A stretch of DNA of 64,000 nucleotides from Pedobacter faecalis (GTDB lineage Bacteria; Bacteroidota; Bacteroidia; Sphingobacteriales; Sphingobacteriaceae), in the NCBI RefSeq assembly GCF_030182585.1, contig NZ_JARXOW010000001.1, forward strand, positions 930,001-994,000. The letters run 5' to 3'. Both the position numbers and the translations under genes were made by a program. Shown here piece after piece: positions 1-64,000 of the stretch (positions are counted from its first letter, which is position 1; each line of letters begins with the position of its first letter). The notes under the pieces were generated by a model, which was not told the DNA's origin, did not search any database, and was given only the letters and a program-made list of their open reading frames with translations.

Positions 1-780
1 TATGTCAGTCGCAGCGGCCGACTGATGCACCGGAAAGGTCTTCCGCACCACCAGATTTTTAGACACCTCCATACTGGCAACAAAATATCTGCTGTGCATA
101 TCGTCAGGCGCCTTTAACCGCGACAGGTTAACACTAACCTCTCCCGCTTCGTCAGTCTTGGTCGACCCGCTAAAGATAGTCTTGTAACTCTCTTTCAAAT
201 GATAATCCAGCTTTTTACCCGAAAACGGCTTACCGTCCTGGTCTGTAAACCGAAGCACCGCATAGGTTTGCGTACCGCCTCCGTCCTGCTGGTACCGGTA
301 ACTTATCCCGGAAAACACCGTATTTGCTACCGAATTGCCCACACTAAACGTCTGGTCGTAGAAATAATCCGAACCAGCGTTCCGCATCCACTGCGTATAC
401 GCGCGAAGACGATAATTGCCCTCTCTCGCAGCACTATCATGCAAAACGAAATCACCGATGGCCATACCAGAAGTAACCGGTAATTTTAAACTTTGCGCCA
501 CCGAATCTGCCTCATCAATAAGATCTACGTAAACCGCCCCGCTTAAGTCCGACAAGCGGTGTCTTGCACCAACCGTTACATAAGCCTTAAACCATATCGT
601 ATCACCAACCAGGTAGTAAGGTTTATCGGTATGCAAATACACCTTCTCCAGCGGATGAGAATCCGACCAGCGTTGGAGCACACTAACAGCTTTATCTAAA
701 ACAGACCATTGTACTGCACTTAGTGAAAGTAAAGTGGACAGCGATAGACAAAGTATGAACCTGATTTGAGAGCGTTTCAT
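1..780 (-). CDS. MG2/TonB-plug-like surface protein, 5' part only
   Basis: Reading the minus strand from the ATG at 780 gives a signal peptide (MKRSQIRFILCLSLSTLLSL) and then a lipoprotein-free beta-rich protein that runs off the left edge. It keeps the segments EKVYLHTDKPYYLVGDTIWF, SGAVYVDL, GNYRLRAYTQWMRNAG and VGNSVAN, which recur almost word for word in the complete 901-residue protein at 22364-25069. It is therefore a paralogue of that gene: an alpha-2-macroglobulin MG2-type domain protein of the cell envelope that in Bacteroidota usually continues into a TonB plug-like domain. The C-terminal two thirds lie outside the window. Exact role unknown. Confidence 0.85.
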   Translation of the reverse strand, partial: MKRSQIRFILCLSLSTLLSLSAVQWSVLDKAVSVLQRWSDSHPLEKVYLHTDKPYYLVGDTIWFKAYVTVGARHRLSDLSGAVYVDLIDEADSVAQSLKLPVTSGMAIGDFVLHDSAAREGNYRLRAYTQWMRNAGSDYFYDQTFSVGNSVANTVFSGISYRYQQDGGGTQTYAVLRFTDQDGKPFSGKKLDYHLKESYKTIFSGSTKTDEAGEVSVNLSRLKAPDDMHSRYFVASMEVSKNLVVRKTFPVHQSAAATDI

Positions 781-924
781 AACTTATAAATTTTCCTGAA
801 GGTAACGATAATCAAATACTTTACAAAACCATGCCGCTACTATTTGAAACATGGGGTTTCCTGTTTTATGGTTTTTGTTTTCCTATTATTGCTACAAGTT
901 TGATGAAAATTAAACTCAACAAGT

Positions 925-2544
925 ATGAAAAAGCTGATCCTTACACTTCTTGGCTGCATTCTGGTCTTAACAATAGCACAGGCACAAAAGGGCATTGACT
1001 ACAAACGAATTTCTGCCGCAGGCAACAAAATGCTTATGAGCGTAGACAGTGGTGCCAAGAATGTTTTCTATGCCAATGCGTTTCCCAACCAGCCTCATAT
1101 CTCCTTTAATTTCTTACCCGAAGTTCACAACGTAAGCATACGGATCTTTTTTAGAAAGAACATCAAAGCAGAGAACTACAGATATACGATTCTGGATGAC
1201 AATAAATCCATTGTGTTAAACAAGCCGATCGAGACGTCCCAAATCAAGGATGCACAGGCCGGGGACGAAGAAATATTTAACGCAGTGAGTTTCGGGATAT
1301 TCACAATAAAGGATAAGGTTCTAACTATCCTCACTTATGATATCGAAAAGCCCGCAGACGTCTACAAAACAGTTTTCTATGGCAAGCCATTGCCGAAAGC
1401 AAAAATCCAGTTCATGTCAAAACGCTTCAAAACCGAGCGGGGAGTTGACTATGATAACATTCTCAATCTAAAAGATAAAACGGAGATCACATTCCGAGAG
1501 CAAGACGACGAGTTAACCATTATAAAAGAAGTGTCGGACATTGACTACGTCTATTCCATCTCTATAAGAGATAAACAACGTGACGAAATAGTATTCAAGT
1601 CAGATATCTGGAAATTTGGTGGCTACACAGATGAATTATATAGAGCCTCACCGCACGTTAACATCGATAAGAGCGTTTTTAAGAAATCGGGAGACTACGA
1701 AATCATCATCGAGCCCTCGCTTAAATGGGAAGGATGCCTGGACTGCGACCTGACCGCAAAAGATATAGAAAAATACGTCACCAGACATACACTCTCCATT
1801 ACGCTCGAGGAGCAAAACTATACAAAAAAAGAACTTATCATATACACCCTGTTAGTCGCCCTAAGCCTCGGATTGATCTTCCTAATAATCTCGTATATTT
1901 CCAGAAAAAGAAACAAAAAGAAGCTCACCGAAGAGCAGCAGCAGAAAGACATTGCAAAGCTTCAGCTTAACTCCGTACGTTCCCAGCTAAATCCGCACTT
2001 CCTTTTTAATGCACTGTCGGGCATTCAAAACCTGATGAACAAGAACGAGACAGATAAGGCCAACAAATACCTGTCGAAATTTGCAAGGCTGACCCGCAAC
2101 GTATTGGCCAACAACGACCTGATTAGTTTAAAGCAAGAAAAAACACTGCTCGACGATTATCTTCAAATGGAACAACTGCGTTTCGGTTTCGCCTACCAGA
2201 TCAAACTTTCAGAAGAAATTGACGCCGATAACACCGAAATCCCAAGCATGTTGCTACAGCCATTTGTAGAAAATGCGGTGAAGCATGGCATCTCACACAA
2301 AGCTGAAAACGGTACCATTCTCGTCGCATTCAACAAGCAGGCAAATGATCTTATTCTGTCGGTGGTCGACAACGGCAGAGGCTTCGATCCACAAAAAAAG
2401 AGCGACGGCCTCGGCTTGCAATTAAGCGAAAGCCGTATAGCTTTGCTCAATAGCATTTACAAAGAAAACAGGTTTACGCTGGAAATACAGTCGACCACCA
2501 CAGGCACCCGGGTAACTTTAACCATAACCGATTGGCTAATATGA
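925..2544 (+). CDS. LytS/YehU-type sensor histidine kinase
   Basis: This is a 539-residue membrane sensor kinase. A signal peptide (MKKLILTLLGCILVLTIAQA) is followed by about 280 extracytoplasmic residues of unknown fold, one membrane helix at about 303-326, and a His_kinase domain with the LytS-type phosphoacceptor motif QLNPHFLFNAL (His about 357). A C-terminal HATPase follows (N box FVENAVKHGISH, G box DNGRGF and DGLGL). The stop codon overlaps the start of the next gene (ATGA), so the two are translationally coupled and form a two-component pair. The stimulus is unknown. The start at 925 follows an A-rich leader, as is common in Bacteroidota. Confidence 0.93.
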   Translation: MKKLILTLLGCILVLTIAQAQKGIDYKRISAAGNKMLMSVDSGAKNVFYANAFPNQPHISFNFLPEVHNVSIRIFFRKNIKAENYRYTILDDNKSIVLNKPIETSQIKDAQAGDEEIFNAVSFGIFTIKDKVLTILTYDIEKPADVYKTVFYGKPLPKAKIQFMSKRFKTERGVDYDNILNLKDKTEITFREQDDELTIIKEVSDIDYVYSISIRDKQRDEIVFKSDIWKFGGYTDELYRASPHVNIDKSVFKKSGDYEIIIEPSLKWEGCLDCDLTAKDIEKYVTRHTLSITLEEQNYTKKELIIYTLLVALSLGLIFLIISYISRKRNKKKLTEEQQQKDIAKLQLNSVRSQLNPHFLFNALSGIQNLMNKNETDKANKYLSKFARLTRNVLANNDLISLKQEKTLLDDYLQMEQLRFGFAYQIKLSEEIDADNTEIPSMLLQPFVENAVKHGISHKAENGTILVAFNKQANDLILSVVDNGRGFDPQKKSDGLGLQLSESRIALLNSIYKENRFTLEIQSTTTGTRVTLTITDWLI

Positions 2545-3290
2545 TGAGAGCAGTTTTAATAGACGACGAGAAATCTAACCTGGAAAACCTGCGGACACTG
2601 CTCAGCAAGCACTGTCCGCAGCTAACCATCATGGCAACCGCGCAAAATGTAGCCGACGCTGTGTCGGCAATAGAACAAAGCAAGCCCGACCTCGTGTTTC
2701 TCGATATCCAGATGGGTGATCAGACCGGCTTTGACGTGCTGAAACTGCTTCCAGCACGTAACTTTGAAGTGATTTTTGTGACGGCGTACGACCAGTACGG
2801 CATACAAGCCGTAAAGTTTGCCGCTCTGGATTACCTCTTGAAACCTGTAGACATAGATGAACTGCTCAATGCCGTAAATATGGCCGAGCGCAAACTCGCA
2901 GCACACTTTCCAACCTCCCAACTCGATTTCCTGCTCCAGCAACTTAAGAAGCCAGAACCATCGGTAAGCAAAATAGCCCTGCCCATGCAAAACGAGATCC
3001 GGTATATAAACCTGTCTGAAATTATCCGCTGCGAAGCCGACAATACCTATACCCATTTCTTCCTTGCCGGAAATGAAAAAATACTCGTCTCAAAACCCCT
3101 CAAAGAATACGCGGACCTGCTGCGCCCCAACGGCTTCTTACGCACACACCAAAGCCATCTCGTAAACCCAAAATACGTAAAAAGCTGGCTAAAGGAAGAC
3201 GGCGGTGTATTGCTGCTAATCTCTGGCGAAAAAATACCAGTGTCTAAACCAAATAAAGATGCCGTAAAGCAAGCTTTGCAGGGGTTGTGA
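2541..3290 (+). CDS. LytTR-family response regulator
   Basis: Partner of the kinase just upstream. An N-terminal receiver domain carries the acidic pair LIDDE (residues 8-9) and the phospho-acceptor in FLDIQMG (Asp about 55). A Lys in YLLKPVD follows, and a C-terminal LytTR DNA-binding domain lies at about 148-248 (IRCEADNTYTHFF, RTHQSHLVNPKYV). I place the start at the ATG of the ATGA overlap. An upstream TTG at 2532 is possible but would put the reading inside the kinase. It likely activates a small set of promoters, which cannot be named from this window. Confidence 0.93.
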   Translation: MMRAVLIDDEKSNLENLRTLLSKHCPQLTIMATAQNVADAVSAIEQSKPDLVFLDIQMGDQTGFDVLKLLPARNFEVIFVTAYDQYGIQAVKFAALDYLLKPVDIDELLNAVNMAERKLAAHFPTSQLDFLLQQLKKPEPSVSKIALPMQNEIRYINLSEIIRCEADNTYTHFFLAGNEKILVSKPLKEYADLLRPNGFLRTHQSHLVNPKYVKSWLKEDGGVLLLISGEKIPVSKPNKDAVKQALQGL

Positions 3291-3301
3291 CTTTGTATTC
3301 T

Positions 3302-3664
3302 CTATCCTACAGATAGCATAAATAGCGACCCTAAACCCACAATCAAGTAAATCCAAAATAGGAAAAAATAGTCTTTGAAGCCACTTTCATCAAAATGGTT
3401 TACACTCCAATTAATCTTTTTATTGAAGAGTATCTCGACCCCGATAAAATATATGGACAGAAAGAATATCCAAGCCTTAGCTGCAGTAAAATTATCTGCA
3501 ATCGATAACACGATTGAACAGTTACATATAAACAATGTGGCAAGACCTGTACCTTTTGTGTAGTCCTCCGAAAAGTTTGTATTCCTTGACCAGTACTTTT
3601 TTGCAAAATACCCGGCAAACACGTTTAAGGAAATCATAAAATTGATCAAGTGTCGTAAAATCAT
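3302..3664 (-). CDS. Small membrane protein, unknown function
   Basis: A 120-residue protein with three or four hydrophobic segments (about 8-19, 42-55, 65-78, 100-117). I do not recognise a family. It is the intact member of a duplicated pair: the copy at 11766-12128 carries compensating indels that scramble its middle. It is the first gene of the minus-strand island, 15 bp downstream of the neighbour at 3679, and converges with the LytTR gene 12 bp away. An inner-membrane location is inferred from hydrophobicity only. Confidence 0.65.
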   Translation of the reverse strand: MILRHLINFMISLNVFAGYFAKKYWSRNTNFSEDYTKGTGLATLFICNCSIVLSIADNFTAAKAWIFFLSIYFIGVEILFNKKINWSVNHFDESGFKDYFFLFWIYLIVGLGSLFMLSVG

Positions 3665-3774
3665 GATTTTATCACGCCTCAGGCATTATGTTTTTTATTG
3701 ATCATTTTCAAAGCATATTTATATTTCGCTTCGATACTACCCTCCAAATGACCACCATATTCTCTCATATGTCT
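3303..3774. repeat. 472-bp island duplication, copy A
   Basis: Copy A of a roughly 95 percent identical segment found again at 11767-12238 in the same orientation. It spans the whole 120-residue membrane gene and the last about 32 codons of the gene at 3679. Both genes are intact in this copy, so it is the likely parent. Right boundary: identity stops after the shared catatgtct at 3774. Confidence 0.9.
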
Positions 3775-4254
3775 AATAAATCCCACATAGTCCTTGCTCT
3801 GCCATAGCTCATCTAACCTACCTCTTATTCCCTGGTCTTGCTCTTTTTCTAAGATTTCAAGGCGACGTTGCTGAACCACTTGTAACGCCTTATGAACGAT
3901 CTGTGTATTTGATAAAACGTATTCCAGTTTGCTTCTTAGAAATATATCGATTTCCTCCAACCATCTCACCAGAAAGGGAGTGTTACAAATTTGAGTAGCC
4001 GATAGTTTTTGCTCACTGTTAAACAACTCGTTCAGCTCACTATATCCATAACATATGCTGTAGCTACCAAAACAAAGAACCATATCAACTTCATATGACG
4101 AATTGTGATCGTAAGAGAGAATAACTGTTATCTCGTCATTCTTAAATGTGATGAAACCCATAAAATCATCAACGACTTCAAATCCAAACTGACGAAGTGT
4201 AGGGCTTAGATATTCCTTAACAAGCTTGTTAAAATTCATTAAGCATCGATTCAA
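3679..4254 (-). CDS. Unknown cytosolic protein, DUF4304-like size and pattern
   Basis: A protein of 186-191 residues. The start may be the internal Met at 4239 (MNFNKLVKEYL), which is the more natural start, or the one at 4254. It has no signal peptide or membrane segment. The N-terminal half reads like a small alpha/beta domain (LRQFGFEVVDDF, FGSYSICYGYSEL), and the C-terminal half is charged and helical with QQRRLEILEKEQDQ. The general pattern (FGF near residue 20, short beta strands, helical tail) recurs in the 15609 gene. Such proteins are common in Bacteroidota immunity clusters, but function here is inference only. The last 100 bp are duplicated at 12125-12238. Confidence 0.7.
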   Translation of the reverse strand: MNRCLMNFNKLVKEYLSPTLRQFGFEVVDDFMGFITFKNDEITVILSYDHNSSYEVDMVLCFGSYSICYGYSELNELFNSEQKLSATQICNTPFLVRWLEEIDIFLRSKLEYVLSNTQIVHKALQVVQQRRLEILEKEQDQGIRGRLDELWQSKDYVGFIRHMREYGGHLEGSIEAKYKYALKMINKKHNA

Positions 4255-4280
4255 GATTAATTATGGCAAGTGCAATATAA

Positions 4281-4715
4281 TTATTTGAAGCGATGCTTCG
4301 ATCCCCTACTTACATTATACCGCGTCATATAATATTTAGCGACCCCCCAAGGCAACAGACAGAACCCTAGAAAAATAACCGATATTAAAACCCGCGTTTT
4401 GTCACGTTTAAGACCGTCCGGTATATAGAAATAATCATATTCCGCATGGTAAATCAACTTGATTCTAGAACCGACTGGATATTTTGTACATTCCTGGTTA
4501 GCCAGCCGTATTAAATACCTTTTGCCCTTTACAATAATATCCAATGAAGAATGCCCCTTATACCGCGCACATGTTTGCTTTGTTATGGTATGAAATGAAG
4601 CAACACCAGCTCGTTCTAATTCCCTATTTTGAAAATAGAAATATACGAAGTATAAAGTGGATAATAACGAGAGTAAAATCATCATCCATTGGTATTTTGA
4701 AAAATATCTTCTCAT
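4281..4715 (-). CDS. Two-helix membrane protein, DUF3592-like arrangement
   Basis: A 144-residue protein with one N-terminal membrane helix (about 11-28), a soluble extracytoplasmic middle of about 75 residues with two Cys (QTCARY, QECTKY), and a second helix at about 108-128. The arrangement of helix, small beta domain and helix resembles DUF3592-type membrane proteins, but I cannot confirm the family. It stands alone between the unknown gene at 3679 and a decayed gene at 4797. Confidence 0.6.
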   Translation of the reverse strand: MRRYFSKYQWMMILLSLLSTLYFVYFYFQNRELERAGVASFHTITKQTCARYKGHSSLDIIVKGKRYLIRLANQECTKYPVGSRIKLIYHAEYDYFYIPDGLKRDKTRVLISVIFLGFCLLPWGVAKYYMTRYNVSRGSKHRFK

Positions 4716-4796
4716 TCAAGGATTATTTGTTTTCAGTTCAGGAAACATCTACTGATATGCTTATTTTGTAAACACTCCAATTGATTCCATCAGCTA

Positions 4797-5125
4797 TCAC
4801 CTCGTACGGGGATCATAAGTAGTGTCATCGCTTATTTTCTTCAGAGCCTTAGACGCTTCCAAACGTATTAAAGAATCAGATGTATTCTCTCTCATAGTCT
4901 TAGTTCCTCATGCTGTAGTTTAACCAAGGCCGTACTCCCTACAATTCTGTTTTCATCTAAAAAGGTTATTATCGCTTTCCTGGTATCTTGAGTTAAAAAA
5001 GGGTATGACCGTATCTTTGAGAAGATTCTCCAGTTCAACTTTTAGTCGATCGTAATCATTTAACGTCCAGGCTTTATTTATAACTAAATCATTTACCCCT
5101 AGTAAGTAAGAAGGGACGGTGGCCT
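4797..5125 (-). pseudogene. Decayed gene, at least two frameshifts
   Basis: Minus-strand translation in successive frames gives protein-like stretches: VPSYLLGVNDLVINKAWTLN followed by DYDRLKVELENLLKDTVIPF, then, after a shift, KAIITFLDENRIVGSTALVK, then SLIRLEASKALKKISDDTTY before a stop. No single frame is open and no start is visible. The middle and end are helical and charged. I do not recognise the family, though the last piece has a HEAT-like look. It is one of several broken genes in the island. Confidence 0.6.
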
Positions 5126-5154
5126 CTCAAAATCTAACACATTTTTTTCTGGGT

Positions 5155-5352
5155 TTAAAAAAGCAGTTTTATAATCTCATTTGCCAAAATCGCTACTCCA
5201 AATAACAACATTATTATCGATGCAGCAAATACCCTTAGCTTTGTAGCAAAAAGCATATCGTCCGAACTGTACTTATAGAATTTATGCCGAACGGCAGTCC
5301 ACGAGCCAAGCAGAACGCTGATTAGGCCGATGAAAAAATAACTAAGGTTCAT
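5155..5352 (-). CDS. 65-residue membrane protein
   Basis: A small protein with two predicted membrane helices (about 4-17 and 43-60) joined by a basic, Tyr-rich linker (RHKFYKYSSDD). The clean start, the balanced hydrophobic pattern and the absence of a competing frame support it as real. Function unknown. It lies downstream (minus strand) of the secreted protein at 5480 and upstream of the decayed gene at 4797. Confidence 0.55.
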   Translation of the reverse strand: MNLSYFFIGLISVLLGSWTAVRHKFYKYSSDDMLFATKLRVFAASIIMLLFGVAILANEIIKLLF

Positions 5353-5369
5353 TGGTGGATATGATGAAT

Positions 5370-5474
5370 CTATCTTTCAGCTAAGGTATGTTTTGACACC
5401 AAAATCCCTTTTTCTTCCATGAACTCTATTGAAATTTTACCATTTCTGTTAATATCTATCACATAGTCTATCAT
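5370..5474 (-). other. 34-codon ORF, perhaps a gene tail
   Basis: A short open frame starting MIDYVIDINRNGKISIEFME and ending at a TAG. It is coding-like in composition and sits right after the stop of the 5480 gene, but it is too short to assign. It could be a remnant like the other 3' tails in this island, or chance. Confidence 0.25.
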
Positions 5475-5479
5475 AAAAG

Positions 5480-6427
5480 TTATTTCGTCCTCTTAAATGT
5501 TCTGATAATATTCTTTATATCTGTCTTAGCCTGCTCGCTATCGCTCATATATGTCCCTACAAATAAATAGTAGCCGCCGTCATCAGCAAACACAATGACC
5601 TGATACATCTCTTCTTCCAAATGATTACTGTTCTTTGCGAAAAGCTCATACCCCTTTAGGCTATCCAATTCAATCTCGTTTATTCCTTTGTCCGTAATTA
5701 AAGAGTAGCTGTCAGGATACTTTTTAAGTCGTGATACACAAAATAATTTTTTGTTTTCAATGTCTGTTTTCGCAAATGATTTGTCAGTTATTAAGGTAGC
5801 TTTGTCGATACTTTCCGTGGGTGTTTTTAAATCTCGATTAAAGATCATTCCATTTTCAACGACAGCTTTAAACTTTAATGAGCCAGCACTTTCATTCAAT
5901 GAATAACCCAATGCTTCTCTAGGATTGCCCGTCCACTGTGAGTCTACAAAGGTCGATAAAATACTTTGCTTAATGTCCTGGCCTATTTTTAATGAGTCGC
6001 TCAGGTAGATCCCGTTTATGAGCGTAGTTGACTTTTCATTGCCATATATTAGAATATGCTTTGCAAATATTCTGTTGTTGGCAGATTGGTTTACTTCTAT
6101 AAGTAACGCATCGAAGCTGGCTACTTTGATGTCCTTCCTGCTTTTCAGAATCATACCCTTTGTTTTGAGCATATCTGCATTGAACCCTTTCTTAACCTCT
6201 GAGTATGGCCCTGGAATCTCGAGTGTCATTATCATTGAGGCTGGATCACCTGGATTTTGAAACCCTTTGAAATTCCCTGAATGTTGAAATGATTTAGGTG
6301 GAATCATGAAAATATTTGTTCCCTGGATCTGAACATGGCTGTTAGATCTTTCTTTTGGTAAATCTTGTCCAAAACAAAGTGTTGAAGAAGACACCAGCAG
6401 AGTTGCGAGGATTTTTATTCTTATCAT
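5480..6427 (-). CDS. Secreted/periplasmic protein of unknown function
   Basis: A 315-residue protein with a signal peptide (MIRIKILATLLVSSSTLCFG, cleavage about residue 20) and no further membrane helix. The mature part has two similar-looking halves: each ends with strand-rich sequence and an IKNII or IKQSIL helix (about residues 150-157 and 305-312), so an internal duplication is possible. I do not recognise a family. It is the largest gene in the first part of the island and appears to be monocistronic. Confidence 0.7.
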   Translation of the reverse strand: MIRIKILATLLVSSSTLCFGQDLPKERSNSHVQIQGTNIFMIPPKSFQHSGNFKGFQNPGDPASMIMTLEIPGPYSEVKKGFNADMLKTKGMILKSRKDIKVASFDALLIEVNQSANNRIFAKHILIYGNEKSTTLINGIYLSDSLKIGQDIKQSILSTFVDSQWTGNPREALGYSLNESAGSLKFKAVVENGMIFNRDLKTPTESIDKATLITDKSFAKTDIENKKLFCVSRLKKYPDSYSLITDKGINEIELDSLKGYELFAKNSNHLEEEMYQVIVFADDGGYYLFVGTYMSDSEQAKTDIKNIIRTFKRTK

Positions 6428-6647
6428 CAGCGTTAAATATTATACAAATATAAGGGTTATATCGTTGTCTCTTTCAAATCCGTAAATGTCTTGTTGAGTC
6501 GCCTAAATTCTATAGACACATGCAGAATTCCTAGTGCTCTAACTTATCCTTCCATACCAATTCATCAGCAGCGCTATTTGTGCTACGTTAAGCCATTGAC
6601 CCTTGATAATATACATAATCCTTCGCTAAGAGTGAGACTTGGAATAA

Positions 6648-7061
6648 CTAAACTAAACCATTTTCAACAATATAGCTTTTATCCCATAGTCTATATAATT
6701 TCAGCGCTTCATCTAATACTAATCCAATATTTTGCTCAAAAAAAAGCAGGCTTTCATTTTCCACGACAAACCGCTTTACGAAATATCTGCACTGCAGATC
6801 GTCATAACTCTTGGTAACATAGAAAGAGAACACATCTCCAGAGGGATTATCTACACAAATAATCCCAATATTCCCCATAAAAAACCCGTCATCAAAAATA
6901 AAGTCGACAATTAAAGCATCGTTTGTTTTTACTGGCTGAGTTAACTTCCAACCATCAGAATTAAGCTTATTAATCATCAACTTTTCAATAGAACTTAACC
7001 TCTCTTCTATTTTCAAAAATTCTTTATCATCAATATGGTTGTATAGATTATAGTTCAGCAT
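6648..7061 (-). CDS. Unknown cytosolic protein, immunity-like
   Basis: A 137-residue acidic protein without signal peptide. An N-terminal helix (FLKIEERLSSIEKLMINKL) is followed by a strand-rich middle (ALIVDFIFDDGFFMGNIGII) and a helical end. Size, acidity and setting fit an immunity-type protein, but no family is recognised. The region just upstream holds a broken gene tail (7092-7312), and a spacer of about 220 bp separates it from the secreted protein at 5480. Confidence 0.6.
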   Translation of the reverse strand: MLNYNLYNHIDDKEFLKIEERLSSIEKLMINKLNSDGWKLTQPVKTNDALIVDFIFDDGFFMGNIGIICVDNPSGDVFSFYVTKSYDDLQCRYFVKRFVVENESLLFFEQNIGLVLDEALKLYRLWDKSYIVENGLV

Positions 7062-7091
7062 ATCACAAAGTTCAAGTAAATCAATATTAAT

Positions 7092-7312
7092 TCACGTCGT
7101 CAATTCCAATCTCTGCGATGACGGGCGGCTTATTACATCAATTATATTATCAGACTTACATATTTCATAATAGACTAATTGAAAATCGTCAAACATGCCG
7201 CCGCCTTCTTCTTTAATCCATTTCAAAAATCTAGTATTTGTTGATTTACAAAAATTAACCAACAACATCGGGAAATATACTTCTGCAAATTTATTCTGTC
7301 CAACAGTTTCAC
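7092..7312 (-). pseudogene. 3' end of a lost gene
   Basis: An open minus-strand frame, with a stop but no start, encodes a protein-like end: FAEVYFPMLLVNFCKSTNTR, FLKWIKEEGGGMFDDFQLVY and YEICKSDNIIDVISRPSSQR. The frame is blocked upstream by a TAA. It reads as the last about 70 residues of a larger protein whose 5' part is gone. Family not recognised. Confidence 0.55.
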
Positions 7313-7378
7313 ATTATTTACCATAAAGTATTCACCCATTAATTTATTTCACATTGTCCATTCTGTTCCTGAAGGTAA

Positions 7379-7440
7379 TCAAATAAAACATTCAATAACA
7401 GACCTATAACTACTCGCATTCAACCTTTCGTATAAGCATA
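7379..7440 (-). pseudogene. Orphan tail copy of the 8444 gene
   Basis: The minus strand reads MLIRKVE and, after a 2-base deletion, ASSYRSVIECFI plus stop. This matches the last 20 residues of the gene at 8444-8854 (PMLIRKVEDASSYSVVVECF). It is therefore a diverged duplicate of only the 3' end of that gene, about 1 kb away. No more of the copy is present. Confidence 0.7.
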
Positions 7441-7478
7441 TTTGTGAAATGGGAAATAATTTTTTGATAACTAAATAT

Positions 7479-7976
7479 TTACAATCTCTTTAAAGAATTG
7501 AGCGCTTTTTCAAATTCCGCCTTTCTCTTCTCACTTACACCGACATACCCAATACTTAGAACCCCTAACCGCACATCTTTCCAATAGTGCCCATTTTTGG
7601 TCTTACCTTCCAAAATTATTGTCTTCAGCCTGTATTCCCGGCCCAATTCTTCCGCTAGTTTAGCTTTTAAGTCTAGTGCCTCAAATCGCTCGTTTGCCAT
7701 GCTATCGCCTAGGGACAAAATATTGTCGTAGTTTAGCATACTCTGACCGAAATCGGATATATACAACTTTGACGAATCTTTATAGATGTATTGTTTTTCC
7801 AGTTCCCCATGCCCTCCTTTTAAAGTAATCAGTTTATGTTGCTTAGGTACATTCATGGAATATTTGATTAATGTCTCATTCAATCCGTTAGTTCGATATC
7901 GCACAATAATATCTTCGCGGTTAATTGCGCAGGAAAGGATGAAAGAAATTAATGTTATAAAAACTGCTCTTTTCAT
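7479..7976 (-). CDS. Probable lipoprotein, unknown function
   Basis: A 165-residue protein with a lipoprotein-type signal (MKRAVFITLISFILSC, lipidated Cys about 16). The mature part is soluble, rich in charged residues, and ends in a helix (EKRKAEFEKALNSLKRL). The middle reads like a small alpha/beta domain. No family recognised. It likely sits on the periplasmic face of a membrane. Confidence 0.65.
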   Translation of the reverse strand: MKRAVFITLISFILSCAINREDIIVRYRTNGLNETLIKYSMNVPKQHKLITLKGGHGELEKQYIYKDSSKLYISDFGQSMLNYDNILSLGDSMANERFEALDLKAKLAEELGREYRLKTIILEGKTKNGHYWKDVRLGVLSIGYVGVSEKRKAEFEKALNSLKRL

Positions 7977-8055
7977 ATTTCACTGGTTCTCTACGTTTAA
8001 CTGCAGGCTCGTCTAATGGATTTCGTACTAATTGCTCATCGTTGCCTTTGTATCT

Positions 8056-8443
8056 CTAGATGCATTTACTCCGATTGTCATTGTCAGCAAAATTTACAGT
8101 ATCTGGAGATACCCAATCCGCAACCACAGAAACACCATTTCTGTATATTGATCTAATGACTTCTTTTGGCAATCTATTTTTCAGGTCCTTTATCATCCAG
8201 TAAGCACTCCAAGCGTGCCATTTGAAACTGCTAGTCTTGATTTATCGGCATAATCTGTCCAGAATTGCTCAGCTTTATAGTCTTCCACGCCTTTATCGAC
8301 AAAAAAAAAAACTGATGATGGGAAGTATCAAAATCAAGCTTGGTCACACTATTTCTTTTTTTGTAATAATTACATGTTTGAAACACCATTATAACTAGGA
8401 AAGTACTTATAAGCTTAATCATATCAGTAAGTATCTTCCACAT
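8056..8443 (-). pseudogene. Lipoprotein gene broken by two frameshifts
   Basis: Frame 1 starts MWKILTDMIKLISTFLVIMV and gives a lipoprotein-like signal (MVFQTC) and about 45 residues to the run of 11 A at 8301-8311. After a shift there, frame 2 reads VDKGVEDYKAEQFWTDYADK and onward to about 8222. After a second shift, frame 3 reads WHAWSAYWMIKDLKNRLPKE and VIRSIYRNGVSVVADWVSPD to a TAG at 8056. Joined, the gene would encode about 128 residues. The homopolymer suggests slippage, or a sequencing error at the first site. Confidence 0.65.
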
Positions 8444-8854
8444 CTACATAAAACATTCAACAACAACACTATAGCTACTCGCATCTTCAACCTTTCTTAT
8501 CAGCATAGGAATGTCTTTTTTCGAATACCAGAACCCTTTACTCACGCCGCTTTTCAAGCGCTCAATCACATATTCCTTGAACTTGGGTAGTGCCAACTGA
8601 TTCACATCCTCGAATTCATATTCTACTCTTGCCGTTCTACCCTTCATAAGCGGATGATACCCGAAAAAATACGCCCATCCAACTCTCCTTACACCTCGTA
8701 CCTGAAAAAATTTACCCTGAGCATCTAAAATATACGAATCCTTAAAGATGCCAAAAAGTGAAGTACTGGCCAGTTCAGGACCCTTTGCTTTCGTGTATAT
8801 ATTCTTATCGGCCTTAAAAAGGTGCAGTATAGGGTAGTTTATAGTTTGCAACAT
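8444..8854 (-). CDS. Unknown 136-residue cytosolic protein
   Basis: A soluble protein with a strand-rich centre (FFQVRGVRRVGWAYFFGYHP, RTARVEYEFED) and a helical end. No signal peptide. It abuts the broken lipoprotein gene (stop at 8444, next start 8443) and is preceded by the pentapeptide gene 11 bp upstream, suggesting one transcript. A diverged copy of its last 20 codons lies at 7379-7440. No family recognised; immunity-type is a guess from context. Confidence 0.65.
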   Translation of the reverse strand: MLQTINYPILHLFKADKNIYTKAKGPELASTSLFGIFKDSYILDAQGKFFQVRGVRRVGWAYFFGYHPLMKGRTARVEYEFEDVNQLALPKFKEYVIERLKSGVSKGFWYSKKDIPMLIRKVEDASSYSVVVECFM

Positions 8855-8865
8855 GAAAGAAATAA

Positions 8866-9891
8866 TTAGAAGGACTCCGCCGAAGATACGACCTCCTTCA
8901 AAAAAGTAAAGAACCTGGTTTGAAAGGCTTCCGTTAAATACTTGTTCCGAACAGTTGATATTAGATCCATTTTCATTCCTTGCTTCATTTCACTGTAAAA
9001 AAGGTTGTCGATTAAAAACAGTCCTTGCCGCCTGTCCTCACCTTCCCATTCAGATTCAATATGTGCCCGCATATTTGGAAATACTGCGTGTATATCTTTC
9101 ACCAAAATAAATTCACCAGTAGCTGGAAAACGACAACTGCTAATATCAATCTCGTCAAGAAAAAGGAGATCGTCAAGTTCTGCTTCAGTAAAGTCAACAT
9201 TTTCCATCCGATTACGATAATCCCTTGGGTCAATTCTATTGAACAACCAAAGGATAGAAGTTTGAGCGTTCGTCGAGAATCCCCTGAATATCGGAGACTC
9301 AACCTTCCCGATAAACTTAACGTTTCGCATTCTGGACCCGTCAAAGTCCGTTGCGTAAAACTTGCAGTTATCAAATATGCAGTGCTCTATCAGAGGAAAT
9401 GAGAAAAATGTCTCCTTTAAATTACAATTTTTAAAATTACAATTTATGTACGACCCTGCATTATCAGCAATATTCGAGTTTAAGAATGCATATGACAAGT
9501 TGCAGGCATTAAAATCACACGAGCTGAAATCGCAGTTGTAAATCCTTATTCCTTTTGCTACAGTAGAATCAAAAAAACAATTATCAAATTTGCAACCCTG
9601 AAAGTATGCATAACTGATATTAGCGTAAGAAAAATCAATACCGACTAAACTCGCTCGCTTCACATCCAGACTTCCATAGTTTATTTCAAAAGAGTGCTCT
9701 TTTGTGCCAACTACCTGACTCTTTACAACTTCGGAAAGCGGGGCTCCCCTAAGATCAATTCTTCCATCCACAAAAGAAATTCCCGGTAAATCTGCTATAT
9801 TCTTCTTTCTTTTGAATGATTTCCTTACTGCTAACAGAAGACGTTGCCCCTCCGCTGTTTGCCAACGCTGCTTCAATTGCGATTTTGTCAT
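8866..9891 (-). CDS. Pentapeptide-repeat-type protein
   Basis: A 341-residue protein. After a basic N terminus (about 1-50), residues about 85-200 form short pentapeptide-like units typical of a quadrilateral beta-helix: LVGIDFSYANISYAYFQGCK, CDFSSCDFNACNLSYAFLNS and NCNFKNCNLKETFF. The C-terminal about 130 residues are not repetitive. Pentapeptide proteins can mimic nucleic acid or act as scaffolds, and some occur as immunity or effector proteins. Nothing here fixes the role. It is probably cotranscribed with 8444. Confidence 0.75.
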   Translation of the reverse strand: MTKSQLKQRWQTAEGQRLLLAVRKSFKRKKNIADLPGISFVDGRIDLRGAPLSEVVKSQVVGTKEHSFEINYGSLDVKRASLVGIDFSYANISYAYFQGCKFDNCFFDSTVAKGIRIYNCDFSSCDFNACNLSYAFLNSNIADNAGSYINCNFKNCNLKETFFSFPLIEHCIFDNCKFYATDFDGSRMRNVKFIGKVESPIFRGFSTNAQTSILWLFNRIDPRDYRNRMENVDFTEAELDDLLFLDEIDISSCRFPATGEFILVKDIHAVFPNMRAHIESEWEGEDRRQGLFLIDNLFYSEMKQGMKMDLISTVRNKYLTEAFQTRFFTFLKEVVSSAESF

Positions 9892-9937
9892 AACTTAACA
9901 CGCCACTAATCTGTTTTGCTTGATAGTGAGATAAGCA

Positions 9938-10249
9938 TTATCTATCTACCCTGTCCAGCTTTTTATATTTATAGGCCATAGTCCTTCCGCTCGCATTAAA
10001 GATACTATCCTGCTGTCGGTCCTTTTTGTATTCAGTAAGAATGATGATATCTTCACGCATAAATACGGCATCAGTATTTCTTACAACCTTGGGATCACTA
10101 TTACTGAAGGTCGCCGGGCCATCTGGATGCACTCTCGCCCTGTACAACTCCCTCTTCCAGGTGTAGAGTGTCACATCATCATTACTGTACTCTTTTTTAC
10201 AAGCAGATACTGCAAGTAGCAGCGGGATCAAGAAAATAAACCTTATCAT
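9938..10249 (-). CDS. Small lipoprotein
   Basis: A 103-residue protein with a clear lipobox (IPLLLAVSACKKEYS, Cys about 17). The short soluble domain has many basic and acidic residues. No family recognised. It lies upstream of the pentapeptide gene with a 46-bp gap, so it could be the first gene of that small operon. Confidence 0.65.
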   Translation of the reverse strand: MIRFIFLIPLLLAVSACKKEYSNDDVTLYTWKRELYRARVHPDGPATFSNSDPKVVRNTDAVFMREDIIILTEYKKDRQQDSIFNASGRTMAYKYKKLDRVDR

Positions 10250-10530
10250 ATGTCTTGAGAACTAATTATATTTGATTAAACTTCCAAAGCAAATTACACA
10301 TAATAGGTTGATATTCTCCTTCCTAATTCAATATTTAACACCTATTAACATTTTGGATTTTGTTGGTATAGCTTGCCCGGTTTTATTCAGAAGTTAACAA
10401 ACTCTGAAGATTTCTCAATTCCTGTCGATTTCACGTCCAAATAGTTAAGACAGCTATAACAGGATAAGACAATCCGTTAAGAATGGTAATACCTTTACAT
10501 CAAATCCCTGGGGAAGCAGTTCGGTTAAGT
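10250..10530. other. Gene-free A+T-rich spacer
   Basis: No convincing coding frame or RNA gene is visible. It lies upstream of the lipoprotein at 9938 and probably holds its promoter. It ends at the SDR gene remnant at 10531. Confidence 0.5.
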
Positions 10531-10613
10531 TTACCGCCCCATCCAGCCCGCATCAGCCGTTATAACGGGACCTTGCATATAATCTGATTGGCTGACGCCT
10601 GGACTCGCCCGGG
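10531..10613 (-). pseudogene. 3' remnant of a kduD-like SDR gene
   Basis: The minus strand reads SDYMQGPVITADAGWMGR plus TAA. This matches the end of the KduD-like protein at 16768 (SDYMHGTVMTVDGGWMGR). Nucleotide identity is about three quarters over 80 bp, so it is a diverged paralogue tail rather than a fresh copy. Nothing of the rest of that gene is present. It lies in the same orientation as the intact gene. Confidence 0.75.
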
Positions 10614-10616
10614 AAT

Positions 10617-10646
10617 AAAAAAGCCTGGCTCATTGAAGAACCAGGC
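10617..10646 (-). terminator. Rho-independent terminator
   Basis: A stem GCCTGG/CCAGGC (10623-10628 with 10641-10646), extended by an inner TC/GA pair, is followed on the minus strand by six T. It lies 55 bp downstream of the stop of the DUF1493 gene at 10701 and most likely ends that transcript. Confidence 0.8.
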
Positions 10647-10700
10647 GTTTGTATTTTCAGACTTTAGCGGCGGATTCTAAACCCGCACGGAAAAGAACGG

Positions 10701-11030
10701 CTAATCTGCTAAGATGCTTTCGTCTAATTTTCCCAAAGCGATAGCTTTTTCTAAGTGCCCTAATGTTATCACCTTCTTTTTAGTTTCCTTTCCAGTGAAA
10801 ATTAATTTATACAAAGAAAAGCTTCCCTCTGGAGCAAAATACTCTGATAATTCTAGGTCTTCAGTATCTATATCAAACCTTTTTCCGAACTCTTCAAAAA
10901 ATTCTAATGCATCATCACCAGTAATTTTTAAGTCTCTTTCCAATTGAGTATCTCTTGTAAGCTCTATTTTATACCTACCTCTCATTTCAATTATCAGGGA
11001 TTTTAGCTGGTTAAATATCTCATTATCCAT
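10701..11030 (-). CDS. DUF1493-family acyl-carrier-like protein
   Basis: A 109-residue protein with the DUF1493 pattern LTRDTQLERDLKITGDDALE followed by FFEEFGKRFDID, an acyl-carrier-protein-like four-helix fold. At the place where a true ACP has the DSL serine, this protein has GDDAL, so no phosphopantetheine attachment is expected. DUF1493 proteins are frequent in immunity-like arrays; their biochemical role is not established. A terminator follows. It is a single gene with about 185 bp upstream to the DMP19-like gene. Confidence 0.75.
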   Translation of the reverse strand: MDNEIFNQLKSLIIEMRGRYKIELTRDTQLERDLKITGDDALEFFEEFGKRFDIDTEDLELSEYFAPEGSFSLYKLIFTGKETKKKVITLGHLEKAIALGKLDESILAD

Positions 11031-11215
11031 TTGATCTTATAAATTGTGAACCAATATTTCGGTTTCGCTAACAAAGCAATTGTGATTACCCTCTAATTCT
11101 ATATTAAATACCTTTTCTTGTTTAGACGTCAATGTTTAGCAATTCTGTTTTTGTACCTGCAGTTTTTAACATACAGTTCTCCTGCAAGCTTTGCAGGGTT
11201 CTACTCCGGGGCAAA

Positions 11216-11677
11216 TCAACTATCTAAATAGCTGGTCAGAAGATGTTCTAGATCTTCATCTAATTCGTCGTATGCATCGTCTAATTTTTCTAATGCGTCG
11301 AACAAATCCTCATCAAAGTCAACTATTCCCGCGAGTGCTCTATAAAATACCTTTTCTCTAAATTCCTCTGTACTGAGCTGACCAGTATTTACTAATCCTA
11401 ATGCGTCCTCTAAAATTTGCGCTGATTTAAAAGCTCCGATCAGTTTTAAGTGATTTACAGTTATGTAAGCAAACTGACCATTAGAGTTGAAGAAGAATTG
11501 ATGAAGCCCCCCGTTAATTACCTGCTTGTGAAAAACAACAACGGTATATACAACCTGAAGATGGGTTGGCAAATTGGTTATGTGCCGGAACCATGCGTCT
11601 TTATCCCCAAGAATGGACTCGTTTAACCCTTGCACAGCCTCCGTGTAACAGCTGTTAATTGCATCTTTATATTTCAT
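11216..11677 (-). CDS. DMP19/DUF4375-family protein
   Basis: A 153-residue all-helical protein with the family signature INGGLHQFFFNSNGQFA (about 57-73) and a very acidic C-terminal helix (DEDLFDALEKLDDAYDELDE). DMP19 of Neisseria is a DNA-mimic protein, and DUF4375 relatives are widespread in immunity-type arrays. DNA mimicry is known for that family member only; here it is an inference helped by the acidic tail. Full length for the family. A start at 11677 gives the expected N terminus. Confidence 0.8.
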   Translation of the reverse strand: MKYKDAINSCYTEAVQGLNESILGDKDAWFRHITNLPTHLQVVYTVVVFHKQVINGGLHQFFFNSNGQFAYITVNHLKLIGAFKSAQILEDALGLVNTGQLSTEEFREKVFYRALAGIVDFDEDLFDALEKLDDAYDELDEDLEHLLTSYLDS

Positions 11678-11765
11678 CCATCTAACTTCGAAAAATTTTT
11701 ATCAAAATGTTCTATTCCGTCTTTCAAGGTCAAATTATTTCAACTTGACTTGATGGTTAAGCTAT

Positions 11766-12128
11766 TTATCCTGCGGATAACATAAACAGCGACCCTAAAC
11801 CGACAATCAGGTAAATCCAAAACAGGAAAAAATAGTCTTTGAAGCCACTCTCGTCAAAATGGTTTACACTCCAATTAATCTTTTTTATTGAAGAGTATCT
11901 AGACCCCAATAAAATATATGGACATGAAGAATATCCAAGCCTTAGCTGCAGTAAAATTATCTGCAATCGATAACACGATTGAACAGTTACATATAAATAT
12001 GTGATAAGACCTGTACCCTTTGTATAGTCCTCCGAAAAGTTTGTGTTGCTTGACCAGTACTTTTTTGCAAAATACCCGGCAAACACGTTTAAGGAAATCA
12101 TAAAATTGATCAAGTTTCGTAAAATCAT
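11766..12128 (-). pseudogene. Frame-scrambled copy of the 3302 membrane gene
   Basis: This copy keeps the first about 42 and last about 32 residues of the 3302 protein, but an indel near 11997 and a second, opposite indel in the T run near 11881 put the middle into a wrong frame (LYVTVQSCYRLQIILLQLRL instead of a membrane helix). The length stays 120 residues only because the indels cancel. The hydrophobic core is lost, so the product is very unlikely to work. Confidence 0.8.
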
Positions 12129-12238
12129 GATTTTATCACGCCCTCAGGCATTATGTTTTTATCGATCATTTTCAAAGCATATTTATATTTCGCTTCGATA
12201 CTACCCTCCAAATGACCACCATATTCGCTCATATGTCT
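11767..12238. repeat. 472-bp island duplication, copy B
   Basis: The degraded copy of 3303-3774, same orientation and same total length. It ends abruptly at 12238, inside what would be the coding region of the 3679-type gene. From there the sequence belongs to the 12229 gene. Confidence 0.9.
12125..12238 (-). pseudogene. 3' tail of a 3679-type gene
   Basis: Carries only the last about 32 codons of the 191-residue gene at 3679 (EYGGHLEGSIEAKYKYALKM), then runs through a 1-base deletion into a different ending. It arose with the 472-bp duplication. No start is present. Confidence 0.8.
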
Positions 12239-12501
12239 CTGCGTTCACATGCTAACTTTTTAAGTTCTAGTACGGTCTGCTCATTATCACATCCTTGTTC
12301 AACCCGGTAGGCAACTAAATCCCGATAGGCTTCCGAAACAAGGCCTTTTTCTGCAAGTACTAAGTCCTGTATTAAGTTATCTATAAAGAACCACTCAGAA
12401 TCTTTAATAATAGATAACTCCTTCTTAGTCGCACAACGCGCAAAACTATCGACATCCCCATCGTAAGATTTATATATTTTTAGGTGCTTTAGTGTAATCA
12501 T
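12229..12501 (-). CDS. 90-residue protein, end reset by duplication junction
   Basis: The sequence is helical and charged (FFIDNLIQDLVLAEKGLVSE, YRDLVAYRVEQGCDN). The last codons and the TGA stop come from the boundary of duplication copy B, so the natural end may have been lost. No family recognised. It may be a shortened immunity-type protein or simply a remnant. Confidence 0.5.
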   Translation of the reverse strand: MITLKHLKIYKSYDGDVDSFARCATKKELSIIKDSEWFFIDNLIQDLVLAEKGLVSEAYRDLVAYRVEQGCDNEQTVLELKKLACERRDI

Positions 12502-12530
12502 CTTGCAAGGCTTTTATCTCCTTCGATCAG

Positions 12531-12584
12531 CTAAACCCCAGCCTGTCTTAATAGTTCAAGACATTCTGCCTCTAACATGTGAAA
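12531..12584 (-). pseudogene. Very short orphan gene tail
   Basis: The minus strand reads FHMLEAECLELLRQAGV plus TAG, a helical protein-like end without any upstream frame. Comparable to the other orphan 3' ends nearby, but short enough to be chance. Confidence 0.3.
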
Positions 12585-12616
12585 TAAAAAATATAAGCGT
12601 ATCATTTACATAAATA

Positions 12617-13318
12617 TTACCCTTGTCGGCTGGACAGGAAGGACTCATATAGCCCTTGAATATCAGTCTTACCCGACAGTAACGCTGCTTTAAAGCTATC
12701 AACATCAGCAAAAACCAGTTCCACAGTATAAGGTGAATGTATAAGCAGGTAAACAGCCCCATTCTCGTCAACGCCCAGATAGTTGCCATCTCCTAAATTC
12801 TTAAGAACGTAGAAGACACCCTCTGGAATCTCTATTTTAAATGTACTCTGTATATCTAAAATTTCTTCTAAACCTGGATCTACCATGCCAAGTATCTTCT
12901 GTAAATTCAGCTTGTCCTCATCACCGGATTTGTCTTCGCTAATTAAGTTTCCGTCTACAATATGTGGATCCAAGTCTTCTATAGGCGCCATCATTTTATA
13001 GCCCGAAAACATTCCCTCCACTAGATATAACTCTACGAATTCGAAGGCTTTACTTCGTTGATTCCAAACGCCTAAATTTTTTATGATGAGTAGGGACGGC
13101 ATTGATTTATCTCTGAAGTCTCGAGCAATATTTGCATTAAGCAAAAAAGTGTAACTTCCTTTGTAACCGAGTATATTCTTTTTTACGCCAAGGATAAACT
13201 CCATATTAATCTGAGGCAGTAAAAACCTGTATCTTTCAGGCAATCTATAAACAAGCGCTACAAAAAAATCGACATGCTTAGTCGTAAAGGAAGGCTTCTT
13301 CTTAAATAATCCAAACAT
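12617..13318 (-). CDS. Unknown 233-residue protein, possible SUKH-like end
   Basis: A soluble protein with no signal peptide. It begins MFGLFKKKPSF; the N-terminal about 130 residues are strand-rich, and an acidic linker (ISEDKSGDEDKL) follows at about 130. The C-terminal part (GDGNYLGVDENGAVYLLIHS) has the look of a SMI1/KNR4 (SUKH) domain end, a fold used by many immunity proteins. That resemblance is by eye only. A short gene tail precedes it by 7 bp. Confidence 0.6.
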   Translation of the reverse strand: MFGLFKKKPSFTTKHVDFFVALVYRLPERYRFLLPQINMEFILGVKKNILGYKGSYTFLLNANIARDFRDKSMPSLLIIKNLGVWNQRSKAFEFVELYLVEGMFSGYKMMAPIEDLDPHIVDGNLISEDKSGDEDKLNLQKILGMVDPGLEEILDIQSTFKIEIPEGVFYVLKNLGDGNYLGVDENGAVYLLIHSPYTVELVFADVDSFKAALLSGKTDIQGLYESFLSSRQG

Positions 13319-13324
13319 CTTACT

Positions 13325-13417
13325 TTATATACTTTTTGTATAAAACCACAAATCTTCAACAGAGAAATCAGTTAAATTTATCTCGCTACCAAATAAAGCT
13401 CCAAGACCTTCACTCAT
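13325..13417 (-). pseudogene. Orphan gene tail of 30 codons
   Basis: The minus strand reads MSEGLGALFGSEINLTDFSV and EDLWFYTKSI, then TAA. The frame is closed just upstream. It is coding-like and very close to the 12617 gene, but too short for a full protein. Best read as the end of a lost gene. Confidence 0.4.
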
Positions 13418-13633
13418 GGCTTCAATTCTTTATTATTCTAAGACGTTAGCTAAATTTAATCTGTAAGCAAGCTAGAGATTAAATCGGATATCACAAAGAA
13501 GATTACTTGCATTTGCATTCCATCAGTCTTATCGAATGTCTATACCCGCAAATTCTACAGAAAATACTGGTCATCAATAGCGTGTTAAAAAGATTTGACT
13601 GGTTACCTTTCTCGTATTCCTGTATTAAACGAT

Positions 13634-13900
13634 ATGAGAAAGTTAGTCAATAAAATTTTCTTCGCGTTCAAAATGTATCCATTTTCTACCGGTGCATTCT
13701 CGATTACCCTTTTCTTCTGGTCCATGGTTGTTACTGGGTATATCAATATCAAGCTAAACCCAGCTCCAAACGGCTACCCTGACTATCTGGGTGAGGGGGT
13801 TATGATGGGCGCGTTTCTCGCATTGTCATTCGCAGCGTTCATAATGGCCGTAACTTTGCTCAACATCACCTTTCAAAAAAAGAAAGATTTCTATATCTGA
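13634..13900 (+). CDS. Small membrane protein
   Basis: With the start at the ATG 13634 (MRKLVNKIFFAFKMYPF) it has 88 residues and two membrane helices (about 19-38 and 58-77) separated by PAPNGYPDYLGEG. It is the only intact plus-strand gene in the island. No family recognised. An upstream start at 13595 is possible but adds an unlikely leader. Confidence 0.5.
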   Translation: MRKLVNKIFFAFKMYPFSTGAFSITLFFWSMVVTGYINIKLNPAPNGYPDYLGEGVMMGAFLALSFAAFIMAVTLLNITFQKKKDFYI

Positions 13901-14413
13901 CTTTTATAGCAGCAAACGGGACTGTAAGTTTAATATGTTGTCTGCTATTGATGTCTTAGCCGTAATGAAGCTTCAAGTACCTCATCAGAATTCTTCAGGA
14001 GAATTTGCTCTCTATCTCTCTCTGCTTTCTAAAGTACTCATAGATATGTTCACAAGCATTGCTTTCAGAAAAAAACGTCTTCTCTTTGCCATTTTTTTCC
14101 ATATCCTTTTTGATAGAGAAAAACTCATTTTGGGGACGCCGTGTACATAAAAAATTCTGAGCCCGCATAAGTAACACCCGTAACATGAACACCCTTCGAA
14201 GCTACCTGAGTAAATGCTGGCTCACACTTCGTTCACACCTTGTTCACAATTAAGCCACAATAGGGTACCTTTTTGTGAAGGAAATGTGTCTGATGTGTGT
14301 TTAATGTGAGCGAATGATCCCAGCAAGGCCACCACTTGATAAATACCAGTAAATTATATATTCTTTGAATCTTGTCTCGTCCTGCTATAGCTTGTCATTA
14401 ATTCCTAACGATA
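13901..14413. other. 513-bp spacer with no supported gene
   Basis: Short frames exist on both strands around 13935-14192, but neither has a recognisable motif and they overlap each other. A short direct repeat of GTTCACA occurs at 14231 and 14242. The right part probably belongs to the upstream end of the IS3-like remnant that starts at 14414. Confidence 0.4.
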
Positions 14414-14587
14414 ATGAAAGCGAAATCAGTAAAGAAAGCAAAAGTCACCCTTTCAAACAGGAAGCCATGGGGCAGACTTGATGAGCGCGCCAAGGAGAAA
14501 ATTCTCAGCGAGATAGACAGTGGGCTATTGAGCCGAAGAGTTGCTGCTCGAAAATATGGTTTGCCTAATAGCACAATAGGTAAGTGA
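14414..14587 (+). pseudogene. IS3-family OrfA transposase fragment
   Basis: Encodes a 57-residue start with a helix-turn-helix of transposase type: KPWGRLDERAKEKILSEIDS, then LLSRRVAARKYGLPNSTIGK, then stop. This resembles the N-terminal HTH of IS3/IS150-like OrfA. The frame is cut right after the HTH, where an inverted repeat and then IS256 sequence follow. Confidence 0.6.
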
Positions 14588-14615
14588 CAGGATAAACATA
14601 ATTTGGCTATCCTGT
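14587..14615. repeat. Inverted repeat at an IS junction
   Basis: Perfect 8-bp arms ACAGGATA and TATCCTGT around a 13-bp loop. It starts at the stop of the IS3-like fragment and precedes the IS256 remnant. It may be a transposon end, a terminator or chance. Confidence 0.4.
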
Positions 14616-14669
14616 TGCATCCACAAACTTTTAATGAGCCTGTAGCTATTAGCGACTCTCAAGAGGCAA

Positions 14670-14879
14670 TGATGTTCCAGCTCACCGGTCATCATCGATT
14701 CCAGAAAATGCTTCATCATGGGCGCCAGTACGCCGTCGGTGCCGGTCTCTTTTTGCCGGGCATATAAGCCTGCTATAGCTTCTTTCTTGAAGCTCTCGAA
14801 GTTAAAGTCTTCTTGTGTTGCCATTATTTATGTCGAAAGTTTAAAGTTACACTATTGACACAGTTCAGGAAACACCCTC
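14670..14879 (-). mobile_element. IS256-family remnant (transposase 5' end and one IR)
   Basis: From the right end (ACACCCTC at 14879) inward it is nearly the same as the intact element at 52209-53549: the terminal sequence with ACACAGTTC, then ATG at 14824 and the first about 49 codons (MATQEDFNFESFKKEAIAGL through MMKHFLESMMTGELEHH). Identity stops at about 14670, after which the frame runs into unrelated sequence for about 50 codons. The rest of the element is missing. Confidence 0.85.
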
Positions 14880-14914
14880 ATAGAGGCGACAGTAACTAGT
14901 TCCTTAGGTTCCCT

Positions 14915-15421
14915 CTACAGATTTATTTGAACTTTGACTAAGAAATCCATTAAATCCCGGATCATAACTTCCCTTTCATCATCCTTGTTACGATCTAAAA
15001 AAAAAGATAATTTATCAATCGCCTTTTTATAGTGGGCAGCCTTAAAAGGACCCTTCATCTCTTTGATGACCAGCAAAGCGTTGGAAGCAGTATAGTAATT
15101 ATCTGATATCGTTAAGTCTATAAAAAACAAAAGATGATTGGAACAATCAAACGCTTCACAGCATAGCACCAAGTACCCACGATGATTTTTAGAAAGCGGA
15201 TTTTTTATTGCATTTATAAAAGCCCTAAGAGATGTTTTATGCTTAATACAATAAAGTATTTTAGCTACTGAATCTCGTACTTCATGGCTCTTCGTAGTTT
15301 GCAAAATCTGATTTAATTCCTTAACCAATGAAACTTGATTCTTATCAATTAACATCTTCAAATTGCGAAAAGCAACTTCCTCGATGCTCATCTTGAGTCT
15401 TTCTTCCTTACATAATTTCAT
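14915..15421 (-). CDS. HEAT-like helical protein
   Basis: A 168-residue protein made of paired helices (MLIDKNQVSLVKELNQILQ, VRDSVAKILYCIKHKTSLRA, YYTASNALLVIKEMKGPFKA). The pattern is that of HEAT or armadillo-like repeats, a frequent fold among immunity-type and scaffold proteins. A start at the inner Met 15391 (MSIEEVAF) is also plausible. It is flanked by the IS256 remnant downstream. Confidence 0.6.
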   Translation of the reverse strand: MKLCKEERLKMSIEEVAFRNLKMLIDKNQVSLVKELNQILQTTKSHEVRDSVAKILYCIKHKTSLRAFINAIKNPLSKNHRGYLVLCCEAFDCSNHLLFFIDLTISDNYYTASNALLVIKEMKGPFKAAHYKKAIDKLSFFLDRNKDDEREVMIRDLMDFLVKVQINL

Positions 15422-15490
15422 AATAGTAACAGGTAATGCTGTTCAGAGGTGGCCCCCGCGGTAGTGCTGTGCAGTTTGGGTTTTACTATT

Positions 15491-15611
15491 TTACTGATCT
15501 GAGAAATTCAAAAAATCGTCTTCGTTCTTTAACGCTTCCTGTAAAAATCTCTTTGCTTCAGAAAGTACAATGGAACTCTCTTTTAAGTTTCTGCTGAAAT
15601 TCCTATCTCTA
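15491..15611 (-). pseudogene. Frameshifted 3' extension of the 15609 gene
   Basis: Removing one base from the A4 run at 15611-15614 (T4 on the coding strand) turns the stop after NKHPF into RDRNFSRNLKESSIVLSEAK and then RFLQEALKNEDDFLNFSDQ before a TAA. The extension is coding-like and would bring the 15609 protein to about 183 residues, close to its 186-191-residue look-alike at 3679. Confidence 0.6.
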
Positions 15612-16043
15612 AAAGGGGTGCTTGTTTCTCCAATACTTTTCAAATTCGGCCATTTTTAATTCATAATCATTACCACAAAAAAAATCATCTATCAAATTGT
15701 AATTCTCGTAAAGCACCCCTGAGATATGATTCAATTGTTTTTTGTAACATTCTTTAATATCTATTTCGTCGCGGAAATATTCTGATTTTATATCTTGTGC
15801 ATCACTTTGTCTCAAATACTCCAACAAATTGAAAAGATTTATTTCTTTATCAGGCTTGTTCAACTTATAAAGTGTTACATAAAACTCACGAAAGTACTTT
15901 TCAATCTTAATCACATAATTACCTGAACTATATTCAATCATATATGATTCCCCTTCGTTGAGTTCTGTTTTCATCTGAAAACCGAATGCTTCAATAAGTC
16001 TTTTAGAAAGCTCATAGATGTATTGTATAAAACTCTGTTCCAT
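15609..16043 (-). CDS. Unknown protein, probably shortened by a frameshift
   Basis: 144 residues as read. The N terminus (IQYIYELSKRLIEAFGFQMK) and alternating strands (YSSGNYVIKIEKYFREFYVT) have the same plan as the 3679 protein: a helix, FGF, then paired strands with charged residues. The end seems lost to a 1-base slip (see 15491). No signal peptide. Family not recognised; immunity-like by context. Confidence 0.6.
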   Translation of the reverse strand: MEQSFIQYIYELSKRLIEAFGFQMKTELNEGESYMIEYSSGNYVIKIEKYFREFYVTLYKLNKPDKEINLFNLLEYLRQSDAQDIKSEYFRDEIDIKECYKKQLNHISGVLYENYNLIDDFFCGNDYELKMAEFEKYWRNKHPF

Positions 16044-16140
16044 GTAAATAGTATCGACCCTCAGGCACCCTACTCTGTTAGCTTAATATATAATTCTTGT
16101 ATTGTCATAACTAAAAATGACGCAATAATTCCCCATCTAG

Positions 16141-16752
16141 TTAATAAATTTGTAGGAACCCGTGATTGAAATTGAGTGCCCTTATTCCCACATACGGCAA
16201 AGACACCGTCAATAACTCAACGTACCATAATATTTCATTTTTAATATTACGCCCATTGCCTTGTTCGTATCTGTTAACATGAACCCATCTATTAATCTCC
16301 GAAATGCTCAATAAATCTTTAAAGGCAAATTTGCCCTTTGCGGTATAGATTATGATTTCAATACTCCAATCAGATGGACCAAATAAAAACTCTACTCTTG
16401 TATTATTTTGCTTTGTATACTCGATGTAATAAGCTAACCCCTTCTCGCAATAAGAATGTCTTTTGAAAAATAAAGTGAGGAGCACAATTTCAATTTCATT
16501 TAATGCATCCAGGAAATCATCTGTTAAATTATTTATTTTGGCCATAGTCCTCTGTCTTGCATTAAGTTTATTTCTGCCCATATAATGTTGTCCAACCGTT
16601 CTTGTAGGCCACGATACATCATTAGATAATATCCAATTCACTACATTGAAATTGTGTTTAATTAGTTCAGGTGCAATTTCAACATTTTGATTTGGAAGAG
16701 TTAGGTCTTGCTTGTTAGATTTAACGCGCACATCAACGCCCTCGCTTGGCAA
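16141..16752 (-). CDS. Unknown cytosolic protein next to kduD
   Basis: Up to 203 residues. An internal Met at 16545 (MAKINNLTDDFLDALNEIEI) would give 134 residues and is perhaps the true start, because the upstream part reads less like a folded domain. The middle (FGPSDWSIEIIIYTAKGKFA) again follows a strand-rich plan like its island neighbours. It lies only 15 bp after the kduD stop, so it may be read through from the uronate operon. Family not recognised. Confidence 0.55.
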   Translation of the reverse strand: MPSEGVDVRVKSNKQDLTLPNQNVEIAPELIKHNFNVVNWILSNDVSWPTRTVGQHYMGRNKLNARQRTMAKINNLTDDFLDALNEIEIVLLTLFFKRHSYCEKGLAYYIEYTKQNNTRVEFLFGPSDWSIEIIIYTAKGKFAFKDLLSISEINRWVHVNRYEQGNGRNIKNEILWYVELLTVSLPYVGIRALNFNHGFLQIY

Positions 16753-16767
16753 ACAAACAGTGACATC

Positions 16768-17538
16768 TTATCTCCCCATCCAGCCCCCGTCAACCGTCAT
16801 AACGGTGCCGTGCATATAATCTGATGCGGCTGAGGCCAGAAATACCACCGGGCCTTTAAAGTCGGCGGCTTCGCCCCAGCGACCGGCGGGTATGCGTTCC
16901 ATAATGGAGCGGCTCCTGTTTTCGTCGGCACGAAGCGCAGTGGTATTGTCTGTTGAGATATATCCGGGTGCAATGGCGTTTACGTTCACGCCATGTGCTG
17001 CCCATTCGTTGGCAAAGGCCTTGGTTAGCTGACCAATAGCGCCTTTGCTGGCGGCGTAGCCGGGAACGGTAATACCGCCCTGAAAGGTGAGCAGGGAGGC
17101 GGTAAAGATTATCTTGCCGCTGTTGCGGGCAACCATATCGCGACCTATCTCGCGGCTGAGGATAAAAGGTGCGGTTTGGTTTACGGCCACCACTTCGTCC
17201 CAGTACTCATCAGGGTGATCGGCTATAGGCTTTCTGAGTATGGTTCCGGCATTGTTCACGAGGATATCAATCACCGGGTGATCGGCGCGGAGCTTTTCAA
17301 TGAAATTCTGCAAGGCCTGGCGGTCGCCCATATCGCATTGATAGGCGTAGAACATGCGGCCCGTGGCTCCTACGGTTTTGGAGACCTCACTGCCTGATAG
17401 CTCAAGGTTGGCCGATACGCCAATGATGTCGGCCCCGGCCTCTGCTAATGCTTCTGCCATGGCTTTTCCTATGCCTCTTTTGCAACCGGTTACCAGGGCT
17501 ATCTTACCGCTCAGGTCGAATAAATTAAGTACGTTCAT
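16768..17538 (-). CDS. kduD: 2-deoxy-D-gluconate / 5-keto-4-deoxyuronate dehydrogenase (SDR)
   Basis: A 256-residue classical short-chain dehydrogenase. The cofactor motif is TGCKRGIGKAMA (about 17-28), NNAG follows at about 93, and the catalytic Tyr-Lys is in GYAASKGA. The N terminus NVLNLFDLSGKIALVTG and the end MTVDGGWMGR are typical of KduD. KduD reduces 2,5-diketo-3-deoxygluconate to 2-keto-3-deoxygluconate in the cytosol, the step after KduI. It is the last gene of the uxuA-uxaC-kduI-DUF4861-kduD operon, 30 bp after DUF4861. Confidence 0.88.
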   Translation of the reverse strand: MNVLNLFDLSGKIALVTGCKRGIGKAMAEALAEAGADIIGVSANLELSGSEVSKTVGATGRMFYAYQCDMGDRQALQNFIEKLRADHPVIDILVNNAGTILRKPIADHPDEYWDEVVAVNQTAPFILSREIGRDMVARNSGKIIFTASLLTFQGGITVPGYAASKGAIGQLTKAFANEWAAHGVNVNAIAPGYISTDNTTALRADENRSRSIMERIPAGRWGEAADFKGPVVFLASAASDYMHGTVMTVDGGWMGR

Positions 17539-17568
17539 TTCAAATCATTTATAGAATGCCTACACTAC

Positions 17569-18735
17569 TTACTGAATACCAATTGCCACGTTCTTTTCTC
17601 TGGCAGCAGCGAAGTTTTGCAGGTACATGTTCCAGGAGCTGGCGTCCCAGCGTATGGGGCGGCGACCAGCGCGACCGGCAACGGCTTTGCTCCACGCGGC
17701 CCCATTGTAATACACGATGGGTTTGCCCGACTGAACGCTCGCCATGATAAGGAGGTGTGTATCGGAGGTGCTCATCATCGCCGGGCGATCGCCCAGCAGC
17801 GCTGCTATACCTAAGGTGCCGTCGTCACCGTGTGCTGGCTCCCAATACGACATTAAGCCGCTGGTTTCGCTAAGCACCGAATGCCCGGGTTCTTTACGTT
17901 TTACTATGCCGATGGCTACCGGTAGCGGCTCCGCACCGGCAAAGGTAAAGGTTGCCTCTACCCTGTTCAACTGCGACCCTGCATCCAGGGAGATGAGTTT
18001 GCTGACCTTAACTTTCCGGCCTGCTACGTCCCATTCGTCGTAATCTAGCTGAAAGGTGAAACGGATAGGGCCTTTATCGAGCACCTTCCAATTCCGGTAG
18101 TTTTTAGGGAAATGAATCTTGTTGCCAGTAAACGGGGCAATATCGCCACCGCCGAGGGTATAACCCACGCTATAGTAGTCGAGGCCCTGACCGTGATCTT
18201 TGTGGTAGTCGCCCGACTTATACCATTGATCGATCACCATGCTATCGGTACGCTTAGCCCATATATCTATGCCATAGGCGTTTTCATTAGTAGCTTCCAG
18301 CGCCTTGCCGTACATACGGAAGGCTACTTTATCATTTTCCCAGGCAAAATCGTCCTTACGCTCCGGCACATACCGGCCGTACACCTTTGTCGGAAAAGCT
18401 TTCGCTTGGCCCGGTACCAGCCTGATAAAATGCACCAGAATATCGGCCTGCGGATTCAGCTGCACCAGCAGGTTTTGTACAGATTTTTGTCCACGATACT
18501 CCAGCTGATAAGGTATCTCCTCTTCGGTCTGCACATCGATCACCTTAAAATTATCGGCTTTCAGTTCCGGGTGTTTCTTGATCAGATCGGCCCATTTAAT
18601 GGAAAAGGTATAGCCCCGCATCTGCTCTGCATTGAGTCCGCTCAAGCTTACAGAAAAGCCTTCCTGGGTTTTCTGGGCCTGCAGGGTTTGCAGACTGGCT
18701 GCAAAAAGGAGTAATAAGGTTGCCAGCTTTTTCAT
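17569..18735 (-). CDS. DUF4861 protein, uronate-pathway associated
   Basis: A 388-residue exported protein with a signal peptide (MKKLATLLLLFAASLQTLQA). The mature part matches the DUF4861 pattern seen in Bacteroidota pectin and alginate loci: GRYVPERKDDFAWENDKVAF, AYGIDIWAKR, VDQ-type YKSGDYHKDHGQGLDYYSVG and RRPIRWDASSWNMYLQ. The biochemical activity is not well established; a periplasmic role on unsaturated uronides is inferred from location. It is enclosed between kduI and kduD with 22-30 bp gaps. Confidence 0.85.
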   Translation of the reverse strand: MKKLATLLLLFAASLQTLQAQKTQEGFSVSLSGLNAEQMRGYTFSIKWADLIKKHPELKADNFKVIDVQTEEEIPYQLEYRGQKSVQNLLVQLNPQADILVHFIRLVPGQAKAFPTKVYGRYVPERKDDFAWENDKVAFRMYGKALEATNENAYGIDIWAKRTDSMVIDQWYKSGDYHKDHGQGLDYYSVGYTLGGGDIAPFTGNKIHFPKNYRNWKVLDKGPIRFTFQLDYDEWDVAGRKVKVSKLISLDAGSQLNRVEATFTFAGAEPLPVAIGIVKRKEPGHSVLSETSGLMSYWEPAHGDDGTLGIAALLGDRPAMMSTSDTHLLIMASVQSGKPIVYYNGAAWSKAVAGRAGRRPIRWDASSWNMYLQNFAAAREKNVAIGIQ

Positions 18736-18757
18736 CCTGGTGGTTTGCTTAGGTTGG

Positions 18758-19600
18758 TTATTTCAAATCAGTTATTGCACAATGGTCCATATCGCCATAG
18801 TCAAGGTTCTCGCCTGCCATACCCCATATAAAAGTATAGTTGCTCGTTCCGGCACCGGAGTGTATCGACCAGTTGGGCGATATGACGGCCTGCTCGTTCT
18901 GCATCCAGATATGGCGTGTTTCCTGAGGCTCGCCCATAAAATGGCAAACGCTTTGTCCGGCCGGTACCTCAAAGTAGAAGTATACTTCCATACGGCGGTC
19001 GTGCGTATGCGCAGGCATGGTGTTCCACACGCTTCCGGTCTTAAGTTCGGTCATGCCCATTTGCAGCTGACAGGTCTGCACCACGCTGTTTACGATAAGT
19101 TTATTGATCACCCGGTGGTTAGCCGTTTCGGCCGATCCTAGTTCTACGATCTCCGCCTCCTGTTTGGTCACTTTCTTCGTGGGGTACACATGGTGGGCCG
19201 GGGCAGAATTGATGTAAAATTTGGCAGGCTGTGCCTGATCTTTACTTGCAAAGCTAACCTCGCGATTGCCCCTGCCGATATACAATGCTTCTTTATATTC
19301 GAGTTCGTAGCTCTGGCCGTCGACTATAACCGAGCCTGCTCCGCCTACATTAATGATACCCAGCTCGCGGCGTTCCAGGAAGTATTCCGCTTTCAGGTAA
19401 TCCGGATTGCTCAGCGCAACGTCCTCGTGTACAGGCATTACACCGCCGGTAATGTAACGATCGTAATGCGATAGCACCAGGCGTATGGCATTGATCTCAA
19501 AGAGGTTGGGGATTAAAAAATTGTCGCGTAAAGTACGTGTATCCATTTGCCGCGCCTCATTCGGACTAACGGCATATCTTCCTTCAAAATAGGTCTGCAT
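18758..19600 (-). CDS. kduI: 5-keto-4-deoxyuronate isomerase
   Basis: A 280-residue cupin-type isomerase of normal length. The zinc-site motif [17 protein letters not shown] is present near residue 193-209 with further His in the second half. It converts 4-deoxy-5-ketouronate, released from unsaturated uronides, to 2,5-diketo-3-deoxygluconate. Start [18 protein letters not shown] is the usual KduI start. It is followed by DUF4861 and preceded by uxaC with a 45-bp gap. Confidence 0.95.
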
Positions 19601-19645
19601 TGTCGGCTTCTTTAATTTTTGCGTTGGTTATTCGGGTAAAAAGGG

Positions 19646-21055
19646 TTAATCGAGTCCAAAATACTCTTTTGCATTGTAATAGCAAATATCAGAAACGATC
19701 TGACCTATCCATTTCTCGTCGCCGGGCAGCAGACCAGCCTCCATTTCGACGCCAAAAAGGTTGCACAGGATGCGCCGGAAGTACTCGTGCCGCGAGTAAG
19801 AAAGGAAGCTCCGCGAGTCGGTAAGCATGCCTATGAAATTGCTTACGATACCCATGTTCGACAAGGCGTTAAGCTGCTTTTCTATGCCGTCTTTCTGGTC
19901 CAGGAACCACCATCCCGAGCCAAACTGCATCTTGCCTTTCATGCTGCCATCGGCAAAGTTGCCGATCATCGCCGCGAAGGCCTCATTGTCGGCCGGATTA
20001 AGATTATAAATAATCGTCCTGGTAAGCTGATCGCTGGCACTCAGGTTGCCAAGGAAACCAGCCATACGTTCTATCTGGTTAAAATCACCGATGGAGTCAT
20101 ATCCAGAATCGGCGCCCAGCTTGTTGAACATACCGATGTTGTTGTTGCGGATAGCGCCAAGGTGAAACTGCTGCACCCAGCCCTTCTCGTGATACATTTT
20201 AGAGAGGGCAGTAAGCACATAACCCGCAAAAGCATCCGGATTCGAATAGTGGCGGTCGCCCGGCTTCAGAAAGGCCTCAAACTCCTGCTGCTCCGTTTCC
20301 GTGAGGCAGTAAACCGCAGGTAGGGCCGACAAACCATGGTCGGCAATGCTGCAGCCATGTGCGGCGAAGTGATCTACCCGGCTTTGCAGCGCGGCGACGA
20401 GTCCCGGTAAATCACTTATGACCATATTGGCTGCCTCGCCCAGCGACATCATATAGGCACGAAACTGGGCAGGTTTATCAATCTGCAAGGCTTTATCCGG
20501 GCGGAAGGAGGGCTTTACCTTCACTTCAAAGTTGCTTTCGCGCAAAGCGCGGTGGTACTGCAGGTCGTCGCATGGATCATCGGTAGTGCCCACCATCTGC
20601 ACCTTGAAATGCTTCAACAAGCCCTGGGTAGAAAAATCGGGTGTGGAAAGCAGCTTATTGCAGTGCTGATAAATCTCCGCAGCCGAGCCTTCGTTGAGGT
20701 ACTGGTTTACCCCAAAAGGATCCTTAAGCTCCATATGCGTCCAGTGAAATAAGGGATTGCGCACGGTGGCCGGCACCACGCGGGCCCAGGCCATAAACTT
20801 CTCCTCATCACTGGCATCGCCGGTAATCAGGCGCTCGTCCACCCCAAGCGCACGCATACCCCGCCATTTGTAATGATCGCCTTTAAGCCAGATCTCTGTG
20901 AGGTTGGCAAACTGCTTGTTTTCGGCAATCTCCTGCGGTGGCAGGTGGTTGTGGTAATCGATCACAGGCAGGTCTTTCGCGTAGTTGTGGTACAGCGTTT
21001 TAGCGGTGTCGTTCGACAACAGAAAGTCTTCTGGTATAACTGCTCCTTGTTTCAT
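19646..21055 (-). CDS. uxaC: Uronate isomerase
   Basis: A 469-residue amidohydrolase-fold isomerase. It has the metal motif [14 protein letters not shown] at about 33-46, and WKRG-type sequence and [10 protein letters not shown] in the middle. It interconverts glucuronate and fructuronate, or galacturonate and tagaturonate. The start overlaps the stop of uxuA by 4 bp, so the two are translationally coupled. Full length for the family. Confidence 0.95.
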
Positions 21056-22248
21056 CGTAAGGTGGTTTTTGAATGAATAATGCCGTGCTCCAGTCCCCGC
21101 AACTCTGCCAGTCCCTTTAACCTGCCGATGGCAGAATAGCCCGGATTGGTTAGCTTGTGCAGGTCGTCGAGCATTTGGTGACCGTGATCGGGGCGCATCG
21201 GGATACTGATTTGTCGCCGCTGCTGCACCTCATAAAGTGCGCTCACTACGCCGTACATGTCTACATCCCCTTCCAGGTGATTGTCCTCATAAAAATCGCC
21301 CGCCCCGTTGCGCCGTGTGCTTCTCAGGTGCACGAAATGAATGCGGTCGGAAAAGGCCTCAACCATGCCTACCAGGTCGTTATCTGCCCGAACGCCGAAC
21401 GAGCCTGAACAAAAACACAGTCCATTGTGCAGGGAGGGTACGGCGGTAAATAACTTATCTAACATCGGGGCGGTGCTTACCACCCTGGGCAGACCGAATA
21501 TCGGGTATGGCGGATCGTCGGGGTGTATGGCCAGTTGTATACCCACTTCTTCCGCCACAGGGGTGATGTGCGACAGGAAATAGATCAGGTTCTGAGCCAG
21601 TCGCTCTGCGTCTATACCTTGGTACTTATCCAGCGCCTGCTGAAACTGCTGCAGGGTAAAGCTTTCCTCGCTACCGGGCAAGCCGGCGATTATGGTACGC
21701 TGCAAGAGCAAACGCTCCGCCTCGGTCATGCCGCTATAGCGCAACCTGCCAGCTTCCAATTCTTCAGCCGTGTAGTCGCCCTCCGCCCCGGGCCGCTGCA
21801 ACATAAACACATCGAAGGCTACCAATGCGGCCTTTTCGAATTTCAGTGCCCGGGCACCGTTTTCCAGTTCAAACATCAGGTTGGTCCGCGTCCAATCGAG
21901 CACCGGCATAAAATTATAAGTCACAACCCTTATACCGCATCTGGCCAGATTGCGCAGGGTGGTTTTATAGTGACTGATATAGGTTTCAAAACCGGTATCC
22001 TGTGTTTTAATGCCCTCATGCACGGGCACGCTTTCTACCACCTCCCATTGCAGTCCGGCTTTCTCTATAATCGCTTTATGATTCTCTATTTCGGCTACGC
22101 TCCATATTTCCCCGTTGGGGATGTGGTGCAGGGCGCTAACCACCCCTGTGCAGCCGGCCTGACGGATATCGGCCAGGCTAACCGGATCGGCAGCGCCAAA
22201 CCAGCGCATGGTCTGCGTCATCCGGTAAATGCGGTTTTGTTCGTTCAT
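21052..22248 (-). CDS. uxuA: Mannonate dehydratase
   Basis: A 398-residue TIM-barrel enzyme. Signatures: [20 protein letters not shown] at the start, [11 protein letters not shown] in the middle and [12 protein letters not shown] near the end. It dehydrates D-mannonate to 2-keto-3-deoxygluconate. First gene of the operon. The mannonate oxidoreductase (uxuB) that would link it to uxaC is not in the window. A palindrome of LacI operator type lies about 72-85 bp upstream. Confidence 0.95.
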
Positions 22249-22290
22249 ATCGTATTTAGTACTGTTTTAAAGATACGGGCTTGGCAATAA

Positions 22291-22314
22291 AAAAGGGGCC
22301 TTTAAGCCCCTTTT
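22291..22314 (-). terminator. Terminator hairpin between MG2 gene and uxuA
   Basis: A stem AAAAGGGGC/GCCCCTTTT with a 6-base loop, followed on the minus strand by a T run. It ends the transcript of the 22364 gene. Because it lies between the palindrome at 22320 and the uxuA start, the uxuA promoter must lie either downstream of it or the hairpin must act as an attenuator. Confidence 0.8.
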
Positions 22315-22319
22315 ATTAT

Positions 22320-22333
22320 CGCAAACGTTTGCG
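22320..22333. promoter_or_regulatory. Perfect 14-bp palindrome, LacI-family operator type
   Basis: CGCAAACGTTTGCG is a perfect palindrome with the central CG and AAACGTTT core used by LacI/PurR-family repressors. It lies in the uxuA upstream region. Such regulators commonly control uronate genes. No LacI-family regulator gene is in the window, so the factor is unknown. Confidence 0.6.
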
Positions 22334-22363
22334 CTTAAGCGTTTATAGCCTTGTTGCCGACTG

Positions 22364-25069
22364 TTAGTTGACCGTGTAGCGGTAAACAGCCCGGCCCAGT
22401 TGTCCCTGTGCACTAATACCTTCTATCACCACCTTGTATTTCCCTTTACTGTCTGCATTAAAGAAGTCGAAACTGGCTGCGCCGTTATTGGTGATCACCG
22501 AAGGGTTCCAGTAAATGGTGGTGCGGAGGTCGGCCACCTGCGGATCAGTCCCGTCGTGCTTATACTTAGGCGAATAAAACTCCTTGCTGTTGTTGTAACC
22601 CTGCGGCAGGTAATTGGTTACCGAAGGATCGTACCTGGTGCGGAAAGCTCCCGGCTTGGTTGAGATCACAATGCTTTGTCCGCCCAAGAGCGACATCAGC
22701 GCCATATTGGTCCGCACCACATCGATGCGTATGATATCTGTGGGATTGCCCTCATAAACAAACTGCGCTTCGCAATGATCAAGCTTCCTGCCGTTAAGAA
22801 CGATCGTCATCGGTTCGTTCCTGCTGAAAGGTACGTCGACCATACCGCACTGTCCCATGTCAACGTTCCGGAAGGCCACGTTTGTGAGTCGCATCATCAG
22901 GAATTCCTTAACGTCTTTGAACTGTGCAGGATCTTCTACGGTAAGGGTCTGATCGGCATGCCCTTCGGGTACCGACAACATATCGACCCTTGTGGCAAAC
23001 CTGCGGCGTGCGCGGATCTCCACTTCGCGAAGCTGCTGCGTACGTCCCATCATACCGCGTTTCAGCAGGTCATCTTCCTGAGCGCGACTGTTGGCCAGGA
23101 TTGCAGCCATCAGGTTCCTCGGATCGCTATCCAGATCGCCGATATTGAAGTTAGGCGTTTTAGGTTGTGTGCTCATGCGGTCGACCAGCACTTCTACATT
23201 TTTACCCCCTTTTTCGGTACGCCCCTGCACGGTAAAGTCTATACCCTCGCCGATAAGCAGGTTATCGAATTTAAACCTGCCCTGCGCGTCGGTAACGGTA
23301 TCAATCACAAGCCCAATGCGGTTATTGATCAAGGTAATTTTACCATTGGCCACTGGCCTGTTGCGCAGGTCAAGCAGTTTACCGCTCACCGCCGAAGTCA
23401 GCTTTTCTACCGGATATGGGAACTGGAGCGGCTTTACCGCCAGGTCGCGCCAAACAAAACGGCGGTACCCCTGGGTCATCATCAGTACGTCAAGCTTAGC
23501 GGCCGTTTCCTCATTCGGTTCTACAAAATAGTAATTGGGCTGTTCTACATAACCTTTGATGTCTGAACTAAGCAGCAAATGGGAGAAAATGCTGTGCTCC
23601 GTGCGCTCATCGCTTGGCACCGTGGTTTCGTTGACTACCGCAACCGAGAAACTTCCGGTGGCAGGCTGCCCCGCCGCATCTTTAGCGCTCAGGGCGATAT
23701 CCACTTTCTCTCTCGCCTTATACTCCGTTTTATTTGAGCTCAGGCTCAGGTTTAACTTGTCGGTATTCTGAACAAAAATAATGCGTTCGTTGGTCGCGAT
23801 GCCCGCTCCGGAAAAGAGCGTGAACTGCAGAATTCCGGATGGGATGTCTTTAAGCGGCACGGGGATCGAAACCATGGGCTTGTCGACCGCAATAGGGCTG
23901 CCGAAGTACACCACGCCCCCACCCTGTACCACAAGGCCGAGTGAGCCTTTGCTTGCAGCCAGGGTCGCTTCGCTGGTCCTGATCCGCACGAGTGCTGTAT
24001 CATTTCCAGTGTTATACACCGAAAGTACATGTCCCGCAGCCAGCGCTGCCGGAAGCTTTACAGCCGATTTGGATCCGTCGGCATACGTAACCTGTGCGGT
24101 ATAGGTTTTTCCCGCCTCTGGCTGAAGCTGGAAATAGCCCATGCCCAGGTGCTGACTCTCAAACTGGGCAACTTCCTGGTTGGCCTGGTCGGTAATCACG
24201 CCTTTAACATCTACACCATTTCCGGAGGTACCGATGGCTTTGAAGGCCACGCGTGAACGCACGCCGTTAACCAGTTGCCCCCCTTCCGGGAAGAATTGGA
24301 TGTCTGCTTCGGTGGCGACCGACTTGATCATAAATTTCTTAACGATGATGGATTTCTCCTCCAGCTGTAATTTGGTAGCCAGGTGTGCGTTCTGGAAAGT
24401 CTTGGACTTGCCACCTCTGAGCTCTACCCTGATCTGGCCCTGGGCATCTGTCTCTTTTTTGCCGCTGCTGGCAATGGCAGAATTGTCTATAAAGTCGTAG
24501 CTAACCGGCTTGTTCGCATACGGCTCGCCCTTGTCATTGGTATACGTGATTACAGCGATAACAGCCCCTTTCGCCGGGTATTCATAGGTAATTTTAGTGA
24601 ATACCGGGTTGGCTACAGAGTTCCCTACCTTAAATACTTTATTGTAATAATATTCCGGTCCGGCGTTGCGCATCCATTGGGTATAGGCCCGGATCCGGTA
24701 GTTGCCGTCTCGCATATTGCTGTCGGCCAGGATGAACTCGCCTTTGGCCATTCCGGATATGACCGGAAGTTTAAGCGCTTTGGCCAGGGAATCGGATTCA
24801 TTGAACAGATCAACGTATACAGCGCCACTATGACCGGAAAGCTGGTTTTTGGCGCCTAAGGTGACATAGGCCTTAAACCATATGGTATCACCCACAAGGT
24901 AATAAGGTCTGTCGGTATGCAGATACACCTTTTCCTGTGGATTAGACTCTGCCCACTTTTCGAGCGCGGCAATCATCTTTTCTAAAGGGTCGGTTTGCAT
25001 AGGGGTAAAGGCGAAAAAGCCCGCCATACTGAGCAAAAGGACGGCTACTAAGGAGCGTTTTAAATTCAT
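22364..25069 (-). CDS. MG2-domain / TonB-plug-like envelope protein
   Basis: A 901-residue exported protein with a signal peptide (MNLKRSLVAVLLLSMAGFFA). After an alpha-2-macroglobulin MG2-type N-terminal region (EKVYLHTDRPYYLVGDTIWF, GNYRIRAYTQWMRNAG) come Ig-like strands and a carboxypeptidase-regulatory-like segment at about 560-620. A plug-like region (VPFSRNEPMTIVLNGRKLDH) is followed by a short beta end. There is no full TonB receptor barrel. Proteins of this type are common in Bacteroidota and of unclear role. A paralogue lies at the left edge of the window. A terminator follows. Confidence 0.85.
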   Translation of the reverse strand: MNLKRSLVAVLLLSMAGFFAFTPMQTDPLEKMIAALEKWAESNPQEKVYLHTDRPYYLVGDTIWFKAYVTLGAKNQLSGHSGAVYVDLFNESDSLAKALKLPVISGMAKGEFILADSNMRDGNYRIRAYTQWMRNAGPEYYYNKVFKVGNSVANPVFTKITYEYPAKGAVIAVITYTNDKGEPYANKPVSYDFIDNSAIASSGKKETDAQGQIRVELRGGKSKTFQNAHLATKLQLEEKSIIVKKFMIKSVATEADIQFFPEGGQLVNGVRSRVAFKAIGTSGNGVDVKGVITDQANQEVAQFESQHLGMGYFQLQPEAGKTYTAQVTYADGSKSAVKLPAALAAGHVLSVYNTGNDTALVRIRTSEATLAASKGSLGLVVQGGGVVYFGSPIAVDKPMVSIPVPLKDIPSGILQFTLFSGAGIATNERIIFVQNTDKLNLSLSSNKTEYKAREKVDIALSAKDAAGQPATGSFSVAVVNETTVPSDERTEHSIFSHLLLSSDIKGYVEQPNYYFVEPNEETAAKLDVLMMTQGYRRFVWRDLAVKPLQFPYPVEKLTSAVSGKLLDLRNRPVANGKITLINNRIGLVIDTVTDAQGRFKFDNLLIGEGIDFTVQGRTEKGGKNVEVLVDRMSTQPKTPNFNIGDLDSDPRNLMAAILANSRAQEDDLLKRGMMGRTQQLREVEIRARRRFATRVDMLSVPEGHADQTLTVEDPAQFKDVKEFLMMRLTNVAFRNVDMGQCGMVDVPFSRNEPMTIVLNGRKLDHCEAQFVYEGNPTDIIRIDVVRTNMALMSLLGGQSIVISTKPGAFRTRYDPSVTNYLPQGYNNSKEFYSPKYKHDGTDPQVADLRTTIYWNPSVITNNGAASFDFFNADSKGKYKVVIEGISAQGQLGRAVYRYTVN

Positions 25070-25140
25070 AAAGGTATTTTTTGGTTATAATCAGGGTAAA
25101 TATATAAATATTAAGGTATCTGGTATATTTTTTGTTCAAA

Positions 25141-25401
25141 ATGGATGTTGCGCTTACCCATTTACCGAATATACCTATGAACATCCTTTCCAATCAATTA
25201 TCTGCAGAAGAACAGCTGGTCCAAACCGACTGCTGCCCTATTTTTATCAAATATTTCGAGGGCTATAAATGCCGGGAAATAGCGGAATCCATGAATTTGC
25301 CGCTGCAGGTCGTAAAAGACCGGATAAAAACGAACCAGCGGAAACTCAGGGCCAATCTTAAGCAGTTCAGCAAGCGGTTTAAAGACGCCTGTACCGCCTG
25401 A
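25141..25401 (+). CDS. Small sigma-70 region-4-like protein
   Basis: With the start at ATG 25141 the protein has 86 residues. The second half (IFIKYFEGYKCREIAESMNL, QVVKDRIKTNQRKLRANLKQ) matches the region-4 helix-turn-helix of ECF sigma factors. The region-2 half that recruits core polymerase is absent. It could be a free-standing regulator or the remnant of a sigma factor gene. Divergent from the MG2-like gene. Confidence 0.55.
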   Translation: MDVALTHLPNIPMNILSNQLSAEEQLVQTDCCPIFIKYFEGYKCREIAESMNLPLQVVKDRIKTNQRKLRANLKQFSKRFKDACTA

Positions 25402-25529
25402 TCTAAAAATTTCAGCGGGCTTTATTTGGTAGTTTCAAAATAATAGTATCTATTTGTACGTAGCATACATCCCGTGCTGTGTTGACCTTAATCGTGTTTT
25501 TTTAATTATTTACAATAGCCACTGGTTAT

Positions 25530-26009
25530 ATGAATAGTTCCGCATTGGATCAGACAGACAGAGAGATTATCCGCCTTCTGCAGCAGGATGCCCGCCTTTC
25601 GAGTAAGGAAATTGCCGCACGTCTAAAAAGAAGGCCGTCGACGATCTTTGCCCGCTTTAACAGGCTAAAGGAACTGGGATACCTTACTGGCAGTACCGTG
25701 CTTATAGACCGCAATAAGTTTGCCGACCTGATGACGGTGTTTATCAATGTGCAGTTAAATGATCATTCCTGCGAGGCGCTGAGTGCATTTCAGGAAGATA
25801 TGGCCCCCCACCCGGAGGTGATGGAATGCTATCATACCACCGGACAGGTTGATTATGTATTGAAGGTTGTGGTGAATGATATGGCGGCGTACAAGGATTT
25901 TTTAGTGAAGAAGCTCACGAGCAACCTGAATGTTAAGAGCTATGCAAGTCATTTTGTAATCGCCGAAAACAAGCGCGAACTCGCTTACCCGATGCAGCAT
26001 CTGCTCTAG
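25530..26009 (+). CDS. Lrp/AsnC-family regulator
   Basis: A 159-residue protein. The N-terminal winged HTH is DQTDREIIRLLQQDARLSSK, EIAARLKRRPSTIFARFNRL; the C-terminal RAM effector domain spans about 70-150 (HPEVMECYHTTGQVDYVLKV). It probably senses an amino acid and controls transport or catabolism genes that are not evident here. The start at 25530 gives the usual family N terminus. It overlaps the convergent 26006 gene by 4 bp. Confidence 0.92.
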   Translation: MNSSALDQTDREIIRLLQQDARLSSKEIAARLKRRPSTIFARFNRLKELGYLTGSTVLIDRNKFADLMTVFINVQLNDHSCEALSAFQEDMAPHPEVMECYHTTGQVDYVLKVVVNDMAAYKDFLVKKLTSNLNVKSYASHFVIAENKRELAYPMQHLL

Positions 26010-26191
26010 TCGCCGTCGTTTACCTCGGTTATTGGCGGAATGCCCGCCTGGTCCTCATCCGATGTCCCATCGTTTTGGGCGTTCTCATTCATCTTCTCCA
26101 GCTGATCTGTCTGCCTCGCTCCGGATCTGATCTCTTCATCTTCTTCGATATGCTTTATCTGAAGATCCTCGTCTTTTCTATCGTTTTTCAT
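26006..26191 (-). CDS. 61-residue acidic protein
   Basis: A strongly acidic, Asn/Gln-rich and probably disordered protein (MKNDRKDEDLQIKHIEEDEE). Such small proteins are common in Pedobacter-like genomes, and their function is unknown. The clear start and convergent overlap with lrp support it. No domain seen. Confidence 0.5.
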   Translation of the reverse strand: MKNDRKDEDLQIKHIEEDEEIRSGARQTDQLEKMNENAQNDGTSDEDQAGIPPITEVNDGD

Positions 26192-26309
26192 GATGCTGTT
26201 TTGCCATAGAACACTGCCTCCGGGAAATAAGTTTTGAAATTATACCTAAACGGTGGAAACCCTGCGCCGTGTCGGTTGTTATACGATTATTAATCTGTTA
26301 ATCCTTTTT

Positions 26310-26996
26310 ATGAAAAAGATACTGATGGTGCTTACGTCGCACGAAGATATGATCAATACGGACAGCAAAACGGGTGTTTGGCTGGGTGAGTTCACTGATC
26401 CGTACTACGAATTTATTGATGCGGGTTACCAGATCACACTGGCGAGTCCGCTTGGGGGCAAACCGCCGGTAGACCCGCTGAGTGAGCTCACGGAAAACAT
26501 CACAGCGTCTAACAGGCGTTTTCAGAATGACGAGGCGGCGAAGAGTGCTTTCGAAAACACGTTGATGCTTGCAGAAGTGGACGCAAATAATTTTGACGCG
26601 GTGTTTTATCCGGGCGGACACGGACCGATATGGGACCTGGCATCCAGCGAAAAAAGCGGGCAGCTTATCCTCGACTTTTACAAGGCCGGAAAGCCGGTCG
26701 GCCTGGTATGCCACGGCCCTGCCGCGCTGATTAAGGTGGAAGAACTGGAACCGGGATTCCTGAACGGGAAACGCATCACGGCTTTTACAGATACGGAGGA
26801 AGTGATGACTGGTCGCTCAGGCAACGTGCCTTACCAGCTCGAGTCTAGATTAAAAGAGCTTGGGGCCGACCTGGATTCGGCGCTTATACCCTTTACGGCC
26901 CATGTGGAAACGGACGCTAACCTGGTCACCGGACAAAACCCGCTTTCTGCTGGCCCGGCCGCGCAGGCCCTCATCAGGCTGATTGAAGCGGAGTAA
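26310..26996 (+). CDS. DJ-1/PfpI-family protein (type 1 glutamine amidotransferase-like)
   Basis: With the start at 26310 (MKKILMVLTSHEDMINTDSK) it has 228 residues. The nucleophile elbow is LVCHGPAAL (Cys about 134), the Glu comes before in the YEF segment, and a conserved FYPGGHGPIWDL precedes it. This is the pattern of DJ-1-family glyoxalases and chaperone-like proteins (HchA/YajL side). The 19-residue upstream extension in frame is unlikely to be translated. Substrate not determinable. Confidence 0.88.
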   Translation: MKKILMVLTSHEDMINTDSKTGVWLGEFTDPYYEFIDAGYQITLASPLGGKPPVDPLSELTENITASNRRFQNDEAAKSAFENTLMLAEVDANNFDAVFYPGGHGPIWDLASSEKSGQLILDFYKAGKPVGLVCHGPAALIKVEELEPGFLNGKRITAFTDTEEVMTGRSGNVPYQLESRLKELGADLDSALIPFTAHVETDANLVTGQNPLSAGPAAQALIRLIEAE

Positions 26997-27052
26997 GCCG
27001 CTGGATTCGATTGGTTTTAATTGTATATTAGGCATCGAAACCAATTGTAATC

Positions 27053-28006
27053 ATGAACAGAAGGGATTTTATTCATATGGGTGCTGCTGCAGGAATACTT
27101 GCGGCAGCGCCCTCAGCCGATGCTCTGGCGGGCGTTAAGCCTTTAGGTAACACGAAAGACAAACGTTATCAGAAAGGCGCCAGCCCCTGGCCTATTTGTC
27201 TGGATACCGCGACGATAAGACCTGCTTCACTTAAAGAAAAAGTGAGGATTGCGGCGGCAGCTGGCTATGATGCCATTGAACCCTGGGACGGCGAACTGCG
27301 CGAATATGAGGCACAGGGAGGCAATCTGAAAGATCTTGGAAAGGAAATCAAAGACCTGGGTCTTTTTGTACCCAGTGTTATTGGCTTGTGGAATGCCCTG
27401 CCGCCTACCCGCGAGCGCTTTGAAGAGTCGCTTAAAGGGACGCGTGAACGCATGCGTATGGCCTCGGCAATTGGTTCGCAGCACATACAGACGATACCGG
27501 ACACTGCCGGCGAAGGGTACGACCAGAAATGGGTGGCTGCCCGTTATCGGGAAATCATTGAAATAGGCCTGAAAGAATACAACCTGGAGCCTGCCCTGGT
27601 CTTCGTGAAATACCAGCCGGTAAAGACGATGGGTCAGGCGCTCGGCATTGCTATGGATACGAATCACCCTAAGGCAAAGATCATCCCCGACACCTATCAT
27701 ATGTATATTTCTGAAGGTGGCTTTGAGGGGCTTAAGATGCTCAATGGCAACGCGATAGCCATTTTCCAGTTTGGCGATGCACCGGCAAGTCCGGCCATCC
27801 CGCAGTTGGGCGACGAGCACAGGGTATATCCGGGCGACGGCATATTGCCGCTGCCCCAGGTTCTGCGCGACCTGAAGGCTACCGGCTTTAAAGGTTGTGT
27901 GTCGCTCGAGCTATACAATCCCAATTATCACAAGCAGGACCTGCAGAAAGTTGCGGAAACGGGACTGCGCAAGACACTCGAGGTGATCAAAAAAGCAGGC
28001 GTATAA
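27053..28006 (+). CDS. Exported TIM-barrel sugar isomerase/epimerase
   Basis: A 317-residue xylose-isomerase-like TIM barrel (AP endonuclease 2 fold). It begins with a Tat-type leader (MNRRDFIHMGAAAGILAAAP), so it is likely sent to the periplasm folded. IIPDTYHMY, FQFGDAP and HRVYPGDG are typical metal-site segments of the sugar phosphate isomerase family. The substrate is unknown; such proteins occur in Bacteroidota glycan loci. Confidence 0.85.
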   Translation: MNRRDFIHMGAAAGILAAAPSADALAGVKPLGNTKDKRYQKGASPWPICLDTATIRPASLKEKVRIAAAAGYDAIEPWDGELREYEAQGGNLKDLGKEIKDLGLFVPSVIGLWNALPPTRERFEESLKGTRERMRMASAIGSQHIQTIPDTAGEGYDQKWVAARYREIIEIGLKEYNLEPALVFVKYQPVKTMGQALGIAMDTNHPKAKIIPDTYHMYISEGGFEGLKMLNGNAIAIFQFGDAPASPAIPQLGDEHRVYPGDGILPLPQVLRDLKATGFKGCVSLELYNPNYHKQDLQKVAETGLRKTLEVIKKAGV

Positions 28007-28040
28007 GCTGCGCATTGAACGCGTAGCGTTAATGGGCGCC

Positions 28041-28775
28041 TTAAAATTGCACGCCTACGGCCAGCGACAAGGTAAACATCCTGGTATCGAGGTTACCGCC
28101 GTTTGGGGCCGACTTTCTGTTGAACACCGGATTGATCATCTGGCTCGCCCTTATGTCAGCAAAGGGGTTGGTCTTGAGCGATTTTCCCGATACTTTCAAG
28201 CCTCCTATCACACTTGTGCTGAAGTTCCTTACGTACATCAGTTCGTTCTGCTCATTCTCAGGCTTATCGTATCCGTCGGCCTCCGGGAAGATCAGCTTGG
28301 TGCGCTTATGCAGGGCTACCCCCCTGGCAAAGCCACCGTATATCCCAAGACGTACATTGGTGGCCGGAGAAAGGACGTTATACTGAACGGTTACAGGCAG
28401 TTCCATGTAATCGATCTTGTAGTTAAAGTAATTATAGGCCTGTTGTTCACCATCTTCTGTATAAATGATAGCCTCGTCGTTTTCCTCGCGGTAAGACATG
28501 CCCCTGCCCGAGTATAACAACTCTGCGCCTATAGAAAGTCTGTCGGTAACATGATAATCGAACGTTACACCCCCATGGCCTGAAAAGCGCGCCCAGTTCT
28601 GGAAGGTGTCATAATAGCCAGGTATACGCGGATCGAAGGGTTCTACATCCTTGCTGAAAACGGATGCATTTACACCTGCTTTAATACCTACGCGGATATG
28701 TTTCTGAAAGGTAATTTGTGCGTGCGCACACAGACCCAGGCTTAAGGCAAGCAGGGTGGAGAGAGACTTTTTCAT
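28041..28775 (-). CDS. Outer-membrane beta-barrel protein (PorT-like)
   Basis: A 244-residue protein with a signal peptide (MKKSLSTLLALSLGLCAHAQ) and an eight-strand barrel-type mature part with alternating residues (VGIKAGVNASVFSK, LSIGAELLYSGRGMSYRE, MELPVTVQYNVLSPATNVRL, FTLSLAVGVQF). It is the standard outer-membrane beta-barrel domain of Bacteroidota. Role unknown. Confidence 0.85.
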   Translation of the reverse strand: MKKSLSTLLALSLGLCAHAQITFQKHIRVGIKAGVNASVFSKDVEPFDPRIPGYYDTFQNWARFSGHGGVTFDYHVTDRLSIGAELLYSGRGMSYREENDEAIIYTEDGEQQAYNYFNYKIDYMELPVTVQYNVLSPATNVRLGIYGGFARGVALHKRTKLIFPEADGYDKPENEQNELMYVRNFSTSVIGGLKVSGKSLKTNPFADIRASQMINPVFNRKSAPNGGNLDTRMFTLSLAVGVQF

Positions 28776-28891
28776 ACAGTTTCATTTGCTTACCGAATAT
28801 ATAAATTTTCCAGGTAATTCATGGCTAAGCTTCAACAATAAACAAATGCTGTATTTCCCTTGTTTAAGTATTGAACTTAACCAATAATGCT

Positions 28892-29104
28892 ATGAATAGG
28901 ACAATAGGGGTAATTTTGATTGTGATCGGCGCCATTATGCTGATATGGACCGGCTTTTCTTATACCAAGAAGGAGAAGGTTGTGGATGCGGGGCCTATAC
29001 AGATCTCGGCCGACAAAAAAGAAAGTGTGAACTGGCCGCCTTACCTGGGCGGGATCCTGCTCGTGGGTGGCATCGTGATTGTTGCCAGTGCGGGCAAAAA
29101 GTAA
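28892..29104 (+). CDS. Small two-helix membrane protein
   Basis: 70 residues from ATG 28892 (MNRTIGVILIVIGAIMLIWT). Two membrane helices (about 4-23 and 49-65) flank a soluble loop with KKEKVVDAGPIQIS. It resembles small DUF3185-like membrane proteins. It is followed 8 bp later by the Rossmann protein, so probably one transcript. Confidence 0.7.
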   Translation: MNRTIGVILIVIGAIMLIWTGFSYTKKEKVVDAGPIQISADKKESVNWPPYLGGILLVGGIVIVASAGKK

Positions 29105-29112
29105 AAACCTTT

Positions 29113-29778
29113 ATGCAGCCGATCAGCGTTATCATCACAGGAACCACAGGTATGGTTGGAGAGGGTGTACTACTCGAATGCCTCGACAATCCAAAGGTTG
29201 GCAGGGTTTTGGGCGTGAGCCGAAAGCCCTGCGGCGTGTCGCACCCTAAATTTACAGAGTACCTTGTGCCGGACTTCCTGGATCTGCAGGCGGGCGACCC
29301 GCAGCTAAAAGGTTATGATGCTTGCTTCTTCTGTGCGGGCATCAGCAGTCTGGGTATGTCTGAGGCCGATTTCAAAAAAACAACCTACGATACAACCATG
29401 CATTTCGCTGAGGTCGTTTCTTCCGTAAATCCGGGCATGACCTTCACGTACGTAAGCGGGGCAGGCACAGACAGTACCGAAAAGGGCTTTTTGATGTGGG
29501 CAAGGGTAAAAGGCAAAACGGAAAACGACCTGCAAAAGCTTCCGTTTAAGAAGGTGCATAACTTTAGACCCATGTTTATGAAGGCGATGCCCGGTCAACG
29601 GCATACGCTTTCTTTATATAAGTATTTCGCCTGGCTGTACCCGGTTTTAATAAAGCTTTCGCCTAATTCAGTAAGCACGCTTCAGCAGGTAGCCCGCTGT
29701 ATGATTCTGTGTGCCACGAGCGACATTCAGAAACCGGTGCTTGAGGTGAGCGATATTAACGCCTTGGTAAAAGCCTAA
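29113..29778 (+). CDS. NAD(P)-binding Rossmann protein, atypical SDR
   Basis: 221 residues from ATG 29113 (MQPISVIITGTTGMVGEGVL). The nucleotide motif TGTTGMVGEG is at about 9-18. The body follows an extended-SDR plan (YVSGAGTD, NFRPMFMKAMPG), but the usual YxxxK appears replaced (WARVKGKTE). It resembles oxidoreductase HTATIP2/YbjT-type atypical SDRs. Cytosolic; substrate unknown. Confidence 0.8.
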   Translation: MQPISVIITGTTGMVGEGVLLECLDNPKVGRVLGVSRKPCGVSHPKFTEYLVPDFLDLQAGDPQLKGYDACFFCAGISSLGMSEADFKKTTYDTTMHFAEVVSSVNPGMTFTYVSGAGTDSTEKGFLMWARVKGKTENDLQKLPFKKVHNFRPMFMKAMPGQRHTLSLYKYFAWLYPVLIKLSPNSVSTLQQVARCMILCATSDIQKPVLEVSDINALVKA

Positions 29779-29787
29779 TAACGCTTT

Positions 29788-30864
29788 CTAGGGAAAAATG
29801 GTCAGGAACAAATACACAAAGAAAAGTACCAGCAATACAACGCCCTGCATGATGGTGGTTTTGCCCGACTGAAAAGAAATCATCACGGTGATAAAAGATA
29901 GGGTGAGCAGAACGATCGACTTTGCATCTATACCCAGCGTTACGTTGATACCGGTAATGAGCGACGCAATGGCTACGGCAGGAATGGTTAGGCCAATACT
30001 CGCGAGTGCAGACCCCAGGGCCAGATTGAGGCTGGTCTGAAGCCTGTTCTTTGCCGCTGCACGTACCGCTGCAATGCCTTCAGGCAATAAGATCACCAGT
30101 GCCACAATGATTCCGACAACCGCTTTAGGCGCACCGAGGCTCACTACACCGGTTTCAATGATCGGTGCCAGTTTTTTGGCCAGCATAACTACGGCAACGA
30201 GGCAGCCTAAGAGCAGAACCAGACTGAGGATGGCCGTCTTGGCCGTTGGCGGCGCAGCATGCTGCTCTTCATCATCGGCCCCGCTGGCCGGAAGAAAGTA
30301 GTCGCGATGCCTGACGGTCTGAATCAGCACAAAGGTACCATACAGCACCAATGAAATCACGGATACAAAGATCAGCTGACTTTTGCTGTATGAGGGGCCT
30401 AAAATACTTGTGGTATAATTGGGCAGAATAAGGGTCAGTGTACAGATGGCTACCAGTCCGACTAACGCTGCGCTCACTGCGTGCATACCAAACTTCTGTT
30501 CCTTATGGTATAAACCGCCCAGGAGCAGGCACATTCCGATAATACCCGTAATAATGATCATGACAGCTGCAAAGACCGTATCCCTGGCCAGCGTAACCGC
30601 TTCTTCCCCACCCGCAAACATCAGCGATACAATCAGCGATACTTCTATAACGGTAATCGCCAGCGCGAGAATAAGGGTACCAAAAGGCTCACCGACCTTG
30701 TGCGCGATGACCTCCGCATGGTGCACGGCAGACATTACCGCGGCAACCAGTCCGGCCGCAGCAAGCACGGCAAGCATCGTATTTTCGACATTTAATATCA
30801 GGAAGGCAAGGGCAAGTAAAGGTGCAATGATGGTCCAAAGCGGAAGCGACAGGATTTTTCTCAT
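29788..30864 (-). CDS. chaA: Calcium/proton (sodium/proton) antiporter
   Basis: A 358-residue inner-membrane protein with about 11 helices. It has the two inverted alpha repeats of the CaCA superfamily: HHAEVIAHKVGEPFGTLILA with a downstream Glu in VIEVSLIV, and LLPEGIAAVRAAAKNRLQTS with LNLALGSALASIGLT. A cytosolic loop at about 195-215 is His/Asp/Glu-rich. It exports Ca2+ or Na+ in exchange for protons. Convergent with the Rossmann gene. Confidence 0.9.
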   Translation of the reverse strand: MRKILSLPLWTIIAPLLALAFLILNVENTMLAVLAAAGLVAAVMSAVHHAEVIAHKVGEPFGTLILALAITVIEVSLIVSLMFAGGEEAVTLARDTVFAAVMIIITGIIGMCLLLGGLYHKEQKFGMHAVSAALVGLVAICTLTLILPNYTTSILGPSYSKSQLIFVSVISLVLYGTFVLIQTVRHRDYFLPASGADDEEQHAAPPTAKTAILSLVLLLGCLVAVVMLAKKLAPIIETGVVSLGAPKAVVGIIVALVILLPEGIAAVRAAAKNRLQTSLNLALGSALASIGLTIPAVAIASLITGINVTLGIDAKSIVLLTLSFITVMISFQSGKTTIMQGVVLLVLFFVYLFLTIFP

Positions 30865-30933
30865 CTACCAAATATAACGATCTATCTGATATTTTTTCAC
30901 GGCGTCAGCAGAAATCGAGTAAGCCAGACGTAG

Positions 30934-31620
30934 TTACCGCGCAGAAATCAGCTGTTTTAGCAGATATGGCAGTATCAGTTTTTGCGACGCCTCCGCCGAG
31001 GGATGGATACCATCCGGCACCCAGCGTAAAAACTCCTGCTCGTTTCGGGCTATTTCGTTCCAGTAGCTGTGGTCGACCACCTTCACCTTCATCTGGCGTC
31101 CTATTTTTTTATACTGCGCATAGTAGGCTTCAAAGTTCGGCCTGTCTCTTAAATGCTCGCCCGTTGGCGGATTCATAATCTGCAGGACCACCTGCACATC
31201 GGGCTTCCAGGCCCTGATCCGTTCGATCATGTAACGCAAATTTAACGCACTCGCTCTCAGGGAAATCTGATAGGACAGGAAAGCGTCGTTGACCGCGAAC
31301 TCAATAAATACCACATCCGGGTCATGGTTAAGTACACGGTCCTTCAGGTTACTCACGCCCCAGTCGGAATGCATGGCCACCTGCGCGGAATTTCTAATGC
31401 TGACTTTACCTGGATACCGAGTGTTTAAAGAATCCTTCAACCCCGAAACCCAGGTCTGTGCCGGGAGGCCTGCGGTTAGACTCGTACCGTAGACCACAAT
31501 ATTCAGGTCCTTACCGTTTTTGAGGGCGTTGATCCATTTGCTCTGTGCGCGGAGCTTTACCGGACAACAGGCAAAGGATAAGAAGACCATCAAAGCACAG
31601 ATAACATTGGAGTTCTTCAT
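30934..31620 (-). CDS. SGNH/GDSL hydrolase
   Basis: A 228-residue exported esterase with a signal peptide (MKNSNVICALMVFLSFACCP). Blocks occur in the normal order: block I VVYGTSLTAG (Ser), block III FIEFAVNDAF, block V PDGIHPS (Asp-His). It lies 18 bp after GH92 in one transcript and likely removes acetyl or other esters from glycans. Confidence 0.88.
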   Translation of the reverse strand: MKNSNVICALMVFLSFACCPVKLRAQSKWINALKNGKDLNIVVYGTSLTAGLPAQTWVSGLKDSLNTRYPGKVSIRNSAQVAMHSDWGVSNLKDRVLNHDPDVVFIEFAVNDAFLSYQISLRASALNLRYMIERIRAWKPDVQVVLQIMNPPTGEHLRDRPNFEAYYAQYKKIGRQMKVKVVDHSYWNEIARNEQEFLRWVPDGIHPSAEASQKLILPYLLKQLISAR

Positions 31621-31638
31621 GTATTGTCTATTTGTTAT

Positions 31639-34600
31639 CTATTTGATCCCGGGCCTACTCAATGCGGCTTTTGCTGCAGCCTCAATCTGTTCGGCACTAC
31701 GGGCCTGGCTATACAACTTGACATAGCTCATCAAGCCCTTAAAGCTGTCCTCCAACCCGGTTCTCTCGTTCTTAACGCCAATAAACAGCGGGTCGGTCGT
31801 TACAGCAATCTCACCCGAGGCCGACTGGGCTGCAATACGCTTTCCGTCGGCCCATACCGAGATGGTTTTACCATCGTACTGGCAAATCAGGTGCAACCAA
31901 CGGTTTACCTCAGGAAGCTTAAATTTAATCAATCCGTTTGTCACACCTTCCAGTTTGAACTCCAATTCATCAGCGCCATTGCGAAGTATCAGGTACTGGT
32001 TGTCCGCCCGCCCTTTTTGCAGGACTCTTCCAAAGCTGTACCAATTGGTTGGTTTCAGAAATAACTCCAAGGCCAACTGCGTCTTTGGCGACAATGCGCC
32101 CCGATCTTCAATCCTCAGGTGATTGTTTTTTTCGAACTTCGCCGCCTGCAACTGGTTTTCCTTTGCCAGATCGGGCAGGCGCTCTACCTGTGGATAATTT
32201 TTTATGCCCGAGAGGTCGAGCGTTGGGGTATTGGCGTCGTTGAAGTCGTAATAGAGCACCAGGTGGTCCTCCGGTTTTACCTGCGGTATCTTGACGTCAA
32301 AAGAGCGCAGCTTTTTCCCGTTAAACGACAAATCGTATGTACCCTGCTGTCTGGCAAAAAAGTCGAAGCTGAGGGTGTCGGTCTGCCCCGGGGCCAGGTT
32401 AACCTTGCCCGTTTTCACGTGATCTTTGCCCAGCCGGATGCTATAGCTGCCTTTCGTAGCACTACTGCCGTGGTTAATTACCAGCATGGAACCATGTACA
32501 TGTTCTCCATTAGCATAGGCAGTCAGCGATTCCACGAGAAGCTCGCTTTTCTTCGGGCTTACATCAATACTAACTGTTTGTCCATCGCCAAGTTTAAGCA
32601 GGTGACTGCCCGGTTTAAACAGGCGGAATTTATAATTCATGGTTTTTGTCTCGCCCGATTTCACCACGGAGTCTTTCGCCACAATAACCGCATCATTTTC
32701 CATGATCCGCCCAAAGTGGCTACCCAACGCACCCTCATTTTCAACCTGGTAAGAAACTTCGATCCAGTCGCTCGACTTCACTGTTACGGGGTAACTGAGG
32801 TTGCCAATAACCATCCTGGGCTCGCCTACCGTCTGCGATGGCGGTGTATCCCGGAAACCCCATTCCTTATTAGGCTGGTTTCCCAATACAAGTTCCAGCG
32901 TACCGCCGTTGATGAGTTCCTTTTGTTTAAACCAGTTGTTGTATAACGGCTTACCATTTAGCTTCGCGCTCTGGATGTAAACATTCTCTGGCCCGTTGTT
33001 TTTCGCGACAATTTCAAAAACTTTACCCGGATAATACACAGGGTTCAGATTTATACGGATACGGTCAAACAACGGCGCAGTAAGCTGATACAACGGCTCG
33101 GGGTCAATGCCGCCTTTTACATCAAACAAGCCCATACCAATCAGCGCGCTCATCGCAGCCATCTGTCCCTGGTCCTCATCGTTACCCCCGTATCCGCCCT
33201 GCGGCGTAATATCGCTGAAGGTGTAGCCGTACACCTGCCTTACCCAGTATTGCGACAGCCAGGGCTTGCCTGCATAGTTAAACAGGTGGGCCATCACCAT
33301 ACCTGGCTGATTGGAATAATTGACGTAGTTACCACCGTAACCGCCCACAAACTTGTCTTTCCGGGCTTGCTCAAAGCCAAAATTCAGTTTGTCACAATAC
33401 GCATCCACACCACCCATCACGTTTACTAAACCTTTAATATCGTGTACAGCCATCCAGGTGGTTTGCCAGGAATTCGCCTCCACAAAGCCACCAAAGTTGG
33501 CGTTCAGTACCGGGTCGAACGGTTCTGTCCAGCTGCCGTCCTCATTTTTGGGCCTTATAAAACCTATGGAGGGGTCGAACATATTGGTCCAGTTACCAGA
33601 ACGCTTCAGGAAGTATGCATGATCCCCCTCCTTCCCGAGTTTAGCGGCCAACTGTGCCAGGGCCCAGTCCTGCGTCACGAATTCCATAGTGCGGCCTGCC
33701 CCGCCCCAGCCTTCAGCCGGATTGGTCTCAGGCACATAACCTTTGGCGATATATTTATCCAGAAAACCTCCGCCGTAATCCATCGTGCTTCCCGGCATAT
33801 GCGCCTTTTTCAATGCATCAAAAACCTTATTTACATCGTAGTCACGAATCCCCAGCATGTAAGCACCCACTATGAGTTCACTTACCGGTGAACCAGTCAT
33901 AATCCATGATTCCTTACCGATAACCGGTCCGCGCGGCAGGTGCCCGCCATCCTCGTAATACACCATCGACGACTGCACAAAACTGCTCAGTACCTCCGGA
34001 TAGGCCACACCCCAGAGGATATTCAGGTTCCACATGGTCATCCACAAAGCATCGGTACTTAGATGCATGAACTTTGGACGGCCTTTTTCATCGAGCGGCA
34101 ACTGTTTCACCAGCAGTTTGCCCGACATATAATCGGGATACTTACCATTTGCATCCTGTATTTGTCGCCGACCCAGCAGCGAACGCCACAGATCGGTATA
34201 AAACTTAATCCGCTGTGCTTTAGTGCCTCCCTCCACTTCTATACGGCCCAGCCAGTTATTCCAGTCCTCGTTAGATTCTTTCACAATACGATCAAAATCC
34301 CAGTGCTTCAGTTCCTGCTGCAGGTTCAGCTCTGCCTGGTCTATGCCGCACCAGGAAACACCCACTTTAACCTTGACTTTCTCTCCTGCCTTAACGTCAA
34401 ATTTAGCGGAAACGCCCAGTTGCTTATCCTGGACAGTTTGCCCCACACCCAACGCCGGTAGCCTGCCCTTTTCGCTCCATGGATTCAGCGACTTAAACGG
34501 CTTGTCGTAATAAATACTGAAAAAGAGCGTGACCTCGCCCACCATCGATTGCTGCAGTACCCAGCCTTGAATATGCTGGTGACCGATTGCTGTAATACGG

Positions 34601-35121
34601 GCCTCTTTCATGATACCGCTCCCGAGCTGACCGCCCAGATACAGTAAAATATCTGCCTCGCCAGCCTTATCAAAAGTATACCGGTGAAATCCAACGCGTG
34701 TGGTAGACGTCAGCTCCACATTGGTGTTATATTTATCAAAATACACCTGATGATAGCCTGGCTTGGCCACTTCCCTGTCGTGAGAAAAGGATGTCTTCCA
34801 TTCCTCCTGACCCTTGGTATAATCGATATTTCCGGTGGTAGGCATCAGCAGTATTCCGCCCACGCCCCAGTCGTGAATATGTGTAAGCCCGCGGATTTCA
34901 GACTCCTGATAACGATAGCCCGAAGCCCACTCCCTTTCGAGGATGTTGTCCGGACTAAGATTCACCATTCCAAATGGTCGGCATGCAGAATTAAAAAAGA
35001 AATACCGCGACTTAGTCGATTCAATAAAAGGATCGACCAACGCAGCGTAGTCTTGCTTTTGCTGGGCGGAACTATAATACCGGATCAGCAGGATTGCTAA
35101 CAGAATAAAAAAACGTTTCAT
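31639..35121 (-). CDS. GH92 alpha-1,2-mannosidase with LamG-like tail
   Basis: An 1160-residue exported enzyme with a signal peptide (MKRFFILLAILLIRYYSSAQ). The GH92 N-terminal domain has DYAALVDPFIES and GLTHIHDWGVGG; the catalytic helical barrel has GGYGGNDEDQGQMAAMSA (about 630-650) and the usual family Trp/Asp positions. A Lamin-G/concanavalin-type domain occupies about 990-1150. GH92 enzymes are calcium-dependent exo-mannosidases that trim N-glycans. The neighbours are two esterases and an FAD oxidoreductase. A double palindrome lies in the promoter. Confidence 0.93.
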   Translation of the reverse strand: MKRFFILLAILLIRYYSSAQQKQDYAALVDPFIESTKSRYFFFNSACRPFGMVNLSPDNILEREWASGYRYQESEIRGLTHIHDWGVGGILLMPTTGNIDYTKGQEEWKTSFSHDREVAKPGYHQVYFDKYNTNVELTSTTRVGFHRYTFDKAGEADILLYLGGQLGSGIMKEARITAIGHQHIQGWVLQQSMVGEVTLFFSIYYDKPFKSLNPWSEKGRLPALGVGQTVQDKQLGVSAKFDVKAGEKVKVKVGVSWCGIDQAELNLQQELKHWDFDRIVKESNEDWNNWLGRIEVEGGTKAQRIKFYTDLWRSLLGRRQIQDANGKYPDYMSGKLLVKQLPLDEKGRPKFMHLSTDALWMTMWNLNILWGVAYPEVLSSFVQSSMVYYEDGGHLPRGPVIGKESWIMTGSPVSELIVGAYMLGIRDYDVNKVFDALKKAHMPGSTMDYGGGFLDKYIAKGYVPETNPAEGWGGAGRTMEFVTQDWALAQLAAKLGKEGDHAYFLKRSGNWTNMFDPSIGFIRPKNEDGSWTEPFDPVLNANFGGFVEANSWQTTWMAVHDIKGLVNVMGGVDAYCDKLNFGFEQARKDKFVGGYGGNYVNYSNQPGMVMAHLFNYAGKPWLSQYWVRQVYGYTFSDITPQGGYGGNDEDQGQMAAMSALIGMGLFDVKGGIDPEPLYQLTAPLFDRIRINLNPVYYPGKVFEIVAKNNGPENVYIQSAKLNGKPLYNNWFKQKELINGGTLELVLGNQPNKEWGFRDTPPSQTVGEPRMVIGNLSYPVTVKSSDWIEVSYQVENEGALGSHFGRIMENDAVIVAKDSVVKSGETKTMNYKFRLFKPGSHLLKLGDGQTVSIDVSPKKSELLVESLTAYANGEHVHGSMLVINHGSSATKGSYSIRLGKDHVKTGKVNLAPGQTDTLSFDFFARQQGTYDLSFNGKKLRSFDVKIPQVKPEDHLVLYYDFNDANTPTLDLSGIKNYPQVERLPDLAKENQLQAAKFEKNNHLRIEDRGALSPKTQLALELFLKPTNWYSFGRVLQKGRADNQYLILRNGADELEFKLEGVTNGLIKFKLPEVNRWLHLICQYDGKTISVWADGKRIAAQSASGEIAVTTDPLFIGVKNERTGLEDSFKGLMSYVKLYSQARSAEQIEAAAKAALSRPGIK

Positions 35122-35136
35122 ACAGTGTGTTTATAA

Positions 35137-35172
35137 TTGTATATACAAATTAGGCAACATGTATATACATGT
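35137..35172 (-). promoter_or_regulatory. Tandem palindromes in the GH92 promoter
   Basis: TTGTATATACAA (35137-35148) and ACATGTATATACATGT (35157-35172) are both perfect palindromes with a TGTATATACA-type core, centre to centre about 22 bp. On the minus strand, TTTG at about 35175 (-33) and TAATTTG (-7) bracket the second site, while the first overlaps and follows the -7 box. This is a repressor-like layout. GntR-family factors use such cores. Confidence 0.65.
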
Positions 35173-35228
35173 GCAAATGTATACGTTTTTTTTCGTTACG
35201 CAAGACAGCCGCTAAAAAACATTGAAAC

Positions 35229-36875
35229 CTAATAGATCAGCCGCTGCTTTTGACTTAAGAGCATAGTCTGCAACTCGCCATAGTCCACATCCTGCACTGC
35301 GGTACCATGATCTATAGCCAGCGAAGCGGCAGTCGCGGCCGATTCTCCGAGAATCATAAACACTGGCTCCATACGTACCGAACCATAGGCTATATGGGAA
35401 ATGGACAAACAAACTGGCACAAGCAGGTTGCTGCATTCTTTGCGCTTGGGTACCAGCGCATCGTAAGAAATGCTGTATGGTTTAGGTGCTTTTACGCCGA
35501 TATCGCCCTCATTCTGCACATAGCCTTCCGGGGTAACGTAACGCTGGGTATGATGGGAATCCAGAGCATAAGAACCCATGCCTACCGACTTCTGTATGGG
35601 CCGCTTACCCAAGACCTCGTGCTCGGTCATCACAAAATCGCTTACCATTCTTCTCGCTTCGCGGACATAAATCTGGTGCGGCCAGCCGGCGTTGTCTTTA
35701 AATTCATCCTTGGCCAGGCCCCAGTTGCTCATCTTACTTCTCACATCGGCGGGAACCTTAGGATCGTTGGCCAGATAATACATCAGGCCTTTCTGATAAT
35801 CCTCATGCTGCTTGATGATTTCCCTGCGCTGCTCATAAGATGCTTCAGGATAGGCGTAGTTCATCCCAATAAAATCTGTACTGAACGGGCCGTGGTTGTT
35901 CGTATCCGTTTTACGGTTGGGCACGGGATCAAACTTATCAAACACCTCGCGCCAGCCACTGGCAAACACCCGCGCCAGCAATTCGTAATTGGCCGGGTTA
36001 TAGTTGTCCGGCTTCGGAAAAGTAATGCGGTTGTCGGGGTGATTGCTCAGGCACATCCGGAAGCAGTAAGCCTGAAGCTTCTTATCGCCCGCCCCCTTCT
36101 CACCTGGCTGCTCCGCCGAAATGCCCGGCAGCAAACCACTACGCTTATCTCCGGGCACCACATACGGATCAATCTGGCTGGTAAAATGATGTCTGTGCTG
36201 AAACACGCCCGTCTGCACCCCATTCCATTGTTCACCATAAGTGGCGTTCGATTCACGGCCCACGTGGTAGCTTACCCCCGAGGCTGCCATCAGGTCGCCC
36301 TCATAGGTAGCGTCGATAAACACCTTGCCGGTAAACACCTTTCCGCTTAGCGTAGTGATGCTAAGGATCTTCCCTGACTTCTTCTTTACCCCTTTCTCAC
36401 GGTTGAGCCATTCATTGCGATATACCTGTATGCCATGTTCCTTTACAAAATCTTCCATGATCTTCTCGGCCACATGCGGTTCAAAGATCCACATCGTACG
36501 CTCGTTCCCATCGATAGCCGGTGTACCCTGTCCTTTATTGCCATACTCCTGACGCGTTTGCCACTTCCAGGCCGTATCTGTTTGATAATGCAGGTATACC
36601 CGATGATAAAACTCGCGGGCAAGGCCGCCGATAACCTCCTTATTTCCCGTATCGGTAAAACCCAGCCCTCCGGCCGATAGCCCGCCCAAATGCTTGTCGG
36701 GCGACACCACCACTACTTTTTTACCCAGTTTGGCCGACTGCACCGCAGCGGTGATGGCTGCCGAAGTGCCGCCATAAATGACGATATCAGCGTTGTAAGT
36801 TTTCGGCTCGTCCTGAGCCTGAAGGGTACCAGCAGAAAGGACAAAGGATAAGAGGATTAGGAATCTTTTCTTCAT
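35229..36875 (-). CDS. FAD-dependent oxidoreductase of glycan loci
   Basis: A 548-residue exported flavoprotein with a signal peptide (MKKRFLILLSFVLSAGTLQA) and the FAD motif VIYGGTSAAITAAVQ, then GLSAGGLGFTDTG (about 31-75). It matches the PF12831 family, common beside GH genes in Bacteroidota. Its substrate is not known, though an oxidised sugar or sugar-acid is likely. It ends just before the permuted SGNH gene, 9 bp upstream of it in the same direction. Confidence 0.87.
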   Translation of the reverse strand: MKKRFLILLSFVLSAGTLQAQDEPKTYNADIVIYGGTSAAITAAVQSAKLGKKVVVVSPDKHLGGLSAGGLGFTDTGNKEVIGGLAREFYHRVYLHYQTDTAWKWQTRQEYGNKGQGTPAIDGNERTMWIFEPHVAEKIMEDFVKEHGIQVYRNEWLNREKGVKKKSGKILSITTLSGKVFTGKVFIDATYEGDLMAASGVSYHVGRESNATYGEQWNGVQTGVFQHRHHFTSQIDPYVVPGDKRSGLLPGISAEQPGEKGAGDKKLQAYCFRMCLSNHPDNRITFPKPDNYNPANYELLARVFASGWREVFDKFDPVPNRKTDTNNHGPFSTDFIGMNYAYPEASYEQRREIIKQHEDYQKGLMYYLANDPKVPADVRSKMSNWGLAKDEFKDNAGWPHQIYVREARRMVSDFVMTEHEVLGKRPIQKSVGMGSYALDSHHTQRYVTPEGYVQNEGDIGVKAPKPYSISYDALVPKRKECSNLLVPVCLSISHIAYGSVRMEPVFMILGESAATAASLAIDHGTAVQDVDYGELQTMLLSQKQRLIY

Positions 36876-36883
36876 TTCGTATT

Positions 36884-37660
36884 TCAGGATGTGGTTAATA
36901 GCTTTTTAAGGTAGGCCGGGTAACTGTCGCGATCGATACTGCCATCACCCCGGGTAATGCTGTCACCGAAGCAAACAATGCCAGCGGTGGGAATCTTATG
37001 GCTAACGATAAAATCATAGACCGTCAGTGCAATAAACCGGTAGCCATTGGCTGTGGGATGTATGCCGTCGCGCTTATTGCTGTTCGCCTCATTTTGAATG
37101 AGCGATTCCTTTCCGGTGCCGATTTTTCCGATGGCGTTGAACCGATGCTCAAGATCCAGGAGAAATACTTTTTGTTCAGCCGCAAGCTTTTTAACAAGAC
37201 TATTGATCTGGGCGCGGCGACCGCCAACGCCTTCAGGCTGATAGAACGATGCTGGATGACGGGTGAGGAGATCCGGCTCATAACAAGGGAGAATAGTCAT
37301 CAGCAACACCCTCGAACCCGTGGCTTTGATGCGCTTGACCAGTTCGCGCATGTTCCGCTCATAATCGGCGAGGGGAATATGCTTCACGCTGTTCATATCG
37401 TTGGTACCAGCCATTAAAATGGTAAGCCGAGGTTTATGGCCCAGACAATCGCTTTCAAGCCTTTTAAGTAAATCGGCCGTATTATTGCCCCCTACTCCGG
37501 CATTAATGACATCAAAACCGTCCTGCAGGGGAACAGCACCCAACACACCATTCGACAAAACCGTGCCCGCCACGGCACATACCATGTATTTTATGCTTTT
37601 TCTTCTGCTTAAACTGTTCACTTTGGTTAGCTGTTTTACAATACTACAAAAACGAGCCAA
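36884..37660 (-). CDS. SGNH-type hydrolase with permuted blocks
   Basis: 258 residues with a signal-peptide-like N terminus (MVCAVAGTVLSNGVLGAV from the inner Met at 37585). It opens directly with block II (FDVINAGVGGNNTADLL) and block III (LMAGTNDMNS), then block V (RDGIHPTANG). Block I, with the catalytic Ser (IVCFGDSITRGDGS), comes last, at about 228-240. The ends of the chain fit together as in a normal SGNH protein. It is probably active as an esterase if the fold closes. First gene of the glycan cluster on this strand after the GH92 promoter. Confidence 0.8.
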   Translation of the reverse strand: MARFCSIVKQLTKVNSLSRRKSIKYMVCAVAGTVLSNGVLGAVPLQDGFDVINAGVGGNNTADLLKRLESDCLGHKPRLTILMAGTNDMNSVKHIPLADYERNMRELVKRIKATGSRVLLMTILPCYEPDLLTRHPASFYQPEGVGGRRAQINSLVKKLAAEQKVFLLDLEHRFNAIGKIGTGKESLIQNEANSNKRDGIHPTANGYRFIALTVYDFIVSHKIPTAGIVCFGDSITRGDGSIDRDSYPAYLKKLLTTS

Positions 37661-37700
37661 CTAAACAAGGGAAAACGGTGTTTGATCTTAAAACGATAAA

Positions 37701-38132
37701 ATGTCTGACCGTAACAACTTATCCCGATTTATCACCGCACAGCAGGGCAGCTATGACACCGCACTTCGGGAAGTGCAGGACGGCCGTAAGCGAACGCATT
37801 GGATGTGGTACATTTTTCCGCAGGTCATCGGACTTGGCAGAACGGACACCTCCATTCATTATGCCATTCGTGATCTGGAAGAGGCTAAAGATTACCTTGA
37901 GCACCCTGTACTGGGTATGCGCCTGCTTGAAATAAGCAGGGCATTGCTGAAACTTAATGCCAACAATGCCCATGCAGTGTTCGGTTCGCCCGACGATATG
38001 AAACTCCGCTCGTCCATGACACTTTTCTCGCTCGTAGAAGGTGCAGATCCTGTATTTCAGCAGGTGCTAAGTAAGCTCTTTAACGGACAGAAGGACGAAA
38101 AAACGATTGCACTTCTCGAAGGCAGGGGATAG
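37701..38132 (+). CDS. DUF1810-family protein
   Basis: A 143-residue all-helical protein with the family signature RTHWMWYIFPQVIGLGRTD (about 32-50) and YAIRDLEEAKDYLEHPVLG. DUF1810 proteins are small, cytosolic and of unknown activity. Normal length. It starts opposite the SGNH gene with a 40-bp divergent spacer and converges with the SDR at 38136, 4 bp away. Confidence 0.9.
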   Translation: MSDRNNLSRFITAQQGSYDTALREVQDGRKRTHWMWYIFPQVIGLGRTDTSIHYAIRDLEEAKDYLEHPVLGMRLLEISRALLKLNANNAHAVFGSPDDMKLRSSMTLFSLVEGADPVFQQVLSKLFNGQKDEKTIALLEGRG

Positions 38133-38135
38133 TCA

Positions 38136-38873
38136 CTACCATGGGATTTCTCCTCCTTCGGGGTTGGTCTCATCACTGAAAAATTTGCCCGAGGGTCCTT
38201 GACCATCCACTAAGGCATACTTGATGATACGTGCGGCAGCGGTTGCCACCTCGCCGCCTTGTTGACCGGTAAAATCAGTCTTGGTATAACCGGGGCATAC
38301 GGCGTTTACTTTAAAAGCGGTATCGCGCAATTCGTAGGCAAGTTGCACCGTGTACATGTTCATCGCCGCTTTTGACGACGCATAGACAGGATATTTTGCG
38401 TAATCGTATGCCGGCCACGACGGGTCGCTTTGCAGACTGAGTGAGCCGACACTGGTACTTACATTTACAATCCTCGGTTCCGGGGCTTTTTCGAGTAAGG
38501 GAAGAAAGGCCTGGGTCACTGCAATCACGCCGTAAAAATTGGTATCGAAGACCTCTTTAAAGCTTTGTATATCAGAATTAAGCGCGCTTTGGGGCAGCTC
38601 ACCACTGATCCCGGCGTTGTTAATTAATACATCAACGCAATTTTGTTCAAGCTCGATGAGCTGTCGGGCCGACTGAATACTCTGTGCATTGGTTACGTCG
38701 ACCTGCACGGCCTTCATATCTTGAAGGCCTTCGGATTTAAGTCCTTCCACCGCAGCTTTACCATTTTCAAGATTCCGGCTGCCGAGATAAACGAAAAATC
38801 CTTTTGCTGAAAGCTGTCTGGCTGTTTCCAGACCAATTCCTTTGTTAGCTCCTGTAATTAAAACTGATTTCAT
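38136..38873 (-). CDS. SDR-family carbonyl reductase
   Basis: 245 residues from MKSVLITGANKGIGLETARQ (ATG at 38873; 38882 is also possible). It has TGANKGIG at 7-14, NNAG at about 86 and YPVYASSKAAM (catalytic Tyr-Lys) near 165. Closest by eye to carbonyl-reductase-type SDRs that reduce xenobiotic carbonyls. The longer in-frame extension to 39014 lies over the Crp gene and is not real. It follows that regulator by about 70 bp. Confidence 0.88.
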   Translation of the reverse strand: MKSVLITGANKGIGLETARQLSAKGFFVYLGSRNLENGKAAVEGLKSEGLQDMKAVQVDVTNAQSIQSARQLIELEQNCVDVLINNAGISGELPQSALNSDIQSFKEVFDTNFYGVIAVTQAFLPLLEKAPEPRIVNVSTSVGSLSLQSDPSWPAYDYAKYPVYASSKAAMNMYTVQLAYELRDTAFKVNAVCPGYTKTDFTGQQGGEVATAAARIIKYALVDGQGPSGKFFSDETNPEGGEIPW

Positions 38874-38943
38874 AGTGATCATTTTTTTACAAAACTGCAG
38901 AAAACAGTTTCGGGAGCTTTTACCATATGTTAAAAAAACGCCA

Positions 38944-39513
38944 TTAGCGCACCTGCCTTCTGATACGGCTGAGGGATTGCTGCGTGACGCCAAGGTACGA
39001 GGCAATGTAAGCAAGCGGCACCCGGTTGGCCAGTGAAGGATGATTTTCGAGAAATTCGAGATAACGTGTAGTGGCGTCCTGAGAGATGACTGGCGCCTTT
39101 CTGGATTTATAAAACATGCAGGCGTGCACCATCTTGTTCTTGATATTCTCCCAACCCGTGATCCTGTCCGATAAGCCGTGCCAGTCGTCTTTTGAAAAGA
39201 TAATAAGGCTGCATGGCGTGCAAGCCTGCAGGTATTCTGTGGAGATAAAACCAGCCTCCAGATTCATATAATCAGAGACCAGATTGTTTTCGCTGATGAA
39301 GCAGCGGGTAATCTCCTCTCCCTTATTGTCGTAATAGCAGCCGCGGATCACTCCTTCCAGGATAAAACCTACCTGACGGGGAACTTTTCCGGCTTCAGAG
39401 AAGTATTCATCTTTTTTGAGATTAAGCTTGGTCACTGTCGCGGAAATAAGATTGCAGTCCTCGTCACTTAAATGACCGAATTGCGATACATAGTCTACAA
39501 GCGCTCGAGCCAT
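38944..39513 (-). CDS. Crp/Fnr-type regulator with cNMP-binding domain
   Basis: 189 residues with an N-terminal cyclic-nucleotide-type beta-roll (LKKDEYFSEAGKVPRQVGFI, LEGVIRGCYYDNKGEEITRC) and a C-terminal HTH (PLAYIASYLGVTQQSLSRIR). This is the small Crp-like type that is common in Bacteroidota. Its start overlaps the end of the kinase gene by 19 bp, so it is translationally coupled to it. It likely controls the SDR just downstream. Confidence 0.9.
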   Translation of the reverse strand: MARALVDYVSQFGHLSDEDCNLISATVTKLNLKKDEYFSEAGKVPRQVGFILEGVIRGCYYDNKGEEITRCFISENNLVSDYMNLEAGFISTEYLQACTPCSLIIFSKDDWHGLSDRITGWENIKNKMVHACMFYKSRKAPVISQDATTRYLEFLENHPSLANRVPLAYIASYLGVTQQSLSRIRRQVR

Positions 39514-42512
39514 TTTATCGCCTCCTCTGTAGAGGTAAAAAATTGTACCGTAGCAGCGCCTTCTTTTACGGCGACCGCCTTTTCTGCGGATAGGCGGCTA
39601 AATACACTGGGTGAGTATACCCAGGCAAAATAGCGCAACCCTGCCTCTGCCATCATCGGGAACCACTCCTCCCCGGCCCAGTCGGCCGCTTCCGACCAGG
39701 AGCCCAGCACATGGGAATTATCGTTGACCACCTTTGTTACCCCATTCGCTTTCAGCATCTCCAGCATGCGCATGCCTCCTGCCTTCACGGTATCTACCGT
39801 TTGAAAGCCTGTCCAGTCGACCTCCAGATAATCTGAACCTTCTGTCCGCAAAATGGTGATATGCGGATCTTTATAATATTGATCGGTTTGTATCACCGGC
39901 TGATAATCAAGCTCAAGGCTTTCGAGCGGTAATCTGAAATAAAATACCGAACCCTTACCCGGCTCGCTTTCTATCCAGAAGGTACCCAAATGTCGCTTCA
40001 GGATTTCCGAAGAGATAAACAAACCAAGACCCAGTCCGTCGAAACGCATTTTGGTATTATCAACCCGGTAATAACGATCGAACAAACGTTGTATATGCTG
40101 CGCTTCAATGCCAATACCAAAGTCCTGCACCGACACGATAAGGCCTTGTCCGGAGATTTCGCTTTTCACAACCACCTTATCGGAATCCGGCGAATACTTG
40201 GTAGCATTGCTCAAGAAGTTGTTTACGACCTGTTCTAACCGCATGCGGTCGCCATTCACGATCACCTGAGCCGGCTGTGTTAGCACAATTTCGTGGCTGG
40301 ACGTGGTAAGCTGGAAAGTTTCCACCGCCTCACGCAGCATTTCGGAGAAATTGAAGTTCTGCAGGTCGTAACTTAGTTTACCGGCATTGATCTTCGTAAC
40401 GTCGAGCAGATCATTGATCAGCTTTTCTAGCCTTTGGATATTTTCAGCTGCCTTTTCCACATAGGAAGCGGCGCGTTCAGGGTTCGCAGCCTTGCGAAGC
40501 AACTGGTTGAAGGCCTTGATACCGGTAAGCGGCGTCTTTAACTCGTGACTGGCGATGGACAAAAATTCGTCCTTACGTTGCTCGTTCTGCTTCTGTATCT
40601 CTATATTGGTGTTGGTGCCCAGCCATAGCACAATCTCGTCCTTTTCCTTCAGGGGCACCGCTCTTGAAAGATGCCAGTAGTATTCCCCATCTGCAAAACG
40701 CAGGCGAAATTCTGCGGTGTACTCCTCGCCGGTAGTTAAGGCGCTTTGCCAGGCGAGCAGACACCCAGGTAGATCGTCGGGGTGAATAAAAGTTTGCCAT
40801 CCGTTGCCTACAACCACATCTGCGGGGTAACCGAAATCCTCGGTGACCACCTGGTTTACGTAATTAAGCTGACCATCCGGAGTGGTTGTCCACACCTGCT
40901 GGGGTATGGCATTGAGCATAAACTGAAACTTCCGTTCGGTAGCTTCGGCACGATGACGTACCTGCACCTGCTCGGTTACGTCCTGGCAAAGCACAATGAT
41001 GCCTGTAATACCCTCGCCAGCTTCTATGTATGGCTGGCAGATGATGTTCAGAAAACGCTCAACAGGCTTGTCATCCATCACTAAAGGATAGTACTGTTCG
41101 TAAAGATGGACCGGCTCATTGGTTTGTAACACCGACTCGACGATGGTGCGGAGACCGGCGCTATTTTCGGAGAGCACCTCGAACAGCGGCTTTTTCAGGA
41201 GCTCACCTTCCTCCTTCCCAATTAATCCGGCAAAAGCTTCATTCACCACGTCGACAAGCAGTTCTGGCCCGGTTAGCAACACAATGCCTGTAGAAGCCTC
41301 GCTGATCAGGTTGCTGAAACGATACTCGCTTTCGCTGAGCTTGTCGAGCGTTTGATGCAGTTCGGCCTGCGTTTCATTAAGCTCTTCGTTGGTGGCTGCC
41401 AGCTCTTCGTTCAGGGCAACAAGTTCCTCATTGGTGCTCGCGAGCTCTTCGTTGGAAGCGGTGATCTCTTCGTTTAAAGCCTGCTGCTCTTCATAAAGCT
41501 CCGCATTAAGCATCAGTTCCTTCTGATAGGCCACAGCAAGTTCGGCCGTATAGGCATTATTCAAAATACTGCCTGTATTGGCCGCCGTTGCTGCAAAGAA
41601 CTGACGGTAATCTTGGTCGACCCGCTTACGTGCGGAAGCACCAAGCACTATATATCCTTTTACAGAAGCTTCAGCAGTGTGTACCGGCAGCACCATCGCT
41701 TCGGTTACAGGTTCCGGCCAGTGAGAGATTACCGGTGTGGAGAGCGTGGTATCAAGATTTTCGAGATGGATTTCATTTGAACCATCATAGTCGGCCAGCA
41801 GGCGACTAAGTTGTGCCAGCTGAAGATCATTCAGGCGACTGCTTCCCGAGAGTTCATACGCTTCATTTACAGTGTCAAAGCTATAATATGCATAAAACGA
41901 GATGTCGAGCACCGCCCTTTCCAGAAGCTGGAAAATCGTTTGCCGAGCCATTGCCAAAGACGTAGAACTGGTCAGCTGCGCTAAAAATGCATTGCGGATG
42001 CCCGCCCTCCGCTCGTTGATCACCCGGTAGGATGTTTCGATCACGGCATTGAAAACGCCGCCTACATTACCATCGGGCGCCATGATAGGCGAAAGCGAAT
42101 AATCAAAATAACACTCCTCGGTGTAACCGTACCGATGCATATAAAGCGGGGCATCTGGTCGGCGGTAAGACTGACCCTGATGCAAAACGCTTTCAAACTC
42201 TTCTTTTAAACCTTCCCATATTTCCGGCCACACTTCTCCACCTGGCCTGCCGAGCGACCATGGATGCTTCTGCCCAGGTATACTGCTCCAGGCATCATTG
42301 TACAGCAAAGTAAACGCTGTGCCCCAATAAATGGCAATTGGAAATCCGGAATTTAAGGCAATGGCCACCGCCGAACGGAGGCTCTCGGGCCAGGTTTCGG
42401 GCGAGTTTAAGTTTGTGGCAGACCAGTCTCTGTTGCGGATTAATTCACCGAGCTGTCCGCCTCCCTGCAAAAATGGTAGGTGTTCGCGCATAATTATCCT
42501 CGGAACCATCAA
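39495..42512 (-). CDS. Large PAS/GAF sensor kinase with STAS-like C terminus
   Basis: About 1000 residues. The start is 42512 or the inner Met at 42491 (MREHLPFLQGGG). Domains are PAS-like (about 20-150), GAF-like (180-320), a signalling coiled coil of repeated NEEL heptads (345-395), two PAS domains (400-640), HisKA (IASHELKTPLTGIKAFNQLL, His about 680), HATPase (NNFLSNATKYSPDS, GLGLGLFISSEIL), and a C-terminal about 110-residue STAS/SpoIIAA-like part. No membrane helix, so it is cytosolic. No receiver domain seen. Coupled to the Crp-like gene. Confidence 0.9.
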   Translation of the reverse strand: MMVPRIIMREHLPFLQGGGQLGELIRNRDWSATNLNSPETWPESLRSAVAIALNSGFPIAIYWGTAFTLLYNDAWSSIPGQKHPWSLGRPGGEVWPEIWEGLKEEFESVLHQGQSYRRPDAPLYMHRYGYTEECYFDYSLSPIMAPDGNVGGVFNAVIETSYRVINERRAGIRNAFLAQLTSSTSLAMARQTIFQLLERAVLDISFYAYYSFDTVNEAYELSGSSRLNDLQLAQLSRLLADYDGSNEIHLENLDTTLSTPVISHWPEPVTEAMVLPVHTAEASVKGYIVLGASARKRVDQDYRQFFAATAANTGSILNNAYTAELAVAYQKELMLNAELYEEQQALNEEITASNEELASTNEELVALNEELAATNEELNETQAELHQTLDKLSESEYRFSNLISEASTGIVLLTGPELLVDVVNEAFAGLIGKEEGELLKKPLFEVLSENSAGLRTIVESVLQTNEPVHLYEQYYPLVMDDKPVERFLNIICQPYIEAGEGITGIIVLCQDVTEQVQVRHRAEATERKFQFMLNAIPQQVWTTTPDGQLNYVNQVVTEDFGYPADVVVGNGWQTFIHPDDLPGCLLAWQSALTTGEEYTAEFRLRFADGEYYWHLSRAVPLKEKDEIVLWLGTNTNIEIQKQNEQRKDEFLSIASHELKTPLTGIKAFNQLLRKAANPERAASYVEKAAENIQRLEKLINDLLDVTKINAGKLSYDLQNFNFSEMLREAVETFQLTTSSHEIVLTQPAQVIVNGDRMRLEQVVNNFLSNATKYSPDSDKVVVKSEISGQGLIVSVQDFGIGIEAQHIQRLFDRYYRVDNTKMRFDGLGLGLFISSEILKRHLGTFWIESEPGKGSVFYFRLPLESLELDYQPVIQTDQYYKDPHITILRTEGSDYLEVDWTGFQTVDTVKAGGMRMLEMLKANGVTKVVNDNSHVLGSWSEAADWAGEEWFPMMAEAGLRYFAWVYSPSVFSRLSAEKAVAVKEGAATVQFFTSTEEAIKWLERL

Positions 42513-42572
42513 ATTTTATACCGTAAAAGCGGAAAACCTTAACCCAGGGAACTTGTTATTAGAAGTAAAACG

Positions 42573-43643
42573 ATGATACAGTCTCCTCATTTCAAATCCC
42601 TTACTGACGAATCGGGCATTGCTACTTTCATATTCGACATTGGGAACAAGGAAATCATTTATAAAAACCGGGCTTTCAGCATATTATTCCCTGGTTGTGG
42701 GGAGGCAGAAATACCGGGGAAGCTCTGGGACTTTGTGCATGCTGATGACCATGAATATGCTCGGAAGTGCTTTGACGACCTCCTGCAGGGAACGTTGAAA
42801 AAAGAGATACATCTTCGGATCGCTCACGAAAATGAAAGGCGGCAATGGGTGCGGGCTATGCCCTCGATGTATACGGACAGCGAGGGTCGATCTTTCATTC
42901 ACTGCCATATCATAGACGTTACAGCCGAACTTATCAATGAGCATACCTTTGCAAAATACGCGAATAAAAAGAACTCCATCCTGAACATTCTTGCGCATGA
43001 ACTTGCCGGCTCGTTGAGCATAGCCAGAACACTGAGCAGCAAACTGAAGTCGGACGTGCTGGGCGAAACCCACAACAAGCTGGTAGATCATGTGATGCAG
43101 ATAAACCGGGAGGCCGTAGAACTGATCCGCGACTTAACCAGTCGCGAATTTCTGGAAACTGCCAATGTGGTACTTACTAAAAAACGGGTTGACGTAGCCC
43201 GTAAGCTTGCCGAGTATATCGAAGAAGCGAAGAACGCGGAGAGGAAAATCAAACGTACGATCACGTTCAATGCCTCGCCCAAGAGGGTACATCTCAGCAT
43301 TGACGAATCCAAATTTATGCAGGTGATCAATAACCTGATGAGTAATGCCCTGAAGTTTACCACCGAAAACGGGATCATTGCCTTTAAGGTAGAAGACAAA
43401 GGGGATTCCGTGCTGTTTACGGTATCTGACAATGGCATCGGTATCCCTAAAAAACACCATGCGGTCTTGTTCGATCAGTATACTTCGGCAGGACGGCCGG
43501 GACTTCAGGGAGAAGCTTCTACCGGACTGGGCATGAGCGTGGTTAAAAATATTGTGGAATGGCACCAAGGAACGATATGGTTTGAAAGTGAATTAGGTAA
43601 TGGCACCACTTTTTATATCGAAATTCCGCGGGAAGCCCCTTAA
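42573..43643 (+). CDS. PAS sensor histidine kinase
   Basis: A 356-residue soluble kinase with a PAS domain (about 10-125; YKNRAFSILFPGCG), HisKA with LNILAHELAGSLSIARTLSS (His about 139) and HATPase (NNLMSNALKFTTEN, DNGIGIP, STGLGMSVVKNIVEW). Divergent from the large kinase at 39495 with a 60-bp spacer. No response regulator adjoins it. The signal is unknown. Confidence 0.92.
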   Translation: MIQSPHFKSLTDESGIATFIFDIGNKEIIYKNRAFSILFPGCGEAEIPGKLWDFVHADDHEYARKCFDDLLQGTLKKEIHLRIAHENERRQWVRAMPSMYTDSEGRSFIHCHIIDVTAELINEHTFAKYANKKNSILNILAHELAGSLSIARTLSSKLKSDVLGETHNKLVDHVMQINREAVELIRDLTSREFLETANVVLTKKRVDVARKLAEYIEEAKNAERKIKRTITFNASPKRVHLSIDESKFMQVINNLMSNALKFTTENGIIAFKVEDKGDSVLFTVSDNGIGIPKKHHAVLFDQYTSAGRPGLQGEASTGLGMSVVKNIVEWHQGTIWFESELGNGTTFYIEIPREAP

Positions 43644-43724
43644 CCTGAACAAAAAAACTAAACTTTCCTTTGTTGACCGATGTTGAGAGAGATACTTATG
43701 TAACATCGATCTTAACAGTGCGTT

Positions 43725-44732
43725 ATGGAAAAAACAGAGAACAAGATGAGCCGGCGCCAGGCTATCGGCGGTTTGGGATTGGGTATTGTTGCGGCCGCCT
43801 CGAGTCCCGTGCTGGGATCGGCTGCAAGTCTGGGTGCTTACTCGCTGGCACCGGCGATAGAAGACCCCTTATCGAAGTACCCGCGACCTCCATTTAAGGA
43901 ACAGAAACAAGCATGGCCAGGATTAGCCTCTCAAATGGATCCCAGGCCTGATCATGGCGAAACTAGTTACAAAGGCTCGGGGCGGCTTACTGGCAGAAAA
44001 GCATTAATTACGGGGGGCGACTCAGGGATGGGCCGCGCAGCCGCGATTGCCTATGCCAGGGAAGGTGCTGATGTGGCCATTAACTACCTGCCTGCCGAAG
44101 AACAGGATGCCCGCGAGGTGATCACACTGATTAAGAAAGAAGGTCGCCGTGCGGTGGCCATTCCGGGCGACCTTAGAGATGAATCGTTTTGCAAACGGCT
44201 GGTAGACCAGGCGGTAAAGGAACTTGGTGGCCTGGATATTCTGGTGAATAATGCGGCCCGGCAGCAGACGCGAGAGTCGATCCTGGACATCTCTTCCGAG
44301 GATTTTGATGCAACAATGAAAACGAACGTTTATGCACCATTTTGGGTCACTAAAGCTGCACTTCCACACCTAAAGCCGGGCTCCGTTATCATTGCCACGA
44401 CCTCCGTGCAGGCTTCAGATCCCTCTGCCGAACTGTTCGACTATGCACAAACCAAAGCAGCAAATACAGCCTATGTGCGGTCGCTCGCCAAACAATTAGG
44501 TCCCAAAGGGATACGTGTAAACGGCGTTGCGCCCGGCCCTATATGGACACCCTTGCAGGTAAGCGGCGGTGCTACGATGGAAAAGCTAAAGAATTTTGGA
44601 GGGGATACCCCGATGGGCAGACCGGGACAGCCGGCAGAACTGGCTTCGATTTACGTGCAACTGGCGGCCACGGATGCAAGTTATGCTACCGGCCAGGTAT
44701 ACGGTGCGGCTGGCGGAGGTGGGCAACCTTAA
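43725..44732 (+). CDS. SDR oxidoreductase with Tat-type leader
   Basis: A 335-residue protein. The N terminus MEKTENKMSRRQAIGGLGLG resembles a twin-arginine signal, followed by a linker. The SDR core begins at about 85: ALITGGDSGMGRAAAIAYA, NNAARQQT, YAQTKAANTAY (catalytic Tyr-Lys). It is similar to the general-stress-protein-39 / YhdF type of SDR. Export of an NAD(P)-dependent enzyme would be unusual, so the leader may instead be an N-terminal extension. It follows the kinase by about 80 bp. Confidence 0.88.
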   Translation: MEKTENKMSRRQAIGGLGLGIVAAASSPVLGSAASLGAYSLAPAIEDPLSKYPRPPFKEQKQAWPGLASQMDPRPDHGETSYKGSGRLTGRKALITGGDSGMGRAAAIAYAREGADVAINYLPAEEQDAREVITLIKKEGRRAVAIPGDLRDESFCKRLVDQAVKELGGLDILVNNAARQQTRESILDISSEDFDATMKTNVYAPFWVTKAALPHLKPGSVIIATTSVQASDPSAELFDYAQTKAANTAYVRSLAKQLGPKGIRVNGVAPGPIWTPLQVSGGATMEKLKNFGGDTPMGRPGQPAELASIYVQLAATDASYATGQVYGAAGGGGQP

Positions 44733-44761
44733 AGTATAGTCGTTTTGATCGGCCGCGGTTA

Positions 44762-45265
44762 TTAGCTTTTCAGATCGCGGCCAATAAACCTGCCGTTGCC
44801 GAGAAGAAAGTCGACAGCCTTCCGCGTATTTTCCTGGACCTTTTGCTCCGTTTTTAAGCCAGCGATGTACCTGATGATTTCCTTTTGTAATGAGGGGCTG
44901 AGCTGATTAAACGCGTCCGTTGCCGCGGCGTTCTCACTGAGCGCCCTGGCCAACTCCGGATGCATTGGCAGCGTCCGGTCGGCAGCATCATATGCAACAT
45001 TTACCTCTATCCGCTCTCCTATCCTTTTAGGTGAATCAGCAAGCATGATGGTGTTAATGTACAGTCGCCATGCACCCTGGTACTTCATCAAAGTTTGGGT
45101 ATATGGTTTGCCATTTACCGCCCCTCGTATCGGAATGGGACTTTTATCCCTGCCTGCATCGGCAAAAAGACTGGCTAAAATTTCTTCCGGTACGCTCACG
45201 TACGGATTGATGCCAATGATTTCGATAGCAGCTTTAAAAGAATATTCGTTTTGTCTGCCTGCCAT
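44762..45265 (-). CDS. YdeI/OmpD-associated-type protein (DUF1905)
   Basis: 167 residues: an N-terminal DUF1905 beta-barrel domain (YSFKAAIEIIGINPYVSVPE, RIGERIEVNVAYDAADRTLP) and a C-terminal YdeI-like helical region (FNQLSPSLQKEIIRYIAGLK, QENTRKAVDFLLG). Relatives protect against antimicrobial stress in some bacteria; a role here is inferred only. It is 11 bp downstream of rnhA in the same direction. Confidence 0.88.
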   Translation of the reverse strand: MAGRQNEYSFKAAIEIIGINPYVSVPEEILASLFADAGRDKSPIPIRGAVNGKPYTQTLMKYQGAWRLYINTIMLADSPKRIGERIEVNVAYDAADRTLPMHPELARALSENAAATDAFNQLSPSLQKEIIRYIAGLKTEQKVQENTRKAVDFLLGNGRFIGRDLKS

Positions 45266-45276
45266 CGCTTTTCGGA

Positions 45277-45735
45277 TTATATTGCCATTGCCTCAAAAGC
45301 AGCATCGACCCCCAGCGCGGCCTTATTTTTTGAAGCCGCAACGGCCAGCTGGTCGCACCGCTCGTTTTCCGGGTGATTGTTATGCCCCTTTACCCACACG
45401 AACTTAACATCGTGCAGTTTATATACCGACAAAAACTTAAGCCAGAGGTCCCTGTTCTTTTTGCCTTTAAAATCTGTCTTGAGCCAGCCGAACACCCATT
45501 TCTTTTCGACAGAGTCGATCACGTACTTCGAATCTGAATAAACCACAACCTGCTGACCCGGCTGTTTGAGCGCACTGAGCCCAACAATAACAGCCAGAAG
45601 CTCCATCCTGTTGTTGGTAGTTAACCTGAAGCCGGCACTAAGTTCTTTGTAATGCTTGCCGGAACGCAGTATTACGCCATAACCTCCCGGACCTGGATTT
45701 CCGCTTGCCGCACCATCGGTATACAATTCAATCAT
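45277..45735 (-). CDS. rnhA: Ribonuclease HI
   Basis: 152 residues with the RNase H signature ELYTDGAASGNPGPGGYG (Asp about 6), TTNNRMELLAVI (Glu), VYSDSKYV (Asp) and KGHNNHPENERCDQLA (His and the final Asp). It degrades RNA in RNA-DNA hybrids in the cytosol. Normal length for the family; all catalytic acids are present. Confidence 0.96.
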   Translation of the reverse strand: MIELYTDGAASGNPGPGGYGVILRSGKHYKELSAGFRLTTNNRMELLAVIVGLSALKQPGQQVVVYSDSKYVIDSVEKKWVFGWLKTDFKGKKNRDLWLKFLSVYKLHDVKFVWVKGHNNHPENERCDQLAVAASKNKAALGVDAAFEAMAI

Positions 45736-45814
45736 ATCCCAGCAAATCTAACATTTTAAAAAAATGGCCGCACACAAAAGTTTTGTATATTGGGCTCACC
45801 CCAATCATTCTATT

Positions 45815-46165
45815 ATGAACTTGAATAAAATCTTTTTCTTTTTCGTGCCTTTAATGCTCATTGTTACTTTAAGTGCCTGCGAAAAGGACGTAATAACGGT
45901 AAAATCTGACAAGATTTACCGCGAACGCCTTGAGCCACTGCCTGGGGGCTGGGGTAGTCTCGCGATGAGCATCGAGCTGAAGCCAAATGGCAAAGCAACA
46001 CTCATTGAGGAAGGAGATATGGCCTCGGAAGGCACTTACAAGATCAAAGGCGATAAGCTGATCATGAAAAACTACAGCTACACTGAGCCCTTGACTTTCA
46101 AGATCATCTCTGAAGAAGAGATTCATTCGCCATCAGGCAAAAAGCTGTATCTCCTTGAACGGTAA
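45815..46165 (+). CDS. Small lipoprotein
   Basis: 116 residues from ATG 45815 with a lipoprotein signal (FFFVPLMLIVTLSACEKD, Cys about 22). The mature domain is a small strand-rich fold (SIELKPNGKATLIEEGDMAS, GTYKIKGDKLIMKNYSYTE), like lipocalin-type lipoproteins of Bacteroidota. Function unknown. The next gene follows after 12 bp. Confidence 0.75.
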   Translation: MNLNKIFFFFVPLMLIVTLSACEKDVITVKSDKIYRERLEPLPGGWGSLAMSIELKPNGKATLIEEGDMASEGTYKIKGDKLIMKNYSYTEPLTFKIISEEEIHSPSGKKLYLLER

Positions 46166-46177
46166 GGTGTAACTACA

Positions 46178-46582
46178 ATGGTTAAAATGATGGATTCAAA
46201 TCTGTTCCTTAATAAAAGCTGCATTAACAATTTTGATGAAATTATTCATATCATAGATTCCTGTGGAATAACTCCGGGTACCATTGCCGTTGAACATGTT
46301 GGTGATGTCCTTTCTTTTCTTAATGATCGGGATAAGAAACGAGACATAAACGATCCCGAGCTTAAGAAGGCAGCATTCACAGTGATTAAGACCATCCTAG
46401 ATACCGGTATTGCAGAACTTATGTGGGCTTATACTTGGGTGGAATGGGCGCGAGAAAATCCCCCGAAAGATCAGGATGAACTTTTCAGGTTCCTAGACGA
46501 CTACTGGTACAAAACGGATTTCTCTGGACTTGATAGAACTTATCTGGTCTTTTTCCGGAGGAAAGGTCAGACCTGGCCTTAA
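46178..46582 (+). CDS. Unknown 134-residue protein
   Basis: A soluble helical protein (DDVLSFLNDRDKKRDINDPE-like charged helices) that ends RTYLVFFRRKGQTWP. No signal peptide. Not recognised; its size and composition are like those of the island genes at 3-16 kb. It may be cotranscribed with the lipoprotein at 45815. About 276 bp without a gene follow. Confidence 0.5.
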   Translation: MVKMMDSNLFLNKSCINNFDEIIHIIDSCGITPGTIAVEHVGDVLSFLNDRDKKRDINDPELKKAAFTVIKTILDTGIAELMWAYTWVEWARENPPKDQDELFRFLDDYWYKTDFSGLDRTYLVFFRRKGQTWP

Positions 46583-46858
46583 AGCCCGGATAGCAGAGTG
46601 CCGTAGTTACTTTTTTTCTTGAAATACTTGCTCTTTGTCTTGTTTCTTATTAAACAACGTTCTCGTATTGAACTTTTTGCTAAGTTAAATAAGATATCTA
46701 ACATTGGTTAAGCACTCGTCTGCCAAAGCTATCTGTTCAGATACTACTCAGCTGTAAGATAGTTCTTCATCAGCATCTGGATAGCGCGGACTGGTCAATA
46801 GCTTGTTGACACTAATGCAACAGCAGTGGTGTAGAGCCTACCTAATTCGAGGCATTGA

Positions 46859-47530
46859 TTATGACAAATTAAATGCTAACAGCATTTCAACTTCGGCATC
46901 CACAGGCTTACCGTCGATGAATACAGGCAGCCAATCCTGGGGCATGAGACGAAACACGCGGAGAGCTTCGCCTTCCAGTCCGCCGCCTAAATTGGTCAAG
47001 GGAACTTCATCCCTCATTTTTCCGTCGGCACCCAAAACGAAGCGAATCCTGACCTTTCCTGTGATCCTCTTTTCCGCTGCCTCGGCCGGATATCGTAAGC
47101 AGTTAACCACTACTTTCAGCATTTTGGTATCACCTCCCAAATAAATATTTTGAACTGGCAGGTCTTTAGATTGGCCGGTGCCTGGATCCTTTATACTTAT
47201 CCTGGTCACTAACTTTGAGGGCACGCCTTGAATTTCCTTATGCTGATCAAAGTCGTATTTATGCAAAACGATGCCCGTTGTTGAACAGGTCCACACGCCG
47301 GAGCGCTGACCTTGAGTATACTGTCCCTCCTCATCATAGCTCGAAATGCTCGCAAAATAGTAGCCATGCCTGATTTCCGGGTTGGCTTGCAGTGCAGTAT
47401 ACTTTTCCTTCAAGACATAGCAATTTCTGTCAATTTTCTGGTTGACCTTATTCAGGTTTTGAGCTGTTGCAGCCATGCTTATCAGGCCAAGCAATGCAGT
47501 TGGGAGACAGGCGTTAATGGTCCAATTCAT
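46859..47530 (-). CDS. TonB C-terminal-domain protein
   Basis: 223 residues with a signal peptide (MNWTINACLPTALLGLISMA). The C-terminal part (CLRYPAEAAEKRITGKVRIR, LGADGKMRDEVPLTNLGGGL, EGEALRVFRLMPQDW) matches the TonB_C domain; there is no N-terminal membrane anchor or Pro-rich linker of a working TonB. Such periplasmic TonB_C proteins are common in Bacteroidota, with unclear roles. Confidence 0.8.
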   Translation of the reverse strand: MNWTINACLPTALLGLISMAATAQNLNKVNQKIDRNCYVLKEKYTALQANPEIRHGYYFASISSYDEEGQYTQGQRSGVWTCSTTGIVLHKYDFDQHKEIQGVPSKLVTRISIKDPGTGQSKDLPVQNIYLGGDTKMLKVVVNCLRYPAEAAEKRITGKVRIRFVLGADGKMRDEVPLTNLGGGLEGEALRVFRLMPQDWLPVFIDGKPVDAEVEMLLAFNLS

Positions 47531-47564
47531 TCCTTATCAATATTGCCTCTAAGCTAATAAAAAA

Positions 47565-47966
47565 TTACTCAGGAATCTGTTCTACCAAAATTTCGTTTCC
47601 AGCCTTGTCGTAGTATGTACAAGTCATTTTATCCATACAAACCGACCATTTCTCAATACCAAAAGCTGCACACATATTTATGAAAGTGAGATAGTCTGTT
47701 TTGCCCTGCTGGTGCGCTTTCAAATCATTTTTGAACTGCGCGGCGCTGACTTTATCTGCGATAGCCAGTGAGGGATATTTGGCATTGCTGGGTGTTTTGT
47801 AACCGTCTGCCCCGTAATAGTCGGTGTGCCCGTTGGTCACGAAGGTTTCGTAATAAGTTACTCCCAAAGCCTTTATTTCCTGGATGTAAGCCGGGAAGTC
47901 CGCGCCGGATTTTACTTTAGTGTGGGCGGCACTAATTTGTTCGGTGGTAAAAGTTGCTTGCTTCAT
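47565..47966 (-). CDS. DUF1398-family protein
   Basis: A 133-residue cytosolic protein with the family signature IQEIKALGVTYYETFVTNG and TDYYGADGY (about 28-55), and a C terminus with GIEKWSVCMDKMTCTYYDKA. Small, widespread and of unknown activity. Normal length. Divergent from the AraC gene by orientation and about 66 bp. Confidence 0.88.
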   Translation of the reverse strand: MKQATFTTEQISAAHTKVKSGADFPAYIQEIKALGVTYYETFVTNGHTDYYGADGYKTPSNAKYPSLAIADKVSAAQFKNDLKAHQQGKTDYLTFINMCAAFGIEKWSVCMDKMTCTYYDKAGNEILVEQIPE

Positions 47967-48032
47967 TGTCTTATAATTTACAAGCCAAAGATGCGATGTC
48001 TGAAACGCGCCCTATTGTAAAAAATCGTTTTT

Positions 48033-48797
48033 TTAAAAGAAGTGCCTGAAGTTTTCAGGGGTAACGCCCGTAAAGCGTCTAAAATCCTTAATGAAATGAG
48101 CCTGATCGAAGAAATTATTTTCATAGCAGAGTTCGGCCAGCGTTTTTGAGCCGTTCAAATTGTTGAGCACTGTATTGAAACGGACAATAGAGGCAAATTT
48201 CTTGGGTGTGGTACCGACCACTTTCCTAAACCGCTTTTCGAAGGGGCTTTGGCTGATGAACAACTTTTCGTTCAGTTCTTTGATGCGGATTGTCCCGTTA
48301 CTTTGATAAATGAGTTTAACGGCTTCAACGATCAGCTTATCGGCCTGCATGCCGTTGAGCTGAGATAACAGGAATCGCTCCATAATTTTTATCCGAAGCT
48401 GGTCTGTACCGGCAGCAGCCAACTTTTCTTCAACTTCCGAGATGAGGGTCTTGTCGAAAATGTCCTTAAGTGACAGGCTTAATCCAAAAAGTTCATTAGC
48501 AGGATGTGAGGCAAAATGGGTAAAGCCAATTTCTGTAAAGTAAACCAGTATCGTTCCTATCCCGGCAGAATTCCTGAAGATGGTGTAACTGTCTGTAATC
48601 CCCGTGATCCCGGCCGAAGACAGCTTGGCTTCTGCGTCATTTTTGATGGTTGAAAGCTTTCCTTTGTATTGAAATCCGATAACTAGTCCGGGAGACGGCA
48701 AAACTTTGTATTCAGTTTCCAGTTCATTTTCCGACACTACAAAGTACTTGATGTAGGGCTTAAGCCGGTCGGTCGGAAAATGTTTGTCAAATCGCAT
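48033..48797 (-). CDS. AraC-family regulator
   Basis: 254 residues from MRFDKHFPTDRLKPYIKYFV (start at the inner Met 48797). The N-terminal sensor domain is of DUF6597 type, and a C-terminal AraC double HTH spans about 150-250 (IRIKELNEKLFISQSPFEKR, RFRKVVGTTPKKFASIVRF, SKTLAELCYENNFFDQAHFI). It probably controls the DUF1398 gene just downstream. Ligand unknown. Confidence 0.9.
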   Translation of the reverse strand: MRFDKHFPTDRLKPYIKYFVVSENELETEYKVLPSPGLVIGFQYKGKLSTIKNDAEAKLSSAGITGITDSYTIFRNSAGIGTILVYFTEIGFTHFASHPANELFGLSLSLKDIFDKTLISEVEEKLAAAGTDQLRIKIMERFLLSQLNGMQADKLIVEAVKLIYQSNGTIRIKELNEKLFISQSPFEKRFRKVVGTTPKKFASIVRFNTVLNNLNGSKTLAELCYENNFFDQAHFIKDFRRFTGVTPENFRHFF

Positions 48798-48979
48798 AAA
48801 GAAAAGTGACACAAAGCTATACAAACTTTACATCCTTTCCCTTAGAAACTGCGCAATTCTGCTTTCGGGGGCACGGCCAACATCCTGCGGCCTGCCTTAT
48901 GGAAAACAACCTTGTGCGTAGCTTGTTTTAAATGAAGCTGTGGAAGCTAAGAACCTGGTAATTGGATTTAAAATAAAAG

Positions 48980-49249
48980 ATGATGAGTGTACTGAAAGAA
49001 CCTCTGTTAAAAATTCTTGGAAAGACCTATGCGGCCAACGAGATGCTGGAATTGACTTTTGGGCGTTACGATCTGGCCATAAAGACCGATAACAAAGGTC
49101 GCGCAATTCTGCTCTTCCTCGGTCATAAAGATCCGCAGACTGGCAAGATCAAAGGCGAACGGTTTGCCCGGAGGCTTGTTGAAGATTTTGAGGGAAATAT
49201 ATTAAAAGACCATTGGGACAATAAAGGAAAGGCAAGCGCGCAATTTTAA
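48980..49249 (+). CDS. Conserved-looking 89-residue protein
   Basis: A small strand-rich protein (LELTFGRYDLAIKTDNKGRA, ILLFLGHKDPQTGKIKGERF). It resembles small proteins that recur in Pedobacter and Sphingobacterium, as far as I can judge by eye. Start ATGATGAGTG; the second Met may be used. It comes before the TlpA-like gene with an 80-bp spacer. Confidence 0.55.
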   Translation: MMSVLKEPLLKILGKTYAANEMLELTFGRYDLAIKTDNKGRAILLFLGHKDPQTGKIKGERFARRLVEDFEGNILKDHWDNKGKASAQF

Positions 49250-49328
49250 TTTTGAAATACGTTTTTTTTCACGTACTTGCAGGTATTATGATCATGGCTT
49301 AATGTGATCAAACTAACCTAAATATCCT

Positions 49329-51902
49329 GTGATGATGAAACGCTCCGTCAAACTATCTATTCTATTTGTTCTTTTATTTTGCGTTTATGCTAAAGGGGCG
49401 TTGAAGACACCCGTTAAGCTTCGAGGGCTTTGGCTCATCGAGTCGACCGCAAAGGGCAACTGGGATGCCTTTACCATTGTAGACGATCATGTAGAATATT
49501 TCTACGACTTGTACAGGGTTGATAGCATCTCTGGTTCAGCTCCAAAATATCAGGTCTGGCTTTCAAGCAAAGCTAAGGGCAAGGTCTCGCTGAGTGTGGA
49601 ACTGAGTTCTGACAGTACCGGAGCTTTCCAGTTTGGTGCATGGGATAAGCCGAGAACCTGCAAGCTTGTAGCAAAACATCCTGACATGACTTACTTTCCT
49701 GTAGAGCAGGCTCAGAAAAAGATTGCGGGCGAGTGGATATTTGCGGACAAACCTGCAAACGCTTTTTTCATAAAGGGCAAGCAAGTTGTAATGGACGGTC
49801 AGAAATGGGATATCCAATGGTTTGGCGACTATCTGAACAGAGAGTATCGTGCGCTGCTAAAGAATAAGAATAGTTACAGGTTGGCCTATTTAACCCTTAA
49901 GGGAAAAACCCTCCGCGTTTCTGCGGAAGGGACATCAAAAAGCTATAGCCCTAAAGCTAGCAATCCTGCTGTGTATGAGTTGCTTGGAAATTGGTATGAA
50001 CCGAAAGCCAATACATGGACCTTTGGCTTCTTCGAGGATTTTGCGATCTATAACAACGAATTCTGGGATTACCGCGGTTTTGCCTTTTCACGAAATAAAG
50101 GCAAGGTAACATTAACGAAAGGTACAAAAATGATTAACCTTTCACTTGAAAAGAAAAGCGACAGTTTGCTGTCTGTACGGGCCGACAACCAGATGGCACA
50201 GGAATACAAGCGGGCTGCTCATACCCTACCCGCTTATACAAATAATGACGACACGCCATTTAAAGACACACATTTTCAGCAGATAGATACCGCTTACATT
50301 ACCGGATACCTGCGCAATGCACCGAATTTGGAGCCTTTCAGGATATCCCGGACCAATGTGATTAAAGGCGACGAAGAAGATGTATACGCGGATGTTGATT
50401 CAACGGGCCGTTTCCTGATTAAAGTACCGTTGCTAAATTCCCAGCAGGTATTTTTAGATTGGGGAAGGACAGGAAAAATTGACGTACTTGAGCCGGGAGA
50501 GCATTATTTTCTGTACCACGATTTCGGGTCAGGACAATACCTTATGATGGGTGACAACGCGCGTTTGCATAATGAGCTGGCAAATTATCAGCCATATACG
50601 CCTTTCATCCATTCCAGGAACGACGAAAAGCGAAGAGCGGAAGTGGATAAAATGCAAGGAATGGATTATCTGAGGGCTAAAATAGAAGAGCTGAACAAAG
50701 CGAACGCCTTCTTTGCAGATCATCTGAGACGCACTCCCCTGCTCTCCACCAAGACAAAGTATTTTGTCAGAAATTTTAACCGGTATAATATCGGTAGTGA
50801 TTTGATGCAAAAACGTTTTGATCTCGATAGGCGCAATAAAGAACGTTTTCCTGCTCAATATATGGCTTACGTAAAGGACTCGTTATTTACGGATCCGGTA
50901 AAACCTTACACGCTGACACGGGATTTTTCAACTTTTAGCAGGGATTATGTGCAGTATGTTAAGGAGGACCTCCGTGGAGCAGGCGTCTCCCATCTTGAAA
51001 CCCTTCTACGCCTGATCAACAACGGCAGCATACCGGCAAGTGATGAGGAAAAAAAAGCGGTACAGCTTTCCTGGCAAATAGACAGCATCGGTGAAACCGA
51101 CTCCGTAAGGGCGAAAAAGCTGGCAAAATCTTTAACCCTCAGCCTTGCAAAACTTAAAGCGGATCTGGGGGTGAAATATCAATCCATGATTACAGATGCA
51201 GCAACAGAAATACTTTGGTCTAACATGTTAGAAGCTGATTTCACAATTCACCGGAAACTTATTCCGGACGAGGATATTAGAAATTCGTACAATGTACAGG
51301 CTATTATGAACTATTTGGAGAGCACAAGAAGGCCATTTGAAGGCGGGAAACTAGAAGCCGTATTAAGCGAAGTCAAATCTCCCGCATTCCAAACGAGTAT
51401 ACGGGACTATCAAAGTTTTCTGCTCAAAAAGACAAGCACGGACTTCGCCTATGCGGCGAGTTTGAAAAATACGGACCATTTGAAGTCTTCGAAAGATGCT
51501 GACTCGCTCTTTAAGGCGCTCCTGGCCCCTTACAAAGGAAAAGTAGTTTATGTTGATTTCTGGGGCACCTGGTGCGGCCCTTGCAGGGACGAAATGAAAT
51601 ATGTGGCTAAAGCTAAGGAAGCATTGAAGGGCAAAGATGTGATATTCATGTATTTTGCAAACTCGTCGCCCGAAATTACCTGGAAGAACATGATTAAAGA
51701 AATGGATTTGACTGGTGAAAATGTGGTACACTACAGATTGCCTGAGGCTCAGCAATCTATGTTAGAGCGCCGTTTGTCGGTCAACTCTTTCCCAACATAT
51801 ATGCTGGTAGATAAAGCGGGTAACATCAGCACCACCAAAGCACCGCGACCAAGTAATCCGGATGAGCTGGCAAGTAAGGTGGATGAGTTGTTGAGGGATT
51901 AG
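49329..51902 (+). CDS. Large TlpA-like periplasmic thioredoxin protein
   Basis: An 857-residue exported protein (signal MMMKRSVKLSILFVLLFCVY). About 700 residues of unknown, mostly beta and then helical sequence precede a C-terminal TlpA/AhpC-type thioredoxin domain with the redox motif FWGTWCGPCRDEM at about 744-756. Such large TlpA fusions are typical of Bacteroidota and are thought to reduce envelope disulphides. The N-terminal function is unknown. It stands alone. Confidence 0.87.
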   Translation: MMMKRSVKLSILFVLLFCVYAKGALKTPVKLRGLWLIESTAKGNWDAFTIVDDHVEYFYDLYRVDSISGSAPKYQVWLSSKAKGKVSLSVELSSDSTGAFQFGAWDKPRTCKLVAKHPDMTYFPVEQAQKKIAGEWIFADKPANAFFIKGKQVVMDGQKWDIQWFGDYLNREYRALLKNKNSYRLAYLTLKGKTLRVSAEGTSKSYSPKASNPAVYELLGNWYEPKANTWTFGFFEDFAIYNNEFWDYRGFAFSRNKGKVTLTKGTKMINLSLEKKSDSLLSVRADNQMAQEYKRAAHTLPAYTNNDDTPFKDTHFQQIDTAYITGYLRNAPNLEPFRISRTNVIKGDEEDVYADVDSTGRFLIKVPLLNSQQVFLDWGRTGKIDVLEPGEHYFLYHDFGSGQYLMMGDNARLHNELANYQPYTPFIHSRNDEKRRAEVDKMQGMDYLRAKIEELNKANAFFADHLRRTPLLSTKTKYFVRNFNRYNIGSDLMQKRFDLDRRNKERFPAQYMAYVKDSLFTDPVKPYTLTRDFSTFSRDYVQYVKEDLRGAGVSHLETLLRLINNGSIPASDEEKKAVQLSWQIDSIGETDSVRAKKLAKSLTLSLAKLKADLGVKYQSMITDAATEILWSNMLEADFTIHRKLIPDEDIRNSYNVQAIMNYLESTRRPFEGGKLEAVLSEVKSPAFQTSIRDYQSFLLKKTSTDFAYAASLKNTDHLKSSKDADSLFKALLAPYKGKVVYVDFWGTWCGPCRDEMKYVAKAKEALKGKDVIFMYFANSSPEITWKNMIKEMDLTGENVVHYRLPEAQQSMLERRLSVNSFPTYMLVDKAGNISTTKAPRPSNPDELASKVDELLRD

Positions 51903-51988
51903 TTTACGGAATTTCGTCTTAATCTTGTTAACGCAAGCTTCTGATGTTGAACCTTCTAAAAGATTTTTCTTCTCAAAAGCAAAATTTG

Positions 51989-52019
51989 TTTGTTAGAAAA
52001 ATTATAAATCGTACTTTTG
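51989..52019 (+). promoter_or_regulatory. Bacteroidota-type promoter of tRNA-His
   Basis: TTTG (51989-51992), a 19-bp spacer and TACTTTTG (52012-52019) match the -33 TTTG and -7 TAnnTTTG elements of the Bacteroidota housekeeping sigma factor. Transcription would start a few bases before the tRNA at 52037. This also supports the taxonomic assignment. Confidence 0.75.
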
Positions 52020-52036
52020 TCACACTTAAAAACACG

Positions 52037-52110
52037 GTGGTTTTAGCTCAGTTGGTTAGAGCGCCTGATTGTGGTTCAGGAGGTCGTGGGTTCGAGCCCC
52101 ATATTCCACC
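52037..52110 (+). tRNA. tRNA-His (anticodon GTG)
   Basis: A complete cloverleaf: D arm GCTC/GAGC, anticodon stem CCTGA/TCAGG with loop TTGTGGT (anticodon GTG) and T arm GTGGG/CCCAT with loop TTCGAGC. An extra G precedes position 1 at 52036 (the G-1 of tRNA-His) and discriminator C73 is at 52110. In the acceptor stem, positions 5-68 and 6-67 read U opposite U, which is unusual. Strong promoter and terminator flank it. Confidence 0.95.
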
Positions 52111-52116
52111 CTTTAT

Positions 52117-52156
52117 GGGACAAAGACTTTTCTAAAGGTTTTTGTCCCTTTTTTTT
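52117..52156 (+). terminator. Terminator after tRNA-His
   Basis: A stem GGGACAAA/TTTGTCCC (52117-52124 with 52141-52148) is followed by a run of eight T. It ends the tRNA transcript. Confidence 0.85.
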
Positions 52157-52208
52157 GCCTTACAATTCTTTGTTTTTCAAGTAGATAAGCTCCATCGCCA
52201 AGTTCTTG

Positions 52209-53549
52209 TGGGGTGTTGGGAGTGTAACGTGAACTGTGTCATTCAAAATTAACGCCTCTCAGAAGCCTCTGTTCTCCTGAAGTATTCTGTCACCAAATTT
52301 AATATAAAGTTGAGAGAATGCCAGTCCCCAGTTATGGATTGGCATCGTCCATTTCTTGCTGATGTTTTTAATGACCAGGTACATGAGTTTCATCAGTGCC
52401 TGTTCAGAAGAGAAAGCCCCCTTGGTCTTGGTGATCTTACGGATCTGGCGGTGTACACCCTCGATCGGATTGGTGGTGTAAATAACCTTGCGGATTACCT
52501 GATCGTATTCAAAGAATGCCGAGAGGTTGACCCAGTTGTCCAGCCAGGACTTACAGCTCAGGGGATATTTCTTACCCCATTTCTCTTCAAACTCCAGCAA
52601 TCTTTCATATCCCTGCTGTTCGTTATTTGCCTGATAGATCGGTTTCATATCGGCCATTACGGCCTTCTTGTCTTTCTCAGGAACATAACGCATGGACGAA
52701 CGGATCTGGTGAACAATGCATAGCTGCACCCTGGTCCGGGGAAAGATTGACTCCACAGCTTCAGGGAAGCCCTTGAGCCCATCGATGCAGGCGATCAGGA
52801 TATCTTCCACGCCACGAGTTTTCAGATCGGTAAGCACCGACAGCCAGAATTTAGCCCCTTCATTTTCGGAGGTATAAAGGCCTAGCACATCTTTCTTACC
52901 CTCAATATCCACACCCAGTATATTGTAGATGGCGCGGGTTTCCACCGCTCCGTTTACCCTGACTTTGAAGAACATGCAATCCAGGAACACAAAGGGATAT
53001 ACGGCCTCCAATGGCCTGTTACGCCATTCCTGTACCGCGGGCAGCACACTGTCTGTAATCCTTGAAATCTCGGCAGCAGAGATATCCATGGCGTACATTT
53101 CCTGTACATAATCCCGCATCGCACGTGTACTCATGCCCATGGCATACATCGACAGGATATTGCCTTCCAGTTCCTCGGTAATGATCAGCTGGCGCTTGGG
53201 AACAACTTTTGGCTCAAAGGTACCCAGACGGTCACGCCCGGTTTCAAGTTCAAATTCTCCTGAACTCAGGCTTCGTACGGTCTTTTTACTTTTGCCGTTT
53301 TTACGGTTAGCCTGACCGGCCAGCTTACTCTCGGAAATGTGATGCTCCAGTTCACCGGTCATCATCGATTCCAGAAAATGTTTCATCATCGGTGTCAGTA
53401 CACCATCAGTGCCGGTCATCTTTTTGCCGGCATATAAGCCTGCTATAGCTTCTTTCTTGAAGCTTTCAAAGTCAAAGTCTTCTTGTGTTGCCATTGTTTA
53501 TGTCGATAGTTTAAAGTTACACTATTGACACAGTTCGGGAAACACCCTC
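52209..53549 (-). mobile_element. Complete IS256-family insertion sequence
   Basis: It holds one intact transposase gene and ends that share GAACTGTGTCA in inverted orientation (about 52231-52241 and 53527-53537). The right end, with ACACCCTC, is shared with the remnant at 14879, which helps place the boundary. The left boundary is less sure, and I see no clear target-site duplication. It sits just after the tRNA-His terminator and before rteC. Confidence 0.8.
52259..53494 (-). CDS. IS256-family (mutator-type) transposase
   Basis: 411 residues, an intact DDE transposase of the Mutator/IS256 type. YPFVFLDCMFFKVRVNGAVE and ILIACIDGLKGFPEAVES carry the two Asp, and YTTNPIEGVHRQIRKITKTK marks the end with the final Glu. 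The first 49 residues match the remnant at 14670-14879. The element is probably able to move. Confidence 0.95.
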   Translation of the reverse strand: MATQEDFDFESFKKEAIAGLYAGKKMTGTDGVLTPMMKHFLESMMTGELEHHISESKLAGQANRKNGKSKKTVRSLSSGEFELETGRDRLGTFEPKVVPKRQLIITEELEGNILSMYAMGMSTRAMRDYVQEMYAMDISAAEISRITDSVLPAVQEWRNRPLEAVYPFVFLDCMFFKVRVNGAVETRAIYNILGVDIEGKKDVLGLYTSENEGAKFWLSVLTDLKTRGVEDILIACIDGLKGFPEAVESIFPRTRVQLCIVHQIRSSMRYVPEKDKKAVMADMKPIYQANNEQQGYERLLEFEEKWGKKYPLSCKSWLDNWVNLSAFFEYDQVIRKVIYTTNPIEGVHRQIRKITKTKGAFSSEQALMKLMYLVIKNISKKWTMPIHNWGLAFSQLYIKFGDRILQENRGF

Positions 53550-53561
53550 TTGTAATGGTTG

Positions 53562-54391
53562 TTACTTTTCGTCCTGTTCGTCCATTTTTTTAATCAGTGC
53601 TTCACAAAGGCTGTCAAGGAATTTCGTTCGGTTTATCTTACGGGCTTTCAGTTCCATAAACGTGTGGTAAAAATCGCCTAACTCAATATTAAAGGCTTCT
53701 TCAAAAGTTTTAGCTATCAATTTTATGTCTGTATTCCCATTGTTAAATACACCGTGGGAGTACAGTGCATATATGAGTTCCGTCAGTGCCGTTTTACTTG
53801 CCGTCCATTTCAATGAATTGTCCGAACCCCTTTTCACATTGATGTTATTGAGCCTGTCTTCCAAATAAACTTGTATCAGGTCATTGGCAATAATCTTGGC
53901 AACCTTATAATCGTGTGAAGTAGAAAAACGATGGTCTGCTTCAAAATAAAATGTGTCTAACCACAGCCTTATATCGTGCTTGCCACGCACAAAGAATTTT
54001 TCGTCAACGAAAGAATTATTGCTGCGGTAATACTTGTAAAAATCAAGGTTGTTTTCAAAGAACCTTTTTAGCTTTTTCAGTTCTTTGGTAAAATATTTCT
54101 TGGTACGCTTGTTCCCGTAGGGTCTTCTTGTTTCGATTTTATAGATGGCATTGTAGTAGATGAGCTTTGAAACAATAACAGGTTTCTGATACTTGAAAAA
54201 ATGGATTTCTTCTTCCATATTCTTAAAGTCATTTTTCAGTACAAAGTCCTTTAAGTCGGCAAGGCTTTGTATGATATGGTGTATAACGGCTTCAATTCTT
54301 TTTATGGGGCAGTCGGTTTCAATCTCCAGTTCCTGGATTGCAGTTTCCAATTTAGATATGTTTCATTGTAAAATTTATCCATTCGCTTCAT
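53562..54391 (-). pseudogene. rteC: RteC-family regulator with a probable 5' frameshift
   Basis: The open frame from a TTG at 54350 encodes 262 residues matching RteC (LETAIQELEIETDCPIKRIE, KYRRSN-type segment YKYYRSNNSFVDEKFFVRGK, KWTASKTALTELIYALYSHG). A natural start, MKRMDKFYNET, lies at 54391 in another frame; the two frames join near 54358 after a 1-base slip. If real, expression would need the TTG. RteC controls excision and transfer genes of CTnDOT-type elements. It is not known whether it is active here. Confidence 0.75.
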
Positions 54392-54543
54392 TTTGATGTA
54401 ATATATTATTGGTTAATACAGAAAAGCTAACACTGTTCGTATTAGCTTATGATGCAATTACTGCTTAAAAAAATTCAACCTCTACCGTATTGATGATGGA
54501 ACGATAGATAGATTTTTGTTGCATACTTTAAAGGGTTGTAGTA

Positions 54544-54593
54544 TGATGCAGGTTAGTCTTTGCGAATTACACCTGCATCACCTCCTTTTTTTT
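54544..54593 (+). terminator. Inverted repeat with T-run
   Basis: Perfect 10-bp arms TGATGCAGGT and ACCTGCATCA (54544-54553, 54571-54580) are followed on the plus strand by CCTCC and a T run. It sits between rteC and the oxidase gene, both minus-strand, and is plus-oriented in form. It may stop antisense transcripts or serve as another kind of element. Confidence 0.5.
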
Positions 54594-54643
54594 ACCGATA
54601 TTTTTTTACGGTTATGCAGTTTACAACCCTTAGTTATTTAATT

Positions 54644-56917
54644 TTAATAAGTCAATGCCAGCCCCACACCAAAGCCCATATCGCTATCATAATGGGTACG
54701 TATACCTATATTCTTATTAATGATATACCTAAGTTCTCCCATATACTCTAAGTCGGTATTCACCATAAAACCACCTCTTAGTCTTTTTGAAATTGGTATA
54801 TCTTCACGCATTAACTGCAATCTCACAATTCCATCATGATATACTTCTGCCTGAAAATTGACCAGCATAGGTAACGTATACATAAACCCTAAACTGAACG
54901 CCCTGCGGGTGTCTTTCTTGTTGGTTTGTCCAAATATGTTCTTTTCGTGTTCATCTTCTCCCATTTTACGGTAGCGGTAATCAAAACCTACAAAGGGCAT
55001 GAACCATTGCATCTTTCCAATGTATCTACCTAAATGGGTTTCTACTTCATAACCGTGCATACTATTATAGCCTAAACGCCATTCTGTTCCTAATTGGTAG
55101 CGTGCATTCATTAGCATAGCTTCTCCATCATTACCATTGGTTGCAAAATCGTTTTGTGCCATAAAATGAGGCATATTACTTTCTCTTTGCAATTCTTTAT
55201 AGGCTTTTGCCTTGTCGGGTAGATAGGGGTTATTGTAGTCTCCAACTTCAAAGACCCTGTTCATTCCCGCCATCATGTGATATAATATATGGCAATGAAA
55301 GAACCAATCACCTTCCTCATTTGCTAAAAACTCAATGGTATCTGTTTCCATAGGCATGATATCCAACACATTTTTAAGCGGCGATTTTTCGCCTTTTCCG
55401 TTTATCACCCTGAAATCAAATCCGTGAAGATGCATTGGATGCCGCATCATTGAATTATTATAAATGGTAATCCGTAGAATTTCTCCTTTTTTTACAGGTA
55501 TTTTGTCAGTTTCCGCAAGTATTTTATTATCCATGCTCCATACATAGCGGTTCATGTTGCCAGTAAGTGTGAATTTCAACTCTTTTACAGGCGCATCATT
55601 TGGAAGAGAGGTGTTATAAGGTGATTGCAACATAGCATAATTTAATGTTTTGATGTCTCCCAAGGCATTAGCGTTGTAACGGTTAGCGTCGTTATCCATA
55701 TCCATACCCTCATGCTTACTGTGGTCTGCTTTTTTTGTTGCATCTCCGGTAATTTCGGGATACATCACTACATTCATGTCCATTTGGTTAAGGCTCATCT
55801 TCATGCCCATATCGTCCAAATCGCCATTCATTTTCATCATATCGTTCATCATCTTCATCCCCTCGAAATACTTCAATCGTGGGAGTGGAGAAATAAGCTG
55901 TTTGACCCCATCACCTATAAAGTAACTCGCAGATTGTGTCCTGTCTTCGGTTGTTGCTAAGAACTCGTAAGCCAAACCATCTTGAGGGATAGTCACTACA
56001 ATATCGTAAGTTTCAGAAACGGCAATGATTAACCTGTCCACCTCTACAGGCTCAACATCATTCCCATCATTCGCTACTACTGTAATTTTTCCTCCAGCAT
56101 ACCGTAGCCAGAAATATGAAGACGCCCCTCCATTGGAAACACGCAATCTGACTTTGTCGCCTGCTTTTAGCTTTTTACCATCAATTGTTTTCAAATCGGT
56201 GCTATGGCTACCATTTATTAGGATTTTATCATAGTAAACGTCACTGACATCCATCGCCAGCATCCGCTTCCACTCGTTTTTTACCTTTACCCCTAATTTT
56301 CCCTCCTTAATAGCTTCAACATATGATTGTGTTGCGCCTTTCTTAATGGCCGCCCAATCATTTGCATTGTGTAGCATACGGTTGATATTATCGGGGTTAA
56401 GATTTGTCCACTCACTTAATATAATTGGAACGGTCGGCAAATCGTCAATTCCTTTTCTGAATGTCTTATCATCGCTTCTTTTCTTCATGATAAAACTTCC
56501 GTACATGCCAATCTGCTCCTGCAATCCTGAGTGGGAATGGTACCAGTGCGTACCATGCTGGATAATCGGAAAACGGTAGGTGTAGGTTGTGCCCGGTGCG
56601 ATGGGTTTTTGTGTAAGCCAGGGCACACCGTCTTCTTTATTGGGCAGGAACACACCATGCCAGTGAAGTGATGTGCTTTCTTTCAATTGGTTGTGCACCA
56701 CTATTTCGGCAGTGTCGCCCTCGGTAAAGGTAAGGGTGGGCATGGGGATTTGCCCGTTTACGGCAATTGCCCTTTTTTGCTTACCTGCATAGTTGACAAG
56801 CGTATCTTTTACATACAGCTCGTAATGCACCACTCTCTGTGCAAACAGCGTTTGCGTGCAAAGCAGTATCAGCACTGTTTGCAAAATTCTTATAGGTATT
56901 TTATTATATCTGTTCAT
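54644..56917 (-). CDS. Multicopper oxidase fused to a CopB-like barrel
   Basis: 757 residues with a signal peptide (MNRYNKIPIRILQTVLILLC). Three cupredoxin regions carry the copper ligands LHWHGVFLP, THWYHSHSG, RHPMHLHGFDF and FFHCHILYHMMAG. A Met-rich stretch (MMNDMMKMNGDLDDMGMKM) lies near 360-385. From about 590 to the end the sequence looks like an outer-membrane CopB-type barrel (LGRYIGKMQWFMPFVGFDYR). It probably oxidises Cu(I) to Cu(II) in the periplasm. First gene downstream of a haem-binding gene in a copper cluster. Confidence 0.85.
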   Translation of the reverse strand: MNRYNKIPIRILQTVLILLCTQTLFAQRVVHYELYVKDTLVNYAGKQKRAIAVNGQIPMPTLTFTEGDTAEIVVHNQLKESTSLHWHGVFLPNKEDGVPWLTQKPIAPGTTYTYRFPIIQHGTHWYHSHSGLQEQIGMYGSFIMKKRSDDKTFRKGIDDLPTVPIILSEWTNLNPDNINRMLHNANDWAAIKKGATQSYVEAIKEGKLGVKVKNEWKRMLAMDVSDVYYDKILINGSHSTDLKTIDGKKLKAGDKVRLRVSNGGASSYFWLRYAGGKITVVANDGNDVEPVEVDRLIIAVSETYDIVVTIPQDGLAYEFLATTEDRTQSASYFIGDGVKQLISPLPRLKYFEGMKMMNDMMKMNGDLDDMGMKMSLNQMDMNVVMYPEITGDATKKADHSKHEGMDMDNDANRYNANALGDIKTLNYAMLQSPYNTSLPNDAPVKELKFTLTGNMNRYVWSMDNKILAETDKIPVKKGEILRITIYNNSMMRHPMHLHGFDFRVINGKGEKSPLKNVLDIMPMETDTIEFLANEEGDWFFHCHILYHMMAGMNRVFEVGDYNNPYLPDKAKAYKELQRESNMPHFMAQNDFATNGNDGEAMLMNARYQLGTEWRLGYNSMHGYEVETHLGRYIGKMQWFMPFVGFDYRYRKMGEDEHEKNIFGQTNKKDTRRAFSLGFMYTLPMLVNFQAEVYHDGIVRLQLMREDIPISKRLRGGFMVNTDLEYMGELRYIINKNIGIRTHYDSDMGFGVGLALTY

Positions 56918-56930
56918 GATTTGAAAAATT

Positions 56931-57386
56931 TTATTTAATGCTGTCTTCCATTGTGCTAAACCACGCTATCAAAACCTGCTTATCCTCCGGTGACAATACT
57001 GCATTGCGATGAATTAGTGTGTATGATGACAACGGCATTTCCCCGTCCTTAACCTGCCCGGCCATAGCCCTGAACTTGTTTCGCTGCCTGCGGACAGAAT
57101 AGTCGCCAAATTCGCTAAAGTTGAGTTCCTCTTTCCCCTTTTTTATATGCTCTGCCATGTACCATGCGCCGGGCTGGATACGGCTGTACCACGGATAATG
57201 GGTATTGTTGCTATGGCAGTCATAACAGGACTGAACAAGGATAGCCTTTACATTTTGGGGTACGGCGTACACCCTTTCGATATGGGTGGCTGGCACTTCA
57301 ACCGCCTGGTTCCGTAAGGGCTGAAAGAACTGTATGGCAATCAGGACGACAGCCAGCCCCAATATGATTTTCTTCTTTATGGTCAT
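56931..57386 (-). CDS. Haem-binding-domain protein
   Basis: 151 residues with an N-terminal membrane anchor/signal (MTIKKKIILGLAVVLIAIQF). SCYDCHSNNTHYPWYSRIQP carries the CxxCH c-type haem motif at about 55-60, typical of the small haem_bd family of Bacteroidota, with a trailing helical part. It is exported and attached by its N terminus. It lies 13 bp before the oxidase, consistent with one transcript. Confidence 0.88.
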   Translation of the reverse strand: MTIKKKIILGLAVVLIAIQFFQPLRNQAVEVPATHIERVYAVPQNVKAILVQSCYDCHSNNTHYPWYSRIQPGAWYMAEHIKKGKEELNFSEFGDYSVRRQRNKFRAMAGQVKDGEMPLSSYTLIHRNAVLSPEDKQVLIAWFSTMEDSIK

Positions 57387-57418
57387 AATTATTTTATTGT
57401 GGCTTCATCTTTTTGTGT

Positions 57419-57844
57419 CTACTGTTTTTTCACATACTTGGCATAATTCTCCTTGTTTTCAAAATAAGAAACTTCACCGTCATTTCCTGTCACAGCAATC
57501 ACCGCATTAGCTTTGTCTACCTGCTTATGGGAATAGGGGTCTATCGCCATCCGCACGGTCGCATCTTTTGGAATACGTTCCTTACACATTTCGCAACATC
57601 CGTAATAGGTTTTACCGTCAAATTTTACTTCAAACTGCTTTTTGCCGATATAGGCATCGTTGACCATGCAGACTTCATCCGATGGAACCAATTCACCTAT
57701 TTGGGTAGTATGTCCGTTGCTTTCCGGAGTTGCCTGCGAATGCTGCTGTTCCGCTTCATCCTTATTTGACCCCGCCTGACCGCAAGCGGTGAATAGCAGG
57801 GTTAATAAGGAAATAAAGCCAATTATTATTTTGTTCATGTCCAA
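57419..57844 (-). CDS. TRASH/YHS-like metal-binding lipoprotein
   Basis: 141 residues with a lipoprotein signal (FISLLTLLFTACGQAG, Cys about 21). The mature part has DEVCMVNDAYIGKKQFEVKF and DGKTYYGCCEMCKERIP, a TRASH/YHS-type zinc- or copper-binding cluster. It probably binds copper on the periplasmic side. Part of the copper cluster, 20 bp after the DUF305 gene. Confidence 0.88.
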   Translation of the reverse strand: MDMNKIIIGFISLLTLLFTACGQAGSNKDEAEQQHSQATPESNGHTTQIGELVPSDEVCMVNDAYIGKKQFEVKFDGKTYYGCCEMCKERIPKDATVRMAIDPYSHKQVDKANAVIAVTGNDGEVSYFENKENYAKYVKKQ

Positions 57845-57864
57845 ACTTGTTTTTTTAAATTTTA

Positions 57865-58389
57865 TTATTTACTATCTTCAAACTCTTTTAGCTTGCGCTT
57901 CATTAGTTGAATTTCTTCCGCTTGGGTTTTAAGTATATTTTTTTGCAGCTCTATCAGTTCCGGGTCGGTCAGGTGTGCCTTTTCGGACATCAATATGGCT
58001 GCTGCGTGATGGGGTATCATACCCTTTGCAAACTGCTTGTCCCCGATATTGATTTGTTCCCTGATACCAAACCATGAAAAGATGCCAACAGCAACCGAGA
58101 TGATGGCTATCGCCCAATTCATCTTCCTGTTGGGGTACATTACTTTCATTATCGCTAATTCGATAAGCAGCATTGCCGAGGTCATCAGCAGGGTCATGTA
58201 CAAATTGTTGATATTGGGTATCAGGTTCTGCCACCCGTCAATCATGGCGTACATGATAAAATACATCACTGCGAACATTGCGACAGCCATCACCGCAAAG
58301 CGTTTGTACATGGCAGAAGCATGTTTTGTATTGTGCGTGCCATGCTCCGAGGAATGACCCGCATGGTGACTGTTTTGCATATTTTCCAT
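57865..58389 (-). CDS. DUF305 protein with membrane helices
   Basis: 174 residues. A His-rich N terminus (MENMQNSHHAGHSSEHGTHN) is followed by three membrane helices (about 30-50, 60-80, 88-107) and a C-terminal DUF305 ferritin-like helical domain (MIPHHAAAILMSEKAHLTDP, EEIQLMKRKLKE). DUF305 proteins are frequent in copper clusters and probably bind metal with their His pairs. It is 11 bp after a DUF3347 gene. Confidence 0.85.
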   Translation of the reverse strand: MENMQNSHHAGHSSEHGTHNTKHASAMYKRFAVMAVAMFAVMYFIMYAMIDGWQNLIPNINNLYMTLLMTSAMLLIELAIMKVMYPNRKMNWAIAIISVAVGIFSWFGIREQINIGDKQFAKGMIPHHAAAILMSEKAHLTDPELIELQKNILKTQAEEIQLMKRKLKEFEDSK

Positions 58390-58400
58390 AACCCTGAATT

Positions 58401-59066
58401 TTATTTGCTGTTAATTGTTTTTTCCACCTTACCGCAGGTCAGCATTTTAGAGCCGTAGTAAGGGTTTTTGATTTCCTTGTTTTCGCTAAACCAAACAGCA
58501 CCCTTACCGTCATTGAACATCGGGCAATGGTCTTGATACAATGTTTGCGATGTACCGAACAAATCAATTAGGTCTTTCAAATCTTCGCCAAGCGAGGCTA
58601 AATGTTCCCGCTGGTGGTGAATGTTGCCAACATTTTCCCCGATATGTTCTGCGTGTTCTTTAGCATCGTCCGCTATGTCCATGTACTTTTTGTGCTTATC
58701 AGCAGGAACGGCTTTCATGTCCACTTTATTCAGGGTAGCTAACAGCTTTTTCCCTGAACTGGCGGCAGCTTTGTCATCGTCCGAAACAAGGGCGTTCTTT
58801 AAGGACAGATAATCGGTAACTATGGGCGCAATAGAAAAGTTTTTTGCTTCTTCTTTTCCTGTTGCTTTTGCTTCCTGACCGCTCGGAGTTTCACTCACAA
58901 CGGGCGCAGCTACCGTATCATCCTCTTTTGGTTGGGAAGCTGACTGTTCTTGTGATACAACAGCAGTATCACTTGAAGACTGCTCGTTTTTGTTGGATGC
59001 CTGATTGCATGATACTGTTACAAATGCCATGATAACAGCAATGATTGATAATGTTAGATTTTTCAT
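58401..59066 (-). CDS. DUF3347 lipoprotein
   Basis: 221 residues with a lipoprotein-type signal (SIIAVIMAFVTVSCNQAS). A Gln/Ser/Glu-rich linker precedes the DUF3347 domain, which has DYLSLKNALVSDDDKAAASS and DHCPMFNDGKGAVWFSENKE, then NPYYGSKMLTCG. The CPM and final Cys are probable metal ligands. It lies 6 bp downstream of the ATPase, in one operon. Confidence 0.85.
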   Translation of the reverse strand: MKNLTLSIIAVIMAFVTVSCNQASNKNEQSSSDTAVVSQEQSASQPKEDDTVAAPVVSETPSGQEAKATGKEEAKNFSIAPIVTDYLSLKNALVSDDDKAAASSGKKLLATLNKVDMKAVPADKHKKYMDIADDAKEHAEHIGENVGNIHHQREHLASLGEDLKDLIDLFGTSQTLYQDHCPMFNDGKGAVWFSENKEIKNPYYGSKMLTCGKVEKTINSK

Positions 59067-59072
59067 TTTTAT

Positions 59073-61193
59073 TTATTTTTTGATTTTTAAAAAACTTGCG
59101 TTAATAGCCACTACAATGGTGCTTACACTCATCAGCACAGCACCCATAGCGGGACTTAAAACAAAATTCGGATAGAGTACGCCTGCCGCAAGCGGTATTG
59201 CCACCACGTTGTAGCCAACCGCCCATATCAGGTTCTGTAGCATCTTTTTGTAGGTAAGTTTGCCGAAGTCAATCAGTTTGACCACATCCCTCGGGTCGCT
59301 GTCTACCAATATGATATCCGCTGTTTCGGCAGCCACATCCGTACCGGAACCCACGGCAATGCCCACATCTGCCTGTGCCAGTGCCGGGGCATCGTTCACA
59401 CCGTCACCTGTCATGGCAACCACTTCACCTTTGTCCTGAAACTCCTTTACTTTTTCCTGCTTGTTGTGCGGAAGCACATTAGCCAAATACCCGTCCATAC
59501 CCAATTTTCCGGCTACGGCAGCAGCAATCCTGTCGTTGTCCCCGGTGAGCAGAAAGGACTTGATGCCCATTTTTTTGAGTTCCTCAATCGCCTGTGCCGA
59601 ACCCTCACGGATGCTGTCTGCCAAAGTAATGATGCCGATTACCCGGTCATCAATGAGGACAAAGTTGACCGTTTCGGCTTCCTGATTGATTTCGTTTGGA
59701 ATTTCCGGCAGGGAAAGGTGGTTTTCGGTGAAATAATTCGGGCCGCCAGCTACGATATTTTTGCCGTTCACGACACCTTTAACGCCTATGCCCTGCATAT
59801 AGCTAAAGTTTTCAGATTTCCATAAGGCAAGGCTTTTTTCTTTCAATGTAGCCATAATGCCTTTGGCGACATGGTGTTCCGAATTTTGCTGTACTGCGGC
59901 AGCATACTGGATAACCTCATCGGCATTATATTCATCCGTTAACGGTATAACCTTTTCTACGGCATGGGAACCTTTGGTGAGCGTTCCGGTCTTATCAAAA
60001 ATGACGGTGGAAAGTTTGCGGGTGGTTTCAAATGCCGTACGGTTGCGGATGAGCAGGCCATTGGTCGCCGAAAGCGTTGTGGAAATGGCGACCACCAACG
60101 GGATAGCCACGCCCAATGCGTGGGGGCAGGCAGTTACCATCACCGTCACCATTCTTTCAAGCGCAAAGGCAATATCTCCACTGCTTGCATACCAATAGGC
60201 AAATGTGCCTATGCCTACGGCAATGGCAATAAAGGTGAGCCATTTGGCAACTTTGTCCGCAAGGTTTTGCGTATTGGACTTAGTAGCCTGTGCCTCCTGT
60301 ACAAGATTGATAACCCGGTTCAGGTAGCTGTCTTTTCCAACGGCTGTTACCTCAACTTTCAGCGCACCATCGCCATTGATCGAACCTGCAATGACCTTTC
60401 CGTCTTTTTCCTTTTTTACGGGAACACTTTCACCAGTAAGCATACTTTCGTTGATATACGAAAGCCCCTCCAGTACCAATCCATCGGCTGGAATTTTTTC
60501 ACCCGGTTTTATGATAGCCGTTTCACCACTTTGCAGGTCTTCGAGCTTTATCTTTACGGCTTCTCCGCCACGTTCCACGGTAACATCGTTGGGCAGCAAA
60601 GCCACCAATGACTGTAATGCCCGTGAAGCAGCCATTTGGGAACGCATTTCCAGCCAATGCCCTAATAGCATGATGTCAATTAGGGTTGCCAGTTCCCAAA
60701 AGAAGTCCATACCCTGCAAGCCAAAAACAACGGCTACGGAATAGACATAGGCTACGGATATGGCGATAGCAACAAGGGTCATCATCCCTATGGCTTTGGC
60801 TTTCACCTCGCCAATCATTCCCTTTAGGAATGGTAAGCCTCCATAGCAATAAATCACCGTACCCAATGCCAGCAGCACATATTTATCGCCATTGAAAGCA
60901 AGGGAGAAACCCAACCATTGCTGTATCATGTGCGACAGGAGCAGGATAGGGATTGTAATGACAAGGCTTATCCAAAAACGTGTGAGGAAATCGCCTGTAT
61001 GATGCCCCTCATGTTTATTAAAGTTTTCGTCAGCATGGCCATGTTGAGAATGCCCGGAATGCCCATGTCCTGATGTGTGTTCATGAGAAGCTGACGCACC
61101 GCCAACGGGCATCAATTGCATGCTACAGAGTGGGCATTTGCCCGGTTCGTCTTTTAGCACCTGCGGGTGCATAGGACACGTATATTTATTCAT
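59073..61193 (-). CDS. copB: CPH-type copper-exporting P-type ATPase
   Basis: 706 residues from MNKYTCPMHPQVLKDEPGKC (start at 61193). The N-terminal CxMHP/CxLCxM heavy-metal motif is followed by a His-rich stretch (HTSGHGHSGHSQHGHADEN). Membrane helices, TGES in the actuator, MVTACPHALG (about 350-360) with CPH instead of CPC, DKTGTLT (about 399), and GDGVNDAPALAQADVGIAVG complete a P1B-type pump. The CPH motif marks the CopB (P1B-3) group that favours Cu2+ or Ag+. The symbol is by motif only. Confidence 0.9.
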   Translation of the reverse strand: MNKYTCPMHPQVLKDEPGKCPLCSMQLMPVGGASASHEHTSGHGHSGHSQHGHADENFNKHEGHHTGDFLTRFWISLVITIPILLLSHMIQQWLGFSLAFNGDKYVLLALGTVIYCYGGLPFLKGMIGEVKAKAIGMMTLVAIAISVAYVYSVAVVFGLQGMDFFWELATLIDIMLLGHWLEMRSQMAASRALQSLVALLPNDVTVERGGEAVKIKLEDLQSGETAIIKPGEKIPADGLVLEGLSYINESMLTGESVPVKKEKDGKVIAGSINGDGALKVEVTAVGKDSYLNRVINLVQEAQATKSNTQNLADKVAKWLTFIAIAVGIGTFAYWYASSGDIAFALERMVTVMVTACPHALGVAIPLVVAISTTLSATNGLLIRNRTAFETTRKLSTVIFDKTGTLTKGSHAVEKVIPLTDEYNADEVIQYAAAVQQNSEHHVAKGIMATLKEKSLALWKSENFSYMQGIGVKGVVNGKNIVAGGPNYFTENHLSLPEIPNEINQEAETVNFVLIDDRVIGIITLADSIREGSAQAIEELKKMGIKSFLLTGDNDRIAAAVAGKLGMDGYLANVLPHNKQEKVKEFQDKGEVVAMTGDGVNDAPALAQADVGIAVGSGTDVAAETADIILVDSDPRDVVKLIDFGKLTYKKMLQNLIWAVGYNVVAIPLAAGVLYPNFVLSPAMGAVLMSVSTIVVAINASFLKIKK

Positions 61194-61209
61194 AACAAGG
61201 AGTTTTAAG

Positions 61210-61515
61210 TTATGTTGCACTTATTTTTTTTGCCATCTCATGGGTCATTTCTTCGGCATAAGTACCATAGGCATTAACAAGTAGCCCTTTATCCTTACCG
61301 TCATAGGATAATATGACATAAATCACGGCATTGTTATCTGGACTGCTGTCGAGGCTTTCAAACCTATGAGTTTCCGTAACCGTAAAATCCTCCGGTTTTA
61401 GTTTCAGGCTCCTTGACGCACAGTACAGGCAGTCTGGCAACAGACTAAAGTCCATACTGTACCCACGCTGTCTTAGGTCTTTAAGCGCCTGCACCATGTC
61501 ATTGTCCTGTACCAT
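61210..61515 (-). CDS. Small conserved protein, function unknown
   Basis: 101 residues (MVQDNDMVQALKDLRQRGYS, DFSLLPDCLYCASRSLKLKP, VIYVILSYDGKDKGLLVNAY). Small proteins like this occur beside copper genes in Bacteroidota, often with the name phosphoribosylpyrophosphate synthetase, which the size does not support. Two Cys (CLYC) might bind metal. It lies between the two DUF3347-related genes and 16 bp before the ATPase start. Confidence 0.65.
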   Translation of the reverse strand: MVQDNDMVQALKDLRQRGYSMDFSLLPDCLYCASRSLKLKPEDFTVTETHRFESLDSSPDNNAVIYVILSYDGKDKGLLVNAYGTYAEEMTHEMAKKISAT

Positions 61516-61529
61516 AGCTTTCAGACCTG

Positions 61530-62411
61530 TTATTTAATGGTTTCGACCGTACTGCCGCAGGTAAGCATCTGTGAGCCGTAATATGGATTTTTAACGACAT
61601 TCTCTTTACTTAGCCAATTGGCTCCCTTACCTCCATTGTACATAGGGCAGTGCTGGTAATAAACGGGGGTGTCCTGTTTAGAAACTTTGGCCAGTGTGTA
61701 GATGCTTCCCGAAAGTGCCGCAAAAGCACTTCTTTGTTTTGCAACGTCTTTTGATTTTGAAATGCTTTCCGCATTGGCCGTCAAGTCCTGCATCACTTTC
61801 ATCCAAGCCGTATGTTCCTCTGCCGATAGCTTGTTCATATCGACTGCTTTAAGGGATGCGGCCAATTCAGCGGCTTTGGCAGATGCGGTCGCCGCATCGG
61901 TTTTTATCAAAGCGTCTTTCACTGAAAAGTAGTTGTCAAATACAGCTTTTAGCTGTGATTGGTTTTGGGCTGCATCTTTGTTAGCGGATGCTGCCATTTG
62001 GCCATGGTCGTGATTGCCATGTCCGGCATTCATGTCCATTCCCGCCTCTTTGTTTTTGGCAACCGTCTTCACGGGTCTATCATACTGGCAGCAACCAGCC
62101 AGTTTAGCATATACGTCATCCGGCGCACGGAACTTCTCACTGTCATAACCAGCCAAAGCAATACGTTTCAGGATTTCATCCTGATTTGTTTTGTCGCCGT
62201 CATAGGTGAGCGTAGCCATCTTGGTATCTTTGTTCCAGTCCACGCTGGCTACCTTTTTTACGTTACCTGCTTTTTCGATGGTGGTTTTGCACATACCACA
62301 ATTGCCGTAAATCTTTACGGTTTCTGTTTTCGCATTCTTGATTTGTGCGAAGCCGTTTATTGATGATAGTAACACGGCGATTACCATCACTATTTTTGAT
62401 AATGATTTCAT
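61530..62411 (-). CDS. HMA-domain plus DUF3347 fusion protein
   Basis: 293 residues with a signal peptide (MKSLSKIVMVIAVLLSSINGFA). An HMA domain (TVKIYGNCGMCKTTIEKAGN) at about 30-95 has the metal motif CGMC. A His/Met-rich linker (NKEAGMDMNAGHGNHDHGQM) is followed by DUF3347 with QHCPMYNGGKGANW and NPYYGSQMLTCG. A copper-binding role in the periplasm is likely. First gene of the operon with the ATPase, 14 bp before the 61210 gene. Confidence 0.87.
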   Translation of the reverse strand: MKSLSKIVMVIAVLLSSINGFAQIKNAKTETVKIYGNCGMCKTTIEKAGNVKKVASVDWNKDTKMATLTYDGDKTNQDEILKRIALAGYDSEKFRAPDDVYAKLAGCCQYDRPVKTVAKNKEAGMDMNAGHGNHDHGQMAASANKDAAQNQSQLKAVFDNYFSVKDALIKTDAATASAKAAELAASLKAVDMNKLSAEEHTAWMKVMQDLTANAESISKSKDVAKQRSAFAALSGSIYTLAKVSKQDTPVYYQHCPMYNGGKGANWLSKENVVKNPYYGSQMLTCGSTVETIK

Positions 62412-62548
62412 AATAATTACATTTTGAGAAACGGGGGATTGATAAACCCGTTTCTGTTTTAAATTTTAAGTAAATGATACAAATAGGGGATTTGCAAAAG
62501 CCGGAACAGCTTCTGACAGGACACACCTATGGCTATCAGACCATAGTT

Positions 62549-62935
62549 TTAGCTTATTTTAGGCGGTAGCCAAATGGAGAAAAAGCCCGAAGAATAGTAG
62601 GCTTCTTTGAAACCGAATTTTTGCTTTTTAGCTGCTGCTAAGTGATTTTTTGCCTTTAATTCGATTATGGTTGGGACATTTAGGGAAGTGGTTGAAGCAC
62701 CGCACCTGCAAGAGCTGTGTGAACAGCCGCCCCCGCATTTGTCACTTTTGCATTTTTTACAGGATTTGCCCTTGCAACCTTTTTTATGTTCTGATTTTTT
62801 GGATTTCTCCTTTGAGCAGGAAGACTGCTCGGTCTTTGTTGAATTTTTGGAACAGGCATAGCTCTGACTTGGCATCATAAAGAAAACCAAACAGAACAAT
62901 GTCAAAATGCCTATATGTATTCTATAACTTTTCAA
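62549..62935 (-). CDS. Cys-rich secreted protein
   Basis: 128 residues with a signal peptide (LTLFCLVFFMMPSQSYA). About 50 residues after it hold nine Cys among many Lys/Ser/His (KGCKGKSCKKCKSDKCGGGC, SHSSCRCG), followed by a short helical tail with a hydrophobic end. It looks like a small metallothionein-type metal binder. No family recognised. Next to copper genes, 138 bp upstream of the HMA-DUF3347 gene. Confidence 0.6.
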   Translation of the reverse strand: MKSYRIHIGILTLFCLVFFMMPSQSYACSKNSTKTEQSSCSKEKSKKSEHKKGCKGKSCKKCKSDKCGGGCSHSSCRCGASTTSLNVPTIIELKAKNHLAAAKKQKFGFKEAYYSSGFFSIWLPPKIS

Positions 62936-63050
62936 CGCAACAAAGTTACAAATTAGATTGGTTTTTTATATCGTTTTACGTTTTTTTTTGCTATATGGAC
63001 AAAAAAATGCCATATACGCAATAACCTATCGCCTTTTTTCAGAATTGATA

Positions 63051-63108
63051 AAATGCCCTTTTTCAGCAACCCAACCTCATAGAAAATTCGGTCGGAAAAA
63101 GGGCATTT
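63051..63108. repeat. 13-bp inverted repeat
   Basis: Arms AAATGCCCTTTTT (63051-63063) and AAAAAGGGCATTT (63096-63108) with a 32-bp loop, just downstream of the HMA gene. It could be a terminator of the HMA gene with a long loop, or a repeat of another kind. Confidence 0.55.
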
Positions 63109-63123
63109 CAAAAAGTTGTTGGC

Positions 63124-63345
63124 TTAGGCGTCCAAAGGTTCAATTTTGAAGCCTGCCTTTTGCACGGTCGATATTACTTCCTGCTCGGTAATGCCCTCGG
63201 ACTTCACTGTAAGTACCTTGTCCTTGTTGGCAGTGTCCACTTCCCAATGGCAGATACCCTCTGCCTTGTCCAAGTGCGGTTTTACAGATGCGATACAACC
63301 TCCGCAATTGATGTTCGTCTTGAATTGAAATTGTTTATTTTCCAT
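63124..63345 (-). CDS. HMA-domain copper chaperone (CopZ-like)
   Basis: 73 residues. The HMA fold has the motif NINCGGCIASVKPHLDKA at about 12-29 and the usual ferredoxin-like beta pattern. Cytosolic, no signal. It probably carries Cu(I) to the ATPase that runs off the right edge. It lies 99 bp downstream of that gene in the same direction. Confidence 0.85.
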   Translation of the reverse strand: MENKQFQFKTNINCGGCIASVKPHLDKAEGICHWEVDTANKDKVLTVKSEGITEQEVISTVQKAGFKIEPLDA

Positions 63346-63444
63346 TGTTAATAAATTTTAGAGTTATCTGATAATGCAAATTTCCGTACTATTCAGTTCA
63401 GTATTGTTGTGTAATTTCTTGTTTGATTTGTGAGATTTACTGTT

Positions 63445-64000
63445 TTATTTCTTCCACTTCAACCGCAGGCTGTTACTGACCACGCTCACGCTGCTCAATG
63501 CCATTGCCGCACCCGCAATCATCGGGTTGAGCAGGAAGCCGTTAACAGGGTAAAGGATACCTGCCGCTACCGGAATGCCGATTACGTTGTAGATAAACGC
63601 CCAGAACAGGTTTTGCTTGATGGTGGCTACGGTCTGTTTGGACAAACGTATTGCCTGCGGTATTTTGGTCAGGTCGGATGAAATGATGGTCATCTTGGCT
63701 ACGTCCATTGCGATGTCGCTGCCTTTGCCCATTGCGATACTTACATCGGCTGTTGCCAATGCGGTGCTGTCGTTGATACCATCGCCCACCATTGCCACTA
63801 CCTTTCCTTTACTTTGCAGTTCTTTCACAAAGTCGGCTTTGTGCTGTGGCAAAACTTCGGCTTTGTAATGCTTGATGCCTGTCTGCTCCGCAATGGCTTT
63901 AGCGGTAGCTTCATTATCTCCGGTCAGCATATACAGGTCAATGCCCATATCCTGCATTTCCCAGATAGCCTGCACCGATGTTTCCTTAATCTTATCGGCG
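63445..64000 (-). CDS. copA: Metal-transporting P-type ATPase, 3' part
   Basis: The C-terminal about 185 residues of a P1B ATPase, extending beyond the right edge. It shows MLTGDNEATAKAI, EVLPQHKADFVKELQSKGK, VVAMVGDGINDSTALATADV and two last helices (NLFWAFIYNVIGIPVAAGIL and beyond). The organisation matches CopA-type Cu(I) exporters; the metal cannot be proven because the CPx helix is outside. The symbol copA is tentative. Confidence 0.85.
   Translation of the reverse strand, partial: ADKIKETSVQAIWEMQDMGIDLYMLTGDNEATAKAIAEQTGIKHYKAEVLPQHKADFVKELQSKGKVVAMVGDGINDSTALATADVSIAMGKGSDIAMDVAKMTIISSDLTKIPQAIRLSKQTVATIKQNLFWAFIYNVIGIPVAAGILYPVNGFLLNPMIAGAAMALSSVSVVSNSLRLKWKK

Follow-up and report, generated by a model that had tools for sequence, protein, structure and literature searches.

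An islet rich in probable orphan immunity genes between kduD and a LytTR regulator gene of Pedobacter faecalis

The window analyzed is a 64,000 nt stretch of the genome of Pedobacter faecalis, a soil bacterium. Within it, a 13.5 kb island lies between a LytTR response regulator gene (ending at 3290) and kduD (16768-17538). The GC fraction is 0.366 (about 37%) in the island compared with 0.474 in the remainder of the window, and the ORF list gives 17 minus-strand ORFs that look intact (65-341 aa), alongside about ten broken genes. DNA synteny with Pedobacter deserti, a relative of the same species, is broken at 3290/3291 and 16767/16768, which matches the limits given in an earlier, sequence-only note describing an island of small minus-strand genes between ordinary genes. 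The flanking and intact genes, referred to below by their first coordinate, are:

2532..3290, plus strand: LytTR response regulator gene, left flank; an ORF 92.6% alike in P. deserti, dS 0.28
3302..3664, minus strand: small membrane-type protein, 120 aa, immunity-type
3679..4254, minus strand: X191, 191 aa; its 3' tail recurs at 12156-12238
4281..4715, minus strand: membrane-type immunity protein, 144 aa
5155..5352, minus strand: membrane-type immunity protein, 65 aa
5480..6427, minus strand: exported protein, 315 aa
6648..7061, minus strand: immunity-type protein, 137 aa
7479..7976, minus strand: lipoprotein-like immunity protein, 165 aa
8444..8854, minus strand: 136 aa protein, weakly immunity-type, common to P. 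deserti (dS 0.115)
8866..9891, minus strand: pentapeptide-repeat protein, 341 aa
9938..10249, minus strand: lipoprotein-like protein, 103 aa
10701..11030, minus strand: DUF1493 protein
11216..11677, minus strand: DMP19/DUF4375 immunity protein
12229..12501, minus strand: 90 aa protein, weakly immunity-type
12617..13318, minus strand: SUKH-like protein, 233 aa
14915..15421, minus strand: 168 aa protein
15609..16043, minus strand: immunity protein, 144 aa
16141..16752, minus strand: first gene behind kduD, strain-specific, 148-203 aa depending on the start codon
16768..17538, minus strand: kduD, SDR-type metabolic gene, right flank and proposed anchor

Three of the families named in the earlier note lie above the Pfam cut-off, namely DMP19 (8e-22), DUF1493 (1e-10) and pentapeptide repeats (2.3e-13). 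The SUKH-like and HEAT-like assignments correspond to matches that are both below cut-off: SMI1_KNR4 for gene 12617 (E 0.0053; 17.8 bits against a cut-off of 25.4, with two of seven relatives matching at all) and HEAT_2 for gene 14915 (0.053). Among 5.8 billion proteins X191 found no relative besides itself, and searches with 14915 and 16141 returned, respectively, none beyond P. deserti and none at all. Gene 16141 is missing from P. deserti, where another gene occupies its place.

Variability of the block had been proposed as a check on its acquired nature, and it was found. P. deserti has the same flanks and a different mosaic between them, with both shared and private pieces (two genomes of one species compared), and nothing similar was seen behind kduD in the 22 further relatives viewed. 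The island itself carries ten broken pieces, where at least eight had been counted earlier, and these are given here together with a dispersed repeat:

7092..7268, minus strand: orphan 3' tail of a 127-141 aa immunity gene (C-terminal match only)
7383..7440, minus strand: orphan 3' tail of an 8444-type gene, 85-86% to 8448-8507
8196..8341, minus strand: internal remnant of a 231-aa protein (tblastn)
10476..10559, plus strand: 3' tail of a gene that is longer in P. deserti (28 codons, 71%, 5e-6)
10531..10613, minus strand: orphan kduD 3' tail (scar), 83% to the kduD end over 70 nt
11766..12128, minus strand: frame-altered second copy of gene 3302, a 94% DNA repeat with its middle altered
12156..12238, minus strand: orphan 3' tail of X191, abutting gene 12229; 98% repeat of 3692-3774
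13419..13577, minus strand: what is left of an 86-aa Cys-rich gene that P. deserti has intact; the start and the downstream part survive, the middle is gone
13533..13963, plus strand: degraded small membrane-type gene with a second copy in P. deserti
14222..14310, unstranded: 90-nt palindromic dispersed repeat, with 83-85% copies in other Pedobacter genomes
14398..14824, minus strand: IS256-like transposase remnant; 14525-14824 has a 92% copy at 53340-53549

Both the single duplication (3303-3774 and 11767-12238, 94%) and the transposon remnants (IS256-like, 14525-14824) reported earlier are present. The suggestion of recurrent recombination is borne out by the mosaic, the duplicated pieces and the kduD tail, but the accompanying idea of shuffling by exchange at 3' ends is not: each of the four minus-strand pieces with a cut on just one side is a 3' end (from kduD, X191 and two immunity-type genes), and four of four is too few for this bias to be significant (two-sided p 0.125).

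The genomic context of homologues elsewhere is strongly associated with Rhs polymorphic toxins. An Rhs core was found within 2.5 kb upstream in 20 of 47 homologue places and in none of 79 control loci (Fisher p 1.1e-10); in the other 27 places there was no Rhs within that distance, as judged among the ORFs listed for each locus. The counts exclude the second row of G026:C2, a tandem copy in G081, fragments in L124 and L128, and all rows of G000 and G022; G351 also lay outside the sample. For six intact genes, and for the 7092 tail as well, relatives were seen immediately behind an Rhs protein or a detached Rhs toxin end, a direct neighbor being one that lies within 10 bp or overlaps. This arrangement holds in every relative for 15609 (three of three, all behind the same Rhs toxin end) and for 7479 (3/3, again behind one and the same toxin end, here of the Peptidase_M91 family). 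The adjoining toxin ends are 80-89% alike in three genomes for 15609 and 65-86% alike for 7479, so both are considered true toxin-immunity pairs. Full-length relatives of the 7092 tail lie behind Rhs in all three cases, two of them as direct neighbors. Full-length Rhs genes directly precede relatives of 6648 (one of two places), 4281 (one of 11 viewed, with Rhs within 2.5 kb upstream in two) and 11216, in this case its closest relative (58%; 1/8 places). Relatives of 5155 have Rhs upstream in five of seven places and directly adjoin Rhs toxin ends in two. Two genes found only in P. deserti likewise have relatives that are direct neighbors of an Rhs protein or detached toxin end.

Five more of the 17 genes have weaker support of this kind. 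For gene 3302 an Rhs core lies upstream in three of five homologue places, and elsewhere the gene stands second after a detached toxin end of an Rhs protein. Four of eleven DUF1493 (10701) relatives have an Rhs piece within about 1.5 kb, and one of the five 12229 relatives lies between two Rhs genes, the nearer being 3.9 kb away. A distant relative of 12617 sits inside an Rhs array (0/4 in the genus), and one of three 8444 relatives viewed follows a short ORF resembling a toxin end, with no Rhs core there. The remaining six have none: 3679, 8866, 14915 and 16141 are without context evidence, and the context is contrary for 5480, whose 63% relative has no Rhs beside it (0/1), and for 9938, whose relatives lie among unrelated genes without Rhs (two of two places) and which is probably not an immunity protein. 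These last two genes, along with the IS and palindromic repeats, are what would be expected if the locus were a hot spot where selection is relaxed and any horizontally moved gene can accumulate, immunity genes being among them by chance. With 11 of 17 genes, and the two P. deserti-only genes as well, linked directly or more weakly to Rhs arrays, such an indiscriminate origin is improbable.

No Rhs matter was detected at the locus itself. Neither island was matched by any of 98 Rhs cores or 74 toxin ends, in a search whose positive control gave the expected signal. Genome-wide, the full Rhs query and DUF6443 had no match in P. faecalis; the same full query matches 90 of 145 genomes of the genus, and in P. 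deserti a single Rhs-like match (1e-52) occurs outside the island. The island could in principle be a decayed Rhs locus, in which a toxin with its own immunity array once stood at kduD and the toxin was deleted, leaving immunity genes that may have no function. Such arrays do lie behind Rhs genes in relatives, and much of the island is broken. However, neither Rhs cores nor toxin ends remain in the 26 kb of the two islands, whereas the related arrays viewed usually contain detached Rhs pieces, and six genes shared with P. deserti are intact with dN/dS of 0.12-0.50, values resting on 2 to 10 nucleotide differences each; this origin is regarded as rather doubtful.

In both P. faecalis and P. deserti the kduD tail occupies the same position, 6.2 kb into the island. 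Integration into a gene end would leave just such a copy of the flanking gene's 3' end within an island, and the block might on that ground be an integrative element, or an integron- or rAID-like cassette array, with the kduD 3' end serving as attachment site for a site-specific recombinase. The tail, however, is single, decayed, only 83% alike and without an exact core beyond a few bases. The recombinase search covered the tyrosine family (PF00589) and gave nothing near the island; the genome as a whole has three matches, and the two that share the island's contig lie over 400 kb from it. Repeats are few, and across the 19 intergenic stretches of the window island no motif is shared, 8- to 12-mers being no more widely shared than in shuffled sequence. 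On this evidence, which concerns tyrosine recombinases and intergenic words, a recombinase-driven origin is judged highly improbable. The tail would instead be expected if arriving DNA had been anchored in kduD and joined illegitimately. Growth of the islet may have proceeded through successive rounds of DNA uptake in the interval from kduD to the LytTR gene. On one or more occasions the incoming piece would have been anchored through its homology to kduD and joined illegitimately close to the end of the resident copy, leaving the tail inside the islet; the other remnants could reflect subsequent cuts and duplications, an IS, and decay by point mutation. Entry at kduD alone would not account for everything, since variability in the far half, near the LytTR gene, matches that on the kduD side. 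In the central block, the median dS of the six intact genes in common with P. deserti is 0.028, compared with 0.116 for 26 flanking genes (p 0.001, for groups picked after the data were seen), and the five nearest flanking genes have a dS of 0.27; these differences indicate mixed ancestry.

Comparable collections have been described in Vibrio, Salmonella and gut Bacteroidales. T6SS clusters of Vibrio cholerae carry orphan immunity arrays (Kirchberger 2017, PMC5361080) which, as described there, resemble the island in having co-oriented immunity genes of foreign toxins with 3' ends of the upstream gene between them, and for which the model is homology-anchored illegitimate joining, as proposed here. 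The V. cholerae arrays stand behind an effector gene as anchor; such an anchor is not found here, where the neighbor is metabolic kduD and no toxin is present, and the recurring anchor-gene end is represented by the single tail at 10531. In Salmonella Typhi, a chromosomal islet is made up largely of orphan immunity genes, and the genome lacks their toxins (Barretto and Fowler 2020, PMC7400221), a likeness to the present island. That islet concerns T6SS and CDI effectors, whereas here the toxins are Rhs proteins of Sphingobacteriaceae and remnants showing growth are preserved. The rAID systems of Bacteroidales (Azhieh 2025 preprint, PMC12247911) share with the island co-oriented short genes, orphan immunity and the phylum; the island differs in having neither a nearby tyrosine recombinase (PF00589) nor a conserved intergenic motif. 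Also comparable are orphan Rhs toxin-end/immunity modules viewed in six loci, which hold the same immunity families but keep Rhs pieces before each immunity gene, where the island has none. No publication on this islet was found in a literature search that mostly covered sources outside subscription journals.

With relatives paired with toxins elsewhere, toxins absent within the scope searched, and content that varies between the two genomes, the block is very probably an orphan-immunity islet: its immunity genes would form a mosaic acquired, without the toxins, from Rhs polymorphic-toxin loci in other Sphingobacteriaceae, and it would have grown by repeated uptake at kduD/LytTR. The earlier reading as an acquired interbacterial-defense array without its toxin is thereby upheld, with six of the 17 genes standing outside the supporting evidence. 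Each immunity protein would be expected to bind a toxin end delivered by a competitor and so protect a cell that lacks that weapon. A Bacteroidota-type promoter precedes one of the 17 genes and its -7 part two, the count for the -7 part being no higher than in shuffled windows, so that expression of the array finds no support in these motifs. A more elaborate version can be offered only tentatively, and is on the whole unlikely: a disarmed lineage with a recombinase-free "collect and keep" island, in which Rhs-locus DNA of attackers is captured through kduD homology, every toxin part is trimmed, new immunity genes are added directly beside kduD, and past captures can in part be read from how genes and tails are arranged.

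Since relatives of these genes stand behind toxin genes and no toxin was found beside them here, the patch is most likely a collected shield against the weapons of neighbors, in a genome that seems to defend itself without attacking with Rhs. As an islet in a soil relative of organisms already known for such collections, it offers several small, unnamed families a candidate toxin partner, and the scar of the flanking gene makes the proposed joining mechanism testable across isolates.

The island of small minus-strand genes belongs to a 3.63 Mb Pedobacter assembly of six contigs (the window being contig positions 930001-994000), and occupies the 13,477 bases between the LytTR gene and kduD, with a GC content of 36.6% versus 47.4% in the remaining window. 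Seventeen minus-strand ORFs in it appear intact, ten pieces are broken, and only three island proteins (DMP19, DUF1493 and pentapeptide) score above the Pfam cut-off. No support for an immunity role was found for six of the 17 genes (those starting at 3679, 5480, 8866, 9938, 14915 and 16141), and a promoter scan of the island genes gives no backing for expression. A palindromic repeat of about 90 nt (14222-14310), with mostly intergenic copies of 80-85% identity in other Pedobacter genomes, resembles a REP-type or small non-autonomous mobile element. Behind the DUF1493 gene is a 42-nt imperfect palindrome (10614-10659) with 83-89% matches in two genomes (G026, G125). Elsewhere in the window, an IS256-like transposase ORF (52259-53494, 411 aa) lies beside tRNA-His (52037-52111), and the start of this ORF shares 92% identity with the transposase remnant in the island.

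The earlier note had proposed a synteny comparison of the LytTR-kduD block, and the block proved to be a strain-variable island, because its contents differ in P. deserti SYSU D00382 and it is absent behind kduD in the further relatives viewed. In P. deserti (same species; the within-species comparison is of two genomes), both flanks are kept at 93-95% identity with 12.55 kb between them. Common to both islands are 16054-10500 (97%), 10452-9930 (95%) and 8865-8445 (94%), and P. deserti also has copies of 3303-3774, 12239-12501 and 13533-13963 in differing numbers and places, while the kduD-adjacent gene and nearly all of 3775-8444 differ. No such block was seen among the first four ORFs behind kduD in 22 further relatives, and the other 79 kduD loci match island DNA only via the kduD tail and the 14222 repeat. 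Upstream of kduD, the gene at 17569-18735 (75% identity to P. deserti over 64% of its length; other neighbours 94-97%) looks like a local replacement. Nothing in the collinear P. deserti stretches compared corresponds to the genes at 30934-35121, 36884-37660 and 38136-39513, which would make 30934-39513 a second strain-variable patch.

That no toxin is present, as claimed earlier, was borne out: 98 cores and 74 toxin ends of Rhs polymorphic toxins from the collected loci had no match in either island, while the positive control was detected. A full-length Rhs query, which matches in 90 of 145 genus genomes, found nothing in the host genome, and neither did DUF6443, a query giving eight matches in G121. 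In P. deserti a single Rhs-like match (1e-52) turned up, lacking DUF6443.

To find homologues of the island genes, 13 proteins of the window and three of P. deserti were joined into long queries and run against the 145 genus genomes (relatives of 5480 and 9938 came from a DNA search); the fetched surroundings were scanned for a Rhs core.

Homologue places with a Rhs core upstream, on the same strand and within 2.5 kb (genes named by start in the window; PD, genes of the P. deserti island)
7479: 3 of 3
7092 (orphan 3' tail of an immunity-type gene): 3 of 3
PD1376: 2 of 2
15609: 1 of 1 (genus genomes)
5155: 5 of 7
3302: 3 of 5
6648: 1 of 2
PD11465: 2 of 7
12229: 0 of 5; one at 3.9 kb
12617: 0 of 4 (genus genomes)
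4281: 0 of 5 (genus genomes)
5480: 0 of 1
9938: 0 of 2

The total is 20 of 47, versus 0 of 79 control loci surrounding kduD (Pedobacter and other Bacteroidota) with any Rhs piece, also using the 98 core queries (Fisher p 1.1e-10, with places not fully independent and control loci largely from other genomes). Another Pedobacter (G041) has a small same-strand array of 5155- and 3302-type genes (L224:6042-8381); the 12 kb examined there contain no Rhs piece, and the array may be a further toxin-free one at a different site.

Extending the search to the family (301 genomes, 11 regions fetched) added two relatives of 15609, each immediately behind the Rhs toxin end seen beside the first one (now 3/3), and a distant relative of 12617 inside a Rhs array. 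Among six new places for 4281, one is directly behind a full-length Rhs gene and one 2.1 kb behind a Rhs piece. One of three relatives of 8444 follows a short ORF that resembles a toxin end and matches no family. The closest DMP19 relative (58%) begins 2 bp behind a full-length Rhs gene, at seven places of more distant DMP19 relatives Rhs is missing within about 1.5 kb, and DUF1493 has a Rhs piece at 4/11 places. Since the toxin ends adjoining relatives of 15609 (80-89% alike across three genomes) and of 7479 (65-86%; a Peptidase_M91 domain) are alike between genomes, these relatives carry the signature of toxin-immunity pairs.

A copy of the kduD 3' terminus (its last 70-86 bases) lies 6.2 kb into the island, at 10531-10613, and P. 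deserti has it in the corresponding position. With 83% identity to the gene, and with the kduD of this species pair as its closest match, the copy is an old scar. The model of Kirchberger et al. (PMC5361080) has incoming DNA anchor in an upstream gene common to both partners, with illegitimate joining at its other end, so that the former 3' end is displaced further along the array. The tail of kduD fits this model, with a metabolic gene as anchor: arriving DNA may have anchored in kduD and, by illegitimate joining of its other end, pushed the old tail down the array. At 12238/12239, the tail of X191 (a gene for 191 aa at 3679..4254, minus strand) directly adjoins the 12229 gene's end with no visible microhomology, judged against a second Z copy. 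Median dS is 0.028 for the six shared intact block genes, whereas 26 genes of the flanks have 0.116 (p 0.001; grouping post hoc, flanks ranging 0-0.65) and the five closest to the island 0.27; by these differences the locus is a patchwork of ancestries. Since the LytTR-side part is also variable, kduD is not the sole entry point.

A rAID, as defined in PMC12247911, was rejected: no tyrosine-type PF00589 gene occurs within 400 kb of the island, and its intergenic stretches yielded no shared motif. In its way of working the island would resemble the arrays of V. cholerae (PMC5361080) and the islet of S. Typhi (PMC7400221).
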